From Methanobacteriota archaeon (lineage in GTDB: Archaea > Thermoplasmatota > Poseidoniia > Poseidoniales > Thalassarchaeaceae), in the NCBI GenBank assembly GCA_019654055.1, contig BPDA01000006.1, positions 1-58,921 of the forward strand: 58,921 nt of DNA, given 5' to 3'. The notes beneath the pieces are model-generated. The model had not been told where the DNA came from and did not search any database. It saw only the letters and a program-made list of their open reading frames with translations. The translations under genes and the position numbers were made by a program. Shown piece after piece: positions 1 through 58,921 of the stretch; position 1 is the first letter of the stretch; every line of letters begins with the position of its first letter.

Positions 1-463
1 CGAGCCTTCGACGACGCACTCGGAGTTGCCCACAGGTTATCGAGAGACTCGCGTATACTCCCCGGCGGAGGGGGCACTCAGACTCACCTGGCCCGCACCT
101 GAGGGCCTACGCCCCGAGCCAGTCCGGTCGCGAGCAGTTGGCCATAGAAGCCTTCGCGGCAGCCTTGGAAATCGTGCCGAGGGCGCTCGCTGAGAACTCA
201 GGCCTCGACCCCATAGACGAGATACTCGAACTCTCGGCTGCCCAAGCCGCCGCATCTGAGGGAGGGCCTGGATTGGGATGGACGTGGTCTCGGGCGACAA
301 GGTGAGGATGGACGAGGCAGGGGTGTTCGACCCGCTGTTCGTCGCTCACCATGCCCTGGCAGGGGCCACCGAGGCCGCCAACAGCGTACTGAGGATAGAT
401 GACGTACTGTGGGCCAAGCAGGACGCCCAGACTCCGGACTGGCAGAGCGAGATGGAAGATTAG
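1..463 (+). CDS. Thermosome (group II chaperonin) subunit, C-terminal part, frameshifted
   Basis: The 3' end of an archaeal group II chaperonin, the ATP-driven double-ring folding machine of the cytosol. Visible family landmarks are the glycine-rich segment PGGGGTQ, the block [19 protein letters not shown], the run [10 protein letters not shown], and the final segment containing GVFDP and ILRIDD-like [12 protein letters not shown]. The gene runs off the left edge, so the ATP-binding and apical domains are missing. The frame breaks twice, near 108 (one C short before CTGAGG) and near 275 (one G short in GGGATGG), and each repair restores the family sequence. It ends QSEMED without the Gly-Met tail many thermosomes carry. 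The stop codon overlaps the stop of the convergent threonine dehydrogenase gene by four bases (TTAG). The family call is secure; subunit type cannot be decided. Confidence 0.9.
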
Positions 464-1418
464 GACTGATTGCCTAGCCTGTCCAGCATCTCGTCGACCA
501 TCTTGCCCAGGTCGTACTCCGCCTGCCATCCCCAGTCCTCTTGAGCCCCCGAGTCGTCGACCGGTCTGGCCACGAGTCGGCATACTGCTGGCGCTCGTCG
601 GGCTTGAACTCGCAGGTGAATCCATCTACCCTCTCCGAAATCGCATCAGCCAGCTCACCGGCGGTGAACGACACCCCGGATACGTTGTACCCCCCCCTAG
701 CTGGTCCAATCGATTCCACTGAGGCGTCCATTAACTCCAGAGTGGCCCAAATTTGCATCGTCGATGTACATCATCGGCAGTTGAGTCCCCGGGGCGACGA
801 AGCACTCGTAGTGGCCCTCGCTGAGCGCGGAGTGGAAGATTTCGACCGCGTAGTCGGTCGTCCCCCCTCCTGCAGGAGACTTCCACGAAACCAGTCCGGG
901 GTAACGGATTCCACGTGCGTCCACGCCGTACTGCTTCCAGTAGTTCAGCGCCATCACCTCCCCAGTAACCTTGGTCATCCCGTAGGTGGTTGTCGGGTTG
1001 AGCGGGGTAACTTGGGGGGCGGTTCGCGGTGAGTGGGGGCCGAACACCGCTATCGAAGACGGGCGAAGACTCTCAGGCCATGTGCCTTGGCGGTCTCGAG
1101 CACGGTTATGGTGCCCCCTACATTGACCCTCTGGCACAGCTCGGGATTCCTCTCTCCGGTCGCCGAGAGAATCGCCGCCAGATGGTAGATTGCACCTATC
1201 CCCTCCTCCCTTGCCACCGAGTCCATTGCATCCCCGTCAAGCACGCTAAGAAGTCGGAAGCTGCCGTTCTCCAGCAATGGGTGGTCGGGTACCTCACGGA
1301 CGTCTGACGCGATCACCTTGTCGGTCCCGTGCCGATGCCTCAGAGCCTCCACCAAGTCGGTGCCAATCTGACCCAGAGCACCTGTGACTAGGATGTTCTC
1401 GCCGGGCGGCTCGGCCAT
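460..1418 (-). CDS. tdh: L-threonine 3-dehydrogenase, SDR/UDP-glucose-epimerase type (frameshifted)
   Basis: NAD-dependent oxidation of L-threonine to 2-amino-3-ketobutyrate, a step in threonine breakdown to glycine and acetyl-CoA. The N-terminus has the Rossmann motif VTGALGQIG, followed by IYHLAAILSATGE, the PSSIAVFGP block, catalytic YGMTK (Tyr-x3-Lys), RYPGLVS and TTDYAVEIF. These are hallmarks of the epimerase-like threonine dehydrogenases rather than the zinc alcohol-dehydrogenase type. Three single-base slips interrupt it: near 1057 (one C short), near 750 (one G extra) and near 562 (one C short). The repaired C-terminus has the family block SWPRPVDDS followed by DWGWQ. About 318 residues, normal length. 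It starts at ATG 1418, is divergent from pyrG, and its stop overlaps the thermosome stop. Confidence 0.88.
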
Positions 1419-1498
1419 GCGCTCCTATAATCGAGGCGACACTTGAACATCAGTAACCGAAGCCACGATTTCACATAGCCAACCTTGATATGCGAGGC

Positions 1499-1521
1499 TC
1501 AACGGCTTCAAACCCCGTTGA
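1499..1521. repeat. Inverted repeat upstream of pyrG
   Basis: Seven-base arms TCAACGG and CCGTTGA are separated by a 9-nt loop and end four bases before the pyrG start codon at 1526. The loop is longer than in the stronger intergenic hairpins elsewhere in the window, so this is a weaker member of that set. It could form a 5' UTR hairpin or be an operator. Confidence 0.4.
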
Positions 1522-1525
1522 TTGC

Positions 1526-3184
1526 ATGAGATATGTCGTGGTCACGGGTGGCGTCCTGTCTGGACTCGGTAAGGGAGTCACTGCTAGCAGTATCGGAGTT
1601 CTACTCAAATCCGCTGGACTGCGAGTCACCTCGGTGAAGATAGATCCCTACCTCAACGTCGATCCCGGGGAACCATGAGCCCGTTCGAGCACGGAGAGGT
1701 ATTCGTGCTCGATGACGGCGGAGAAGTCGACTTGGACCTAGGTAACTACGAGAGGTTCCTAGACATAGCTCTCTCAAGGGATAACAACATCACCACAGGC
1801 AAGGTGTACGCGACGGTGGTAGATCGCGAGCGCCGGGGCGATTACCTCGGCAAGACCGTGCAGGTCATACCCCACATCACCGACGAGATCCAAGACTGGA
1901 TTGAGAGGGTCGCACACCAGTCCAGCGATGGTAACAACGGCACTCCCGATGCCTGTGTGATAGAGCTCGGAGGGACCGTTGGCGACATCGAGAGCGCCCC
2001 GTTCATCGAGGCCCTGAGGCAGTTCCAGTTCCGGGTGGGCAGGGAGAACATCTGCTTCGTCCACGTCAGCCTAGTCCCGTGATGGGGCCGGTGGGCGAGC
2101 AGAAGACCAAGCCGACTCAGCACACCGTCAAGGAGTTGCGCGGACTCGGAATCATACCGGACATTCTGGTGTGCAGGTCGGAGAACCCGCTGCATGACGA
2201 CACCCGCTCTAAACTCGCCGCGTTCTGCCACGTCTCCGAGGAGGCCGTGGTGTCCGCTCACGACGTCTCTAACATCTACCGGGTGCCGCTGATGTTCGAC
2301 GAGCAGGGCGTTAGCTCGGTGCTGGCAGAGCGCTTCGGCTTCAAATTTGGGGGCCGAGCGTCCCCTGCTCGACGAGTGGACGGCGATGGCCGACCGGGTC
2401 GACAACGTCGAGGAGGAAATCCACATCGCGATGGTCGGGAAGTACACAGGCCTGTCGGACTCGTACCTCAGGTCATCAAGGCGTTTCAGCACTCGTCCTA
2501 CGCGGTCAATCGCAAGCTCGTCATCGACTGGATTGAGTCGGCGGAACTCGATGATGAGAGTGCCGTCTCCGACGCCGAGGCCCACGCCAATGCCTGGGAG
2601 ATGCTCAGGGCTGCGGACGGTATCCTCGTCCCAGGGGGATTCGGAAAGAGGGGGATCGAGGGCAAAATCAAGGCGGCGGGTTACGCGAGGGAGAACAAGG
2701 TACCCTACCTCGGCGTCTGCCTCGGCCTACAAGTCGCAACAATAGAGTTCTGCCGCAACGTGCTGGGAATGGAGGGCGCGAACTCCACGGAGTTCGACGA
2801 GGACACCCCGCACCCAGCCGTCGTCTTCATGCCGGAAATCTCGAAGACGCACATGGGTGGAACCATGCGGCTCGGCACCAAGCCTACTCCCTTTTCCCAG
2901 TGGACGACTGTAAGATGAGGCGTTTGTACGGCGACGTCGACCACGTCGACGAGCGCCACCGCCACCGCTATGAGGTCAATCCCGAGCTAATCGAGCAAAT
3001 CGAGGGTGCAGGCCTGAGGTATGTGGGCAAGGACGAGACTGGGCAGCGCTGCGAGATTATGGAACTCGACGACCACCCGTACTTCGTCGGGACCCAGTAT
3101 CATCCGGAATTCAAGTCACGGCCAAATCGACCAAGTCCGCCATTCCTAGGTCTGCTGAAAGCGGCCACGGGCCAAGAAGTCTGA
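1526..3184 (+). CDS. pyrG: CTP synthase (frameshifted by five indels)
   Basis: Converts UTP to CTP using ATP and glutamine in pyrimidine nucleotide synthesis. The N-terminal synthetase domain shows [40 protein letters not shown] and [10 protein letters not shown]. The C-terminal glutamine amidotransferase domain shows VPGGFGKRG, the nucleophile context YLGVCLGLQ (Cys) and the His–Glu site YHPEF. The start is ATG 1526 (MRYVVVTGG); an upstream in-frame ATG at 1490 adds residues not found in the family. The frame shifts near 1672, 2080, 2352, 2473 and 2903, mostly in G or C runs, and every repair restores conserved sequence. Sequencing error is therefore far likelier than a pseudogene. Repaired length is about 550 residues, typical of the family. 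Confidence 0.93.
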
Positions 3185-3406
3185 ATCATAGGTAGGGTTG
3201 TTCGGCTCGATTATTCTTCCCCCTGAGTCTTCTTCCTTACTCATTGACTGTGCCCAGACCTTTCTGAAAACGCCGTGTTCTCCATAAGACACGCCGCCAA
3301 TGGAATCCAGCCAGTATTCGATTTCATCGGGGGACTTGTTCAATCCAAGCAGGGCTATCCCATTCATCGGACCATTTAATACTCCAAGTTCTCTTTCCTT
3401 GTGCAT
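3146..3406 (-). CDS. Hypothetical 86-residue ORF, doubtful
   Basis: I do not recognise this protein. It starts [12 protein letters not shown] and includes the segment [14 protein letters not shown]. No membrane segment or known motif is visible. Its last 13 codons run antisense over the end of pyrG, which is unlike the tight ends seen at other convergent pairs here and raises the chance that the true end is altered by an indel. The segment is poorer in GC than its neighbours and is preceded by a strongly AT-rich stretch that could hold its promoter. It may be a real recently acquired gene, a gene remnant or chance. Confidence 0.35.
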
Positions 3407-3480
3407 TTTTTTGCTACAATACGCAATATTTCATACCAAATAATTTCTTTCTAATATATAATTTCTATCTATTCTATTTG
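3404..3480. promoter_or_regulatory. AT-rich intergenic segment with TATA-like sequences
   Basis: A stretch of about 80 bases made mostly of A and T, including T7, AATATTT and TAATATATAATTT, in a GC-rich genome. Read on the minus strand it gives TTATATATTA about 50–60 bases upstream of the orphan ORF start at 3406, so a TATA box for that ORF is plausible. It also separates the ORF from the thiolase gene downstream. No RNA gene or repeat was seen in it. Confidence 0.4.
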
Positions 3481-3513
3481 ACCCGTGTTAGGGGACAAAG
3501 AGTACCCTATGAT

Positions 3514-4514
3514 TCACGCCGTCTCTGCCAACCACTGCTTCATTGTGCAGGCCTGACAGACCTCGCGGCTGGTGATTTCGCCGCACTCCGAACAGTTTCT
3601 AACCTCTGAGACTAAGTCCTGATTGGCCTCGCGGTGCAGCCTGCGTATCTCATCAGGGAGTGCAGCAGGCCATGCCGCGCACCGGGTGTAATCGATTCCA
3701 TCTCAGCCACGATACCACGGCTCTGCTGGCGCATGGCGCCGGGTGCGTGAGGGCAGTCGCCATGGTACATCGGCAGCCCCTGGCACATCGCGTGTGCGTG
3801 AATCTCCTGCTCGGGAATCCATCGCAGGGGCACGATTCTTGGGGCGATGCCGTCTATCGGGCTCTCGGTGTGAGGGGCCAGCCTTACTGAGCGATCAATC
3901 TCGCCCTTCTGCATGTTCATCAGAATCGACTGCGCCATGTCGTCGAGGTTGTGGCCGAGAGCCATGACATCAGCGTTGAGCTTCTCCGCCAACGCGTTCA
4001 GGCCCTGACGGCGGAACACGCCGCAGTACGAGCACGGCATCAGCCCCTTGGCCTCGTCGTGGTTCTCCCCCATAGCGGGCATCCTCGTGACGACCTCGTC
4101 CATGCGCTCGTAACCCATCTCCTCGTAGCTCAGGGTCTCGAACCGCACTCCAAGGCTCTCGGCCAACTGCCTCGCGCACTCGAGTGATGGGGCCCTGTAT
4201 CCATCGATGCCCTCGTCAATGCAGCCCGAGCCCAACTCGACATCGCGGCGGCGGGCGAGGATGTCGTGCATCATGGTCAGCAGGACCGCCGAGTCCTTAC
4301 CGCCCGAGATGGCCACGAGTATCCGGTACGGGGAGCCGTCCTCGTGCCTAGCGTCCTTGGGCAGCCTGAGCTGCTGTCTGAGTTCCTTTGAGGTGCGCTT
4401 GCGTATGGAGGCGGAGAGGTGCTTGCCACACAGGTGCTGGCCACTGTAGGCCTGATGGATGACTGATGGCGACTTACAGCGACTGCAGCCCTCCACCGCT
4501 ATCGCCTCGGCCAT
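3514..4514 (-). CDS. TtuA/Ncs6-family tRNA 2-thiolation enzyme (frameshifted)
   Basis: PP-loop ATPase of the TtuA/Ncs6 (CTU1) family, which adenylates a tRNA uridine and replaces its oxygen with sulfur. The PP-loop is ISGGKDSAVLL. An N-terminal zinc-binding knuckle (CSRC, later LCGKH), the CSYCG pair, GHNLDD and YHGDCPH match cysteines that bind zinc and the iron–sulfur cluster in this family. One base is missing near 3664. Beyond it the other frame encodes the expected C-terminal zinc ribbon (CSECGE and CQAC) and ends at a stop at 3514. I start at ATG 4512–4514 (MAEAIAVEG); the upstream extension is not family-like. Repaired length is about 333 residues. Whether the target is tRNA position 34 or 54 cannot be told. 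Confidence 0.87.
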
Positions 4515-4620
4515 GCATCGCGCTCGGTGCGGCCGGGCTTGAACCCACTCATCGCCTATCAGCGGCGATTTGCGGTGCATTCATGGGTTCCATGGCAATC
4601 AATCGGACATGGAGGGAGCG

Positions 4621-4836
4621 ATGCCGCTGCCCGGCAAGCCGGCGCCGAGAGCGCCTCGGGACTCCTCCATACTCGAGAGGATATGTTTCATCGTGTCCGC
4701 AGTGGCAGTCTACCTCGGCTTCCCAGTGCTTGGTTTCCTACCGCTGCCGATCGCGCTTGTCGTGGCCGTGCTCTGCGTTCCACTCCTCGCCGAGGTCATG
4801 GTGCAGGTCGCCGCACGGCTGGGGCTGTTCCCCTAA
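4621..4836 (+). CDS. Small two-helix membrane protein, hypothetical
   Basis: A protein of about 71 residues, beginning MPLPGKPAPRAP, with two adjacent hydrophobic segments (around ICFIVSAVAVYLGFPVLGF and LPIALVVAVLCVPLLAEV). No family recognised. I choose ATG 4621 because GGAGGG lies four bases upstream; ATG 4609 (MEGAMPLPG) and a further in-frame start at 4570 are alternatives. Its stop overlaps that of the convergent membrane-protein gene by four bases (CTAA), an arrangement repeated at other convergent pairs in this window, which supports it being real. Confidence 0.6.
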   Translation: MPLPGKPAPRAPRDSSILERICFIVSAVAVYLGFPVLGFLPLPIALVVAVLCVPLLAEVMVQVAARLGLFP

Positions 4837-6065
4837 TCGGTCGAGCGGATTCTTCTCATCCCGGTCTCAATGATACCGGTGACGCGCTGCCAGGGCAGCA
4901 CGAAGCGCATACCAGCGACCACCAGAAGGAACAGACCCGCAGAAATTACCTTGCCATAGGTCAGCTGGAGTTCAAGTGACTCACGCACCTGGCCGGACCA
5001 CTGCGAGCCCTCGAGCAGCCCGACGAGTGATATCAGGAAGTCGTCGAACTCGAGTGCGATTGCGGTCGTGAGAGCGACCACTGACGTGATGCTGACCATG
5101 TGGACAATGTGGGAGTTCATCACGTTCCTGAACTGGTTCACGTACTCGGGGTTCCTCTTTGCCTCCTCGGGCAGCATTGCCGCGTACTCGAGGTGGCTAA
5201 TCACTGCAAGGCCGGACTCCATGAAGACGATGATTAGGATGGCTATCGATATCAGCGTCAGCGACAGCGGTGAGACCAGCCCCCCCTACAGGGTGGCATC
5301 GCCGATCTGGCCCGGCAGTGGCTGCAGCCCGACGTCGACTGCGTCGGTGATGCCTTCGAATGTCAGCATGGCGTGGATTCCCACGACCATCAGGAAATAT
5401 CCCACCGCCCATGTGATCATTCTCTTGGAAAGACCCCAGATGCCCATCAGGCCTGCTAGGATGGGGGCGAATACGATGCCTAGGAAGATCATCTCAAAGA
5501 TAAACATGAACGGGTCCCACAAGTGGTCTATGTGGTTGTAAGCAGGGTTCTCGTGACCGAACGGCAGGTGGGGGCCGGATAGTACCATGGCGTATATCCA
5601 CGAGAGCAGGAAGGGCAGCACCATCCAACCGATGAAGCCAATCGAGACCAGCCTGTTGACCCATGTCTGGACCTTCTCGGTCTGGTGCAGCAGGTAGACC
5701 CACAGCGTGGTCACGGCCACGCAGAGCAGCACGGGGGCGACAAAGGTCGCATCCCCGCTGAGAGTGTTGCCGGACAGGTCGACGAGCCCGTGCAGGAAGT
5801 CAGGCATGAACAGGTCGATGGTGTCCGAGTCCGACCAGTACCTAAGCCCCCTAGTGTGCTCGTAGGCTGGGCACCAGTAGATCGATTCCGGGCCTCCTGA
5901 GTCGGCGATGTACTGGTCGGTGCAAGAGCCGAAGACGCTGTTCATGCGCTTCATAATCAGCAGCAGCGAGGCGGTTGAGATGAGCTGTAGTACTAGGACC
6001 TGCCAGCGCCTACGCAGCTTGGGTATGTGCAGGGTCTGTGACTCGGGTACCGATTCCATCGCCAT
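4833..6065 (-). CDS. Multi-pass membrane protein of unknown function (frameshifted)
   Basis: One integral membrane protein of about 410 residues, split by a single missing G near 5286, where the two halves join in the hydrophobic stretch LVSPLSLTLISIAILIIVF. I see roughly seven hydrophobic segments, including VLVLQLISTASLLLIM, APVLLCVAVTTLWVYLL, IGFIGWMVLPFLLSWIYAMV and ISAGLFLLVVAGMRFVL. A loop between the first two holds two cysteines (GSCTDQ and YWCPAYE) and may face outside. No family recognised. It is the last gene of a minus-strand run after DUF4350-like and DUF58 genes, 11 bases after the DUF58 stop, so a shared cell-envelope role is inferred from position only. Confidence 0.7.
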
Positions 6066-6076
6066 ACTTGACTCTC

Positions 6077-7345
6077 CTAGACCGACCTCACCTGCAGCAG
6101 CGCCTGCGAGAGTTCGACATCGGGCATCCAGTCAATCACCTTGGCGCCGTAGCCCGAAATCGCCGTGAGTCTGTTCTGCCTCTCCAGCTTGAGTACCTCG
6201 TAGGACATCCTCGGGATCCGGCTGACCAGTCGCTCGAGGTCGATACTGCTAGGCGAGAGGACGATGACCTCGTGACCCTTGCCCGCAAGGTGGCGTATGG
6301 CGGGTAGGGTAGTGCCGTCGCCCTCGAGGCTGCTGATGATGAAAACCGGCGAGCCCCTGCTCATCCTCGCGGACATCGCGTTGGTCACCGCTTGCAGGGG
6401 CATCGATCCCTTAGCCTCGACCGCCGCGAGTCTGCTCAGAATCTTGTAGTCCTGCTTGTCGCCGGTCTCTGGGGTTAGGAACTCCATCTTCTCGCCGTAG
6501 GTGACTAGGGCAACCGAGTCACGCCTTCTGATGAAGTAATTCGAGACCGAGGCGGCGGCGACGGTTCCCATCTCGAGTGGGTTCTTGAGGACGGTTCCTA
6601 TCCTCGAGACGTCCCTAGTGTCGAGGAAGATGAAGACGTCGGTTACCGCGTCCCTGGTCTTCTCGTTGACCATCAAATCGCCGGTCTTGGCGTAGGCCTT
6701 CCAGTTAATCGAGCGGAAGGCGTCGCCAGGGAGGTACTCGCGCAGTGAGTAGAACTCCATGCCCTGCCCGGGGGTCTTGAGTGTGGTCGCTCCGGTGTAC
6801 ATTTTAGGCACGTCGGAGCGCAGCAGCGCCTCCTCAATCTCGCGTACCTGAGGGAACACCGTGACATCCGTGCGATCCTCTATCTGGGACTCGTTGACGT
6901 AGAGGTTGAATGAATTGCGGTATCGGACCGATATCGGACCTATCGTGTAGTGTCCGCGCAGCGGGCAGCGGACCCTGTACTTGATGCGGGCAGTTTGGCC
7001 GGGTCCGAGGTTCATGCGCATCTGGTTGATGCCCCTGCGCATCTTCATCTCGTGCGGCACGTTGTCGAAGACCTCTAGCTGCTGGGTCCTCCTGTAGGAG
7101 TTGTTCGTGACAGTCAGCTCGACCACGACGTCATCGCCCTTGTAGACGTTGATGTCGTTGGTCTGGGTACCATTGATAGTCCGGGTGATTTCGAGTTCGG
7201 AGTGGCCTGATACCCAGCCGTTGATGGCGAGGAACGAGATGAAGGTCAGGCCGACTATCATCAACTGGAAGTTGGATATCATCATCCCAATCAGAATCAG
7301 GCTGATGCCGCTGGTCACCATCAGGGAAGCCTTGCGTGTCCACAT
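6077..7345 (-). CDS. DUF58 domain protein (vWA-like), membrane-anchored
   Basis: A 422-residue protein with two N-terminal hydrophobic segments (SLMVTSGISLILIGMM and FQLMIVGLTFISFLAI), then a beta-rich region that resembles an immunoglobulin-like fold, then the DUF58 block with DAFRSINWKAYAKTGDLMV and a von Willebrand A-type strand VFIFLDTRD. DUF58 proteins usually sit with MoxR AAA ATPases and transglutaminase or DUF4350 proteins and are linked to envelope assembly or metal-dependent protein maturation. Here the gene follows a DUF4350-like gene directly (stop and start adjacent) and no MoxR is in the window; the upstream AAA gene is Cdc48-type. The family call is good; the biochemical role is unknown for the family. 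Confidence 0.85.
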   Translation of the reverse strand: MWTRKASLMVTSGISLILIGMMISNFQLMIVGLTFISFLAINGWVSGHSELEITRTINGTQTNDINVYKGDDVVVELTVTNNSYRRTQQLEVFDNVPHEMKMRRGINQMRMNLGPGQTARIKYRVRCPLRGHYTIGPISVRYRNSFNLYVNESQIEDRTDVTVFPQVREIEEALLRSDVPKMYTGATTLKTPGQGMEFYSLREYLPGDAFRSINWKAYAKTGDLMVNEKTRDAVTDVFIFLDTRDVSRIGTVLKNPLEMGTVAAASVSNYFIRRRDSVALVTYGEKMEFLTPETGDKQDYKILSRLAAVEAKGSMPLQAVTNAMSARMSRGSPVFIISSLEGDGTTLPAIRHLAGKGHEVIVLSPSSIDLERLVSRIPRMSYEVLKLERQNRLTAISGYGAKVIDWMPDVELSQALLQVRSV

Positions 7346-9004
7346 CTATACCTCAGCCTCCGAATCGGTCCTTCCCCACTCCTTGACCCGTTTAATTATG
7401 CCAACCAACTCATCCGTCTTGTAGCGCCTGTCCTCGAAGATGAAGTTCACCAGAACGGGGTCCTCGATCATGCGTTGCAGCTCCACGGCGGGCAGCGCGT
7501 CGAACTCCTCGCGTGACAGCGTGTTCAGGTTCCTGACTCGTGAGAGCAATACCTGCCGGATCTTCTCGGGACGCTGGTAGTACTCGTATCGTCTCGCGTC
7601 TCCGAAACCGTAGTAGATGATACGGAAGACGTGTCGCCAGTCCTCCGGATCCTCCTTACGAATCAGGACCGCTTCGAGGACAATGAACAGCGTCAGGAAG
7701 AGTAGTAGCATAGCCATCCAATCGTTCGTGAAGTAGATTAGTAGGTAGTACAGCAGGTTGTAGGTGTCTCCAAACAGGGTGGGCTGCTGGTGGCGGCTCT
7801 CGTCGAAGATGACGATGGCGTTCGAACTGGCCTGAGTGGAATTGGGGTTGACCAGCAGAGCCTCGGCAATGATGTCGAGGGCCCACTTGCGATTGTCGGT
7901 GTCTGGGATGGATATCGACTGGGTGGAGCCGCCGCCAGCGGCGAAGAAGCCCATCGATTCGGGATCGTACAGCGAGTTGATTAGAATCGAGCCGTCGGCG
8001 ACGAAGTGCACCCTGCCTGAGTCGGGGTCTATGCAAAGCCTGTCCTCGCAGTGTCTGACGTAGACTGCGAACGGGCCCTGCTCGTCACCCTCGATTCCGA
8101 GTGACTCGAAGCCCACGGTCAGGTTGCCGTCGTCGTTGGTATCGAGGTAGGAGTCGAGGGTCGACTTGGCTATGGCGTAGCGGTTCTCCACCGGGTTGTA
8201 CGAGGTGGCCTTCTCGAAGGCGGAGGGAGAGTTGGTGAGCAAGTGGTAGTTCTCGGAGAAGTCCCAGCCGTCGCTCGAGTACCTGTGCGCGCACAGGCCG
8301 GCGTCGGCCTCGGTCACGAAGGCGGAGATGGCAGGGTCGAGGGGTTCGGGGTCTAGGATGTCGATGACGCCATCGTTATCGAGGTCCTTCAGGCAGGGGT
8401 GTATGTTGGCCAGAGACCCAGAGTTGGTGGTGAAGTTGAACGCCGAACCGGTGTTGAGCCAAATGTAGTCGGCACCGAGCTCGGCAGCGTAGGAACCCTC
8501 GTCGTACAGCCTGTGCCCGGAGTACTGCAGTCCGAACTGGTCGGCGAGGTTGCTGGAGTAACCGAAGTCGTCCATCAGCAGAACTGTGCCGCCATTGGCG
8601 ACGAAGGCTTCGATAGCCAATATCTCCGAGGTGGTGTACCCCTCGCCCTCGGAGAACTCAATCACGCTCTCGTCGCCGGTGAAGCGAGGCAGGGAGATGG
8701 TGTCGCGCTCGACCCCGGATACGATGAATATCGCCTCCTCCGGGTGGTCGATCTCACTGAGCAAAAGAGGGCTGGATACGAGCGCCGTGGTCTCGATGCC
8801 CATGTCGTTTATGTCGGCCCTGAATGCCCCTAGGTCGTTCCAGTCGTCGCCGTATGCCGACTGGTGGGTCTGACCCGGGACGATGTAGGTCATGGCCACC
8901 GTGGAGACTAGGATTAGAAGCAGTGCCCAGAACGCGAAAATGAGCGAGCCGCGGCGGGCGCGACGAGTCTTGAGGAAGTTCACAGTATCCCGCCAATCCG
9001 CCAC
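7346..9004 (-). CDS. DUF4350-like membrane protein
   Basis: A 552-residue protein, GTG start at 9004. It has an N-terminal transmembrane segment (LIFAFWALLLILVSTVAM), a large outside domain resembling DUF4350 with the strand motif VANGGTVLLMDDFGYSSN, a calcium-binding-like stretch DLDNDGVIDILDPEPLDP, and a second membrane segment (MAMLLLFLTLFIVLEAVLI) followed by a basic cytoplasmic tail of about 100 residues. Such proteins commonly pair with DUF58 proteins, as here, where the DUF58 start follows its stop at once. A perfect hairpin lies 11 bases upstream of the start and a TATA-like GCATAATGG about 60 bases upstream, so this gene probably heads its own transcript. Confidence 0.75.
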   Translation of the reverse strand: MADWRDTVNFLKTRRARRGSLIFAFWALLLILVSTVAMTYIVPGQTHQSAYGDDWNDLGAFRADINDMGIETTALVSSPLLLSEIDHPEEAIFIVSGVERDTISLPRFTGDESVIEFSEGEGYTTSEILAIEAFVANGGTVLLMDDFGYSSNLADQFGLQYSGHRLYDEGSYAAELGADYIWLNTGSAFNFTTNSGSLANIHPCLKDLDNDGVIDILDPEPLDPAISAFVTEADAGLCAHRYSSDGWDFSENYHLLTNSPSAFEKATSYNPVENRYAIAKSTLDSYLDTNDDGNLTVGFESLGIEGDEQGPFAVYVRHCEDRLCIDPDSGRVHFVADGSILINSLYDPESMGFFAAGGGSTQSISIPDTDNRKWALDIIAEALLVNPNSTQASSNAIVIFDESRHQQPTLFGDTYNLLYYLLIYFTNDWMAMLLLFLTLFIVLEAVLIRKEDPEDWRHVFRIIYYGFGDARRYEYYQRPEKIRQVLLSRVRNLNTLSREEFDALPAVELQRMIEDPVLVNFIFEDRRYKTDELVGIIKRVKEWGRTDSEAEV

Positions 9005-9015
9005 GCTGAGAGCCT

Positions 9016-9032
9016 CCGTTCCGTAGGAACGG
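9016..9032 (-). repeat. Perfect inverted repeat upstream of the DUF4350-like gene
   Basis: Arms CCGTTCC and GGAACGG (7 bp) around a 3-nt loop (GTA on the plus strand), 11 bases before the GTG start at 9004. A TATA-like element at about 9061–9068 would place transcription start near 9039, so the repeat would fold at the very 5' end of the mRNA. Confidence 0.6.
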
Positions 9033-9094
9033 CTGACGAGCCCGAACTTCGTCTTAAGACCATTATGCGGAGATGAACGGGTCGTGCATCAGTG

Positions 9095-9337
9095 TCAGCG
9101 CGCCAGTTGCACACTCGCCCCAACGTTAGCCACTTCCTCAACGGGCACCGAGATGAGTCCGTCGACCGTGGGCCATGGCAGCATAGTGGGGTCGATATCC
9201 GGCTCAATCGAAACCAGCAGGGAGACGATGCTGCCGGTATCGGTGTCCAGTCGAAAATCCGCCATGTGACCTAGGCGGTCCCCGGATTCGTCCAAGACCT
9301 CGCGCCCCAGGATCTCACGGCCGAAGGTCGTCGGCAT
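9095..9337 (-). CDS. PRC-barrel domain protein
   Basis: An 80-residue single-domain protein of the PRC-barrel type, a small beta-barrel found in RNA-processing and photosynthetic proteins and common as stand-alone proteins in archaea. Visible family features are the start FGREILGREVLDESGDRLG, then the strand DTDTGSIVSLLVSIEP and a closing ISVPVEEVANVGASVQL. It follows the Cdc48 gene by nine bases in the arrangement TGAGGTGGAAGAATG, in which the Cdc48 stop codon is the start of its Shine–Dalgarno sequence, so the two are translationally coupled. Function in the cell is unknown. Confidence 0.82.
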   Translation of the reverse strand: MPTTFGREILGREVLDESGDRLGHMADFRLDTDTGSIVSLLVSIEPDIDPTMLPWPTVDGLISVPVEEVANVGASVQLAR

Positions 9338-9346
9338 TCTTCCACC

Positions 9347-11572
9347 TCATACCGATTCGATGCCTGAGAGACCGTCAGGGCGACGCCGCACGGACTCCAG
9401 ACCGCTCGTCAGCATGGACTCCATGCGACCGTAGTACTGCATCATCTCATCGGTCACCGTCGGGCGCACGCGCCCGATTGCCTCCTCGAAGTGCTTCTTC
9501 GAGACGGTCTTACGCTCAGCTCTCATTGCGATGAGCGCGGCCTCCCTGCATATCGCCTCGATGTCTGCACCAGTGTAGTTCTGCAGGCTCGAAGCCAGAT
9601 CGTACAGTTTGAATCGGCCTAGAGGCATGTCCGCAGTGTGAATCTTTAGAATCTCCTTAATCGATGCGGTATCCGGCGGCGGGATGTGCAGCACCCGCTC
9701 GAACCTGCCGCTGCGCAACAGCGCAGGGTCGATCATCTCGGGACGGTTCGTGGCAGCCACGACGATGACTCCCTCCATGCCCTCCACGCCGTCCATACTG
9801 CTGAGCAGCTGGTTGACGACGCGGTTCATCACGTCGGAGCCCGAGCCGTCACTGGACCGACGCATTCCGGCTATGCTCTCGAACTCATCGAGGAACACGA
9901 TAGAGGGGCTTGACTGCTTGGCCTTCTTGAAGACCTCCCGGACCGCCTTCTCGGACTCGCCGACCCACTTTGAAATCAACTCTGGGCCCTTGATGGTGAT
10001 GAAATTGGCCTTGGCCTCGTTGGCGATTGCCTTGGCTATCAGGGTCTTGCCAGTGCCGGGTGCCCCGAAGAGCACGATTCCCCTAGGCGGGTTGATTCCG
10101 AAGTGCTCGAACATCTCGGGCTTGGTTAGGGGCCACTCGATGCTCTCCTTCAGCCTCTCCTTGACCTCCTCCAGCCCGCCGACCTGGTCCCATGAGACCT
10201 CGGGTACCTCGAGGTAAATCTCGCGCAGCGCGCTCGGCTCAATCTCCTTGATGGCCTGACGGAAGTCGGACATCCTCACCTCCATCTTCTCCAGCACCTC
10301 GGGAGGGATCTGCTCCTCGTCGAGGTCGATCTCGGGCAGGTAGCGACGCAGAGCCTTCATCGCGGACTCGCGGACGAGCGCCGAGATGTCAGCTCCGACG
10401 AAGCCATAGGAGTTATCCAGCAGCCACTCGATCTCGAAGTCATCGCTGATGGGCATGCCACGCGTGTGGATGTTGATAATCTCGGCGCGTCCGTTTTTAT
10501 CCGGGACGCTAATCTCAAGTTCGCGGTCGAAGCGACCGGGGCGCCGCAGAGCGGGGTCGATGGCGTCGCGGCGGTTGGTGGCGCCGATGACGACCACATT
10601 GTCGCGGCCCTGCATTCCATCGAGCAGAGTCAGTAGCTGAGCCACGACCCTGCGCTCCACCTCGCCGGTGACATCCTCACGCTTCGGGGCGATGCTGTCG
10701 AGCTCGTCGATGAAGATGATGGCTGGGGCATTGGCGGCGGCCTCGTCGAATATCTCCCTGAGCTGCTTCTCGCTCTCGCCGTAGTACTTGCTGATGATCT
10801 CAGGGCCGTTAATCGAGGTGAAGTGGGCGTTGGTCTCGGATGCGACCGCCTTCGCGAGCAGGGTCTTTCCAGTCCCAGGAGGGCCATGCAGAAGCACGCC
10901 CTTAGGTGGGTCGATGCCCAGTCGTCTGAAGAGGATTGGGTGCTTCAGCGGCAACTCAATCATCTCCCGGATGTTCCGGAGTTGGTCGCCCAAGCCACCT
11001 ATGTCCTCGTAGGAGATGGTCTGAACCTGTCCCGACTCCTCTTCGTCAATTGGCTCCTCCTTGATTACAATCTCAGTGTCGGGCAGGACCTGGACGATGC
11101 CTTTCGGGTTGGTCGAAACTATTGCGAATGGCAGGGCCTCGGCGAATAGCGTCATGCCGGGGATGAATATGCGGTCGCCGGCCACCACCGGGCGCTTGTT
11201 CAGGCCTCGCCGAGCGAAGCCCTCGATGCCTGGTCCGAAGCGGACCTTCTGCTGCTTAGCCATCACCGGGCTGAGCACTAGACGCTGGCATGGCTGGGTC
11301 TCGACCTTGGTGATGCTGACCCTATCACCGAGACTCACCCCGGCGTTCTTCCTGATGATCCCGTCGATTCTGATAACGCCTAGGTTAGCGTCCTCGGGAC
11401 GGCAGCGCCAGACGATGGCGGCGGTGCGGGACTCGCCGGTGATTTCGACGATGTCGCCTGGCTTGAGGTTAAGCTCGTTGTCAAATGGAACCCGTGCGCG
11501 TCCGTGACCGACGTCGCTCGGGATGGCCTTGGCCACCCTGAGTGTTAGTGATTCAGACGAGTCTTCTGACAC
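9347..11572 (-). CDS. Cdc48/VCP-type AAA+ ATPase
   Basis: A 741-residue double-AAA ATPase that unfolds or extracts proteins, in archaea usually upstream of the proteasome. It has the Cdc48 N-domain (residues 1 to about 190: double-psi barrel start [20 protein letters not shown]), a D1 module with Walker A GPPGTGKT and Walker [10 protein letters not shown], and a D2 module with Walker A GAPGTGKT and Walker [10 protein letters not shown]. Both second regions of homology are present ([20 protein letters not shown] and [20 protein letters not shown]). The start is GTG 11572. It heads a minus-strand group with the PRC-barrel gene. The length and domain order are normal for archaeal Cdc48, and no defect is seen. 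Confidence 0.95.
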
Positions 11573-11716
11573 AACGGCACGCCCCTAGCAGGCACTCTTC
11601 GGTTGTGAGCCTAGTTAAACCTACCAACATCGAGGTGTCCCGGAGGCTTGAACGGTTATCGGAACGAAGGGAGCGGATGAGTAGGATTCATGGCGTAAGG
11701 GTGATTCGCGTGGGCC

Positions 11717-13346
11717 ATGACCCATGTGCTCGAGACCGGTTTCGAAGTGATGGAGGGCGAGAATCCGAACGGGAGCCCGAAGATCCGGGGGTACAACATC
11801 GTGAACGGGCAGTTGACCGAGGCGAAGGACGGCGCCACCTACGAGAGTCGGAACCCCGCTTGGCTCGACGACTGCGTGGGCGAGTTCCCCCTCTCGACCA
11901 AAGAGGATGTTCACGCAGCGCTGCAGGCCGCTCGGACCGCGTTCCCGGGGTGGGCGGCGACCCCCGCGCCCACGCGCGGGCAGATAATCGGCAACATGGG
12001 CCGGCTCCTGATGGAGTACAAGGACGACATAGTAAGGCTGGAGAGCCGGGAGATCGGCAAGACCCTGAAAGAGTCCGGGGGCGAAGTCCAGGAGGCAATC
12101 GATACCTGCCTGTTCTTCCAGTCGGAGGGACGCAGGCTGTACGGTCAGACAGTCAACTCGGAGCTGCCTGACAAGGAGCTCTTCACCTACCGCAGACCGC
12201 TAGGCGTCTGCGGCATCATCAACGCCTGCAACTTCCCCGCAGCAGTGCCTTTCTGGAAGATGATACCGGCCATCATGTGTGGCAACACCTGTGTCTGGAA
12301 GTCGCCTCAGGACTCGCCGCTGCTCTCGTTCATGCTGACACGGATTATGCACGAGGCTGGCCTGCCTGATGGCGTCATCAACCTCATCCACGGCAAGGGA
12401 AGCGGGGCCGGGGCAACACCTCGTCGACGCGGTCGACGAGGGACTTGTAAACAAAATCAGCTTCACCGGCTCGACACCGGTCGGCAAGATGATCGGCGAG
12501 ATCTGCGGTCGCAACCTAGTCTCGTGCTCGCTCGAACTGGGTGGCAAGAATCCACTCGTGGTGATGCCCTCGGCCAATCTGGACAACGCCGTCGAAGGGG
12601 CATATTGGGCCGGCTTCGGGACCGCGGGACAGCGTTGCACGAGCCTTGGCAATCTTATCATCCACGAGGACGTCTACGACGAGTTCATGTCGAAGTTCAT
12701 GACAAAGGTTGAGTCGACGAGCATCGGCGACTCGATGCGTTACGATGACGTTCTGTATGGCCCGATGCTCTCCGAGAGGTACGCAAAGGATTTCCTGAGG
12801 GACCTCGGCATGTGCGAGTCTAGCGGTGCCACGAAGTTATGGGGCGAAGGCATGATCACCAACGACAACAAGCCGACCAACTTCCTAGGTGACGCTTCCG
12901 AGGGCGCCTACATGTGGCCGCACGTCTACGCTGACGTGACCGAGGACATGGAGTGCTTCCACGAGGAGATCTTGGGGCCGGTCGTCACAGTGGTCAAGGC
13001 CAGGGACTTCGACCACGCACTACACCTCGCCAATGCCTCTCCATACGGGCTGTCGAGCGCCTGCTACACTAATGACCGGCTCGAGGCATACCGATTCAAG
13101 ACCGGTATCAAGGCCGGGATGACCGGGATCAATAACTCCACCACCGGGGCTGAGGCTCACCTGCCGTTCGGCGGTGTCAAGGGCAGCGGCAACGGCACCC
13201 GCGAGTCTGGGATTTGGGTCATCGAGGCGTACTCGTACTGGCATGCTGTCAACGACGAGCTCTCGGGCAAGTTGCAACTGGCCCAGATGGACGTCGACGA
13301 GGTTCACATCGAGGAAGCCGACGCTGATTACGCTGGTCTGGCCTAG
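11717..13346 (+). CDS. NAD(P)-dependent aldehyde dehydrogenase (frameshifted)
   Basis: ALDH-superfamily enzyme of about 542 residues that oxidises an aldehyde to the acid. Visible features are the NACNFPAAVPFWKM segment, the nucleotide site ISFTGSTPVGK, the general base in LELGGKNPLVV, the catalytic cysteine in GTAGQRCTS, and EEILGPVV and PFGGVKGSGNGTRESG near the end. The general look is closest to semialdehyde-type ALDHs, but the substrate cannot be fixed from sequence alone. One extra G in GCCGGGGCAAC near 12415 breaks the frame; removing it joins GKGSGAG to QHLVDAVDEG. ATG 11717 is chosen because the N-terminal domain begins soon after. The stop overlaps the stop of the convergent zinc-ribbon gene (CTAG). 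Confidence 0.9.
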
Positions 13347-13450
13347 AGCAGAGGTTCGCCGCACCTCGGGCAGGGCAGCCCGGGCAGCCACGCGCCAGGC
13401 ATGTGGCCGCAGTTGAGGCAGATCGAAGTCTCGATGTCCTCCCCGATCAT
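13343..13450 (-). CDS. 35-residue zinc-ribbon microprotein
   Basis: A very short gene beginning ATG at 13450 and reading MIGEDIETSICLNCGHM up to the end CPRCGEPLL. Two CxxC knuckles (CLNC and CPRC, 12 residues apart) make a rubredoxin or zinc-ribbon metal site with little else around it. I trust it because the codons between the knuckles form a coherent zinc-ribbon sequence and its stop shares the CTAG tetranucleotide with the aldehyde dehydrogenase stop, as at several other convergent pairs here. No function is known. It may bind a larger partner or nucleic acid. Confidence 0.6.
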   Translation of the reverse strand: MIGEDIETSICLNCGHMPGAWLPGLPCPRCGEPLL

Positions 13451-13494
13451 GATTGGCTATTGGGGATGAGTGTCTTGAACCTTGCACCGATGGT

Positions 13495-13513
13495 TGAGTC
13501 CCAAAGGGACTCA
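13495..13513 (+). repeat. Perfect inverted repeat upstream of sdhC
   Basis: Arms TGAGTCCC and GGGACTCA (8 bp) around an AAA loop, 45 bases before the sdhC start. A second shorter palindrome, TCCC-TTAT-GGGA, follows at 13519–13530. The core GTCCC/GGGAC is the same as in the large inverted repeat before nuoA, the head of the complex I operon. Confidence 0.6.
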
Positions 13514-13558
13514 TGCAATCCCTTATGGGACTAGGACCGCGCGCTGCGGACATCAGGG

Positions 13559-14434
13559 ATGCACATGAGTCAGGGCGTCAAACTCCCGCTCCCGATGAAG
13601 AAGGGGCTCGGCGCCACGGACCGTGTCGATGACTGGTGGAAAGGGCCGACGGCGATGGCCGCTTATCTCGGGATCATGATCGTGTACGCCACCTGGCGCG
13701 GCTTCATGGAAGCCGACTTCTGGATCTTCGAGGATTTCGGCAGGAGCGCTGGTACCCAGACGATGGCTATCGAGAGCGAGGGCAGCCACGTTCTCAGCCC
13801 GCTGTTCAGCCCCCTAGTACTGCCTGGTGAGAACGAGCTCGGGTCGATGGTGCCCTTGGCTCTGGCTTGGATGTCGCCGGCGATGTTCATCCTGATCTTC
13901 CCCGCTGGCTTCAGGGGGACGTGTTACTACTACCGCAAGGCGTACTATCGCGCCTTCATGCAGCAGCCCACCGGATGCGCCGTCTCTAAGCCTTGGAACG
14001 AGTACAGCGGGGAGACTGGTCTGCTGCTGGTCCAGAACCTGCATCGCTATTTCCTGTACGCGGCTATCGCCTACCTGCCGATACTGTCCTACGACGTCTG
14101 GTTGTCAGTCAACTTCCACGACGTTGCAAGCCACGCCCACTCGTACGGCGTCTCGGTGGGCTCGCTGGTTCTCGCTGCCAACGTCATTGCCCTCTCTGGC
14201 TACACCTTCGGATGCCATGCCTTCCGACATCTGGTGGGAGGGGGCTCAGACCTTTGGACCGAGAACTCGCGACCGACGCTGAGGTACCGTATGTGGAGGT
14301 TCTCGACGTGGTTCAACGAGTACCACAAGGAATGGGCGCTCTACTCCCTGTTCATCGTCATGTTCGCTGACCTCTACATCTACGCCTGTACCATGGGCTG
14401 GCTGACTGACATCGTGCTGTGGGGTGGCTTGTGA
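13559..14434 (+). CDS. sdhC: Succinate dehydrogenase membrane anchor subunit
   Basis: A 291-residue integral membrane protein that anchors succinate dehydrogenase and passes electrons to the quinone pool. It has five or so hydrophobic helices and the striking segments AGFRGTCYYYRKAYYRAF, VQNLHRYFLYAAIAYLP and YTFGCHAFRHLVGGGSD, which I recall from the single large anchor of actinobacterial Sdh1-type enzymes rather than from the paired SdhC/SdhD of proteobacteria. Histidines in LHRYFL and CHAFRHL are candidate haem ligands. Its stop and the next start overlap (TGATG at 14432–14436), tying it to the flavoprotein gene. ATG 13559 or ATG 13565 could be the start. An inverted-repeat region precedes it. 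Confidence 0.82.
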   Translation: MHMSQGVKLPLPMKKGLGATDRVDDWWKGPTAMAAYLGIMIVYATWRGFMEADFWIFEDFGRSAGTQTMAIESEGSHVLSPLFSPLVLPGENELGSMVPLALAWMSPAMFILIFPAGFRGTCYYYRKAYYRAFMQQPTGCAVSKPWNEYSGETGLLLVQNLHRYFLYAAIAYLPILSYDVWLSVNFHDVASHAHSYGVSVGSLVLAANVIALSGYTFGCHAFRHLVGGGSDLWTENSRPTLRYRMWRFSTWFNEYHKEWALYSLFIVMFADLYIYACTMGWLTDIVLWGGL

Positions 14435-17025
14435 TGGATGAGGTGTTGACACACGAGCACGATGTCGTCGTCATCGGCGCCGGTGGCGCCGGGCTGCGCG
14501 CCGCCATCGAGGCCAGCGCTGCCGGGGTGAGCGTCGCGATGATTTGCAAGTCTATGCTAGGCAAGGCGCATACCGTGATGGCCGAGGGTGGTGCGGCCGC
14601 GGCGCTCGCTAACAAGGATCACCGCGACTCGTGGCAGACCCACTTCCGTGACACGATGAAGGGTGGCAAGTACCTCGGGGACTGGCGGATGGCCCAGATT
14701 CATGCGCAGCAGTCGCCAGACAGGATTCGTGAGCTCGAGCAGTGGGGCGCCGTCTTCGACCGGACGCCGAAGGGATTGACCAGCCAGCGCAACTTCGGCG
14801 GCCACACCTACCCGAGGCTGGCCCACATCGGCGATGCCACAGGCCTCGAGTTGATTCGTACCCTGCAGCAGAAGGGTGTCCACATGGGTATGGACGTGTT
14901 CATGGAGTTCACCGTGCGCAGGCTGTTCAAGACCGACGGGCGTATCTCCGGATGCTTCGCATACGACCGTAACGACGGAACGCTGCACGTATTCAAGGCC
15001 AAGACGGTGGTACTGGCGACGGGAGGCATAACGCGCTGCTGGGAAGTCTGCTCGGGCTCGTGGGAGTACACCGGCGAGGGTCATGCCATCGCATACTGGG
15101 CAGGAGCCAAGATGGGTGACATGGAGTTCGTCCAGTTCCACCCGACGGGGATGATTTGGCCACCCTCGGTAAAGGGTATCCTCGTCACCGAGGGAGTGCG
15201 GGGGGAAGGCGGAGTGCTGCGCAACTCCGAGGGTGACCGTTTCATGTTCGACTACGTTCCCGAGATGTACGCGGACGAGTTCGCCGACACCGAGGAGGAG
15301 GCACTGGCGTGGGTCGACGAGGTAATCTCGGGTCAGCTCGCCACCAAGCGCCGGCCTCCAGAACTCCTGACTCGAGACGTCGTAGCCAAGGCGATCAACA
15401 GCGAGCGGGGGGCGGGCAGAGCCTCCGAGCACGGCGGCGCCTACCTCGACATATCCTGGAGGGACGAGGACGAGGTCAGGAAGAAGCTTCCAGGGATGTA
15501 CCACCAGTTCAAGGAGCTCGCCGCCGTGGACATCACCAAGCAGCCGATGGAGGTCGGCCCGACCGCTCACTACGTGATGGGCGGGGTGAAGGTCGACCCC
15601 TACACTCAGGAGACGTCGGTGCCGGGACTGTACGCGGCCGGCGAAGTCGCCACGGGACTGCACGGAGCCAACCGCCTTGGCGGCAACTCGCTGTCTGACC
15701 TAATCGTGTTCGGCAGAATCGCTGGCGAGCAGGCCGCGGAAGCGTCCAAGCAGATGGGGTACTTCGCGGGCATAGACCAAGCGGAAATCGACGAAGTCGT
15801 CACCGAGACGCTGGCTCCGCTGAGCCGCGAGGGAGGGGAGAACCCGGCGAAGGTGGTCAGCGACCTACGCGAGATGATGCAGGACAAGGCCGGAATCATC
15901 AGGACCAGGGATCTGCTCCTGGAGTCGCTTTCAGACTTGGACAAATTAGAGAGACGGGCTAACATCACCTCACCCGGAGGGGGCAGGACGTACAACCCGG
16001 GCTGGCATCAGGCGCTGGAGCTTTCGGCGATGATCGACGTCAGTCGAATGTGCGCTCTGGCAGCACTGAGGAGAGAGGAAAGCCGGGGTGCTCACACCAG
16101 AGACGACTTCCCGGAAACCGACCACTCGCACTGGGGCAAGGTGAACAGCGTCATCTCAATGGGTGATGATGGTTCCATGGACATCGCCTACTCATCGTAT
16201 CCCGAGATTGCTGAGGAGTTAAAGTCGCTGCTGGACGCGGACGACCTGCATGAGGGGGGGGTCCTGATGGACGAGGTGACGTTCAGGGTCTTCAGGGGTG
16301 AGCCCGATGCCGACGGTGAGCCGTTCGGCCAGATGATCGACTACACCGTCACCCTCGACGAGGGGATGGTAGTGCTCGATGTCATCCACAGGATCCAGGC
16401 CGAGCAGGCCCCGGACCTGTCATGCCGCTGGAACTGCAAGGCGGGCAAGTGCGGCTCATGCAGCGCTGAGGTCAACGGCAAGCCGAAGTTGATGTGTATG
16501 ACCAGAATGGAGGACGTCCTCGAGGAGACTCCGGACGGAGAGCCGGTCCTCGTCAAGCCGATGCAGGCCTTCCCCTTGACCAAGGATCTGGTGACCGACG
16601 CCTCGTGGGCCTATGATATGGATCGCAGGATCACTCCAATCAGCGGCCCAGAGGAGTCCGACTGGGAGTTCCGCCAAGAGGAGGCTGACCGGCTGCAGGA
16701 GTTCCGCTCGTGCATAGAGTGCATGCTATGCGTCAATACCTGCCACGTGCTTCGCGAGCATCAGATGTTCGACGATTTCGCCGGACCACGCTTCTTCGTG
16801 CGTCTGGCCGGGCTTGAGATGCACCCACTGGACACAGAAAGCCGAATCCCTGAGATCAAGGATGACTTCGGTATCGGCTACTGCAACATCACCAAGTGCT
16901 GCACTGAGGTATGTCCAGCGGGAATCAACATCACGGACAACGCGATCATCCCCCTCAAGGAGAGGGTCGTGACCGAGTTCTACGACCCGCTCGTCATGCT
17001 AACGCGCAAGTTCCGCTCGGACTGA
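14434..17025 (+). CDS. sdhA/sdhB: Succinate dehydrogenase flavoprotein and iron–sulfur subunits in one reading frame (SdhA–SdhB)
   Basis: Oxidises succinate to fumarate and passes electrons through FAD and three iron–sulfur clusters. Residues 1 to about 600 are SdhA: Rossmann VVVIGAGGAGLRAAIEA, the covalent-FAD histidine in GKAHTVMAEGG, substrate-site HYVMGG, and GLHGANRLGGNSL. From residue 612 (MDEVTFRVFRG) the sequence is SdhB: [2Fe-2S] site CKAGKCGSC plus a later Cys in KLMC, [4Fe-4S] site CIECMLCVNTC, and the third-cluster site CNITKCCTEVCP. The reading frame is continuous at 863 residues from ATG 14434. However, the junction is an 8-G run (16254–16261), and one G fewer would give an SdhA stop overlapping an SdhB ATG as TGATG. 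Given the many indels here, two separate genes are quite possible. Confidence 0.92.
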   Translation: MDEVLTHEHDVVVIGAGGAGLRAAIEASAAGVSVAMICKSMLGKAHTVMAEGGAAAALANKDHRDSWQTHFRDTMKGGKYLGDWRMAQIHAQQSPDRIRELEQWGAVFDRTPKGLTSQRNFGGHTYPRLAHIGDATGLELIRTLQQKGVHMGMDVFMEFTVRRLFKTDGRISGCFAYDRNDGTLHVFKAKTVVLATGGITRCWEVCSGSWEYTGEGHAIAYWAGAKMGDMEFVQFHPTGMIWPPSVKGILVTEGVRGEGGVLRNSEGDRFMFDYVPEMYADEFADTEEEALAWVDEVISGQLATKRRPPELLTRDVVAKAINSERGAGRASEHGGAYLDISWRDEDEVRKKLPGMYHQFKELAAVDITKQPMEVGPTAHYVMGGVKVDPYTQETSVPGLYAAGEVATGLHGANRLGGNSLSDLIVFGRIAGEQAAEASKQMGYFAGIDQAEIDEVVTETLAPLSREGGENPAKVVSDLREMMQDKAGIIRTRDLLLESLSDLDKLERRANITSPGGGRTYNPGWHQALELSAMIDVSRMCALAALRREESRGAHTRDDFPETDHSHWGKVNSVISMGDDGSMDIAYSSYPEIAEELKSLLDADDLHEGGVLMDEVTFRVFRGEPDADGEPFGQMIDYTVTLDEGMVVLDVIHRIQAEQAPDLSCRWNCKAGKCGSCSAEVNGKPKLMCMTRMEDVLEETPDGEPVLVKPMQAFPLTKDLVTDASWAYDMDRRITPISGPEESDWEFRQEEADRLQEFRSCIECMLCVNTCHVLREHQMFDDFAGPRFFVRLAGLEMHPLDTESRIPEIKDDFGIGYCNITKCCTEVCPAGINITDNAIIPLKERVVTEFYDPLVMLTRKFRSD

Positions 17026-17099
17026 TTCGGGACGGGGTAGAGGCTCCGCTCTCAGGTGGGGTAGAATCCGTACCGGCGACCAAGAGAGTGCCAAAGCGC

Positions 17100-17363
17100 C
17101 TAGATGCGCTTTGTTCCACTCTTCTTGACGTTCGCCTTCTTGATTCTAGCCGGTAGCCATGCAGGCCCATTCTTGGGCTTGTTCACCATCTCAGTCCAGC
17201 CAGAGAAGCAGTGGACCTTGTTGGTCCCGCGCTCCCTCAGCTCTATGTCGGTGTGTCCGCGCGTGGCCGCCTTGAGGGCTGCACCGCGTGGCTGCTTGCT
17301 AACGAACACCTGCGTGGTGTCGCTACCGCCTTCCATCAGTACGAAGTATTTCTTTCCAGACAT
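17100..17363 (-). CDS. MC1-family chromatin protein
   Basis: An 87-residue DNA-bending architectural protein of the archaeal MC1 family. The characteristic run is visible: YFVLMEGG near the start, FVSKQPRGAALKAATRG, DIELRERGTNKVHCFSGW, and NKPKNGPAWLPARIKKANVKK at the basic end. These match the MC1 core in which arginine, lysine, tryptophan and proline residues line the DNA-bending surface. The start ATG 17363 follows a GGAGG located ten bases upstream. A TATA-like AGTATAG lies farther upstream at about 17427–17433 on the minus strand. Its 3' end faces the sdh operon with a gap of about 75 bases. Confidence 0.9.
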   Translation of the reverse strand: MSGKKYFVLMEGGSDTTQVFVSKQPRGAALKAATRGHTDIELRERGTNKVHCFSGWTEMVNKPKNGPAWLPARIKKANVKKSGTKRI

Positions 17364-17478
17364 GAAGCAATTCCTCCGCTCCGCGCGCTTTCAGGAGGGA
17401 TAATGAAGTTATGGGAGGAAAAACGCTATACTGCGCCTCAATTCAGGGGTTTTACCAAATCCCAAGGGGGTCGAAATC

Positions 17479-17733
17479 TTACATTTCGGCGCAGGCTAGG
17501 GTCTTGGTATTGACCACTCCGGGAATGGATCGGATGGATTCGACGACTTTTCGGGCAATGTCGCCCATGTCGTCGCCCTCGACCTTGACGATCAGATCGT
17601 AGTCGCCGAAGAGTAGGTTGGCGTCGGTGACGCATCCTAAGCTGGTGGCTGCGTCGCACACGCTCGACTCCGAGCCCGGCTCGACGTTGATCAGCACGTA
17701 TCCGACTGACATGTCCAAACCCAAGTAAGCCAT
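17479..17733 (-). CDS. Stand-alone Lrp/AsnC ligand-binding (RAM) domain protein
   Basis: An 84-residue protein that matches the C-terminal amino-acid-sensing domain of Lrp/AsnC regulators without the helix-turn-helix. Family landmarks are GYVLINVEPGSE, VTDANLLFGDYDLIVKVEGDD, and RSIPGVVNTKTLACAEM. Such proteins assemble into octamers and bind small ligands; they may modulate full-length Lrp proteins or enzymes. Internal ATG 17712 (MSVGYVLINVE) is a good alternative start, since the family commonly begins there. It is divergent from the macro-domain gene and shares its upstream region, which holds an inverted repeat at 17796–17813. Confidence 0.82.
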   Translation of the reverse strand: MAYLGLDMSVGYVLINVEPGSESSVCDAATSLGCVTDANLLFGDYDLIVKVEGDDMGDIARKVVESIRSIPGVVNTKTLACAEM

Positions 17734-17795
17734 CGCGAATCAAGGTTGCCTACTCCATTGGGTTGGTGGCGATGCCCGATGAATAGATATCCTAT

Positions 17796-17813
17796 GGCCC
17801 CACCTTGTGGGCC
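17796..17813 (+). repeat. Near-perfect inverted repeat ending at the macro-domain start
   Basis: GGCC-C-CAC and GTGGGCC pair around a CTT loop with one extra C. If that C is one of the homopolymer errors common in this sequence, the arms are a perfect 7 bp. The repeat ends one base before ATG 17815. Confidence 0.45.
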
Positions 17814-17814
17814 T

Positions 17815-18456
17815 ATGGCAGAGGTGGTTATCGTTCGCGAGTGCCAGCATGGTCAGGTACGTGTCGTATTGGGCAATCTGGCTCGCGTGGAGGGTGATGT
17901 CATGGTCGTCCCGGCCAACAACAGACTGGCTGGGCGCGAGGGGCTCGACGAGAAGCTGCAACAGGCCGCGGGGCCCGAACTCAGGGAGTTCTGCGCCGGG
18001 ATTGCTAGGGAGCGCCAAAAATCAAACCTGCAGCCGTGCGGAGTGGGTGAAGCGGTCACAACGCCCCCGTTCAACCCCCCTGCCAAGCACCTGGTTCACG
18101 TCGTCGGCCCCGACTGCAGGAGGCCTACCCAGGACAACTTCAGGCGAGAGCTGCTGAAGAAGTCGTACGATGCACTGTTCGAGGCCGTCGAGAAACTCGA
18201 GCCGCGCGAGACCTTGGTCACCCCTCCTCTCGGAATGGATGTCTTCGCCTATCCTCACAGAGAGGGTGCGCGAATGACGATGGAGATCGTCCTCCAGTGG
18301 ATGGACGGGGAGGACGACCCCGGGGTCGACATGGTCCTGATTGTCACGGACGAGAACAACTTCTTGACCAACATGAAGACAGTCTACCGCGAGAGCGAGG
18401 ATCGATTTCCCGGGGTCGACAGGACTCGCGAATACCGAAAGGGCAAGTTCGAGTGA
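17815..18456 (+). CDS. Macro-domain protein (ADP-ribose binding)
   Basis: A 213-residue protein of the macro-domain family, which binds or hydrolyses ADP-ribose derivatives. The ligand-binding signature is visible as VVPANNRLAGREGLDEKLQQAAG, followed by CGVGEAVTTPPF, HLVHVVGP and LVTPPLGMDVFAYP; the Asn pair and the glycine-rich turns match the ADP-ribose pocket. I start at ATG 17815 (MAEVVIVREC) because the upstream frame (17746 onward) crosses the inverted repeat and lacks family features. It is divergent from the Lrp-type sensor gene and about 45 bases upstream of hjc on the same strand. Confidence 0.82.
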   Translation: MAEVVIVRECQHGQVRVVLGNLARVEGDVMVVPANNRLAGREGLDEKLQQAAGPELREFCAGIARERQKSNLQPCGVGEAVTTPPFNPPAKHLVHVVGPDCRRPTQDNFRRELLKKSYDALFEAVEKLEPRETLVTPPLGMDVFAYPHREGARMTMEIVLQWMDGEDDPGVDMVLIVTDENNFLTNMKTVYRESEDRFPGVDRTREYRKGKFE

Positions 18457-18468
18457 GACTCGACCAAT

Positions 18469-18489
18469 GTTCTCAAGAACCCTGAGAAC
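18469..18489 (+). repeat. Inverted repeat upstream of hjc
   Basis: Arms GTTCTCA and TGAGAAC (7 bp, perfect) around a 7-nt loop, 11 bases before the GTG start at 18501. It lies in the short gap after the macro-domain gene. Confidence 0.45.
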
Positions 18490-18500
18490 GCGATAGCGGC

Positions 18501-19083
18501 GTGGGTGGCGTTTACGAGCGCGAGTTGCGCGCTGTGCTCGCGGGCGAATTTAATGGCGTACGCGCGATAATCAAATCGTGCAGCGAGATCGAGCGTGCCC
18601 GTGCCATGCAGGTAGTGCAGCGTCCATTCCTAGTGGTCAGAGCCCCGGGCAGTGGCTCCGAGGGGACCGGTGACCTGCTGGTTCTGCGTGGTGACATGTG
18701 CTTCCCCATCGAGGTCAAGTCGTCAAAGTCCCCCCAAACAGTACCTATCCGGGAGGACTATGGCCCAGTACGAAGCACTGCGTTCGACAGGGGAGAGGTG
18801 TGGTCTGCTCCCGCTCTACGCCTACCGCCTCAAGGGGGTCAGGGGCGACAGTTGGCGCATCATGCGCGTTGAAGTGGAATCGTTGACCGGCAAGCTCCGA
18901 CACCTCTCCAGAAGTATTCCGAAGCTGCCCTTGACTCGTAATGGCACACCGCATCTGGACTGGTCCCAGGGCATGCCCCTGCATCGCTTCCTAGCATTGG
19001 TTTGTCGCTCCGACGGAGCGCGCTCGATAGACGCTGGGACAAGCGTTCAGAGGCTCGAGTCACTCCCCCAGTTCACCAACTAG
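18501..19083 (+). CDS. hjc: Holliday junction resolvase Hjc (frameshifted)
   Basis: Archaeal structure-specific endonuclease that cuts four-way DNA junctions during recombination. The nuclease core is clear: YEREL near the start (catalytic Glu), VVRAPGSGSEGTGDLLVL (catalytic Asp) and FPIEVKSSK (Glu-x-Lys). After this point the frame slips in a C6 run near 18735; with one more C the other frame continues as YLSGRTMAQYEALRSTGERCGLLP. Repaired length is about 194 residues, longer than many Hjc proteins because of a C-terminal extension after WRIMRVEVESL. Start is GTG 18501. The stop overlaps that of a convergent small coiled-coil gene (CTAG). Confidence 0.87.
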
Positions 19084-19274
19084 TTGCCATTCTCTCCAGA
19101 TAGCTCGGAGTCCAGCCTGTCGAGTCTCTTGTTCAGTCGCTTCACGCTCTCCCTGACCCCGTCCATCGATGCCTGCTCCAGCAGTCTCCTGACGCTGTCG
19201 CGTTCGCGCCTGAGAGAGTCGATTCGCCTGTTGAGGCCCCTCTCATCTTCCTTGGAGGGACCTGTCATGCACAT
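19080..19274 (-). CDS. Small coiled-coil protein, hypothetical
   Basis: A charged helical protein of about 62 residues, beginning MTGPSKEDERG. The run RRIDSLRRERDSVRRLLEQA and the later VKRLNKRLDRLDSEL have leucines spaced as heptads, so a coiled coil is likely. No family recognised. Starts at ATG 19274, ATG 19268 or GTG 19286 are all possible. The four-base stop overlap with hjc supports it being real. Its convergent position next to hjc says nothing firm about function. Confidence 0.55.
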   Translation of the reverse strand: MCMTGPSKEDERGLNRRIDSLRRERDSVRRLLEQASMDGVRESVKRLNKRLDRLDSELSGENGN

Positions 19275-19347
19275 CGCAAGGCGCACTGTCTCAAGGTGGT
19301 TACTGCGGCAGACGCAGGTTGAAGAGGGAAAATGCAGCCCCTAGAGT

Positions 19348-20901
19348 ATGGAAGAGGGCGAGAGCAGAAGGAGCTACTGGCTCCCGCTGCTTATGCTCTA
19401 CCTACTGTACTTCATCGGCACGCCAGTGTGGGTAGTGGTAATCACAGGACTCTGGTACATCGGACTCCTGCACCTTGAGGACGGAGGTCACCTAGACCGG
19501 TACGGGGTGTCGAGAATGCTCGGGGTTGTGCTGATGGTGAGGACCACTCGTGGACAGAGGTTCTTGGAGCGAATCTCAAGCGCGAGGGCATTCTGGAGAG
19601 CGTTCGGGGAGATCTCAATCTGGCTGTGTCTGTTGGCCATGCTTGGGGTAGTCACCCTACTCGTTCTCAGCGCGATTAGTACGGCAATGGCTCCGCCTGA
19701 GGAATACCTGCCAGCAAGCGATTTGCTGCTAATCCCAGGCGTGACCAGTTTCGTGCCTTTTTGGTGGCCGGTTCTCGCCCTCATCTTCGCATTGGTGATT
19801 CACGAGTACAGCCACGGTATTCAAGCGCGCGCGCACGGTATGAAGGTGCGCAGCTTCGGACTCTTACTAGCCGGGCCAATTCCGATCGGGGCCTTCGCGG
19901 AGCCACAGACGCACGAGATGGTTCGGGCACCTAGGAGGGAGAGAATCCGTCTGTATGCAGCTGGCCCTTCGATTAACATCATCGCCACCTACGTCGCACT
20001 GATTGTGCTCTCAGCGGCTGCCTCGGGGCTGGTTGCGAGCAACCCGGGGGTGTACGCCACTGGAATCATCGCAGACGAGGGCGCCGAGGAGGCAGGTCTG
20101 CTCCCGTATGAGATCATCACCCACATAGACGGGGCCGAAGTGCCCGGAAACAACGAGTTCTCAGAGCAGATGGGAATGTTGTCTTCGGGGGAGGAGATCG
20201 TCTTCACGGTGGTCTCCCATCCAGACTCGAACGGCGATAGGTCGGAGCGCGAAATCACGGTGACTCTCGGAGACCGATACGAGTACTACGTCGGGCTGTG
20301 CGGAGGCGATTCGGACTGCGTGGAGGAGACCGAGGGTCTGTTGGTCGAGATGGGGGTCGAGAACGGTGATGCGTTTCTCGGCGTGAGTGGCCTGCGCTCC
20401 AGCTCGTCCTCGGTAGATTACTACTCGAGCATACTGAGTGGGGAGTATGCCGTGTCGCAGAGCGCTCTGGGCGCCGCGGTGACGCCGCTGGCGATGATAG
20501 GCGTCCCGATACAACACGACGGTCAGACGATGCTGCTCGAGGAACGCGCGATGTTAGAGGCGAGTGAGGGTGCCATTGCCTCGGCGCTTGGCACCGCTGG
20601 AATGCTGATACTGTTCGACTTCCTGTTCTGGCTGGTATGGATCAACTTCCTGCTTGGCTTCGCGAACCTTATCCCGATGGTGCCGTTCGATGGCGGGCAC
20701 ATAGTGAAGGACGGGGTTCACTCCATACTGAGCAGACTAACCAGTGGGATTCATCCTATGAGAGTGGAACTGATGGCAGAGCGCATCAGCAGGATGGGTA
20801 ACTTCCTGATTCTCTTCATCGTGGTTCTTCCCATCATGCTCCCCGCGGCTGGTGTGACTACTCCTCCTCTGAGGATGCGTTACGCCTCTCAGAAACCCTA
20901 G
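19348..20901 (+). CDS. Site-2-protease-like M50 membrane metalloprotease
   Basis: A 517-residue intramembrane zinc protease of the M50 (site-2 protease) family, which cuts membrane-spanning substrates. The zinc site is VIHEYSHG (HExxH) inside a hydrophobic segment, and the second site is NLIPMVPFDGGH. Several further hydrophobic helices surround them (LYFIGTPVWVVVITGLWYIG, ISIWLCLLAMLGVVTLLVL). Between the motifs there is a PDZ-like region around DEGAEEAGLLPYEIITHIDG and an extra-membrane insertion of about 150 residues. Two more intramembrane or membrane peptidases, a signal peptidase and a presenilin-like protein, lie within the next 7 kb. Confidence 0.88.
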   Translation: MEEGESRRSYWLPLLMLYLLYFIGTPVWVVVITGLWYIGLLHLEDGGHLDRYGVSRMLGVVLMVRTTRGQRFLERISSARAFWRAFGEISIWLCLLAMLGVVTLLVLSAISTAMAPPEEYLPASDLLLIPGVTSFVPFWWPVLALIFALVIHEYSHGIQARAHGMKVRSFGLLLAGPIPIGAFAEPQTHEMVRAPRRERIRLYAAGPSINIIATYVALIVLSAAASGLVASNPGVYATGIIADEGAEEAGLLPYEIITHIDGAEVPGNNEFSEQMGMLSSGEEIVFTVVSHPDSNGDRSEREITVTLGDRYEYYVGLCGGDSDCVEETEGLLVEMGVENGDAFLGVSGLRSSSSSVDYYSSILSGEYAVSQSALGAAVTPLAMIGVPIQHDGQTMLLEERAMLEASEGAIASALGTAGMLILFDFLFWLVWINFLLGFANLIPMVPFDGGHIVKDGVHSILSRLTSGIHPMRVELMAERISRMGNFLILFIVVLPIMLPAAGVTTPPLRMRYASQKP

Positions 20902-20907
20902 TTCGCC

Positions 20908-21678
20908 CTAGGAAAGGGCACTGATATGATGCCCCGCGATTACCATGGCGAGGCTTCTCCATGTGGTGTCGGTGACTTGGTGAGCCGTCCCTGAGAAGGC
21001 CAGTTTTGCGGCACCCAGCCAAGGAATCTCCGGGGAAAGGGCCACGCCGACTACCCACTCGTCCTTGACTGCCAGCACTGGATTCCCGTTTCTCGTCCGT
21101 AAGGCCGTTTCCGGGTCGTCCCCCGTGGCGACTATCTGGTCGACGTCGCAGCCGTTGCTGTCCCGTTGTCTCCAGTTGTCAGATAGCCCTCGTGAGCGGG
21201 GCACCCAGCCTTTTTATCCCCAAGTCGTAGGTCCCACCGTGGAAAGGGGCACTGGTAGTCGAGTGTCCATGTGATGCTGCCCACATTGCGCAGAGGGGGT
21301 CCCCGGGACGTCCCATCCGCCCGATGAGTTGGCCACCGCCTTGAGCATGGCCCTGTGGATTACCGGGGTGTCCGAACCTCCGTTCTTCCGATAGATGATG
21401 ACATCCCCTGGCATTCCGTGAGACTGGTGACCGAAGTGGTCGTCATCAGCGTCGGTGGCCTCTACGAAGGTCACGATATCGACCCTGTCCGGATCCATCA
21501 CCAGAACCAGATCGCCCGGGTCGATGGCTCCCAGCGAGCCTTCCTCCTCATGCATCATCGAGCCGGACTCGACGACTACCATCGGGGGGAAGGAGCCGGT
21601 AGCAACCCACATTGAACCTAGCAATAGTACCACTAGGCCGAGGGCCAGCATGGCTTCCCTGGCTATTCCCGATGACAT
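20908..21678 (-). CDS. Archaeal signal peptidase I (S26), frameshifted
   Basis: Removes signal peptides from exported proteins at the outer face of the membrane. An N-terminal anchor (LALGLVVLLLGSMWVATG) precedes the catalytic-serine block VVVESGSMMH, then IDPGDLVLVMD, GDVIIYRKNGG and VIHRAM. The frame slips near 21300 (repaired sequence runs RNVGSITWTLDYQC) and again near 21147 in a GGG run. After the second repair the family box GYLTTGDNGDSN appears, followed by VKDEWVVGVALSPEIPWLG. This joins what look like two separate ORFs into one protein of about 257 residues. The catalytic partner in archaea is His, here in VIHR, consistent with the ER/archaeal type. Start at ATG 21678, directly after the upstream membrane gene. 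Confidence 0.85.
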
Positions 21679-21679
21679 C

Positions 21680-21967
21680 TCACTCCTCCTCGTCCTCAGG
21701 CCCGGGGCGTGGCCGTGTGGAGGTCAGCAACCCGACGAACAGGCCGATGAACAAGATGCTGATGACATCGAAGTGCGGAGATGGCTCGTAGACTCGTCCG
21801 AACTCGTATATCGATGCAGTCAGGTCGAGCGTGTGGTCGCGCTCGCCGCTGGAGCTGGTGAACATCCCCAGCATGGAGTTCGATGCTAGTAGCAGAACCG
21901 CTGTGGTTGAGAAGGCAATCAGCCCTCGATTGACGGATTGCCGCCTCAGAGCATGCAATCCCGGCAA
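21680..21967 (-). CDS. Small membrane protein upstream of signal peptidase
   Basis: About 95 residues with two hydrophobic segments (GLIAFSTTAVLLLASNSMLG and DVISILFIGLFVGLLTS) and an acidic end PGPEDEEE. No family recognised. The only in-frame upstream start is a TTG at 21967; an ATG at 22003 lies in another frame and would be joined by a single indel, a frequent defect here, so the N-terminus is uncertain. Its stop is directly followed by the signal peptidase start, so the two are probably co-translated and may work together. Confidence 0.6.
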   Translation of the reverse strand: MPGLHALRRQSVNRGLIAFSTTAVLLLASNSMLGMFTSSSGERDHTLDLTASIYEFGRVYEPSPHFDVISILFIGLFVGLLTSTRPRPGPEDEEE

Positions 21968-22026
21968 GACGTTGGCGAGAGTCGAGTCGTTGGTTTCCCA
22001 CCATGAGTGACCAGAATGGGTCCCTG

Positions 22027-22506
22027 CTACGGGCTCTCATCCCGTGTCGGGAGGAGGGGGGAGAGAGGAGAGATGGGCTCGACCTTGTACCTCTTACCGA
22101 TGTTGACGTTGTGCGCCTTGTACAGACCCATTAGTCGTGCTTGGTACGACTTTCCAAGCATGTCCGCGGCATCCTCGGCCTCCTTGTGGCGACGTAGTAT
22201 CTCGGGACGAGAGTCGAGGAGCAGGATGTCCTCGAGGATCTGTCGCTGACCCCAGTAAACGAAGAACTCCGGCGCTGCGAAGAACGCCACTACCAGACCG
22301 CCGACGAAGGCTAGCCAACTCCACGGCACCAGGTGCTCGACCTCCGGGTCACTGTAGCCGCCGAGTACGAACAGGAAGACGAAGCCCCAGACTAGGCAGG
22401 CGACCGAGATGATGGTCGAGTATGCGATAATCTGGAAGTGCTGGTCGCTGCGACTGTCCCACCAACGGCCGAACGGCCCCCGTCTGGCAGTGCCTTGTCG
22501 CGCCAT
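22027..22506 (-). CDS. Membrane protein with cytoplasmic tail, hypothetical
   Basis: A 159-residue protein starting MARQGTARRGPFGRW, with two hydrophobic helices (IIAYSTIISVACLVWGFVFLFVLGG and WLAFVGGLVVAFFAAPEFFVYWG) and a charged helical tail containing LLDSRPEILRRHKEAEDAADML. No family recognised. It is divergent from the PLC-like lipoprotein gene and lies upstream of the small membrane protein and signal peptidase on the same strand. Confidence 0.7.
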   Translation of the reverse strand: MARQGTARRGPFGRWWDSRSDQHFQIIAYSTIISVACLVWGFVFLFVLGGYSDPEVEHLVPWSWLAFVGGLVVAFFAAPEFFVYWGQRQILEDILLLDSRPEILRRHKEAEDAADMLGKSYQARLMGLYKAHNVNIGKRYKVEPISPLSPLLPTRDESP

Positions 22507-22610
22507 CTCCCTCGCCGCGGGGTCACGCTCTTGCGATTAGTGCCTTCCGACGAGAAGTTCGCACTCCGAAGCGCTATGTCTAGCCTCTCTAGGGCGAATC
22601 CGATTGCTTC

Positions 22611-23666
22611 ATGAGTGGATGGCACCGGTTCACCCCGATGAGGGGGCTCTGGGTGGGACTGATGCTGCTATGCAGCATGATAGGCCCGGGATGCCTGAGT
22701 CCCGATGGGCCAGAGGCACTAGACCCATCGGCGGATGACGATGAGGACGGGCTCCCGAACGGCTGGGAGGAGGAACGCGGGCTGGACCCATTGAACGGCA
22801 GTGACGGAATCGTCTGCCATGGCATGGCCGAGTACTGCCTACGCAACTACGACAACTTCACCTTCCCGGAGACCCACAACTCGTACGCGACCATAGAGGA
22901 CGGAGTTTGGATGGCAATGAACCACTACACTGCCCTGGAGGCGCAGTGGGAAGGGGGAATCCGCGCCTACATGCTCGACACTCATCACCTGTCCAAGGAG
23001 GACACTGATGTCGAGGACGTCAGGTTCTGCCACGGCGACCCGGACTCGACCTTCTTGCACCCCTGCATCTACTCTGAGGTCGACGCCTACGCGTGGCTGC
23101 GGCAACTGGGGTCGCTGATGAACAACAGCAGCGGCGACGTGGTCAGCCTACTTCTCGAGAACTACGTCCCGGGTGAGCATCTCGAAGTGCTGTTCAACCA
23201 GACCGGCATACTCGATAGGGTCTTCGTGCACCAGCCCGGGCAGCCTTGGCCAAGCATCGGTGACATGGTTCTGAACGGCACCGACCTCGTGGTCTACTGG
23301 GACTACCAGTACGACGAGAGGTACCCCTGGTTGCACCATGCCTGGACCCACAGCTGGGACACTCCGTACGGCGAGCAGGAGCAGAGCGAGATGTCGTGCA
23401 GGATCGGTAGGGGTGATGGGGTGCAGCCGGTCTGGCACCTGAACAACTGGCTCTCCAGCATCTACGGGTTCGCTGACCCGGTCAGAGCAGGGCAGGTGAA
23501 TGACTACGACACCCTCCTGGAGCGGGCACTGGGATGCTGGGAGGAGGTCGGTGACAGGCCGACCTTTATCGCAGTCGACTACTGGGAGGATGGCGAGATT
23601 ACCAACGTCACCATCACCCTCAACAAGATGTCGCATTGGTCCGACGAGGTTCCCGCACATCCCTAG
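22611..23666 (+). CDS. Secreted PLC-like phosphodiesterase (lipoprotein)
   Basis: A 351-residue exported protein that looks like a PI-PLC X-domain TIM-barrel phosphodiesterase. The N-terminus has a hydrophobic signal (LWVGLMLLCSMIG) ending in a Cys (PGC) that may be lipidated. Next comes a calcium-binding-like linker DDDEDGLPNGWEEERGLDPL. The catalytic-domain landmarks are THNSYA (first catalytic His), GIRAYMLDTH and VRFCHGD (second His), in the order and spacing seen in PLC-like phosphodiesterases. The substrate could be a phospholipid head group, a glycerophosphodiester or another surface phosphodiester. ATG 22611 or ATG 22638 could be the start. Neighbouring genes give no clear functional hint. 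Confidence 0.75.
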   Translation: MSGWHRFTPMRGLWVGLMLLCSMIGPGCLSPDGPEALDPSADDDEDGLPNGWEEERGLDPLNGSDGIVCHGMAEYCLRNYDNFTFPETHNSYATIEDGVWMAMNHYTALEAQWEGGIRAYMLDTHHLSKEDTDVEDVRFCHGDPDSTFLHPCIYSEVDAYAWLRQLGSLMNNSSGDVVSLLLENYVPGEHLEVLFNQTGILDRVFVHQPGQPWPSIGDMVLNGTDLVVYWDYQYDERYPWLHHAWTHSWDTPYGEQEQSEMSCRIGRGDGVQPVWHLNNWLSSIYGFADPVRAGQVNDYDTLLERALGCWEEVGDRPTFIAVDYWEDGEITNVTITLNKMSHWSDEVPAHP

Positions 23667-23710
23667 TTCGTGATGGCAATCCCTATGCGCATCGGACCTG
23701 ACGGGAGGTC

Positions 23711-24253
23711 GTGCTGGTGGGACTGACTGGCAGGAACGCATCCGGTAAGACCACCGTGGTGCAATGGTTCGCCAGCAGAGGGGTCCGGACCGTGTCATGC
23801 TCGGACTCGATTAGGGGGTGGCTATCGGAGCAGGGGAAGGAGGAGAGTCGGGAGTCACTGATTGAGGGAGGGCGCGAGCTTAGGCGACGCGGTGGCCCTG
23901 GCATCCTCGCCGAGATGCTGCTGGACGAGCTGTCGGGCGATGACGCGGTGATAGACTCGATACGGACTCCCGGAGAGGTGCAGGCCCTGAGGACGCGGGG
24001 CGACTTCGTCCTGATTGAGGTTCGAGCAGGGGCCGATTCTCGTTGGCAGCGCTCTCAGGACCGGGGTCGTCCCGGCGACCCCGTTGACAGGGCCACATTC
24101 ATCTCGCACGAGGAGGCCGAGGAGGTCGCTCTTGACGATGCTGGGCAAGCACTAGTAGCGACGGCCGAGATGGCGAATCTGGTCCTGTTCAACGACGGTC
24201 CGATTGATGAACTGCACAGCGACCTCGAGGATTTGCTCGAAAGTCTCGCCTAG
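23711..24253 (+). CDS. P-loop nucleotide kinase-like protein (UPF0200 / dephospho-CoA kinase-like)
   Basis: A 180-residue P-loop protein with Walker A GRNASGKTT at the N-terminus, a dephospho-CoA- or adenylate-kinase-like lid region (RGWLSEQGKEESRESL), and the strand VIDSIRTPGEVQALR. It resembles archaeal UPF0200 proteins, whose substrate has not been established as far as I know. The start is GTG 23711, with GGGAGGTC just upstream. Its stop overlaps that of the convergent deaminase gene by four bases (CTAG). A deoxynucleotide or coenzyme kinase role next to a dCMP deaminase is possible but only a guess from position. Confidence 0.65.
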   Translation: MLVGLTGRNASGKTTVVQWFASRGVRTVSCSDSIRGWLSEQGKEESRESLIEGGRELRRRGGPGILAEMLLDELSGDDAVIDSIRTPGEVQALRTRGDFVLIEVRAGADSRWQRSQDRGRPGDPVDRATFISHEEAEEVALDDAGQALVATAEMANLVLFNDGPIDELHSDLEDLLESLA

Positions 24254-24687
24254 GCCTGCCTGACGATGATTCCCGCCTCTCGCATCATCCCCGTGGCGAT
24301 CCCGAAGTCATCCTGCCAGCGCTCTGGGACCTCGATGTCCGCTGGGTAGACGACTTCTGAGACGCCGGCCTGGATGAGCGAACGCGTGCAGCGAGAGCAC
24401 GGTGGCCAGGTGACGTAGGCGGTGTTACCCTTCAGCGAGACTCCCGTCCTCGCTGCATGCATGATGGCGTTCTCCTCGGCGTGGCATATCAACGGGTACT
24501 TCTGCTCTCGGTCGGCGAGTTTTTCCGGATCGTCCTCGATGCCTCGCGGGAAGCCGTTGAACCCGGTAGAGCGAATCTCCCTGTCCTCACCCACCACGAC
24601 GCATCCGACCTTGGTGGACGGGTCCTTGCTCCAAGCCGATATGTGGGCTGCCAGATTGAGGAATCTCTTGTCCCACTTCTCACTCAT
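24250..24687 (-). CDS. dCMP/cytidine deaminase family protein
   Basis: A zinc-dependent deaminase of about 145 residues, most likely deoxycytidylate deaminase, which makes dUMP for thymidylate synthesis. The zinc and catalytic site is complete: CHAEENAIMHAA (HAE) and WPPCSRCTRSL (PCxxC). The N-terminal block NLAAHISAWSKDPSTKVGCVVV and GFNGFPRGI fit the dCMP deaminase subgroup. I choose ATG 24687 because GGAG lies eight bases upstream; the GTG at 24693 is too close to it. The upstream gene ends in TAGGAG, so its stop codon forms part of this ribosome-binding site. Confidence 0.87.
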   Translation of the reverse strand: MSEKWDKRFLNLAAHISAWSKDPSTKVGCVVVGEDREIRSTGFNGFPRGIEDDPEKLADREQKYPLICHAEENAIMHAARTGVSLKGNTAYVTWPPCSRCTRSLIQAGVSEVVYPADIEVPERWQDDFGIATGMMREAGIIVRQA

Positions 24688-24698
24688 CCTCACATCTC

Positions 24699-25010
24699 CT
24701 AAACGTCGTTGTCCGGCTGGTCCTCGGTCAGGCTTGGGTCGTATCCCTCCCAGAGTTTCGGATTTGAATAGCAGTCGGGGTCCTCGGCATCGGCCTTGCC
24801 TCCATTGTCATTGTCGATGCCGTCGCCGCAGTTGCCGCCTCCGTCATCGCCCCTCTTGGGCAGCAGCTCCTCGACACCTCCTGAACTGACCACGGCAATC
24901 AGAATACCCAAGAGCACCAGAGTGAGAGAGATCAGGATTACTTTGGATGTAGAGTCCTTGGACTCCACTACCACCTTTACCTCGACCTTGTCGTCTTCAC
25001 CCTCGGACAT
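24699..25010 (-). CDS. Single-pass membrane protein with acidic cysteine-containing outer tail
   Basis: About 103 residues from ATG 25010 (MSEGEDDKVEVKVVV). One transmembrane helix (VILISLTLVLLGILIAVV) is followed by an outer acidic tail with a motif NCGDGIDNDNGGKADAEDPDC, a calcium-binding-like pattern with flanking cysteines often found in secreted proteins. No family name assigned. It ends 11 bases before the deaminase start and lies just after FolC on the same strand, which probably reflects operon structure rather than shared function. Confidence 0.65.
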   Translation of the reverse strand: MSEGEDDKVEVKVVVESKDSTSKVILISLTLVLLGILIAVVSSGGVEELLPKRGDDGGGNCGDGIDNDNGGKADAEDPDCYSNPKLWEGYDPSLTEDQPDNDV

Positions 25011-25049
25011 GCGATGCGAGCATCTCAGCAAGTCATCGTACTTGGGTTC

Positions 25050-26264
25050 TTAGTGGGCCATCAACTCGTCCCAGAGTTCCAATCCGTTCCTCTCCACCAC
25101 ATATTCCAACAAGTCCCCGACGAGGTAGACGCTCCCTATTACGAGTAGTTCTGCGTCGATTTCCCTCGCCTCCCCACCTGCCATCTCGAAGGCCCTCTCA
25201 GGTGCCCTCTCGATAGTTGTCGACTGACTCACGCCCATGCTCCTCATCATCTCTGACAGCTCATTGACGCTGACGGCCGGATTCCTGCCGCTCTTTGGCT
25301 CGGTCAGGACGGCTCTCGGGAACATACCTTCCTCGCTAAACGCTGAAACCACCGGTTCTAGCGTGGCCTTCAGGTCGGCCTTCCGGCTCATGCCCAACAG
25401 CACCACGCTTGGACTGGTCACCTCGGCGAGGTCGTTGGCTAGGCTCTCTGCATTGTGCGCGACGCTCAGGCGCGTCGTAACGCCGTCGACCCAATTCTCA
25501 CCGTATCCGGGTGATCGCCCGGGCCAAACGCAGTCTACTGCGCTGGCCTGCCACCCGAGATGCGAGCCAGCAGCCGCGACCACGGCGGAATGCCCCGACC
25601 ACGTCGAGCCGGTTGCCGGCCAAGGCAGCCAAAATAGGTCCCGGCCCACTTTGCGCTCGATGAGCTCTCTGACGTGAAAGTCGTCGTGCTGCAGCGCTAT
25701 CAGAGGCACTCCGGGGCGGTGTATTGCCGCCTTCTCGGCGGCGATTTCGACCAGAGTTTCGCCTAGATACTCGCTGTGTTCCTTGGAGACAGTCGTAAGG
25801 ATGCACAAGTCGGCGCCCACTAGGCGGGTGGCATCGAGCCTTCCCCCCATCCCTGTCTCGATGATGCCTCGCTCGACTCCCGCCTCGCTGAAGGCAAGCA
25901 TGGCTACTAGGAAGGTGGTCTCAAAGTAAGTAGGGGTGCACTCCGGCTCCGTCCGGGCAGCCTGCATCACGGAGCCAAGCAGTCTGTCGAACGCCTCGGG
26001 CGAGATTGGTCTGCCGTCGATTCTAATCCTCTCCTCGACGGTCACCAAATGCGGTGAGGTGAACAGTCCAGTGGTGAGCCCGTTGGCACAAGCAGCCGCA
26101 GACAGTTGGACGCATGCGGATCCCTTTCCGTTACTGCCAGCGACATGAATTGAAGGGAAGTCGAGATGCGGATTACCCAGTCTGGAAAGAAGTGTTGCAC
26201 AGTTTTCCAAGCCCAGTTTTACTCCCATTAACAACCGCTCGTCGAGCCAATCTCGGACGCTCAT
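25050..26264 (-). CDS. folC: Folylpolyglutamate synthase / dihydrofolate synthase (FolC)
   Basis: A 404-residue Mur-ligase-type enzyme that adds glutamate to folates, or to dihydropteroate. The N-terminal segment MGVKLGLENCATLLSRLGNP leads into the P-loop VAGSNGKGSACVQL, followed by FTSPHLVTVEERIRIDG, FETTFLVAMLAF and ETGMGGRLDATR, all FolC hallmarks. The C-terminal ligase domain contains WVDGVTTRLSVAHNAESL and VVLLGMSRKADLKATLEP. ATG 26264 is chosen as it gives the usual family N-terminus; an upstream in-frame start at 26309 adds unrelated residues. It is divergent from the presenilin-like gene. The sequence looks more like bacterial FolC than like archaeal coenzyme F420 or tetrahydromethanopterin enzymes. 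Confidence 0.88.
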   Translation of the reverse strand: MSVRDWLDERLLMGVKLGLENCATLLSRLGNPHLDFPSIHVAGSNGKGSACVQLSAAACANGLTTGLFTSPHLVTVEERIRIDGRPISPEAFDRLLGSVMQAARTEPECTPTYFETTFLVAMLAFSEAGVERGIIETGMGGRLDATRLVGADLCILTTVSKEHSEYLGETLVEIAAEKAAIHRPGVPLIALQHDDFHVRELIERKVGRDLFWLPWPATGSTWSGHSAVVAAAGSHLGWQASAVDCVWPGRSPGYGENWVDGVTTRLSVAHNAESLANDLAEVTSPSVVLLGMSRKADLKATLEPVVSAFSEEGMFPRAVLTEPKSGRNPAVSVNELSEMMRSMGVSQSTTIERAPERAFEMAGGEAREIDAELLVIGSVYLVGDLLEYVVERNGLELWDELMAH

Positions 26265-26315
26265 TCGGATTCCCCGCTCCCAACAGTCGCCCGGGCGCGA
26301 ACGGGTCAAGGTGAT

Positions 26316-27398
26316 ATGGCCCTTGAAGTTCGTGGGAGCATGGCACAGGGTGAGGAAGCGGGTGTTCTTGAGGTGATGCAGCAGCAGTGGGCCTCAATGC
26401 TGAGCATGGGAGGGATGTTCGTCGGCACCATCCTGCTGGGACTTAGCATCCAGCCGATCTACAACGTGGACGAGGTCAGGGCATTCGGGACTGAGGGGGC
26501 TTCCAAGGGGGGCTACGTCGCCATGGAGATGCTGTTCATCCTAATCTTCACGGCGCTGATCATCTGGCTGGCTCGCAAGGGATTGGACTACGTAATCAAA
26601 CTGATAGTGATGGTCGCCCTGTGGTTCAGCCTGTTCTACGCCGTGCAGCCCTATTCCGCGCTGGTCTTCTGGTTGATTGGGGTCGCATCGGTCAATCTCG
26701 TCGTCGGCAGCACCATGTTAATCTGCACCGCGTTGATGATTCTGCTCCACCTCTACCCCGAGTGGTACGTGGTGAACACCGTCGGGGTGCTCGTCGGCGC
26801 GGGAGTAATCACGCTGTTAGGGGTCTCTTTCGTCCCGGTCCTCATCATCGTTTTCATGTTAGCCGCCGCGGTCTATGACCACTGGGCGGTCAACAGCAGC
26901 AAGCACATGCTGGAACTGGCTGACACGATGATCAAGAACAAGCTCCCGGTGCTTCTGGTAGCGCCTAAGGAGAAGGGCTACTCCTTCATCGAGGAGGAGG
27001 ACAGCGTGATGCGCAGCGAGGCTCCCGAGGACGCCGACTGGGACGACCCTGTCCCTCACATCAAACCGAAGGAGGGGAGCAGGGATGCGCTGTTCATGGG
27101 GCTGGGCGATGTAATCTTCCCGGGTATGCTGGTCATATCTGCTGTCTCTTGGCTGCCTGAGGTAGGCCCTGAGATCGGTACTATATTCGGAACAATGCAC
27201 GCAGGCCCGCTGGTCGTCGGACTGGGTACCCTAGCGGGCGGGCTGGCAGGCTACGTGGCGCTGATGACGCAAGTCGCTAGGGGAGAGGCCCAAGCAGGTC
27301 TGCCGCTGCTCAATGGAGGCAGCATCCTGGGCTACCTTGTATCGGGGTTCATCGCGGTCGGCCCGGCGGCCCTGTGGCAGGACATCTCGTTCCTGTGA
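26316..27398 (+). CDS. Presenilin-type intramembrane aspartyl protease (A22)
   Basis: A 360-residue polytopic membrane protein with about nine hydrophobic helices and the two catalytic aspartate motifs of the presenilin/signal-peptide-peptidase family: AAAVYDHWAV (YD) and FMGLGDVIFPG (GLGD). The downstream QAGLPLLNGGSILGY takes the place of the family's PAL-type segment. Between the two motifs there is a charged cytoplasmic loop of about 80 residues (EEEDSVMRSEAPEDADWDD). Such proteases cut transmembrane helices after prior shedding, for example remnant signal peptides. ATG 26340 (MAQGEEAG) is an alternative start. It is divergent from folC, and a 10-bp palindrome CGCCCGGGCG lies at 26288–26297 in the shared gap. 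Confidence 0.82.
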   Translation: MALEVRGSMAQGEEAGVLEVMQQQWASMLSMGGMFVGTILLGLSIQPIYNVDEVRAFGTEGASKGGYVAMEMLFILIFTALIIWLARKGLDYVIKLIVMVALWFSLFYAVQPYSALVFWLIGVASVNLVVGSTMLICTALMILLHLYPEWYVVNTVGVLVGAGVITLLGVSFVPVLIIVFMLAAAVYDHWAVNSSKHMLELADTMIKNKLPVLLVAPKEKGYSFIEEEDSVMRSEAPEDADWDDPVPHIKPKEGSRDALFMGLGDVIFPGMLVISAVSWLPEVGPEIGTIFGTMHAGPLVVGLGTLAGGLAGYVALMTQVARGEAQAGLPLLNGGSILGYLVSGFIAVGPAALWQDISFL

Positions 27399-27428
27399 GC
27401 TCAAAGGCCGATTGATTGAAGGGTCGCT

Positions 27429-27449
27429 GACCAGCCCTGAGGGCTGGTC
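27429..27449 (+). repeat. Perfect inverted repeat ending three bases before serS
   Basis: Arms GACCAGCCC and GGGCTGGTC (9 bp) around a TGA loop. It is the longest perfect stem of the intergenic set and leaves only GCA before the serS ATG, with no room for a Shine–Dalgarno sequence. The start codon is likely exposed only when this hairpin is open, or the site is an operator. Confidence 0.65.
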
Positions 27450-27452
27450 GCA

Positions 27453-28732
27453 ATGCTCGACATCAACATCTTCAGAGAGCACGCTGACGACATTAGGGCC
27501 GACCATGACAGGCGCGGCCTGCCGCATGATGCGATTGACGAGGTCATCAGCCTGGACGAGCAATGGCGCAAGGCCAGATACGACGCCGACCAGCTCCGGA
27601 AGGCTAGGAACGAGGCGGCCAGGGGTATAGCCGAGGCCAAAAAGTCGGGGAACTCTGCGGCTGCTGAGGCAATAATGGCGGAGGTCGCCGACATCGGCGC
27701 GAGGATAGACGAACTGGCCGAGCTCTCCGACGATTGCCTAGTTCGGAGGGACTCCCTGAGGATGAGCATACCCAACATCCTGCACGTTGATGTCCCAATC
27801 GGCGAGGACGACCAGAAGAACACCCTCCACAGCATGCACGGCGAGAAGGCCGAGCTGGGCTTCGAGCCGCGCAACCACAACGACCTGATTGAGATGAACG
27901 GATGGGTCGACCAGTCGCGCGGGGCGAAGGTCGCCGGCAGTCGCTTCTACTTCCTGCAAGGCGACCTTGCGAGGCTTGAGATGGCCCTGCAGCAGTATGG
28001 TGCTGATTTTCTGATGAGCAGGGGATACACGCTCGTGCAGCCGCCGCTGATGATGAATCGTGAGGCCTACGAGGGCGTCACAGACCTAGCGGACTTCGAG
28101 ACGGTGATGTATGGGATTGAGCCTGACAAATACTACCTGATTGCGACCAGCGAGCACCCACTAACCGCGATGCGCATGGATGAGATCATCGAGCCCAGCG
28201 AACTGCCAATCAAGTTGGTCGGAGTTTCGGCCTGCTTCCGTCGCGAGGTCGGTGCTCACGGGCTTTCCGACCGCGGCATCTGGAGGGTGCACCAGTTCAC
28301 CAAAGTTGAGCAAATCGTAATCTGTGACCCGGACAATTCGTGGGACCATCATGAGGAGCTGTTGGGCAACGCCGTGGACATGTGGGACAGCCTGGGTCTG
28401 CACTACCGGGTGGTGAACATCTGCACCGGGGACATGGGCACGGTGGCGGCTAGGAAGTAGACCTCGAGGCGTGGCTCCCTGGAGCAGGTGGCTACAAGGA
28501 GGTCGTATCGTGCTCGAACTGCACGGACTACCAAGCCAACCGCCTGCGTATGAGGTACAGGACCACTGAGGGCAACGAGGCGGTGCACACGCTGAACTCG
28601 ACAGCGATAGCGACCAGCAGGGCCTTAGTTGCAATAATGGAGCAGAACCAGATGGAAGACGGTCGAGTCAGCGTGCCCGATGTCCTGAGATCTTACATGG
28701 GCGGTCAAGAAGTGCTAGAGCCGCTTCTCTGA
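27453..28732 (+). CDS. serS: Seryl-tRNA synthetase (frameshifted)
   Basis: Charges tRNA-Ser with serine in the cytosol. The N-terminal coiled-coil arm (residues 1 to about 110, with LDEQWRKARYDADQLRKARN) precedes the class II core: ATSEHPLTAMRMDE, SACFRREVGAHGLSDRGIWRVHQFTKVEQ (motif 2), and LNSTAIATSRALVAIMEQNQ (motif 3). This is the common bacterial/eukaryotic-type SerRS, not the rare methanogen type. A base is missing near 28455; the repaired frame reads AARK-Y-DLEAWLPGAG. Repaired length is about 426 residues. The last 28 bases overlap the end of the convergent DUF4126 gene. A strong hairpin lies directly before the start codon. Confidence 0.93.
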
Positions 28733-29312
28733 TTCGCCGCTTCGCTCCGACGCTTAATCCTGACTAGCAGAGCCACTAGCAGTATCACGACAAATGCCGA
28801 GATGAATGGAATCAGGATGGCAATCAGCGTCAGTGCCACGCTGGCCACGTTCTCCCCCGTGGCGACGGCCGAATTGCCTAATCCAAAGGTGAAGGTCGAA
28901 CTCAGGCCACGAGTCGAACTGTGGCAGACTGGATGGTGGCAGCCACGCCGCCTCCGGCGACGATAGCGATGGCCCATTGAATGATGGGATCGGTCCCCTC
29001 GAGAACTATCGCCGTCATCGCTATTCCAGCGAGGATGGAAGCAGGAGTTGCTATCGAGTCGAGGGCGTTGTCAATCCAAGGAGCGTAGAAGCCTGCGAAC
29101 TCGGCTACAGTGGCTATTCCCAATACCACTATTGCCAGAGTGGAGGTGAAGAACTCGAATTGTGTGCCCACGAGGTCCAGTTCGAGGAACCACACGATGT
29201 CGAGACGGGCAGCCAGAGAGAGCAGAAACGGCGGTAGGAACACCCTGAACCCGGATGCGGCTGCGAGGCTGATTCCCATTAGGGTGGCCATGATTACCGT
29301 AGTGGCTTCCAT
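28705..29312 (-). CDS. DUF4126-like membrane protein (frameshifted)
   Basis: An integral membrane protein of about 202 residues resembling the DUF4126 family. N-terminal segment MGISLAAASGFRVFLPPFLLSL is typical, followed by several hydrophobic helices and GGGVAATIQSATV. A single indel near 28910 moves the rest, GLSSTFTFGLGNSAVATGEN and IAILIPFISAFVVILLVALLV, into another frame; joined, they give the usual family length and ending. Start is ATG 29312. A TATA-like box lies about 25 bases upstream, so the mRNA may be leaderless. The function is unknown in the family. Confidence 0.7.
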
Positions 29313-29333
29313 GTACAGCCGACCTTGGGGCTC

Positions 29334-29341
29334 GATATTAA
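29334..29341 (-). promoter_or_regulatory. Putative TATA box for the DUF4126-like gene
   Basis: TTAATATC on the minus strand, centred about 25 bases from the ATG at 29312. This is the spacing expected between an archaeal TATA box and a transcription start, so a leaderless transcript beginning at or next to the start codon is inferred. Confidence 0.45.
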
Positions 29342-29354
29342 CCCAGACCCGTCC

Positions 29355-29855
29355 TCAATCGCCAATCTCAACTAGAGTCGTACCCATGTCCACCCGATCT
29401 CCCACGGAATAGTGGAGTCTAGTGACCTCACCAGCTCTGGGGGCCTGAATCCGATGCTCCATCTTCATCGCCTCCATCACCAGCAGTGTCTGTCCCTCGC
29501 GGACCCTCTGTCCCTGTTTGACGAGTATCTCGAGAATCGTGCCAGGCATCGGCGCGGACATTCCGCCTTGGACTGACTCCGCCTCGGAGCTTCCTGACTC
29601 ATGCATTCGAACCACGTGGGTTCGCCCATCCATGTGTATCCACCAGTCGTCCCCCACCTTGGCGACGTGCGCGAGATGGGAGGCACCGGAGATCTCCACC
29701 TTGAGTTGGCCAGTCTGGTCGGCTCGCGAGATGCTGATGTCTGGAGGGTTGACTGACGAGCCGTCGAGCTGCATAGATGATACGCTCAGGAGTCCGTCGG
29801 AATCCGACACACCCACAGTGTATCGCCCGGTTCCCTCTACTACGCTCCACTCCAT
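29355..29855 (-). CDS. Biotin carboxyl carrier protein of acyl-CoA carboxylase
   Basis: A 166-residue protein whose C-terminal 75 residues form a biotinyl domain: APMPGTILEILVKQGQRVREG, the biotin attachment motif EAMKMEH, and QAPRAGEVTRLHYSVGDRVD. The N-terminal 90 residues resemble the linking domain found between carboxylase and carrier in fused enzymes. The carried carboxyl group moves from the biotin carboxylase to the carboxyltransferase. It follows the carboxylase gene by eight bases in the arrangement TGAGGTGAAACATG, so its ribosome-binding site includes the upstream stop. In most methylcrotonyl-CoA carboxylases this domain is fused to the carboxylase subunit; here it is separate. Confidence 0.9.
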   Translation of the reverse strand: MEWSVVEGTGRYTVGVSDSDGLLSVSSMQLDGSSVNPPDISISRADQTGQLKVEISGASHLAHVAKVGDDWWIHMDGRTHVVRMHESGSSEAESVQGGMSAPMPGTILEILVKQGQRVREGQTLLVMEAMKMEHRIQAPRAGEVTRLHYSVGDRVDMGTTLVEIGD

Positions 29856-29863
29856 GTTTCACC

Positions 29864-31417
29864 TCAAGGGAACGACCTCGTCAGGGTCCTGAAAGGATCG
29901 CCTGAGTGCCCCGTGTGCTCATCTGATGCCTCGAGGTCGCCTGCGGACGCGGCGCGTTCGAGACCGAGCCTCTGGGAGGCGCAGGCAACGGCAACTAGGA
30001 CCGCGGGGTCCGCCTCGGGCATTGAGAGCGCCGAGACATCGGAGGAATCCAGAAAGTCAGTCGTCACACTGCCACTGGCGAAGGCGTGGTGAGCAGCGAC
30101 ATCTCGCAGGAAGTCAATGTTGGTCGTGACGCCGAGAGCTATGAGATCGGATAGGGCGGTATCGAGCCTCCTCAAGGCTGCTGGGCGCGAGGGTGCGTGC
30201 ACAATCAGCTTGGCGAGCATCGGATCGAAGTCTATCGTGACCGTGTCGCCCTGCCTGACCCCCGAATCGACCCTGATTCCGGGGCCCTGCGGGATCTTCC
30301 ATGTAGATAGTCTACCCACGCAGGGCAGGAATCCTCGTGCTGCGTCCTCGGCATACACGCGCGCCTCGATCGCATGTCCGCTGATACCGATGTCATCCTG
30401 GACGATTCCGAGCGGAAGCCCAGCAGCTACCTCGAACTGCTTGAGGACCAGATCGATACCCGTGGTCATCTCGGTGACCGGGTGCTCGACCTGCAGTCGG
30501 GTGTTCATCTCGAGGAAGTAGAAATCGTCGCTGGAGGACAGCAGGAACTCGACCGTTCCCGCCCCCTCGTACCCGACCGCCTGCGCGGCCTTGACGGCTG
30601 CGGCGCCCATGGCCTGCCGGAGTTCAGAGTCGACAGCGGGCGAAGGAGCCTCCTCGAGGACCTTCTGGTGTCTGCGCTGCAAGGAGCAGTCCCTCTCGTT
30701 GAGGTGTATGCAACTGCCATGTGAGTCCGCTAGAATCTGTACCTCGACGTGCCTCGCCCCGGTGAGCAGGTGCTCGACGTAGATGGTGCCGTCACCAAAG
30801 GCCGCTGAGGCCTCGCGCGACGCGGCCTCGTACTCGGTCCTGAGGAGCTTGGGCTCGCGCACCTCTCTCATCCCCTTGCCCCCTCCACCGGCGCTGGCCT
30901 TCAGCAGGAGTGGGTAGCCGACGCGGGCGGCGCAGGAGGCTAGGACACCGAGATGATCAGCTCCATCTGGTACGGTCAGTTCCTCTCCCGGAATCACCTG
31001 CACGCCTGACTCAATCATCCGGACCCGAGCGGAGATTTTGTCGCCCATCGTCGAGATGGCCTCGGCCGGAGGTCCAATCCAGACCAATCCCGCCTCGACA
31101 ACGGCAACGGCGAAGTCGCTCCTCTCAGACAGAAAGCCGTAGCCCGGATGGATGGCGTCGGCTCCACTGCTGAGTGCAGCGGAGATCAACGCCTCCGAGT
31201 TCAGATAGGTCTCGGCGAGAGATTCGCCGGGGATGTGGACGGCCTCGTCCGCGACCTCGACATGCAACGAGCTTGCATCAGCGTCGGAGAACACCGCTAC
31301 GCTGCCTAGGCCGGCCTCTCGGGCTGCCTTCAGGATGCGTACGGCAATCTCACCGCGATTGGCCACCATCACCCTAGAGAAGGGTCGAGGGGCGCTTTCG
31401 AATGGCCCGACCGTCAT
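29864..31417 (-). CDS. Biotin carboxylase subunit (methylcrotonyl-CoA carboxylase alpha-like)
   Basis: A protein of about 517 residues with the ATP-grasp biotin carboxylase fold: ANRGEIAVRILKAAREAGL, HPGYGFLSERSDFA, the glycine-rich ATP loop KASAGGGGKGMREV, ERDCSLQRRHQKVLEEAPSP and EMNTRLQVEHPVTEMTTG. It carboxylates biotin on the carrier protein using ATP and bicarbonate. I start at ATG 31417 (MTVGPFES); a TTG six bases upstream is unlikely. The stop of the hydratase gene and this start are close (TGAGCATG). Together with the carboxyltransferase and hydratase genes it forms a leucine-degradation operon. Confidence 0.92.
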   Translation of the reverse strand: MTVGPFESAPRPFSRVMVANRGEIAVRILKAAREAGLGSVAVFSDADASSLHVEVADEAVHIPGESLAETYLNSEALISAALSSGADAIHPGYGFLSERSDFAVAVVEAGLVWIGPPAEAISTMGDKISARVRMIESGVQVIPGEELTVPDGADHLGVLASCAARVGYPLLLKASAGGGGKGMREVREPKLLRTEYEAASREASAAFGDGTIYVEHLLTGARHVEVQILADSHGSCIHLNERDCSLQRRHQKVLEEAPSPAVDSELRQAMGAAAVKAAQAVGYEGAGTVEFLLSSSDDFYFLEMNTRLQVEHPVTEMTTGIDLVLKQFEVAAGLPLGIVQDDIGISGHAIEARVYAEDAARGFLPCVGRLSTWKIPQGPGIRVDSGVRQGDTVTIDFDPMLAKLIVHAPSRPAALRRLDTALSDLIALGVTTNIDFLRDVAAHHAFASGSVTTDFLDSSDVSALSMPEADPAVLVAVACASQRLGLERAASAGDLEASDEHTGHSGDPFRTLTRSFP

Positions 31418-31419
31418 GC

Positions 31420-32289
31420 TCAACCGTCCTGATCCTCCGGTGACCAGGCAGGTGGTCGGCGATCGAGGAACGCAGACAGCCCCTCTTGGCCCTCTGGAGA
31501 GCCTCTCATCTCACTGGTCTTGTCCAAGGTCCATCGACGCAGGTCCTCGTCCGTACCACGCCAGTTGTCGAAGGTCTCTGTCAGGCTCTTGGCCTCCGTG
31601 ACTGCCATCGGGCCGGTGCTCATGACCGTCTCTATGGCCTCGTCAATCATCCGATCGGTTTCCTCCAATGAGGTCGAGACCTGGTCCACCATGCCGATGT
31701 TCAACGCTTCGTGACCGTCGAAGCGCCCTGCTAGCATGGCCAGACGTCGAAACTGGGCACTGCCCACACGACGGTAGACGTAGGGCCCGATGACCGCTGG
31801 AAGTATCCCCAGCTTCGCCTCGGACAGGGCAATCCGGGAGCTATCTAGGGCGATGGCGTGGTCAGAGCAGGCGATGATTCCGGCGCCGCCTCCCAGAGCC
31901 ACGCCTTGAACCGCTGTTATGGTGAAGCAGGGGTGCGACCAGAGGCTGTTGAACAGGCGGTCGAGACGTTCAGAGTCGGTTCGGTTCTCATCCGGGCTCT
32001 TCACCCCGGCATCGCGCATCATGTTGATGTCGGCGCCTGCGCAGAAGTGCCTTCCAGCACTACGAACGACCAGTGCCCTGAGGTACTCGGCCCCGTCATG
32101 GTCGCGCAGCGAGCCGTTTCTGCCTACAGAGCGGTGCGAGGTCCAATCCAAAACATCGATGATCTCGCTGATCAGTTGAACGTTCAGGGCGTTGTACACG
32201 TCGCTTCTGTCAAGAGTCAATGTGGCGACGGAGCCATCGATGGCTAAGGAGCAGAGTTCCGTTGCCGGCCTGACATCACTCATCCTCAT
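31420..32289 (-). CDS. Enoyl-CoA hydratase family protein (probable methylglutaconyl-CoA hydratase)
   Basis: A 289-residue crotonase-fold protein. The oxyanion-hole segments are RHFCAGADINMM and AVQGVALGGGAGIIACSDHAIAL, with the catalytic-region stretch ALSEAKLGILPAVIGPYVYRRVG. That stretch and the position between methylcrotonyl-CoA carboxylase subunits point to methylglutaconyl-CoA hydratase (LiuC/AUH type), the next step in leucine breakdown. I start at ATG 32289 (MRMSDVRPA), four bases after the upstream stop; ATG 32283 is possible. The frame remains open upstream to 32514 but overlaps the carboxyltransferase gene and is not family-like. Confidence 0.87.
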   Translation of the reverse strand: MRMSDVRPATELCSLAIDGSVATLTLDRSDVYNALNVQLISEIIDVLDWTSHRSVGRNGSLRDHDGAEYLRALVVRSAGRHFCAGADINMMRDAGVKSPDENRTDSERLDRLFNSLWSHPCFTITAVQGVALGGGAGIIACSDHAIALDSSRIALSEAKLGILPAVIGPYVYRRVGSAQFRRLAMLAGRFDGHEALNIGMVDQVSTSLEETDRMIDEAIETVMSTGPMAVTEAKSLTETFDNWRGTDEDLRRWTLDKTSEMRGSPEGQEGLSAFLDRRPPAWSPEDQDG

Positions 32290-32293
32290 ATCA

Positions 32294-33862
<1,569 letters not shown>

Positions 33863-33900
33863 CCCCCCCAGACAGCCAGCGAGCCTTCAATTGAATGGGC

Positions 33901-33919
33901 TCGACATCGTAGATGTCGA
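33901..33919 (-). repeat. Perfect inverted repeat upstream of the methylcrotonyl-CoA carboxylase operon
   Basis: Arms TCGACATC and GATGTCGA (8 bp) around a 3-nt loop, two bases after the stop of the DUF63 gene and 38 bases before the carboxyltransferase start. A second palindrome, TTCAATTGAA, follows at 33886–33895. No T-run follows on the minus strand, so a simple terminator is not supported. Confidence 0.6.
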
Positions 33920-33921
33920 AT

Positions 33922-35223
<1,302 letters not shown>

Positions 35224-35248
35224 TCACGCTTATGCATGGCGGTGCAGG

Positions 35249-35979
35249 TCACTCTTCCTCGTAGACAACTTCCTCGTCGTCCCCCAGTTCCAGCATGCCG
35301 CTGACCTGTTCCTCGTCGTCCGGATCAACCTGTGAGCTCCGGTGGCGGCGTTCCCTGCGCCTGCGGGCCTCTGCGAGTCCCGGGACTAGAGTTTCGAACG
35401 TCGATCCCTCGTCGGACCTGCGCTCCTCGTGGCTCTCCAGCCTGCGCGAGCGTAGCCTCTGTCGCTTGCGGTCCTGCTCGAGCCCGTGCAAAACGGTGCT
35501 GTGCTCCGAGCCCCGTAGAATCCCCTCTATCGCAGGGGCGGCCAGATCCAGCCCTCCTCGTCTCCGATTACTAGGACAGAGGAACCGTAGATTGCCATCT
35601 CGCAGCGCGAGATCTCCTCAATCAGACTGCGGATGCGGCCGTTCCTACCAATCAACCTGCTCCTCATCCTTCGGGTCTGGTTCGGCTGCCTGCCGACCCA
35701 CTCACGGATGTCGTACATCCTCAGGAAGACCTCGTCCTGTATCAGCTGGACGGCTCTCTTCGGAGCCAGACCCCTGCCGATTGCCACTATGACATCGGGC
35801 ATCTTCATCCGGATCACGGGGTCCACTCCGTCCTCCTTCCAGTCGGCCATCACGTCGCCGCTCTTCGAGTCTATCTCGAGGCTAGCACCACAAGCCTCCT
35901 CCAGCATTCGGCGGGTCTCGCCACCCTTGCCTATCAGCACCGCAATGCGGTCTTGCGGGATGCGTGCCAGGTGCTCCAC
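35249..35979 (-). CDS. KH-domain RNA-binding protein (Krr1/Pno1-like), frameshifted
   Basis: Archaeal homologue of the eukaryotic ribosome-assembly factor Pno1/Dim2, with two KH domains: the first around IPQDRIAVLIGKGGETRRMLEEA (GxxG loop GKGG) and the second around RLIGRNGRIRSLIEEISRCEMAIYG (GRNG). One G is missing near 35543; the repaired sequence continues LDLAAPAIEGILRGSEHSTV and ends with a basic stretch and an acidic tail DDEEVVYEEE. Repaired length is about 243 residues. Start is GTG 35979. It lies downstream of aIF1A and Rio1, a gene cluster conserved in archaea and tied to small-subunit maturation and initiation. Confidence 0.87.
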
Positions 35980-36005
35980 GACAGCGGCCGACCCGCCGCC
36001 CTGCT

Positions 36006-36887
36006 TTAATCTCCGCCCGCAAGCGAGGGCAGAGAGGGGACCGGGTCGTCAAGCACTCTGGCGAGGCTCTCTGCGAGGTCGACGCTATGGCCCTGACGAT
36101 TAATCCATTCCACTAGCCTAGTTACATCCCTGACTAGGAACTCCTCGGAACTGGGGTGCTGCCGGGTCACGCTCTGGCCGACATCTATGACCCAAGGCTC
36201 GCCATCCTTCCAGAGGATGTTATACTCGCTGAAGTCCGCGTGCACGAGCTCACAGGTCTGCCAGTTGATCGCCGCGAACTCGAGCAGTTCCTCAAAGACC
36301 CCGTAAGGGTCATCGACGGTGATGTCCTTGAGTCGTGGGGCGGCTCCGTTTTCTTCCCCGATGTACTGCATCACTAAGATGTTCTTCAGACTGTCAATAG
36401 GCTCGGGTACCCGAAGTCCGTGCCTGCGCATGCGCTTGAGGTTGCGCAGCTCCTTGCGCACCCAGATGTTGACCAGTTCTCGATGCCTGCGTGACAGCCC
36501 CGAGAATCTGGGATCGCCGTCGATGTATTTCGCCAAGCCCTTGAATACCGCATTGGTGGTGTGGAATATCTTCACCGCCACGGGGCCGTGATTGGTGGTA
36601 GCGTGGAACACATGCGCCTCCTTGCCCCTGGCAATCGGGTAGTCGATGGTCTCGATCCCCCCCTTCTGCATCAGCTTGTGGATGGCCAGCAGCGTCGAGC
36701 GGTCGAAGACCTGATCGAAGACGCGCCTGTCTACCCATTCGTACCTCCCCTTGCCGAGGACGCCCTGCAGGCCGTCCTCGATATCGTCGAACATTCGCTT
36801 GAAGCGCGGCTCCGACATCCAGTCGTGCTTCCTCTCCGCTCTCATCAGGGCGTCGAGGTCTGGAAGTTCATCCATCTCGTCGGACAT
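36006..36887 (-). CDS. Rio1-type serine kinase/ATPase
   Basis: A 293-residue atypical protein kinase of the RIO family that acts as an ATPase in late small-ribosomal-subunit maturation. Key motifs are the nucleotide loop IARGKEAHVFHA, the lysine in PVAVKIFHT, the catalytic-loop sequence LVHADFSEYNILW (HxDxxxxN) and the metal-binding VIDVGQSVTRQHP (Asp). These fit Rio1 rather than Rio2, as no N-terminal winged helix is present. It begins four bases after the repaired stop of aIF1A and is followed by the KH gene, as in many archaea. Confidence 0.92.
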   Translation of the reverse strand: MSDEMDELPDLDALMRAERKHDWMSEPRFKRMFDDIEDGLQGVLGKGRYEWVDRRVFDQVFDRSTLLAIHKLMQKGGIETIDYPIARGKEAHVFHATTNHGPVAVKIFHTTNAVFKGLAKYIDGDPRFSGLSRRHRELVNIWVRKELRNLKRMRRHGLRVPEPIDSLKNILVMQYIGEENGAAPRLKDITVDDPYGVFEELLEFAAINWQTCELVHADFSEYNILWKDGEPWVIDVGQSVTRQHPSSEEFLVRDVTRLVEWINRQGHSVDLAESLARVLDDPVPSLPSLAGGD

Positions 36888-36891
36888 TATC

Positions 36892-37417
36892 TCACCCGAA
36901 GAACGAGTCTATGTCATCCTCAGGATCCTCGGCTGCGGGGGTCTCGGATTCGGGCTCGGTGGCCTCCTCCTCTGGGTCCTGTGCCTCGGCTTCAGGGCTC
37001 GGGCTGCGTCTCTGCCGACGCGGCCTCGATGTCGGTGTCATCCTCCTCTCCAAGGTCAACCATTCCGAACAGGTCGACTATCTCAGGGAGAACTCCCTTT
37101 CTAGACAGGTAGAGTGACTGGGTCTTGGTGTAGCGCATGCAGACATTTGCCTTCTCGTCCTGGAAGTCCCAAGGCTGCACCACAATCAGGTCACCCTCGC
37201 GCACCCACTGGCGACGACGCATCTTGCCCGGAATGCGCGCCAGTCGGCTCTCGCCGTCCTCGCAGACCGCCCTGACGCGGCGTCCACCGAGTATCTGGTC
37301 TGCGATCGCGAACATCTCGTTCACCTTGCGGTTGGGGAGGGGGACGCGAATGCGGTCGCCGCCGGACTCGAGTCGCGCTAGCAACTCAGCATCGACCTTC
37401 TCCTCCCTACGGGCCAT
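36892..37417 (-). CDS. Translation initiation factor aIF1A with long acidic C-terminal tail (frameshifted)
   Basis: OB-fold factor that binds the A site of the small ribosomal subunit during initiation. The core reads RIRVPLPNRKVNEMFAIADQ, LGGRRVRAVCEDGESRLARIPGKMRRRQWVREGDLIVV and KANVCMRY. I start at ATG 37417 (MARREEKVD); an upstream in-frame ATG at 37465 is not family-like. The obvious stop at 36992 follows PEP in a C-rich run. With a one-base correction the reading continues as an acidic tail of about 33 more residues ending EDDIDSFFG, stopping at 36892–36894, only four bases before Rio1. The tail resembles the acidic DIDDI-type end of eukaryotic eIF1A. Confidence 0.88.
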
Positions 37418-37438
37418 GGGGCTGCGTCGAGCGGCCCC
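37418..37438 (-). repeat. Imperfect inverted repeat directly before the aIF1A start
   Basis: GGGGC and GCCCC arms with one mismatch and two further pairs around UCGAC, directly adjoining the ATG at 37417. It lies in the 44-base gap after nuoN and belongs to the weaker end of the intergenic inverted-repeat set. Confidence 0.35.
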
Positions 37439-37461
37439 TATGTGAAGTTGAGGATGGGAAT

Positions 37462-39207
37462 TCAACTGCTCAACAAGGAGTCCACCGCTGACGAGACCAA
37501 ATCTAGCAAGGACTCACTCATCGGACCTATCCCGAACAGCAGCGTGAGGGTTGCGCAAATCATGATTACCGACCTCAGAGAGAGTGGCCATTCAAGTGAT
37601 GGGGACGATTTTAGGGGCGAGTCCGACTCGGGGGTCTCGAAGAACATCACCAATCCTATCCTTAGGTAGTAGAAGAGAGACAGTGCGCTGTTGAGTACGA
37701 TCGCGACTGCCAGCCAGAACACGGGATCCACCCCTTGGGCCCATGAGAGTACACTGGTCGCTGATGCGGGGCCGGTGCCTGCTGATACGCTGACTATCCC
37801 ATTGATCATCAGCAGCTTGGAGAGGAATCCCGAGAGCGGTGGGACCCCAGCCAGAGAGAGCATGAAGACGAACATCGATACCGCGATGGCGGGGTCCCTC
37901 ACCGCTAGGCCGTGCAGATCTTCCATCCTATGCCCCCGACCCTCGGCCTCGAGCATGGAGAGGACGAGGAAGGCCCCAAGCTTGAACAGGACGAGTACGA
38001 GCAGGTGGAACACCACCGCTGTGAGTATCATCGATGTGGTTGACGCGTCAGCTAGGCCTGACCCTATGGCAGCCATGGCCGCCAGCATGTAGCCCGCGTG
38101 GGCGACGCTGGAGTAAGCGAGGATGCGCTTCGGGTTGTCGCTCGTGAGGGCAGCCAGGTTGCCCCAAGTCATCGTCACAACTGCGATCAGGGCTATGGCC
38201 AGCATCCACACCGCCTGTCCTGAGGATGGCATCGTGACAATCACGAGCAATCTGATCAGGGCTACGAAGCCCATTGCCTTGGATGCCGTGGCCAGCACAC
38301 CGGCAATCGGGGATGAGGAGCCGGAGTAGGCGTCTGGGACGGCTAGGTGGAACGGTGCGGCTCCGACCTTGAAGGCGAAGGCGACTATCATCAATCCGAC
38401 CCCTATGCCAGCAAGCGGGTCGATGCCCTCCATTGCCGACCAGGAAGCTGCGAGGTCGGCCATGTCGAGATTGCCATTCCAGAGGTACAGGAGCGACATC
38501 CCGTAGATTCCTACTGCCGAGACGACTGAGCCGACGATGAAGTACTTCATTCCGGCCTCCCCGCCTACGTCCACCTCCTTGTGGAACGCCACCAGGATGT
38601 ACGACGAAAGCGAGGCCAACTCGAGGCAGACGAACAGCATGAACAGGTTGTTGGCCATCGCCATCAGGCTCATGCCGAGTCCCGTGGTGAGCAGGAGGAT
38701 GTGGAAATCCACCTGACGACGGTTGTCGATTAGGGCCATCACCTTGGAATCGGCCGTCTCAGGGGAATCTGATTCCTGCGGGATGGTCACGTCGTGCATA
38801 GCGGGCATCCTTGTGGCGGTCGCCATCGAGGCGAGTAGCAAGGCGGATGTGAACAGCAGCGTGAACACCCTGCTGAACTCATCGACGACGAGCAGGTTGC
38901 CGATTCCAGGCCCTCCCTCCAGCGAGTACTCGGACAGATTCGTCGGGTTGAGCAGCAGGGCCGCGTAGAAGAAGGCCAGGAAGAGTACAGCATTGGTGAC
39001 ATGGTTGGGCAGCCTCGGGTTGCTGGTGAAATCGAACCTTGTACCTCCGATTAGCACAGGCACCCTGATTCGGGTCAGAGGGATCCGCATGGTCGCATCT
39101 CCCAGATTAGGAATCAGAATCAGAGCGACTATTCCGGATAGCATCGTAATCTCTGGTAGCAGCAGAATGGCTTCGTGCAGACCCAAATCGCTGAACATCG
39201 AACTCAT
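37462..39207 (-). CDS. nuoN: Complex I subunit N (NuoN)
   Basis: An antiporter-like proton-pumping membrane subunit of respiratory complex I, about 581 residues with some 14 hydrophobic helices. Typical segments are MKYFIVGSVVSAVGIYGMSLLY (with the conserved lysine or glutamate region of antiporter-like subunits), FKVGAAPFHLAVPDAYSGSSSP and LAYSSVAHAGYMLAAMA. It is the last nuo gene. I start at ATG 39207 (MSSMFSDLG), whose ATGA overlap with the nuoM stop fits the operon; a GTG at 39216 is an alternative. A loop of about 40 residues near residue 145 (DVTIPQESDSPETADSK) is an insertion. Confidence 0.92.
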   Translation of the reverse strand: MSSMFSDLGLHEAILLLPEITMLSGIVALILIPNLGDATMRIPLTRIRVPVLIGGTRFDFTSNPRLPNHVTNAVLFLAFFYAALLLNPTNLSEYSLEGGPGIGNLLVVDEFSRVFTLLFTSALLLASMATATRMPAMHDVTIPQESDSPETADSKVMALIDNRRQVDFHILLLTTGLGMSLMAMANNLFMLFVCLELASLSSYILVAFHKEVDVGGEAGMKYFIVGSVVSAVGIYGMSLLYLWNGNLDMADLAASWSAMEGIDPLAGIGVGLMIVAFAFKVGAAPFHLAVPDAYSGSSSPIAGVLATASKAMGFVALIRLLVIVTMPSSGQAVWMLAIALIAVVTMTWGNLAALTSDNPKRILAYSSVAHAGYMLAAMAAIGSGLADASTTSMILTAVVFHLLVLVLFKLGAFLVLSMLEAEGRGHRMEDLHGLAVRDPAIAVSMFVFMLSLAGVPPLSGFLSKLLMINGIVSVSAGTGPASATSVLSWAQGVDPVFWLAVAIVLNSALSLFYYLRIGLVMFFETPESDSPLKSSPSLEWPLSLRSVIMICATLTLLFGIGPMSESLLDLVSSAVDSLLSS

Positions 39208-40820
39208 GGGAACCACTCCTGAGCCTGCATCGCCTCGATCATGGTATCGACGACGAATCCGGAGCTCCAGTCAGACATCATGTCCCAGAAGATGAATGGC
39301 ATTATGCCGAACAGCGCGGTCAATGCCGCTAGGGTGAGCATCCCGGCGTTCTCGTGCCAACTCAGGTCACTGGGCTCCTCCCCCTGCAAGGACTCGGGGA
39401 GGATTCCCTTCTCCGGGTCGTTGGACTCAAAGATAGTCCTCTGCATCGAGTTCAGGTAGTAGACAGCGGTGATGATGAGCGTCAGCGCAGGTAGCAGCAC
39501 GAGCCAACCGTAGGTCATCCAGAATGCAATCAGGATAGTGATCTCGGCGACGAAACCGGCTAGCAGAGGCAGTCCGAGGCTGGCCATCCAACCCAGCATC
39601 ATGTGGGCGGCCAGCCAGGGGCTGTGGTGCGCGATGCCGCGCATGGAGCCAATCTCGAGGGTGTGGTAGTGGTGCTTGAACGCCCCTGCGACTGCGAAGA
39701 GAAGCGGACTGATTATTCCGTGAGCGAACATCATGAACAGGGCGCCTGCGATTCCCAGTGGCTGCATGGTCGCGATACCGAGGAAGATTAGGCCCATGTG
39801 GGAGACCGAAGAGTACGCGACCATCCTCTTGAGGTTGGTCTGCCCCATGCACACCCACGCCCCGTAGACCAGACTGACCATGCCGAGCACTATTAGCAGC
39901 GGCACGAACACCAAGGTAGACTCTGGAAACACCGTGACCGAGATTCTGAGGAACCCGTATGCTCCCATCTTCAGCATCACCCCAGCCAGCAGCATCGAGC
40001 CGGCGGTCGGGGCTTGGACGTGGGCGTCGGGAAGCCATGTGTGGACCGGCACGCTTGGCATCTTGGTAGCGAACCCGATGAGCAGGAGGATCCAGACGAA
40101 ATGCCTGAGTCCCTCGCTCGGGATCAGGTTCTCCTGCGCTGTCATTGCGACTAGGTCGAAGTGATGCCCAGACAGGCTCCCCAGGCCGGCGATGGCCTCG
40201 GTGTGGAAGTACATCACGAGGATACCGATGAGCATGAAGACGCTGGCTGTGAAGGTGTAGATGAAGAACTTCATCGCCGCGTATCGGCGATCCTCCCCTC
40301 CCCATAGTAGAATCAGGAGGAACATCGGGATGAGAGTCATCTCCCAGAAGACGTAGAACACGAACAGGTCGAGAGCTACGAAGACGCCCAGCAGGGCGCC
40401 CTCCATGATCAGCAGCAGAGGGAAGAAGAGGTGTCCCCTCTTGGCATCCCACTCGACAAGCATCGAGATTGGAATGAGTATCGCGGTAAGCCAAATCATA
40501 GGGAATGATAGGGCGTCAGCCCCGACCTTCCAAGTGACACCGATTGAGGGGATGAGGTTGACCGCCTCGTTCTGCAGGACGTAGCCTCCTTGGGTGATGT
40601 CGGTCCAATCGATGCTTCCCCACTCGCCTAGGAAGAGCAGGGTCGTGATGGCCGCCACCGCGAGAGCTATGCCCATGCTGATGTTTCTCGAGACTCGCAT
40701 CAGCCCCTCTGCCGACGACTTCGGCAGAAACCTCGGGAGGACAATCAGCGCCAGCCCCATGAACAACGGGACCAGCGTAATCACCGACAGCGGGTCGTCA
40801 ATCAATTGCTCACCCCCCAT
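39204..40820 (-). CDS. nuoM: Complex I subunit M (NuoM)
   Basis: A 538-residue antiporter-like proton-pumping subunit. Landmarks are LFVFYVFWEMTLIPMFLLILLWGG (with the conserved Glu in WEMTLIP), the lysine-bearing helix AMKFFIYTFTASVFML, VHTWLPDAHVQAPTAGSMLLAGVMLKMGAYG and VAYSSVSHMGLIFLG. The N-terminal part overlaps the end of nuoL by 19 bases, so translation is coupled. Length and motif order are normal for NuoM. Confidence 0.94.
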   Translation of the reverse strand: MGGEQLIDDPLSVITLVPLFMGLALIVLPRFLPKSSAEGLMRVSRNISMGIALAVAAITTLLFLGEWGSIDWTDITQGGYVLQNEAVNLIPSIGVTWKVGADALSFPMIWLTAILIPISMLVEWDAKRGHLFFPLLLIMEGALLGVFVALDLFVFYVFWEMTLIPMFLLILLWGGEDRRYAAMKFFIYTFTASVFMLIGILVMYFHTEAIAGLGSLSGHHFDLVAMTAQENLIPSEGLRHFVWILLLIGFATKMPSVPVHTWLPDAHVQAPTAGSMLLAGVMLKMGAYGFLRISVTVFPESTLVFVPLLIVLGMVSLVYGAWVCMGQTNLKRMVAYSSVSHMGLIFLGIATMQPLGIAGALFMMFAHGIISPLLFAVAGAFKHHYHTLEIGSMRGIAHHSPWLAAHMMLGWMASLGLPLLAGFVAEITILIAFWMTYGWLVLLPALTLIITAVYYLNSMQRTIFESNDPEKGILPESLQGEEPSDLSWHENAGMLTLAALTALFGIMPFIFWDMMSDWSSGFVVDTMIEAMQAQEWFP

Positions 40821-43117
40821 AGCAGGGCGAATATCGATATCATCCCGACCGCAGCCATCAGAATGTAGTCACGGGCACTGCCCGTGGTGATTCTGCGGAT
40901 TTGTACCGAGCCTGTCGCTGAGTTTGATTCAATCTGCTTGATTACGCCGTCTATGACGTTCGCGTCGAACCACGCCGAGAATGCTGCGAACGGTATCGCG
41001 GTCTTAGCGAGGGCGACCTCGTACAGGTCGTCGAAGTATAGCCTCCTCTGAAGCGCCTCGGCGAGCTGTGAGTCCGCGAGTTCCGAGACATCCTGCGAGC
41101 CGAACCTGCTCGACAGGTCAACGAGCCATGAGACCAGCGGACTGGCCTCGACGCCATCAATCAGCCTGCCTCCGTGGATGCGTGAGGCGATTACGGGACC
41201 GATGACCATCGCGAGGAGCATGGTTGTCCACCCAACCAGTCTGAGATAGGAGTCCTCAGGTAGGAAGGCGTGCTCTAGGGTGTCGAGTAACCCGTGGTAC
41301 GATAGTTCGGCATGATGGGGATCGCCCAGATAGTCTGAGGCTCCGAGCAGAGCGAGGGCGAAGCCGCCGAGCGCTGTTATGACGGAGAGGATGATTAAGG
41401 GCTCCTTAATCCAAGGAGTCGTCTCGTGAACGTGTCCGACAACCTCGCTCTTGGGAGGTCCAGCGAAGGTCATCAGCCACATTCGAGTCATGTAGAAGCC
41501 GGTCATGCCGGCAGTTGCGAGCACCAGCACCGCTGGGACTAGCATGAGGGGTTCCTCATGCAGGCAGGCGGCCCAGGTCTCGGCGATGATGCCTTCCTTG
41601 GACCAGAAACCGCCAATCAGGGGAATGCCTATGATGGACATCGAGCCGAGCATCATCGCCGTGGCGGTGACCGGCATCCTAGCAGCGAGTCCTCCCATGT
41701 TGCGCATGTCTTGGGGGTCGAAGTCGCCATGGTCGTCACCCTCGTTGGTGCTGTACTTCTCGCTGAGCTCGCGCACGTGGTCGTGCGCGTGGTGTACCTC
41801 GTGAATCACCGAGCCGCTGGCCATGAACAGCATGCCCTTGGCCATGGCGTGATTGAACAGGTGGAACATCGAGGCCCCGATGACGAAGTACCCTGCGTGG
41901 TGCTCGTCGATGTTGAGGAACAGCAGGCCTGCGCCCAATCCGGTGAAGATGTAGGCTAACTGGCTCATGGTGGAGTAAGCCAGGACCTTCTTGATGTCGT
42001 TCTGGACGAAGGCAATCGCCGCTGCCATGAACGCGGTGATGCCTCCTATCCAAGCGACAGTCAGGGCGAACTCCTCGAGCCCGGCCACGCCATTGACGTG
42101 GACATCGACGAAGGGCACCATGCGTACGACTAGGTAAAGGCCAGCGTTTACCATGGTAGCCGCGTGAATCAGGGCGGACACCGGAGTGGGGCCCTCCATG
42201 GCGTCAGGCAGCCAGACGTGTAGGGGGAACTGCGCAGACTTGCCAACTGCACCGATGAACAGCATGATAAGGGCCCAGTTCAACTCTCCTGATTCGACCA
42301 CGGCGCCACCTACTCCGGTGGAGGGGTTGTCGAAGAGTACTGCGAAGTCCAACGAGCCGTAGATGTCGTAGAGCATCAGAAGGCCGACCACCAGGAACAC
42401 GTCGCCAACGCGGGTGGTCAGGAACGCTTTCTTGGCCGCGTAGGCCGCGCTGTCCTTCCAGTAGTAGAAGCCTATGAGGAGGTAGGAGCACAGACCCATA
42501 ATCTCCCAGAAGATGAATAGCCACAGGAAGTTGTCAGCCAACACCATTCCGAACATGCCTATGGCGAACAGTACGAACTCTCCGTAGAAGCGGTGGTTAC
42601 TGTCTTCGTTGATTTTGTCCGTATTCATGTACCCTAGACTGAACCAACATATCAGGAAGCACAGGAAGGTAGCTACGAACAGAAGCATCAGGGTGACGGA
42701 GTCTATCCAGACCCCGACCCCGATGTCTGCGAATCCGGTGCTGACCTCCCATTGGGTCCCGGTCTGCTCGATGACGTCGAATGTCAGCCACGAGAACGGA
42801 TCGACCACGGAGTGCGCCTCGAAGTGGGCGGAGCCGACCACGTAGTCGTAGATGATCCAGATGGCGATGCTGAGCGAGAGCGATAGGGCCCCTAGGCCGA
42901 AGATACCTCCCTCCTTGTATCGCTGCTTCCAAGTCTCGTTGCCGTTGTATATCTGGCCGACTACCAGTATGGCTGGGAAGGTCAGTAGAGGCACGACCAC
43001 AATCAGGAAGGCGGCCTCGACGGACTCCCATCCGGCTAGGAACTTGAGGGAGGGTGCGACCAGTAGGAACGGCACGATTGGGACTAGGAGTTCCCATTCG
43101 TTTTTCGAATCGCCCAT
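40802..43117 (-). CDS. nuoL: Complex I subunit L (NuoL)
   Basis: A 771-residue antiporter-like subunit, the largest membrane part of complex I. Motifs are FWEIMGLCSYLLIGFYYWK, AKKAFLTTRVGDVFLVVGL, FPLHVWLPDAMEGPTPVSALIHAATMVNAG and KVLAYSTMSQLAYIFTGLG. A His- and Asp-rich loop (HEVHHAHDHVRELSEKYS) and a C-terminal extension bearing the lateral-helix region are also present. It is longer than many NuoL proteins, partly through insertions near residues 90–130. Its start follows the nuoK stop in TGAGGTGATAGAATG, where the stop codon begins the Shine–Dalgarno sequence. Confidence 0.94.
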   Translation of the reverse strand: MGDSKNEWELLVPIVPFLLVAPSLKFLAGWESVEAAFLIVVVPLLTFPAILVVGQIYNGNETWKQRYKEGGIFGLGALSLSLSIAIWIIYDYVVGSAHFEAHSVVDPFSWLTFDVIEQTGTQWEVSTGFADIGVGVWIDSVTLMLLFVATFLCFLICWFSLGYMNTDKINEDSNHRFYGEFVLFAIGMFGMVLADNFLWLFIFWEIMGLCSYLLIGFYYWKDSAAYAAKKAFLTTRVGDVFLVVGLLMLYDIYGSLDFAVLFDNPSTGVGGAVVESGELNWALIMLFIGAVGKSAQFPLHVWLPDAMEGPTPVSALIHAATMVNAGLYLVVRMVPFVDVHVNGVAGLEEFALTVAWIGGITAFMAAAIAFVQNDIKKVLAYSTMSQLAYIFTGLGAGLLFLNIDEHHAGYFVIGASMFHLFNHAMAKGMLFMASGSVIHEVHHAHDHVRELSEKYSTNEGDDHGDFDPQDMRNMGGLAARMPVTATAMMLGSMSIIGIPLIGGFWSKEGIIAETWAACLHEEPLMLVPAVLVLATAGMTGFYMTRMWLMTFAGPPKSEVVGHVHETTPWIKEPLIILSVITALGGFALALLGASDYLGDPHHAELSYHGLLDTLEHAFLPEDSYLRLVGWTTMLLAMVIGPVIASRIHGGRLIDGVEASPLVSWLVDLSSRFGSQDVSELADSQLAEALQRRLYFDDLYEVALAKTAIPFAAFSAWFDANVIDGVIKQIESNSATGSVQIRRITTGSARDYILMAAVGMISIFALLWGVSN

Positions 43118-43126
43118 TCTATCACC

Positions 43127-43429
43127 TCAGTTCCTCAGGAGGTTTGCCTCTTCCAGGGAGATCGTCTCCTGGGTGCTGTACAAGGAAAGCAGGATGGCGA
43201 GTCCGATGGCAACCTCCGCTGCGGCAATCGCGATGGCGATGGCGGTGAACACCCACCCGTCGACATCGCTGTAGTGGCTTGCTCCGGCAACGAAGTTGAG
43301 GTTGGCAGCGTTCAGCATCACCTCGATGCACATCAATACTACGATGGCGTTCTTGCGGGTGAAGGCCCCCAGCAGTCCTATGCTGAACAGGATTACGCCG
43401 AGGCCGGCTATCCAACTGGCCTCGATCAC
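43127..43429 (-). CDS. nuoK: Complex I subunit K (NuoK)
   Basis: A 100-residue, three-helix subunit. Typical sequence: LGVILFSIGLLGAFTRKNAIV, LMCIEVMLNAANLNFV with the conserved Glu in CIEVMLNA, and AAAEVAIGLAILLSLY with the second conserved Glu. The start is GTG 43429, which overlaps the preceding stop as GTGA; a longer upstream frame, which would make the protein more than three times too long, is not family-like. This short overlap is diagnostic for the true start. Confidence 0.92.
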   Translation of the reverse strand: MIEASWIAGLGVILFSIGLLGAFTRKNAIVVLMCIEVMLNAANLNFVAGASHYSDVDGWVFTAIAIAIAAAEVAIGLAILLSLYSTQETISLEEANLLRN

Positions 43430-43689
43430 TGCTCCCCCTCCAAATCCCAAATCAGATTCGCCAGTCTCTCGTCGCGAACTAGGTACGACGCTCCAATCAT
43501 CGCCATCGCGAGCAGCAGTCCCAGAATCACGGTGGCCAGCCACCAGTCGCCGAACAATGCCACGGCGAAGTCTAGGGTCGAGGGAGCGTCGCCCGCTCCT
43601 CCCCAGATTGAATGGGACATCACCTCGGACAGCAGGATGAGCATGAAGGCGAGGAGTCCTGCCTGCGTAAGTGCGGAAAGGCCTCTCAT
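43426..43689 (-). CDS. nuoJ2: Complex I subunit J, C-terminal half (NuoJ2)
   Basis: An 87-residue membrane protein corresponding to the C-terminal part of NuoJ, with two hydrophobic helices (LTQAGLLAFMLILLSEV and WLATVILGLLLAMAMIGASYLV). NuoJ is a single protein in most bacteria but is split into two genes here, as I recall for haloarchaea. It starts directly after nuoJ1 (TGAATG) and overlaps nuoK. By itself the sequence is weakly conserved, so the call depends on operon position. Confidence 0.8.
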   Translation of the reverse strand: MRGLSALTQAGLLAFMLILLSEVMSHSIWGGAGDAPSTLDFAVALFGDWWLATVILGLLLAMAMIGASYLVRDERLANLIWDLEGEQ

Positions 43690-43953
43690 TCAGACGTCCT
43701 CCTGAATCTGCTTGCGCGTCAGCATGACGCCGAACTGGACCACCAGCATCACAGACCCAAGATAGACTAGAATCTGGATCGCAGCCAGCATCTCCGCGCC
43801 GGCCATGACGAAGACGCCGGCCACAGCGAAGAAGGTCATCATAAGCGACAGTAGGGAATGCGCGACGCGTCTGGAGTAGACGCATCCGAGGGCTCCGCCT
43901 ATGGCGGTGGCGGCTAAGATTAGGAAGACCAAGGCCTCGAAGTCGATGGTCAT
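43690..43953 (-). CDS. nuoJ1: Complex I subunit J, N-terminal half (NuoJ1)
   Basis: An 87-residue, three-helix protein matching the N-terminal half of NuoJ: FEALVFLILAATAIGGALGCV, HSLLSLMMTFFAVAGVFVM and the conserved EMLAAIQILVYLGSVMLVVQFGVML with the key Tyr-x-Gly in helix 3. The start ATG overlaps the nuoI stop as ATGA. Together with nuoJ2 it supplies the full NuoJ near the quinone-coupling region. Confidence 0.88.
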   Translation of the reverse strand: MTIDFEALVFLILAATAIGGALGCVYSRRVAHSLLSLMMTFFAVAGVFVMAGAEMLAAIQILVYLGSVMLVVQFGVMLTRKQIQEDV

Positions 43954-44924
43954 GATTGAGCCTCCGCTCGAGCGGCCTTCCTGTCACGCTTCTTCTGCTC
44001 CTTATCGGCTCGCTTGGCGAGCTCCATGTCGACCCTTTCCTGATGCACTGCGGGGAGCACTCTGGTCCTGCTGGCGTCCATCCAGAGGTCCTCTCTAGAG
44101 AATTCTGACATGCCATCATACTCGTTGGTCATGAAGAAAGACTCGAATGGGCATGCCTCGGCACACAACCCGCAGAACATGCACCTGCCGATGTCGATCT
44201 GTCCTGAGACGATGTCCTGCTCGGCAGGCTTGAGCGTGCTGGAGTCGATGGTCTCAACTCCGGAGCCGTCAGACCAACGAACCGTGGCCTTGTCGCCAGA
44301 CAGCTCGATGACTTCGGCGAAGTCATACTGAGCGGGGGCGTCTGCATGTGCATTTACCAGATCGAAGTCGGCGGCAATCCCATCGTAGTCCTCCTTCTCC
44401 CTAGCCGCGTAACCGCCCTCCTCCAGCTCGTCACCATATCCATGCCAGTCATCACCCTCCTCGGCTAGCTCGAGGACGTTGACCCTGACCTCCGAGGTCA
44501 TGTGCAGGCAGTCGTTGGGGCAGACCCTGACGCATGCCTTGCAGGCAGTGCAGGTCTCCCAGATGATTCCGATCCTACCGTTGTAGTTACCGGGAACGAA
44601 TAGCCAAGGCTCTAGATCCTCCAACCTCTCGTACGGGTACATCACAGTAACCGGCCTCTCAAGGAACGGCATAATCTCGCTCGTCTCCCGGTCCGCCGAG
44701 AACTTCTGCCAGAGAGTAGGATGTTCGACGCCCACCCTATTTCGCGTGGTTGAGTCAATCATGGCTGCAGACTTTCCGTGGTAGTCGTTCCTGAGGATTG
44801 CAAGCCTACCGAGGAAAGGTACCGTCCTGAGCGCTGTCTTGAGGGTCATCCACATCGGGCGGATGACTAGGTTCCTGAAGTTGGGAGTCGCATGGGGGTG
44901 TCCGGTGTTGGCCCTGTAGTTCAT
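43950..44924 (-). CDS. nuoI: Complex I subunit I (NuoI) with inserted domain
   Basis: A 324-residue ferredoxin-like subunit carrying two [4Fe-4S] clusters in the peripheral arm. The first motif is CTACKACVRVCP (Cys about 125, 128, 131, 135) and the second CMFCGLCAEACP (Cys about 248, 251, 254, 258). The gap between the two motifs is about 113 residues, against roughly 35–40 in ordinary NuoI. The insert is very acidic first (ELAEEGDDWHGYGDELEEGG) and then has a beta-rich part around VIELSGDKATVRWSDGSG. A charged basic C-terminal tail (KRADKEQKKRDRKAARAE) is also unusual. Cluster ligands themselves are intact. Confidence 0.92.
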   Translation of the reverse strand: MNYRANTGHPHATPNFRNLVIRPMWMTLKTALRTVPFLGRLAILRNDYHGKSAAMIDSTTRNRVGVEHPTLWQKFSADRETSEIMPFLERPVTVMYPYERLEDLEPWLFVPGNYNGRIGIIWETCTACKACVRVCPNDCLHMTSEVRVNVLELAEEGDDWHGYGDELEEGGYAAREKEDYDGIAADFDLVNAHADAPAQYDFAEVIELSGDKATVRWSDGSGVETIDSSTLKPAEQDIVSGQIDIGRCMFCGLCAEACPFESFFMTNEYDGMSEFSREDLWMDASRTRVLPAVHQERVDMELAKRADKEQKKRDRKAARAEAQS

Positions 44925-44935
44925 CTCTTCACCCC

Positions 44936-46516
44936 CTAATCCCTGTGGCTCCCTGGTGATGCCTTGATCACCGTCTGAGTGCTGTACGGCCTGCGCTGGA
45001 CTTCCAGCGCCTCCTTGTCCTCGTCAATCGCCAGCACAACGAACAGCCCGCCCGAGATCACGGTGACCGCTGCTGGAACCCATAGCGCCCAAGGCTCCCC
45101 GGTCCAGAACATCAGACGCAGGACTATAGCGAATACCAAGTTGACCATCGAGAGCGGGAGCAGGTAGCGCCATCCGAACTCAAGGATCTGGTCCGTGCGG
45201 ACCCGGTGGAGAGATGCGCGAATCCAGACGAAGACCGCGAACAGTCCCCATGCCTTGAGCAGGACCCAAGACACACCTGGGATGAGTGAGAAAACGAAGG
45301 ATATCAGCCCGCCCACCAGAGGCAGGTCAGAGAGTGTGTGCTGAAACGGTGCCTCCCAACCTCCAAGGAAGAACAGGGCGAACAGTATGCACGCTGCGTA
45401 GGCGCGCATGTACTCTGCTGCGAACATCAGCCCCCAGCGGATGCCACCGTACTCGGTCCACCAGCCCTCCACGAGTTCGGCCTCTGCCTCGGGCATGTCA
45501 AACGGGATTCGCTCGACCTCGGCGATCATAGTGACTAGGAAGAGAAGGGCCCCCAGAGGCATAAGGAAGATGTTCCAGACGTTTCCTTCGTCCTGCCCCA
45601 TCTGGAAGTCTACTATCTCGATGATGTTGAACGAGCCGCTCAGCACCGCGACACCAAGGACCGTGATCAGCAGCGGGATCTCGTAGGCGGTGAGTTGCGC
45701 TGCTGAGCGCATGCCCCCGATCAGGGTGTACTTGTTGTTTGATGCCCAACCAGCGAAGAACACGCCGAGGGGAGCTACTCCGAAGATGGCCATCATGAAG
45801 ATGAGCGAGAGCTCTGGGTTGGCAGCGTAGATGTGAGGTCCGAACGGGACGAACGCGAACACCATGACGGTGGTGGCTAGGATGATGACGGGGGCGACCT
45901 CGTAGACCACCTTGTCCGCGTTCCTCGGGACGATGTGTTCCTTGGTCGCGAACTTCATGAAATCGGCGAAGGCCTGGAAGAAGCCGGGTAGCAGGAACCA
46001 GTATCCGTGGTAACTGCGGTTATTGACCCGCGAGACCGTCTCGAGCTCGTGTGAGTTCCCCCATGTGGAATTTAGTGCGTTCACTGCCCAGCCGATGGGA
46101 GTCCCCATCCCGAACGGCAGCTGATTCCACCACTCACCTGCAGTGACGCCGCTCTCGCCTACCCACAGACTCCTGAGGGTGGTGGTGGCACCTAGCCTGT
46201 CCATCAGACGACCTATGAACTTCCGCTCGATGTACGGTATGGCCAGCATGGTCGTCATCATCATGCCAAACACCACTGTGCACATGATGGTGGCATGCAT
46301 GAACGACTCAAGAGCGGGTTGGATGCTAGCGAAACCGCTCTGGATGTTGAATATGGGGCCGACCGTGATCGGGTTCTGCCAGGCCCAAGTGCTGGGAATG
46401 GTCACTTCCATGTCGATGTCACTGGAGGGCAGTATATCGTGCACGTTGTCCATCGACCAACTGCAGAAGGACTCTGACCACCCAGTTATGTCCATCCAAT
46501 CACTGCTAGCCATCAT
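44936..46516 (-). CDS. nuoH: Complex I subunit H (NuoH)
   Basis: A 526-residue membrane subunit that links the peripheral and membrane arms and forms part of the quinone site. Landmarks are MLAIPYIERKFIGRLMDRLG, a glycine-rich WAVNALNSTWGN insert region, FADFMKFATKEHIVPRNADK, FFAGWASNNKYTLIGGMRSAAQLTAYEIPL, VERIPFDMPEAEAELVEGWWTEYGG and WIRASLHRVRTDQILEFGWR. It is longer than common NuoH at the N-terminus, which carries about 70 extra residues before the first canonical helix. Overlapping arrangement with nuoD (TGATATGATG). Confidence 0.93.
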   Translation of the reverse strand: MMASSDWMDITGWSESFCSWSMDNVHDILPSSDIDMEVTIPSTWAWQNPITVGPIFNIQSGFASIQPALESFMHATIMCTVVFGMMMTTMLAIPYIERKFIGRLMDRLGATTTLRSLWVGESGVTAGEWWNQLPFGMGTPIGWAVNALNSTWGNSHELETVSRVNNRSYHGYWFLLPGFFQAFADFMKFATKEHIVPRNADKVVYEVAPVIILATTVMVFAFVPFGPHIYAANPELSLIFMMAIFGVAPLGVFFAGWASNNKYTLIGGMRSAAQLTAYEIPLLITVLGVAVLSGSFNIIEIVDFQMGQDEGNVWNIFLMPLGALLFLVTMIAEVERIPFDMPEAEAELVEGWWTEYGGIRWGLMFAAEYMRAYAACILFALFFLGGWEAPFQHTLSDLPLVGGLISFVFSLIPGVSWVLLKAWGLFAVFVWIRASLHRVRTDQILEFGWRYLLPLSMVNLVFAIVLRLMFWTGEPWALWVPAAVTVISGGLFVVLAIDEDKEALEVQRRPYSTQTVIKASPGSHRD

Positions 46517-46517
46517 A

Positions 46518-47654
46518 TCACCTGTCAGTCTCCCCTATGCATGGGTCGAAGGAACCCATGATGGCTGGTATGTCGGCGACCTTGTAGCCGATCATGCACT
46601 TGGCCGCGTATGGAATCGTGATGAACATGGGAGATCGTATCGAAACCCTGTATGGCTGCTTGCCTCGTCCCTCTCCGCCGCCAGCGATGTAGAACATCGA
46701 CTCCCCCCTACTGTCCTCGAAGTGATGTGCACCGGTCGTCCCCTCTGGAGCCCTAGTCGGTGCCTTTGCTAGAATCATCGGGTCTTCCGGCTCGTGGTAG
46801 GTGTCAGCACCGCCGGGCATCTTGTCAAGAGCCTGTAGCACCAAGGACGCGCTGACGCGCATCTCCTCGACTCTGACTCTGTATCGGTCATAGCAATCGG
46901 CGCCCTTGATCGACGAGCGTTCGACAGGAGGTGCCCAGTCGAGTTCGCTGTATACCGAGTATGGGTGTGCCCAGCGGATGTCGTAGTTCACTCCGCCAGC
47001 GCGTAGGTTCGGGCCCGTGACCCCGTGGTTGACCATCTCCTCGGGCTTGGCGTAGCCGACTCCTTGGCTGCGAACTAGGAACACCGTGCTCTCGTCGAAC
47101 AAGGCCTCGTACTCCTGAATCCTATTCAGGAACAGCTTGAGCTTGGCCCGCGCCCGCTGGGCGAATCCATGCGGGAGGTCGCGCTTCACGCCGCCGACGC
47201 GAGGGAAGTTGTAGTGCATGCGAGAGCCACCGAGTTCCTGCAACAAATCCATCATCATCTCGCGTTCGCGGAGGCACCACACCATGACGGAGAGGTTGCC
47301 GATGTCGGGTCCGTAGGCCCCCAGCCACATCAGGTGGCTCGCTATTCGCTGCAGTTCCACCGCCACCAGCCGGATGTACTCGGCCCGCTCCGGCACCTCA
47401 ACCTCCAGAAGGTCCTCGGCGGCGTAGATGTAGGCGTGCGACCACGTGTTGGCACTGGCGTAGCAGAGTCTGTCGCAGTAAGTGGTGATCTGGGTGAAGT
47501 CTCGGGACTCGCATATCTTCTCGACTCCCCTGTGGATGTAGCCTAGGTCGGGTTCGGTGTCGACGACGGTCTCGCCGTCGACCTTGACCTTGAGCGTCCA
47601 TAGACCGTGGGTCATTGGGTGCTGAGGGCCCATTGAAATCCACATCTCCGCCAT
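46518..47654 (-). CDS. nuoD: Complex I subunit D (NuoD)
   Basis: A 378-residue subunit of the quinone-reducing module, derived from a hydrogenase large subunit. Typical sequence: MGPQHPMTHGLWTLKVKVDGE, DLGYIHRGVEKICESRDFTQ, and RLCYASANTWSHAYIYAAEDLL, with the quinone-site His and Tyr region intact. The end FDPCIGETDR matches the usual C-terminus. NuoC is a separate gene just upstream, as in many archaea. The start follows the nuoC stop in TGAGGTGGAAAGATG. Confidence 0.94.
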   Translation of the reverse strand: MAEMWISMGPQHPMTHGLWTLKVKVDGETVVDTEPDLGYIHRGVEKICESRDFTQITTYCDRLCYASANTWSHAYIYAAEDLLEVEVPERAEYIRLVAVELQRIASHLMWLGAYGPDIGNLSVMVWCLREREMMMDLLQELGGSRMHYNFPRVGGVKRDLPHGFAQRARAKLKLFLNRIQEYEALFDESTVFLVRSQGVGYAKPEEMVNHGVTGPNLRAGGVNYDIRWAHPYSVYSELDWAPPVERSSIKGADCYDRYRVRVEEMRVSASLVLQALDKMPGGADTYHEPEDPMILAKAPTRAPEGTTGAHHFEDSRGESMFYIAGGGEGRGKQPYRVSIRSPMFITIPYAAKCMIGYKVADIPAIMGSFDPCIGETDR

Positions 47655-47663
47655 CTTTCCACC

Positions 47664-48323
47664 TCACTTAATCTTGCCAACGTCGGCTGGCTTGCGCATG
47701 AATCCCTGAGCGTCGTCGTACATCTCCTCGAAGCCGTGATAACGCAGATGATGCTGCTTCTGCAGAGGATGGAATCCCTGGGGGGTCTCATGCGGCTGCA
47801 GAACCCTCCTCATGCCCTGATGGCCGTCGAAGTCAATGCCGACTAGGTCCCAGGTCTCCTTCTCGTTCCAGTCGGCCCCCACCCAGATGTCCTGCACCGA
47901 ATCCACAGACGGGGTCGTGGTGTCTGGGATGTGGACGTGAATCTCGAGCTCGATAGGCACACTGGCTCCCCTCAACTTCGTGGGATTCGCCATCATGGGC
48001 CGGACTAGGCCGTTCTCGATCGGGGGATCCCTGACCCCGGTCCTCAGCAGGTGGTACACCACCTCCCATCTGCGCTCGGCTTCGACATCGGGCCAGTGGA
48101 TGCCGGTGACCATCGAGCAGTGATCTACGGCGTGCTCCGAGTAGAGATTCTCGGCTAGGAATCTCCAGCTCTCTGGTGATGCACTGACAACCACCACGTT
48201 TCGTGGGTTTGTGCCGCTCGATCGCTCTACCACCTCTGCTTCCACGCCCTCGATTGCTGACGCCGCATCGGCGACCGCCTGGGCGGCAGACTTCTGGGAA
48301 TCGGGTGAAACTGTATTGCCCAT
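47664..48323 (-). CDS. nuoC: Complex I subunit C (NuoC)
   Basis: A 219-residue peripheral-arm subunit. The C-terminal half has the 30-kDa-subunit signature: WEVVYHLLRTG, ELEIHVHIPDTTTPSVDSVQDIWVGADWNEKETWDLVGIDFDGH and MRRVLQPHETPQGFHPLQKQ. The N-terminal half holds an alanine-rich segment (SAAQAVADAASAIEGVEAEV) before the conserved core. It is separate from NuoD, not fused. Neighbouring stop and start are eight bases apart. Confidence 0.9.
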   Translation of the reverse strand: MGNTVSPDSQKSAAQAVADAASAIEGVEAEVVERSSGTNPRNVVVVSASPESWRFLAENLYSEHAVDHCSMVTGIHWPDVEAERRWEVVYHLLRTGVRDPPIENGLVRPMMANPTKLRGASVPIELEIHVHIPDTTTPSVDSVQDIWVGADWNEKETWDLVGIDFDGHQGMRRVLQPHETPQGFHPLQKQHHLRYHGFEEMYDDAQGFMRKPADVGKIK

Positions 48324-48331
48324 GCTAACTC

Positions 48332-48928
48332 CTACTCGTCTCCGGGAATCATGGGGGCAGTGGAAGCCGGGATGGCGTCGTCGGGGGCCGCACCTATTCG
48401 GATAATCTTCTGCCGCAGTTTGTCGAAGCCGTCAATCAGAGCCTCTGGCCTCGGTGGGCATCCTGGTATGTATACGTCGACCGGAATGACCGTATCGACA
48501 CCTTCGAGGATGTTATACGACTGGAAGTAGGGTCCGCCGGAGATGGCGCACTCGCCCATGGCGATGCACCACTTCGGCTCGGGCATCTGCTCCCACAGCC
48601 TGACTATGGGATCGGCGAACTTCTTGCTTACCGGACCGTTCACGAGAAGGACGTCGCACTGCCGGGGACTTGATCTGAAGAAGACCCCGAATCGTTCGGC
48701 GTCGAATCTGCTGGCTCCGGCTGCGGCCATCTCCAATGCGCAGCACTTGATGCCGAGGTGGAGCGGGAACAGGGACTTGCGCTGTCCCCAATTGAACATC
48801 CTGCCAGCGAGTACCCCGATGATGTCCTTCATCCGGCTTGCCTTAAGCGCCTCGTCGGTGACATCGCCCACCACGTCCACAAGCATCCTGCTGTTGAAGA
48901 CCGAGTAGTTCTGACCCTCTTCCGCCAT
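48332..48928 (-). CDS. nuoB: Complex I subunit B (NuoB)
   Basis: A 198-residue subunit holding the terminal [4Fe-4S] cluster N2. Cluster ligand motifs are GIKCCALEMAAAG (adjacent cysteines), GECAISGGPYFQSYN and VDVYIPGCPPRPEALIDG. VLLVNGPVSKKFADPIVRLWEQMPEPKW sits between them as expected. Its start follows the nuoA stop in TGAGGTGAGCGCATG, with the stop codon inside the Shine–Dalgarno sequence. All ligands are present. Confidence 0.95.
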   Translation of the reverse strand: MAEEGQNYSVFNSRMLVDVVGDVTDEALKASRMKDIIGVLAGRMFNWGQRKSLFPLHLGIKCCALEMAAAGASRFDAERFGVFFRSSPRQCDVLLVNGPVSKKFADPIVRLWEQMPEPKWCIAMGECAISGGPYFQSYNILEGVDTVIPVDVYIPGCPPRPEALIDGFDKLRQKIIRIGAAPDDAIPASTAPMIPGDE

Positions 48929-48937
48929 GCGCTCACC

Positions 48938-49384
48938 TCAGATGTAGATCCGCCCTCGCTTTCGGAACACGTGCCACACCCCGAGCCCCATCAGGATGAT
49001 GAATGCAGTAAGGGTAGCCAGAGCGCCGATGATGTCCTCGTTCAGCATGCCGTCTTGGACGGCGATGACACCGCCGAACGCTAGGAACATGAAGGCGATG
49101 TCGAAGACTAGGAAGATGATGGCGTACCAGTAGTACTGGAAATGGAAGTTGATGTGGGCGTCCCCGACAGGCTCGGCACCGCACTCGTAGGTGCTGTCCC
49201 TGCGGATGTACAGGCTCTGGTCGGTCTCGTAACCCGGAAGCAGCCAAGACCGCATCTTCGTCGGGTCATTAGGTGATTTTCTAGGCCTGAGGACCGCTGC
49301 CATGACGAAACTACCCACGGGGAATCCGATTCCCACTAGCGCCATCACAGCGACAGCGAGATAGGCCTCGGGAACAGAAGTCAT
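48938..49384 (-). CDS. nuoA: Complex I subunit A (NuoA)
   Basis: A 148-residue, three-helix membrane subunit and the first gene of the operon. Landmarks are STYECGAEPVGDAHINFHFQYYWYAIIFLVFDIAFMF with the conserved cysteine in the loop and Asp in helix 2, and the last helix LATLTAFIILMGLGVWHVF. Start at ATG 49384, six bases after a 30-nt inverted repeat and with no Shine–Dalgarno sequence in the gap. A TATA-like GCTTATTG at about 49440–49448 on the minus strand would place the transcript start at about the upstream edge of that repeat. Confidence 0.92.
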   Translation of the reverse strand: MTSVPEAYLAVAVMALVGIGFPVGSFVMAAVLRPRKSPNDPTKMRSWLLPGYETDQSLYIRRDSTYECGAEPVGDAHINFHFQYYWYAIIFLVFDIAFMFLAFGGVIAVQDGMLNEDIIGALATLTAFIILMGLGVWHVFRKRGRIYI

Positions 49385-49390
49385 AGCAAC

Positions 49391-49420
49391 ACCCGTCGGT
49401 CCCTAACGGGACCGTCGGGT
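49391..49420 (-). repeat. Large inverted repeat at the head of the complex I operon
   Basis: Thirteen-base arms ACCCGTCGGTCCC and GGGACCGTCGGGT with one central mismatch (12 of 13 pairs) around a TAAC loop. It is the longest inverted repeat I found in the window and stops six bases before the nuoA ATG. Either a stable 5' hairpin in the mRNA or a dimeric regulator's operator would fit. Confidence 0.7.
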
Positions 49421-49475
49421 CATTGCACCTGAATTTGGGCAATAAGCCTATCCGGGCCTGAGTTTGGTGACATGT

Positions 49476-52170
49476 CTAGTCCTCAAACTGATTTTCGAGG
49501 GCCTCGGCTATTCGACGGTTCTCCGAGCGCGAACGGAAGAACAGCACTATGACGAGAATGGCACCTAGGACTATTGAGCCGTAAACGAGGGCTTGGGCCA
49601 TTTCCTCGGACAGGCCGATGAAGGTCGAGGGCATCTCGGAAGTCATTGTCAGGTCGATGGGTTCGCCTGCGACGGCGAGCCCCTCCGGCTGAACTGTGAC
49701 AGTGAACAGGTAGGTGTCGTCATCCAGCAGATCGCTGGGCGGAGTGACGCTGACTTGGACCTCCTTGGTCGAGCCAGGTTCGAGCTCGAACTCATCGAAG
49801 TCGACGTTTACCGTCCAGCCCCTTAGCGACTCGCTGGAGATTACCTGGACGTCCTCGACGATGTTTCCGTGGTTTGTGATATACAGAGTGAAGTAGGCCT
49901 TGTCCGGGTACTCAGCGGTCTGTTCGTCCTCGCCCTCGAGAGTGAATCTGAGGTCGTGAATCGTCCTGACCTCGACGATGATGTCGACGGAGGTGCTCTG
50001 AGCTGTATTCTTCTCCGACGAGGCGCTTACTTTGACCACGCCTGCGACGCCATTGGCGACGCCCTCCAGGACCTCCAACTGGACCTCGACGAGTGCTCTC
50101 TCGCCCATCCCCAGCGTCATCGTGCCCTCGACCTCCACGCCCTCTACCGTTATCGTCCTCAATACGGAGGATTCCATTCCGGTGACGGTGATTACCGCGG
50201 TGTCCCCTCCGGGGTAGTCACCGGTGTTCTCGACCCAGAACGACGCAGTCATGGAACCACCAGGAGGGAGGGTGGCCTCAATCTGGTCGGGTATCTCACC
50301 CGGGCTCTGGGGCGATATTGCCATGGCGTAGTTGTAGTTTGAGACTACCACGCTGAGTGTGTGCTCGTCCGACTCAGTGGTTCCGTAGATTGCTATCCTT
50401 GCCAGCACGCTAGCAGAGTCAGCGTCCTCCTCGCCCTCAACCAGAATATCGAGATATACCGTCTGCATCTGCCCCGGATCCAAGACGATCTGCGTGATTG
50501 TGTTCCCTTGCGAGTCAGAGAATGACGACTCCCACATGGGGGAATTGCACCCAGTCTGGTCTCCTGGGTCACAGGCCAGCAGCTTGAATGTGTCCTGGAT
50601 GTTTCCAGAGTTGGTCACATCGATTGGGAATTGGACCGTCTGGCCGGTTTTACCCGTCTGTTGGGTAGACAGTACGGAGGTGGTGACGCTGTGGCGAGCG
50701 GCCACTGACACTGTGAGGTCCTTCGAGTCATAGGGTGTACTGCCCCCGCCGCGCCCGACCGTGAAGGTGATGACCGTGTCCTCGGCCGCGCTCGCGTCCT
50801 CCGGGACGAAGATTTCGGCAGTGACTGTCTCCTTGTTGTTGCCGGAGTGCGAGCTACCGATGGTCACCGAGGTCTGGGAGAAAGAAATCTGCCAACCCGG
50901 AGGCAGTCCCGTGGCGCCTATCGACATGGTCTCCATGCCGTTGCCCCGGTTGGTAATCTGAACGCTTACCGTGTCTGAACTACCTGGCTCCACGTTGCTG
51001 AGTTTGTTCTTGCTCAGAGTCATCGATGCTTCGTGGCTCTGACCTACCGTGACGGTCAGAATCTGTTCACAGCCGACTGAGGTCCCAGCACGTCCTTGTA
51101 TCTTGATTCCGACTTGTGTCCCGGACTCTACGGAGTCATCTGGCGTCACGCTGAAGGTGAACGTATGGCTGTCTTGGGATCCTCCCGGCTCCGAGAGAAG
51201 CTTGCTGAGCGGGCTATCGAAGTCAAACCATCCCGAGATATCGTACTCGGAGTCCTGAGCCTGAGCGTTGGCAGTGACCGTCCACTCCGTGTTTCCAATG
51301 TTCTCCACCTCGAACGAGTTGGTGGCCGAGGCCCCGGGATCGAGATTGTGGGAAGTGAATTGTAGGTCGGGCTCACACTCCTTGCGCTCTGGGATCTTGA
51401 GGGTCAGAGTGATGTTGTCTTCAGCCTGATCAGCAGCATTTGGGTCATTTGTCACCGTGGCCTTGAGGATGAAGCAATGGTCGCCCGCCTCAGTCGAGCT
51501 CCCATCAGGCACATCGACGGTCACTTCGACGGTCTCCTTGTCCTCGGGATCGAGTTGCAGTACCTGCGGATCGACGGTGGCATCTAGGGTGTCGGACTCG
51601 CAGTCGCTGTCCGAAGTCATCTCCAACTGGACGTTCGCCTGCTGCTCGCCGTTGTTCTCGACCTCGACGTCCCAGACCACGCTGTCGGACTCAGTCGAGT
51701 CCCCATCGTAGGTCTTCAGCTGCTCATCGGTGGTCAGCTTGACTGAGTAGAGTCCACCGCCGTCGCCTGCGGTGGTGGTCACCGTCACGTCGTCACTGGC
51801 GGGGGACCCTATGCCACCCGTTGCTTGGGCGTTGACGGTGGTCTCGCAATCGCCATCGGCCTGGTCGTTCACCGAGACCGTTAGTTTGACGGTCTCGGAC
51901 TCGCCTTCGTTGACCGTGACTTGGAACGTGTCCCAGGGATGAGCTGAATCCGTTGCAGTCGTTGCCCTGCTGGGTGCTGAGGGACACTGTGATGTCCTCA
52001 TCGCCGTCATTGGTCACGATGATGTCATACTCGGCGTCGTCATCTGTCGTGGCCTCCTGAGCCGTGGGGTTCGCGGAAAGCGACACTGAAACGGCCGCTG
52101 AGGCTAGTGGTGACGCGATTGTGAGCAGCAGCATCGCTGTGAGGATTGCTGCAGAAGGAGTACGCTCCAT
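49476..52170 (-). CDS. Large secreted surface protein with repeated Ig-like domains and C-terminal anchor (frameshifted)
   Basis: About 898 residues after repair. The N-terminal signal (AAILTAMLLLTIASPLASAA) is in one frame, and the remainder follows after a one-base slip near 51950, where GNDCNGFSS joins AHPWDTFQVTV. The body is a series of roughly 100-residue beta-sandwich repeats of the NEW3/CARDB type, each with a motif like DPGQMQTVYLDILV, PPGGSMTASFWVENTGD or EPGSTKEVQVSVTPP. The C-terminal helix AQALVYGSIVLGAILVIVLFF is followed by a short basic tail (RSRSENRR). It probably projects from the cell membrane. It lies downstream of the subtilase gene on the same strand and may form its partner or a surface-layer component. 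Confidence 0.78.
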
Positions 52171-52211
52171 CGTGACCCCGAGATAACCGTCCCTCTAAGG
52201 ACTTCGGGCAC

Positions 52212-52230
52212 CGCGACCCCTAGGGTCGCG
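52212..52230 (-). repeat. Perfect inverted repeat upstream of the surface-protein gene
   Basis: Arms CGCGACCC and GGGTCGCG (8 bp) around a CTA loop, five bases after the subtilase stop and 41 bases before the surface-protein start at 52170. No T-run follows on the minus strand. Confidence 0.6.
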
Positions 52231-52235
52231 TAATT

Positions 52236-55200
52236 TCACGCTTCAACCAGTTCGTCGGAAGAGGAGTCGCAGTGCAGGCAGTTACCCATCGAAACGATGT
52301 CGCAGCCCTGCACCTGCCCTGCCCTGTGGTACCTAGCGCCACACTCGGAGCAGGCCCACGCCTCGCCCAGTGTGATGTCCTGACTACATATCCAGCAGGG
52401 AATGCCACTACCCTCCTCTTCCTCATCTTGTTCGCCCAGTCCGAGACTGTCCGCTATCTTGCTCAGGGAGTCAGTCTGAATCAGGCTAGAGGAGTTCTCC
52501 CCCCTGCGGGAGTAGACATAGAGGCCGCCACCCACTAGAGCCAGTACGATTAATGCGATGAGGAGTGTCTCGACCAGAGAGCTCCCCTGCTCTCTGGCGG
52601 CAGGAAGGACGTCGATCTCTATGCTGAAGGAATAGCCTTCGATGTCGTCGGCTTCGACCAACTCGACCACGACGACTCCATCATCCCCCGAATCAGGGGT
52701 GAATCCCACATCCAGACTCCTAATCTCGCCCGGTCTGAGGCTGACCACCACGCCGTCGAGGATCAACGGGTTCCATCCCTCCGGCCCGGAGACCTGGAGG
52801 ATGTGGGAGATTTCCGAGTTCCCGGTGTTCTCCAAGTCGATGTACAGCGTGGTTGGATATCCCTCGTGCCCGGTGGGCTGGTTTGTCAGGGACCAGCTCA
52901 CTCTGGCGACTGACTCCACAAGCAGGGAAACCGAGTCACTGACCTCCACGCCCTCGCCCTGCATCACGAGGGTGACGATGGGCTCGGAGGATGCCTCGGC
53001 CGAGAGGGGTATAACCACTGTGCACCAGACCGTGGACGAGGCTCCTGCAGCGAGCGAGGAGGGGGCGGAGCAAGACGACGACCAGTCATCGTCGGGCACT
53101 TCGAGGTTAGTGGTCGGGCGCCAGGTTGTCGAGCCTTGGTTGGTGACCATCCAAGCGAGATCGAAGCCGGGGTCGCCGACCGGGTGGGCCCCGACTCCCA
53201 GCGGGTGGTCTGCGACGGTGCCATCGGGCAGGGCGACCATGTGGAAATCCAGAGTTGGAATTGCCCCCGAGAGGACGTTTAGAGTCCTGTTCCAGTCAAC
53301 GTAGAAGCCGTCACTTGTGGCGAATCTGAGTTCCAGATCTCCGCTGACGGCCACTCCGTTGCCCTGCAGTGATACCGACCAGACACCGGTCTCGCCGGAT
53401 GGAATGCTGATGCTGTCAAGCCCACCTGATACGGTCCACCCTCCGGGTATGTTCCGCACATACGGCTGCAAGTCCAGCAACCGGTTGCCGTGATTGTTGA
53501 GCTCCACTTCGATCTCTAGCAGCGCGTCAGGAGCGATGTCGTGCTCGACTCCATCAGAGGACGGTGTCGTGGTGACCTCGTCTATCGCCCTTACCACAAG
53601 CGGAATGTCCTCGCTCCATGAGTCGGAACTGACTCGTGAGTGGATGGTCACCGCGGCGTCGAATACCGAGCCTGCGGGTATCATCGCCCCAGGTGGGTTA
53701 ATCGTGATGTCGATGACTCGGCCCGAATCCTTGGCCATGGTCCCGGTGGAGCCATGCGAGGATCCAGTGAACGCTCCGAGGGTATCCAAACCGAGATGCC
53801 AGCCGGCAGGTGAGACCAGTTCCACGTCGTAGGTCTGGGCGCCGTTGCCCTCGTTGAAGACCAGTATCTGCAGTTCCGTTGGCTCGAGTGGGCTGACCAA
53901 GAATTGCTCACTCGGCATTACGATGTCGACTCCGGCCAGAACGGGCACGTCGAAGTAGATCACGAGCTCAGAGGTGACACTGTTCTCGACGTCGGTCCCA
54001 GTCACGACCATGCTGTAAAGTCCGGGTGGTGGTGGCGCTGGGTGGACCATTGTCAGGCTCACCGATTCGGTCTCGGCCGCTTCTAGGTTGAAGGTGTTCG
54101 ACGTGAACGAGGTGAACCAGTCGTACTGCATTCCGTTCTGGATTCTCACGGGGTCGCTGACCTCTATCGTGGCGTTGGTCTCGAACAGGGCGGTATTCAT
54201 CAGCGAGAGATGCCATGTGGTCGAACTGTCAGTGGCGTCGCCTAGGGTTACCGTCTCCTGCTCGGATGAAACCCTGACTCCCGGCGCGCTGACAACCACC
54301 GTCTGGGTGAGGTAGTTGTTGCTCTCTGAGGCCTCCTCGACAGTGTCGCTCGGGTCTATGTGGAAGGTGAATACGACATCCCCCTCCTGGGTCGCCGTCC
54401 AGTTCCACTCGAGTACGGTCGACTCTCCTGGAGACATACTTAGTTGGTGGGTCCCGAGAAGGTCGCTATCTGCCCGAGCGATGACGGATAGGTCGGCGAC
54501 GGAACCGGCGCCTTGGTTCTGAATGACGACCGAGACATCCACCTCCTCCCCCACTTGGGGAATCGGCGAGGATATCTCGAAGGAGTTCTGTACGAAGGCT
54601 GGGTCCGGGCTGAGGTCGTTGACGTTGACGCCTCGCACGGCGAGTGCGTACGGCTGCCACGTTCTGCCACCACCGTGCTGGGCGTCGCGCACGCGCACCG
54701 TCCACGTCCCGGTGGCGGCGTTGTCGATTAGCACGACCTCGACGTTGTTGGTCGAGTCCTTGGTCCCGCCAGTCACCGAACGCCCGTTGACGAATGCGTT
54801 GCCCTTGTATGAGACCTGTCCGTTGGGTGAAATCACCTCTAGGTCGAGGTCGTTCCTGAGTTGGTCCGAGGAAGAGGAGGATCCGGGGTAGTCCGACCAG
54901 GTCAGTACGACCTTCATGGGCTCGCCCGCGCGTGTGATGTCGAACGTGTACTCGCTCGTCTGCCCGCTTGAGAGTCTCGAGCGGTCGTCTACGAAGATCC
55001 CGACATCGCTGTCAGGAATCAGTGAATCGACTAGGTTCACCCTGCCCCACCCCTCGTCGTCGTTGGGGATGTCGCGGGCCCCCATGTCCTGAGCGCCCAG
55101 TATCAGAAGTCCCTTGATTAGGGCACCTTGGGGAGCTTGTCTGCCGATGACCTCCATGAGGTACTCCCTGACGAGTACGGCCGCTCCAGCCGCCGCGGGG

Positions 55201-56732
55201 GTGGCCATCGAAGTGCCGCTGTACTCGAGGTACCAGTTGTTGCTCCAAGAGCCCTGAGCGCTGTCCGCCTCCTGCGACTTGCACGACCTGACGTAGTCGC
55301 CTGGTGCGACGAGGTCGGGCTTAATCCTGCCATCGTCAGTCGGACCTCGGCTGCTCCAGTAGTACATCTCGTCGGGAGCACCGCTGTATCGATTCTTGTG
55401 ACCGCCGATGGTGATGACGTTCTTGGCGGTCCCAGGAGGTGAGACGCCGTCGTTCCTCTCGTTGCCAGCAGCGAATAGCACCGTCATCCCTTGGTAGGAC
55501 CAGTACTGGTCCCACGTTGCGGTGCGATCGTCGGCGTCCTCCGACTGTGTGGAGTAGCTGCCGCCCCCGCTGCCTGCACCCCAACTGTTGGTGTGTAGGC
55601 GCGCGCCGTTGTTGTAAGCCGAATTGAGCATGCTGTTGATGCCGTAGCTGTACAACTGCCCTGTATCGTCGTCCTCCATGGCCTGGAAGTAGACCTGTGC
55701 CTCGGGTGCTACTCCTTGGTAGGTGCCGCTGCTCCGGGACCCATCACCCATCACGGTGCAGGCGACGTGGGTGCCATGCCCATCGGAGAGGTCAGCAGTC
55801 GAAGAGTCACCGGGGGTGACCGAGGTCAGACCGGCAATGCGTCCGGTGAAGTCTCCGTGGTCGTCATCAAGTCCGGAATCGCCTATGGCGATTTTTTGCC
55901 CACTGCCGTTCAGTCCAGTGATGAACGTGGTCTCGACAGAGTTGATTCCCATGTTCACTCTGGCCTGGTCATTGTGCAGAACCAACAGCGGCATCGGCGC
56001 GACGTAGGAGACGGACGGGTGCCTGACTAGGTCATCCACGTAATCGAGAGAAATCATTCCCCACATCCTGCCCTGCTCGGGGGACCAAGCCTCCTCCAAC
56101 CATAGGGAAGCTGCCATCTCCAAGGAATCCTCGAAACCCATTCCCGGCTGGTCATGGCGTATCAGGTCCGAGTCCTTCCAACCTAGGACCTCGACTAGAA
56201 GCGACTGCTCACCGCTCGCCATCCTCAAATCGGGATGGATGAGGAGGCCTGAGGGGACTGCGTATACCGCCTCGACAACCTCTGTCCGGGAGAGCGTCGA
56301 GATGGTCTCGGGTGTGGCCTGCACTAGGAATCCGGAAGGTGGTATTGTGGATCTGACCTCAAGATCACCTGCCTCAAGAAGGGCCTGCCTTCCCTCCCAG
56401 AGACCAACCTCGCCATCAATGAGGACCATTGCCAGATCGCTCCTTGGCTGAGCCAGTTCGGTGCTCATCTGAACCGCGGGGATTAATCCGGAAAGAGTGA
56501 AGACACCTATGCTGGAGTCTGCTCTGGTTGCTCTGATGTCCTCGAAACCGGAGTAGATTGTTGGCGCCCCAAGGTCCTGAATGCTATTGGAATCAGGAGA
56601 GATTTCCACCCTCTCGTACATGCCATCCAACGACGGCGAAGAGGTGTCTGTGGAATTCTTTGACTGCTCGATTACTGGGATGTATGACAGTAGAAGAATG
56701 GCAATCATCAGCGTCACGGAGCGCTTTGTCAT
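52236..56732 (-). CDS. Giant membrane-anchored subtilisin-like protease with CARDB repeats and C-terminal zinc finger
   Basis: A 1498-residue secreted serine protease. After a signal segment (SVTLMIAILLLSYIPVI) and a propeptide-like region comes an S8 catalytic domain: Asp about 285 in AIGDSGLDDDHGDF, His about 322 in DGHGTHVACTVMGDG, Asn about 424 in AAGNERNDG and Ser about 508 in YSGTSMATPAAAG. A P-domain-like segment, CARDB domains (VVIQNQGAGSVADLSVIARAD) and further beta-sandwich repeats follow. A helix at about 1385–1407 (VETLLIALIVLALVGGGLYVY) spans the membrane. The cytoplasmic tail has an acidic linker and an eight-ligand zinc site (Cys 1446, 1449, 1461, 1464, His 1469, Cys 1477, 1485, 1488). 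Export of peptides for feeding and signalling across the membrane are both possible. Confidence 0.9.
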   Translation of the reverse strand: MTKRSVTLMIAILLLSYIPVIEQSKNSTDTSSPSLDGMYERVEISPDSNSIQDLGAPTIYSGFEDIRATRADSSIGVFTLSGLIPAVQMSTELAQPRSDLAMVLIDGEVGLWEGRQALLEAGDLEVRSTIPPSGFLVQATPETISTLSRTEVVEAVYAVPSGLLIHPDLRMASGEQSLLVEVLGWKDSDLIRHDQPGMGFEDSLEMAASLWLEEAWSPEQGRMWGMISLDYVDDLVRHPSVSYVAPMPLLVLHNDQARVNMGINSVETTFITGLNGSGQKIAIGDSGLDDDHGDFTGRIAGLTSVTPGDSSTADLSDGHGTHVACTVMGDGSRSSGTYQGVAPEAQVYFQAMEDDDTGQLYSYGINSMLNSAYNNGARLHTNSWGAGSGGGSYSTQSEDADDRTATWDQYWSYQGMTVLFAAGNERNDGVSPPGTAKNVITIGGHKNRYSGAPDEMYYWSSRGPTDDGRIKPDLVAPGDYVRSCKSQEADSAQGSWSNNWYLEYSGTSMATPAAAGAAVLVREYLMEVIGRQAPQGALIKGLLILGAQDMGARDIPNDDEGWGRVNLVDSLIPDSDVGIFVDDRSRLSSGQTSEYTFDITRAGEPMKVVLTWSDYPGSSSSSDQLRNDLDLEVISPNGQVSYKGNAFVNGRSVTGGTKDSTNNVEVVLIDNAATGTWTVRVRDAQHGGGRTWQPYALAVRGVNVNDLSPDPAFVQNSFEISSPIPQVGEEVDVSVVIQNQGAGSVADLSVIARADSDLLGTHQLSMSPGESTVLEWNWTATQEGDVVFTFHIDPSDTVEEASESNNYLTQTVVVSAPGVRVSSEQETVTLGDATDSSTTWHLSLMNTALFETNATIEVSDPVRIQNGMQYDWFTSFTSNTFNLEAAETESVSLTMVHPAPPPPGLYSMVVTGTDVENSVTSELVIYFDVPVLAGVDIVMPSEQFLVSPLEPTELQILVFNEGNGAQTYDVELVSPAGWHLGLDTLGAFTGSSHGSTGTMAKDSGRVIDITINPPGAMIPAGSVFDAAVTIHSRVSSDSWSEDIPLVVRAIDEVTTTPSSDGVEHDIAPDALLEIEVELNNHGNRLLDLQPYVRNIPGGWTVSGGLDSISIPSGETGVWSVSLQGNGVAVSGDLELRFATSDGFYVDWNRTLNVLSGAIPTLDFHMVALPDGTVADHPLGVGAHPVGDPGFDLAWMVTNQGSTTWRPTTNLEVPDDDWSSSCSAPSSLAAGASSTVWCTVVIPLSAEASSEPIVTLVMQGEGVEVSDSVSLLVESVARVSWSLTNQPTGHEGYPTTLYIDLENTGNSEISHILQVSGPEGWNPLILDGVVVSLRPGEIRSLDVGFTPDSGDDGVVVVELVEADDIEGYSFSIEIDVLPAAREQGSSLVETLLIALIVLALVGGGLYVYSRRGENSSSLIQTDSLSKIADSLGLGEQDEEEEGSGIPCWICSQDITLGEAWACSECGARYHRAGQVQGCDIVSMGNCLHCDSSSDELVEA

Positions 56733-56765
56733 CGGCTACCGCCTCGCAGTCCTCAATTTGAGCGT

Positions 56766-56784
56766 ATGGGTTCTACGAACCCAT
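56766..56784 (-). repeat. Perfect inverted repeat upstream of the subtilase gene
   Basis: Arms ATGGGTTC and GAACCCAT (8 bp) around a TAC loop, 33 bases before the subtilase start at 56732 and 19 bases after the preceding gene's stop. Confidence 0.6.
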
Positions 56785-56803
56785 GAAGAGTCGTGATTGG
56801 GGA

Positions 56804-57358
56804 CTAGAAGAACCGGTACTGGGTCTCGTCGAAGAACAGCTCCATCGTCCATCCTCCCACATCGTGCGTCCACCTCTCGCTCCTCTGGCCGGAGTAGGAA
56901 TCGTAGTAGAGCAGAATCTCGATGGTGTAGTTCTCCCACACCGAGGCACCATCGATGAGCAGCTCCATGTCGTCACCTGAGACCGATGAGTGGGCTGGTA
57001 GGTACTCTCTCTGGAACGATGACCTAGATACCTCTAAGCCATCCGAATCAATGAACCTAATCTGCAAATCGATGTTCTCGATGGTCCGGCTGCCGTCGTT
57101 GTCTAGTTCGACCAAGACGACGTGGCCCGGTCCTCCCTGTCGGTAAACCACGTCCAGACTCACTCTGTCGTAGGGGACTATCCAAGTCAGGACGAATAGG
57201 CTGGCAGACAACAGTAGTACGACTGTCAGGGAGGCGAATATGACCCGAGTTGGGGAGATGAGTCGGGTTGCTCCCTCCTCAATGCTCTCCAGCACCTCGT
57301 GAGCCATCTCCGTGTCGGCCTCCTCGGCCTCGCTGCTGAGTTTCTCGAGCAGTCCCAT
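56804..57358 (-). CDS. Single-pass membrane protein with outer beta domain, hypothetical
   Basis: A protein of about 184 residues starting MGLLEKLSSEAEEADTEMA. A charged cytoplasmic helix is followed by a transmembrane segment (RVIFASLTVVLLLSASLFVLTWIV) and an outer beta-rich domain with GHVVLVELDNDGSRTIENIDLQIRF-like strands, ending YDSYSGQRSERWTHDVGG. No family recognised. I pick ATG 57358 because a full GGAGGTGA lies five bases upstream; a GTG at 57367 overlaps it. It follows the right-edge surface gene (stop TGA one base before its ATG), so the two are coupled. Confidence 0.65.
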   Translation of the reverse strand: MGLLEKLSSEAEEADTEMAHEVLESIEEGATRLISPTRVIFASLTVVLLLSASLFVLTWIVPYDRVSLDVVYRQGGPGHVVLVELDNDGSRTIENIDLQIRFIDSDGLEVSRSSFQREYLPAHSSVSGDDMELLIDGASVWENYTIEILLYYDSYSGQRSERWTHDVGGWTMELFFDETQYRFF

Positions 57359-57359
57359 G

Positions 57360-58921
57360 TCAATCACCTCCTAGTAACGTGGCCAGCAAGGTCAGTATCG
57401 CCGATGAGAAGGGCTCGATGACCATCACGTGCTTGGTCGAGCCGCTTATTCCTGGAATCATGTTGAGAAGTGACAGGTCCGAGGCCCCAAACCATTGACC
57501 CCCAGAGTCGTGCCAGTCGGAATCCCATCGGTAATCTGAGCATCGAGGAGGACGCCCCTGAAAATCGAACTCGGTCCCCTCGAACTCAGCTGAAGCGCGG
57601 GCGGAGACGATGATTCTCTCGCCTTGCACGTCATCCAACTCGATGATGCTGTACGGGGCCACCACTTCCCTGATGTTCACCGTGGCCCGCTTCAGGTTCT
57701 CCCCCAGTGCCTCTAATTCCTCAAGCACCATCGGCGGGGTGACGGGTACATTGCTGAGACGGATGTACATGCGCTCGACCCCGTCCCCACCCGTTTCTGA
57801 TTGCGAGGCCGAATGACTGCGTGGTCTTGATTGACATGAAATCGGTCATTCCCTCAGCTAGGAGAATAGTGTCCCCTCTCTTGTTTATCGCTCTGCCAAA
57901 GGCCTCGATGTACAATGACATTCCTTCCTCCGAGGCCCTGAAGTCCAGAGTCGGGGTGCCTTGGAAAGCTAAGTTCTGGGTTATGTCGAACTCAAGGGAG
58001 GGGGCCGTTGTCAGGTTTATCCATCCGGGCACGTCGGTCAGGAAAATCGTCGCCGGCCACCAAGCTGAGTCCAGCCACTGCATCTGTTGCATCATTATGG
58101 CACCGACGGCCGAACCCTCGCGCCGAAACTGCTCGGGAACCGTCATGTCGATGGATATCTCCCTGCCTAGGCTGGCTTGGAGGTCGACTGTCTCGGGAAT
58201 ATCATGAATCATAACCTCCGTCCTGCTTCCTGCCTCTCTGTTGATGAGCAGTATGTGGACCCAATCCAGCCTGTCGGAGAGGACGTAGTGAGTCGATGTG
58301 GTGACCTCTGTAATCTCACCGACCGTCCTAATCTCGAAGATTGCATCGAGGCCGAGGTCCGTGGGCACACCCACGCTCAGACCCTGCAGGGTGAGCAGTA
58401 GGTCCTGGCCGTTGACACCGTAGACTTGGAACATGAACTCGCTGTGTGCGGGGACCCATCCCTCGAGTCCCAGACTGATTGTCCAATCTTGGCCGTTGAC
58501 TTCGTTCGACCTAGATATGGATAGATCAATCGTCGGAGGTAGATCGGGGAGCCATGCCCTCAAGTGGAATCCATCAGCGATTCCCGTGGGAGCTGACTGG
58601 AAAGCGAATCCGTGAACCCAAGTCGGCGCCTTGAGGGAGCCGTCGCCGTGTACTGCCTCCACAGTGAGGTCGAACATGGAGTCTGCCTCGAGTTGGATGC
58701 CAAAGGAAAAGTCCTCTCCGGACTCGGAGCTGGTAGAGATATCCGAAGTAATACCTGACAGGACGCTGTTGACAGATTTTGCCGAGATTAGCGAAACCGC
58801 TGATGAAGAAAACGACCCCCGAAAGTCCGTTCGATGTGTTTAGCTCGGGGACATCGAGGCTTGCTCCGGAGTCGGTTCCCGTCGGAATCTGTACCCCGAC
58901 AGTCGAAGGAAGTGGATCGAT
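57360..58921 (-). CDS. Secreted or surface protein, partial at right edge, frameshifted
   Basis: The 3' part of a large gene that leaves the window on the right. I do not recognise the family. Two slips are seen: one near 58815 in a G5 run, where the frame of VGVQIPTGTDSGASLDVPE passes to FSSSAVSLISAKSVNSVL, and one near 57792, after which the repaired reading is ERMYIRLSNVPVTPPMVLEE. The visible part is beta-rich, with no cysteine cluster, and closes with a hydrophobic stretch (EPFSSAILTLLATLLGGD) that may anchor it. Its stop is directly followed by the single-pass membrane-protein gene, and the subtilase gene lies beyond, so it is part of a cell-surface gene cluster. Confidence 0.65.

Follow-up and report, generated by a model that had tools for sequence, protein, structure and literature searches.

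A conserved RING-like tail on an outer subtilase of Poseidoniales archaea, and its repeated loss or replacement

Marine Group II archaea are abundant, protein-degrading and uncultured inhabitants of the surface ocean, and we know of no account of how their cell surface communicates with the inside of the cell. The DNA analyzed here (hereafter the window: 58,921 nucleotides from the genome of a Candidatus Thalassarchaeum-like member of the order Poseidoniales, Marine Group II) encodes a large subtilase that ends, beyond a membrane helix, in a short cysteine-rich tail resembling a zinc finger. What could such a finger be doing on the inner side of an outer protease? A preliminary description of the locus suggested a receptor-like layout, which might link outside proteolysis to a cytoplasmic partner or hold the protease at an inner scaffold.

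According to the available part of an earlier study, all Marine Group II genomes encode one to four extracellular S8 copies (PMC6864105), the enzyme class to which the window subtilase belongs; that part makes no mention of a cytoplasmic finger or of tail exchange on these enzymes. Neither the tail nor its exchange was described in the literature searched, which covered few subscription papers.

The subtilase and its neighbors

The following features of the window, all on the minus strand, are needed for the argument:

52236..56732 (-): gene of the S8 subtilase, a type I membrane protein of 1498 aa with a single pass (open reading frame, hydropathy, Pfam, orthologs)
56661..56732 (-): signal-peptide-like segment, residues 1-24 (MTKRSVTLMIAILLLSYIPVIEQS; hydropathy; orthologs start alike)
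55044..55907 (-): Peptidase_S8 domain, residues 276-563 (PF00082, E 5e-44)
54306..54563 (-): CARDB domain, residues 724-809 (PF07705, E 8e-17)
52695..52862 (-): NEW3-like beta-sandwich adjoining the membrane, residues 1291-1346 (PF10633, 24.2 bits, slightly below the cut-off of 24.4 bits)
52509..52577 (-): membrane helix, residues 1386-1408, then SRR (hydropathy 2.44; charge bias)
52410..52508 (-): variable acidic linker, residues 1409-1441 (7% identity to sister-family orthologs)
52239..52409 (-): C4HC3 RING-like tail, residues 1442-1498, 57 residues (motif, conservation, AF2, profile match)
49476..52170 (-): surface protein with NEW3/Ig repeats and a membrane helix near its C-terminus, frameshift-split here (100 of 101 loci)
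56804..57367 (-): small membrane protein of 187 aa without a Pfam match (94 of 101 loci)
57360..58677 (-): long gene of relatives, frameshift-split in the window, no Pfam match (91-92 of 101 loci)
44936..49384 (-): complex I genes nuoA, B, C, D and H, downstream on the same strand (Pfam; conserved order)

The protein has the hallmarks of peptidase family S8, namely the domain, an Asp/His/Ser triad (D285, H319, S508) and an oxyanion Asn (N424). All four residues are invariant across every aligned ortholog that is ungapped at those positions, which argues that the subtilase is probably an active protease. Its strongest hydrophobic stretch spans residues 1386-1408, in agreement with the helix earlier placed near 1385–1407, and the second strongest is the signal-like N-terminal segment. 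Lys and Arg are commoner on the C-terminal than on the N-terminal helix flank in 80 of 90 RING-tailed orthologs (9 ties). Because of this positive-inside bias, together with the signal-like N-terminus, the tail probably lies on the cytoplasmic side; a topology with the tail outside, which had been named as the finding that would speak against the proposed layout, is not favored. The layout as first described (a large outer protease, beta-sandwich domains, here CARDB and NEW3, one membrane pass and an inner finger) is thus supported.

The order U3/U2–U1–subtilase–NEW3–nuoABCD is common to Poseidoniales, and U3/U2, U1 and NEW3 also flank the subtilase in lineages whose tail has been swapped; the shared order identifies the subtilase genes as positional orthologs. 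All of these neighbors are membrane or surface proteins, apart from complex I, and no conserved cytoplasmic regulator or partner adjoins the subtilase across 101 loci.

Two of the neighboring genes are interrupted in the window. The NEW3/Ig gene is read as two frames (51793-52170 and 49476-52010, minus strand) but forms one 905-aa stop-to-stop frame at two relatives' loci (L111 and L112), so that the split likely reflects an assembly indel or a broken gene. Upstream of the subtilase, the overlapping frames 57360-57770 and 57721-58677 (minus strand) are fused in L111 into a single frame no shorter than 679 aa, so that the window has a second frameshift of its own.

Motif, kinship and fold of the tail

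The tail reads C1446-x2-C1449-x11-C1461-x2-C1464-x4-H1469-x7-C1477-x7-C1485-x2-C1488, exactly the eight-ligand pattern originally reported, and its ligands, in the order C4HC3, cover window positions 52269-52397. It holds seven of the eleven cysteines of the subtilase, the other four being spread across the ∼1385 residues outside the tail. Seven of the eight ligands are kept in all 89 RING-tailed orthologs and the eighth, C1477, in 87 (the exceptions being one masked base and one alignment gap), with a spacing of C-x2-C-x(10-11)-C-x2-C-x4-H-x(2-7)-C-x(4-7)-C-x2-C in which the x4 between Cys and His is constant; a GARY/GARF core is likewise present in 89 of 89 tails. Against sister-family orthologs the S8 domain is 62% identical, the membrane helix 19%, the linker 7% and the tail 37%; the tail therefore forms a conserved island downstream of an unconserved linker. 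Conservation of the ligands across 89 orthologs excludes a chance motif, and the eight ligands presumably bind zinc.

Assignment to a finger family is less straightforward, and the resemblance to RING or PHD-type fingers in the preliminary description held in part. The C4HC3 order is found in PHD fingers and in prokaryotic RINGs (PMC11354881) but not in the canonical RING, which is C3HC4 and defined as C-x2-C-x(9-39)-C-x(1-3)-H-x(2-3)-C-x2-C-x(4-48)-C-x2-C (PMC11354881); besides the order, the tail departs from this definition by the four residues ahead of its His. A PHD finger would have H-x2-C, where the window tail has H-x7-C and just two orthologs have H-x2-C. Membership in either canonical class was therefore rejected on spacing, whereas kinship to prokaryotic RINGs stood.

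That kinship emerges from profiles rather than from single sequences. Alone, the window tail scores 20.1 bits against Prok-RING_1 (PF14446), under the curated cut-off of 29.1, which is exceeded by no tail among 95 relatives. A search with the tail profile retrieves C-terminal fingers in other Thermoplasmatota, however, and one protein bearing such a finger (L191) scores 51.9 bits against Prok-RING_1, over the same cut-off; in hhalign, the tail profile matches these C-terminal fingers with a probability of 98.0% (E 1.5e-13), the target alignment being led by accepted Prok-RING_1 members. Poseidoniales tails share with Prok-RING_1 the C4HC3 order, the C-x2-C / C-x2-C-G-A-x-Y-H core and the C-terminal position. 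They differ in the distance from His to the next Cys, usually six or seven residues instead of two, although two orthologs of genus g15 have the compact, Prok-RING_1-like spacing.

Structure prediction gave a divided answer. For the window tail, AF2 gave a confident model (pLDDT 87.6, pTM 0.72) that matches RINGs first: its top 15 PDB matches are almost all RING or RING-like, and RING fingers make up most of its best hits among PDB and viral structures, although the E-values are modest throughout. A model built from sister-family tails, nearly as confident (85.2), matches rubredoxins first, with the RING-type E3 entry 3lrq lower in the list. Because the two models have different best fold matches, we do not claim a cross-brace fold; what we claim, from sequence comparison, is that the tail is a divergent homolog of prokaryotic RING-type fingers (Prok-RING_1).

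Distribution, replacement and sharing of tails

With the single tail as query, most of 98 relatives proved to carry it, and a phylum-wide profile search at E below 1e-13 detected it in 110 of the 128 Poseidoniales genomes, with one strong match per genome, nearly always on a frame of ∼1500 aa. The subtilase ortholog itself is present in nearly every Poseidoniales genome searched. In a tree of the outer parts (FastTree, midpoint root, some long branches) the RING tail occurs in both families, which points to a tail that was probably present in the ancestor of the order. The same tree requires at least five changes, all on well-supported branches, by which the tail was lost or replaced. On loss of cysteines in orthologs, counted beforehand as evidence against a finger, the picture is mixed: the ligands are never lost singly, but at least five lineages have given up the entire tail or exchanged it, each of them retaining the protease.

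The substitutes are small modules to which we have given names; ‘PGWLWD’ and ‘UBA-like’ were coined in this analysis, and Pfam recognizes neither. A PGWLWD...W(V/I)(P/A)D module ends nine subtilase orthologs in genera g6 and g7, whose genomes contain no RING-like tail of the subtilase type anywhere in the profile search. A UBA-like helical module is found on two orthologs, from two g10 genomes, and a helical GYPEEKA tail on two more (g20). Three orthologs (two from g15, one from g18) have no recognizable tail module. Lineages whose tail is plain and polar or near-absent (L059, L214 and L218, near-absent in the latter two) show that no tail module is indispensable. The swaps are unlikely to be assembly artefacts: swapped tails recur in nine and in two genomes, they form clades, and their gene neighbors are unchanged.

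These modules are shared with other large surface proteins. Of 30 genomes tested, 29 carry PGWLWD, mainly on a surface protein of ∼1450 aa that has beta-helix and Ig domains and is unrelated to the subtilase; the window's own genome has such a protein (G000:C4, locus L314). In the sister family an FG-GAP protein of ∼2100 aa ends in the UBA-like module, as does a DxDGDG-repeat protein in genome G040. The RING-like tail, too, is found elsewhere on surface proteins, where the preliminary description had advised looking for it in relatives: on an 823-aa protein in G053, on proteins of 1349-1416 aa in g5 and of 1209 aa in g8, and on an Ig protein of 975 aa from a different family of Thermoplasmatota. 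This variety of carriers indicates that tails and ectodomains recombine.

Several proteins with such tails have features of their own. At L314 the PGWLWD protein (951-5273) is a 1441-aa beta-helix/Ig surface protein; the product of the next gene (5277-6500) is, by Pfam, an AAA_16/STAND ATPase that also has a Crp-like HTH, and the gene that follows the PGWLWD protein looks similar in L315 and L316. The two products could possibly form a surface sensor/cytoplasmic regulator pair. After the ∼2100-aa FG-GAP/UBA-like protein, in L318, L319 and L333, comes a gene whose cytosolic product begins with a conserved ‘GIEVDxAAAYFG’ stretch and is a candidate partner. L229, L330 and L331 encode a second S8 paralog of ∼1600 aa with a recurring tail, LP-x-GWTM(E/D)QW. 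An 823-aa surface protein at L045 (2759-5227) has, besides a RING-like tail, several copies of a Trp-rich GSGxWWxW segment in its inner part. In the Thermoplasmatota family f24, proteins of ∼1600 aa (L191, L192, L195, L196 and L208) end in a Prok-RING_1 finger and have no predicted membrane helix and no other Pfam domain (Pfam on L191), and L193 and L194 each hold two Prok-RING_1-finger genes, of ∼1000-1100 aa, close together.

Possible roles of the tail

We consider it reasonably probable, at about 60%, that the subtilase is a membrane-anchored outer protease with a divergent prokaryotic RING-type finger serving as a non-enzymatic docking module in the cytoplasm. The finger would bind a cytoplasmic protein or scaffold, with docking and partner both inferred, and binding would position, retain or quality-control the outer protease; if this task is generic, small tail modules of other giant surface proteins could take it over. 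A tail that is strictly conserved and yet replaceable by modules of unrelated ectodomains is best explained as such a docking or address module, and we infer an exchangeable module rather than a dedicated enzyme or receptor.

The main alternative is a receptor-like protease, in which cleavage or ligand binding outside would alter the finger inside and so signal to a dedicated cytoplasmic partner. The layout of the protein and the strict conservation of the finger are what such a receptor would lead one to expect, and the STAND/AAA ATPase with its Crp-like HTH that follows a surface protein with another tail hints at a signaling role for some of these tails. That the finger has been lost or swapped for unrelated modules while protease and neighbors were retained, with no conserved cytoplasmic regulator adjoining the subtilase, makes this rather unlikely; the replaceability of the tail suggests anchoring of the protease at an inner scaffold in preference to a dedicated signaling output. 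Replaceability, and the near-absence of a tail in L214 and L218, would also be consistent with a passive anchor, a small folded knob or stop that holds the protein in the membrane without a specific partner. Such a knob would hardly call for conservation so much stronger than that of the linker, down to the CGARYH core, or for substitutes that are particular recurring modules instead of random tails, and we regard it as improbable.

Two further readings would give the finger a chemistry of its own. Rubredoxins bind through four Cys in two knuckles, and the CPxCG knuckles of the tail, the rubredoxin matches of the sister-family model and the nuo genes conserved downstream could together point to an iron or redox site, perhaps tied to complex I. 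A site needing four Cys does not account for eight invariant ligands, one of them His, nor for homology to C4HC3 fingers and the RING matches of the window's own model, and this reading seems to us very doubtful. Still more improbable is a RING E3-like ligase that attaches a ubiquitin-like protein to cytoplasmic or membrane proteins, for all that the RING-like fold matches and the kinship to Prok-RING_1 might suggest one. RING E3s characteristically have an E2-contact residue in the first Cys-x2-Cys, and linchpin residues usually just past the last ligand. In the tails the usual contact position varies (I, V, L, S, N, A, G or H), while the last ligand is followed by D, N, G, Q, S or E and never by Arg or Lys; 95 relatives contain no UQ_con (E2) match, a weak point as control genomes were also without one. 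Eukaryotic transmembrane RING proteins of the ZNRF3 type resemble the subtilase in their extracellular domain, single membrane pass and inner RING-type finger, but they are C3HC4 E3 ligases that work with an E2 and have no protease domain, and their match to the tail in sequence is at chance level.

Membrane proteases joined to zinc fingers have a parallel among prokaryotes too: Burroughs and Aravind reportedly linked prokaryotic treble-clef domains to membrane peptidases in 2011 (e.g. archaeal AN1-rhomboids). These systems also have an inner zinc finger attached to, or partnered with, a membrane protease, but involve other finger classes and other proteases, while in Poseidoniales the protease is extracellular and the finger RING-like.

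What is new here is evolutionary, as far as sequences reveal it: at a conserved locus the tail has repeatedly been lost or exchanged, and the substitute modules are common to unrelated giant surface proteins. A conserved inner domain on an outer protease found throughout the order offers a concrete handle for finding inner partners, since each tail can serve as bait and lineages that have it can be set against those that lack it. As a RING-type finger on a membrane protease for which a role in ubiquitin transfer is unlikely, the tail also bears on what such fingers did before, or do outside, ubiquitin. More tentatively, the giant type I surface proteins of Poseidoniales might share interchangeable cytoplasmic tails that serve as address or docking tags, all of them recognized by one scaffold or sorting apparatus inside the cell, an alphabet (RING-like, PGWLWD, UBA-like, GWTMEQW and others) in which the subtilase tail would be one letter; if true, this would imply an inner scaffold or sorting machinery not described in archaea.
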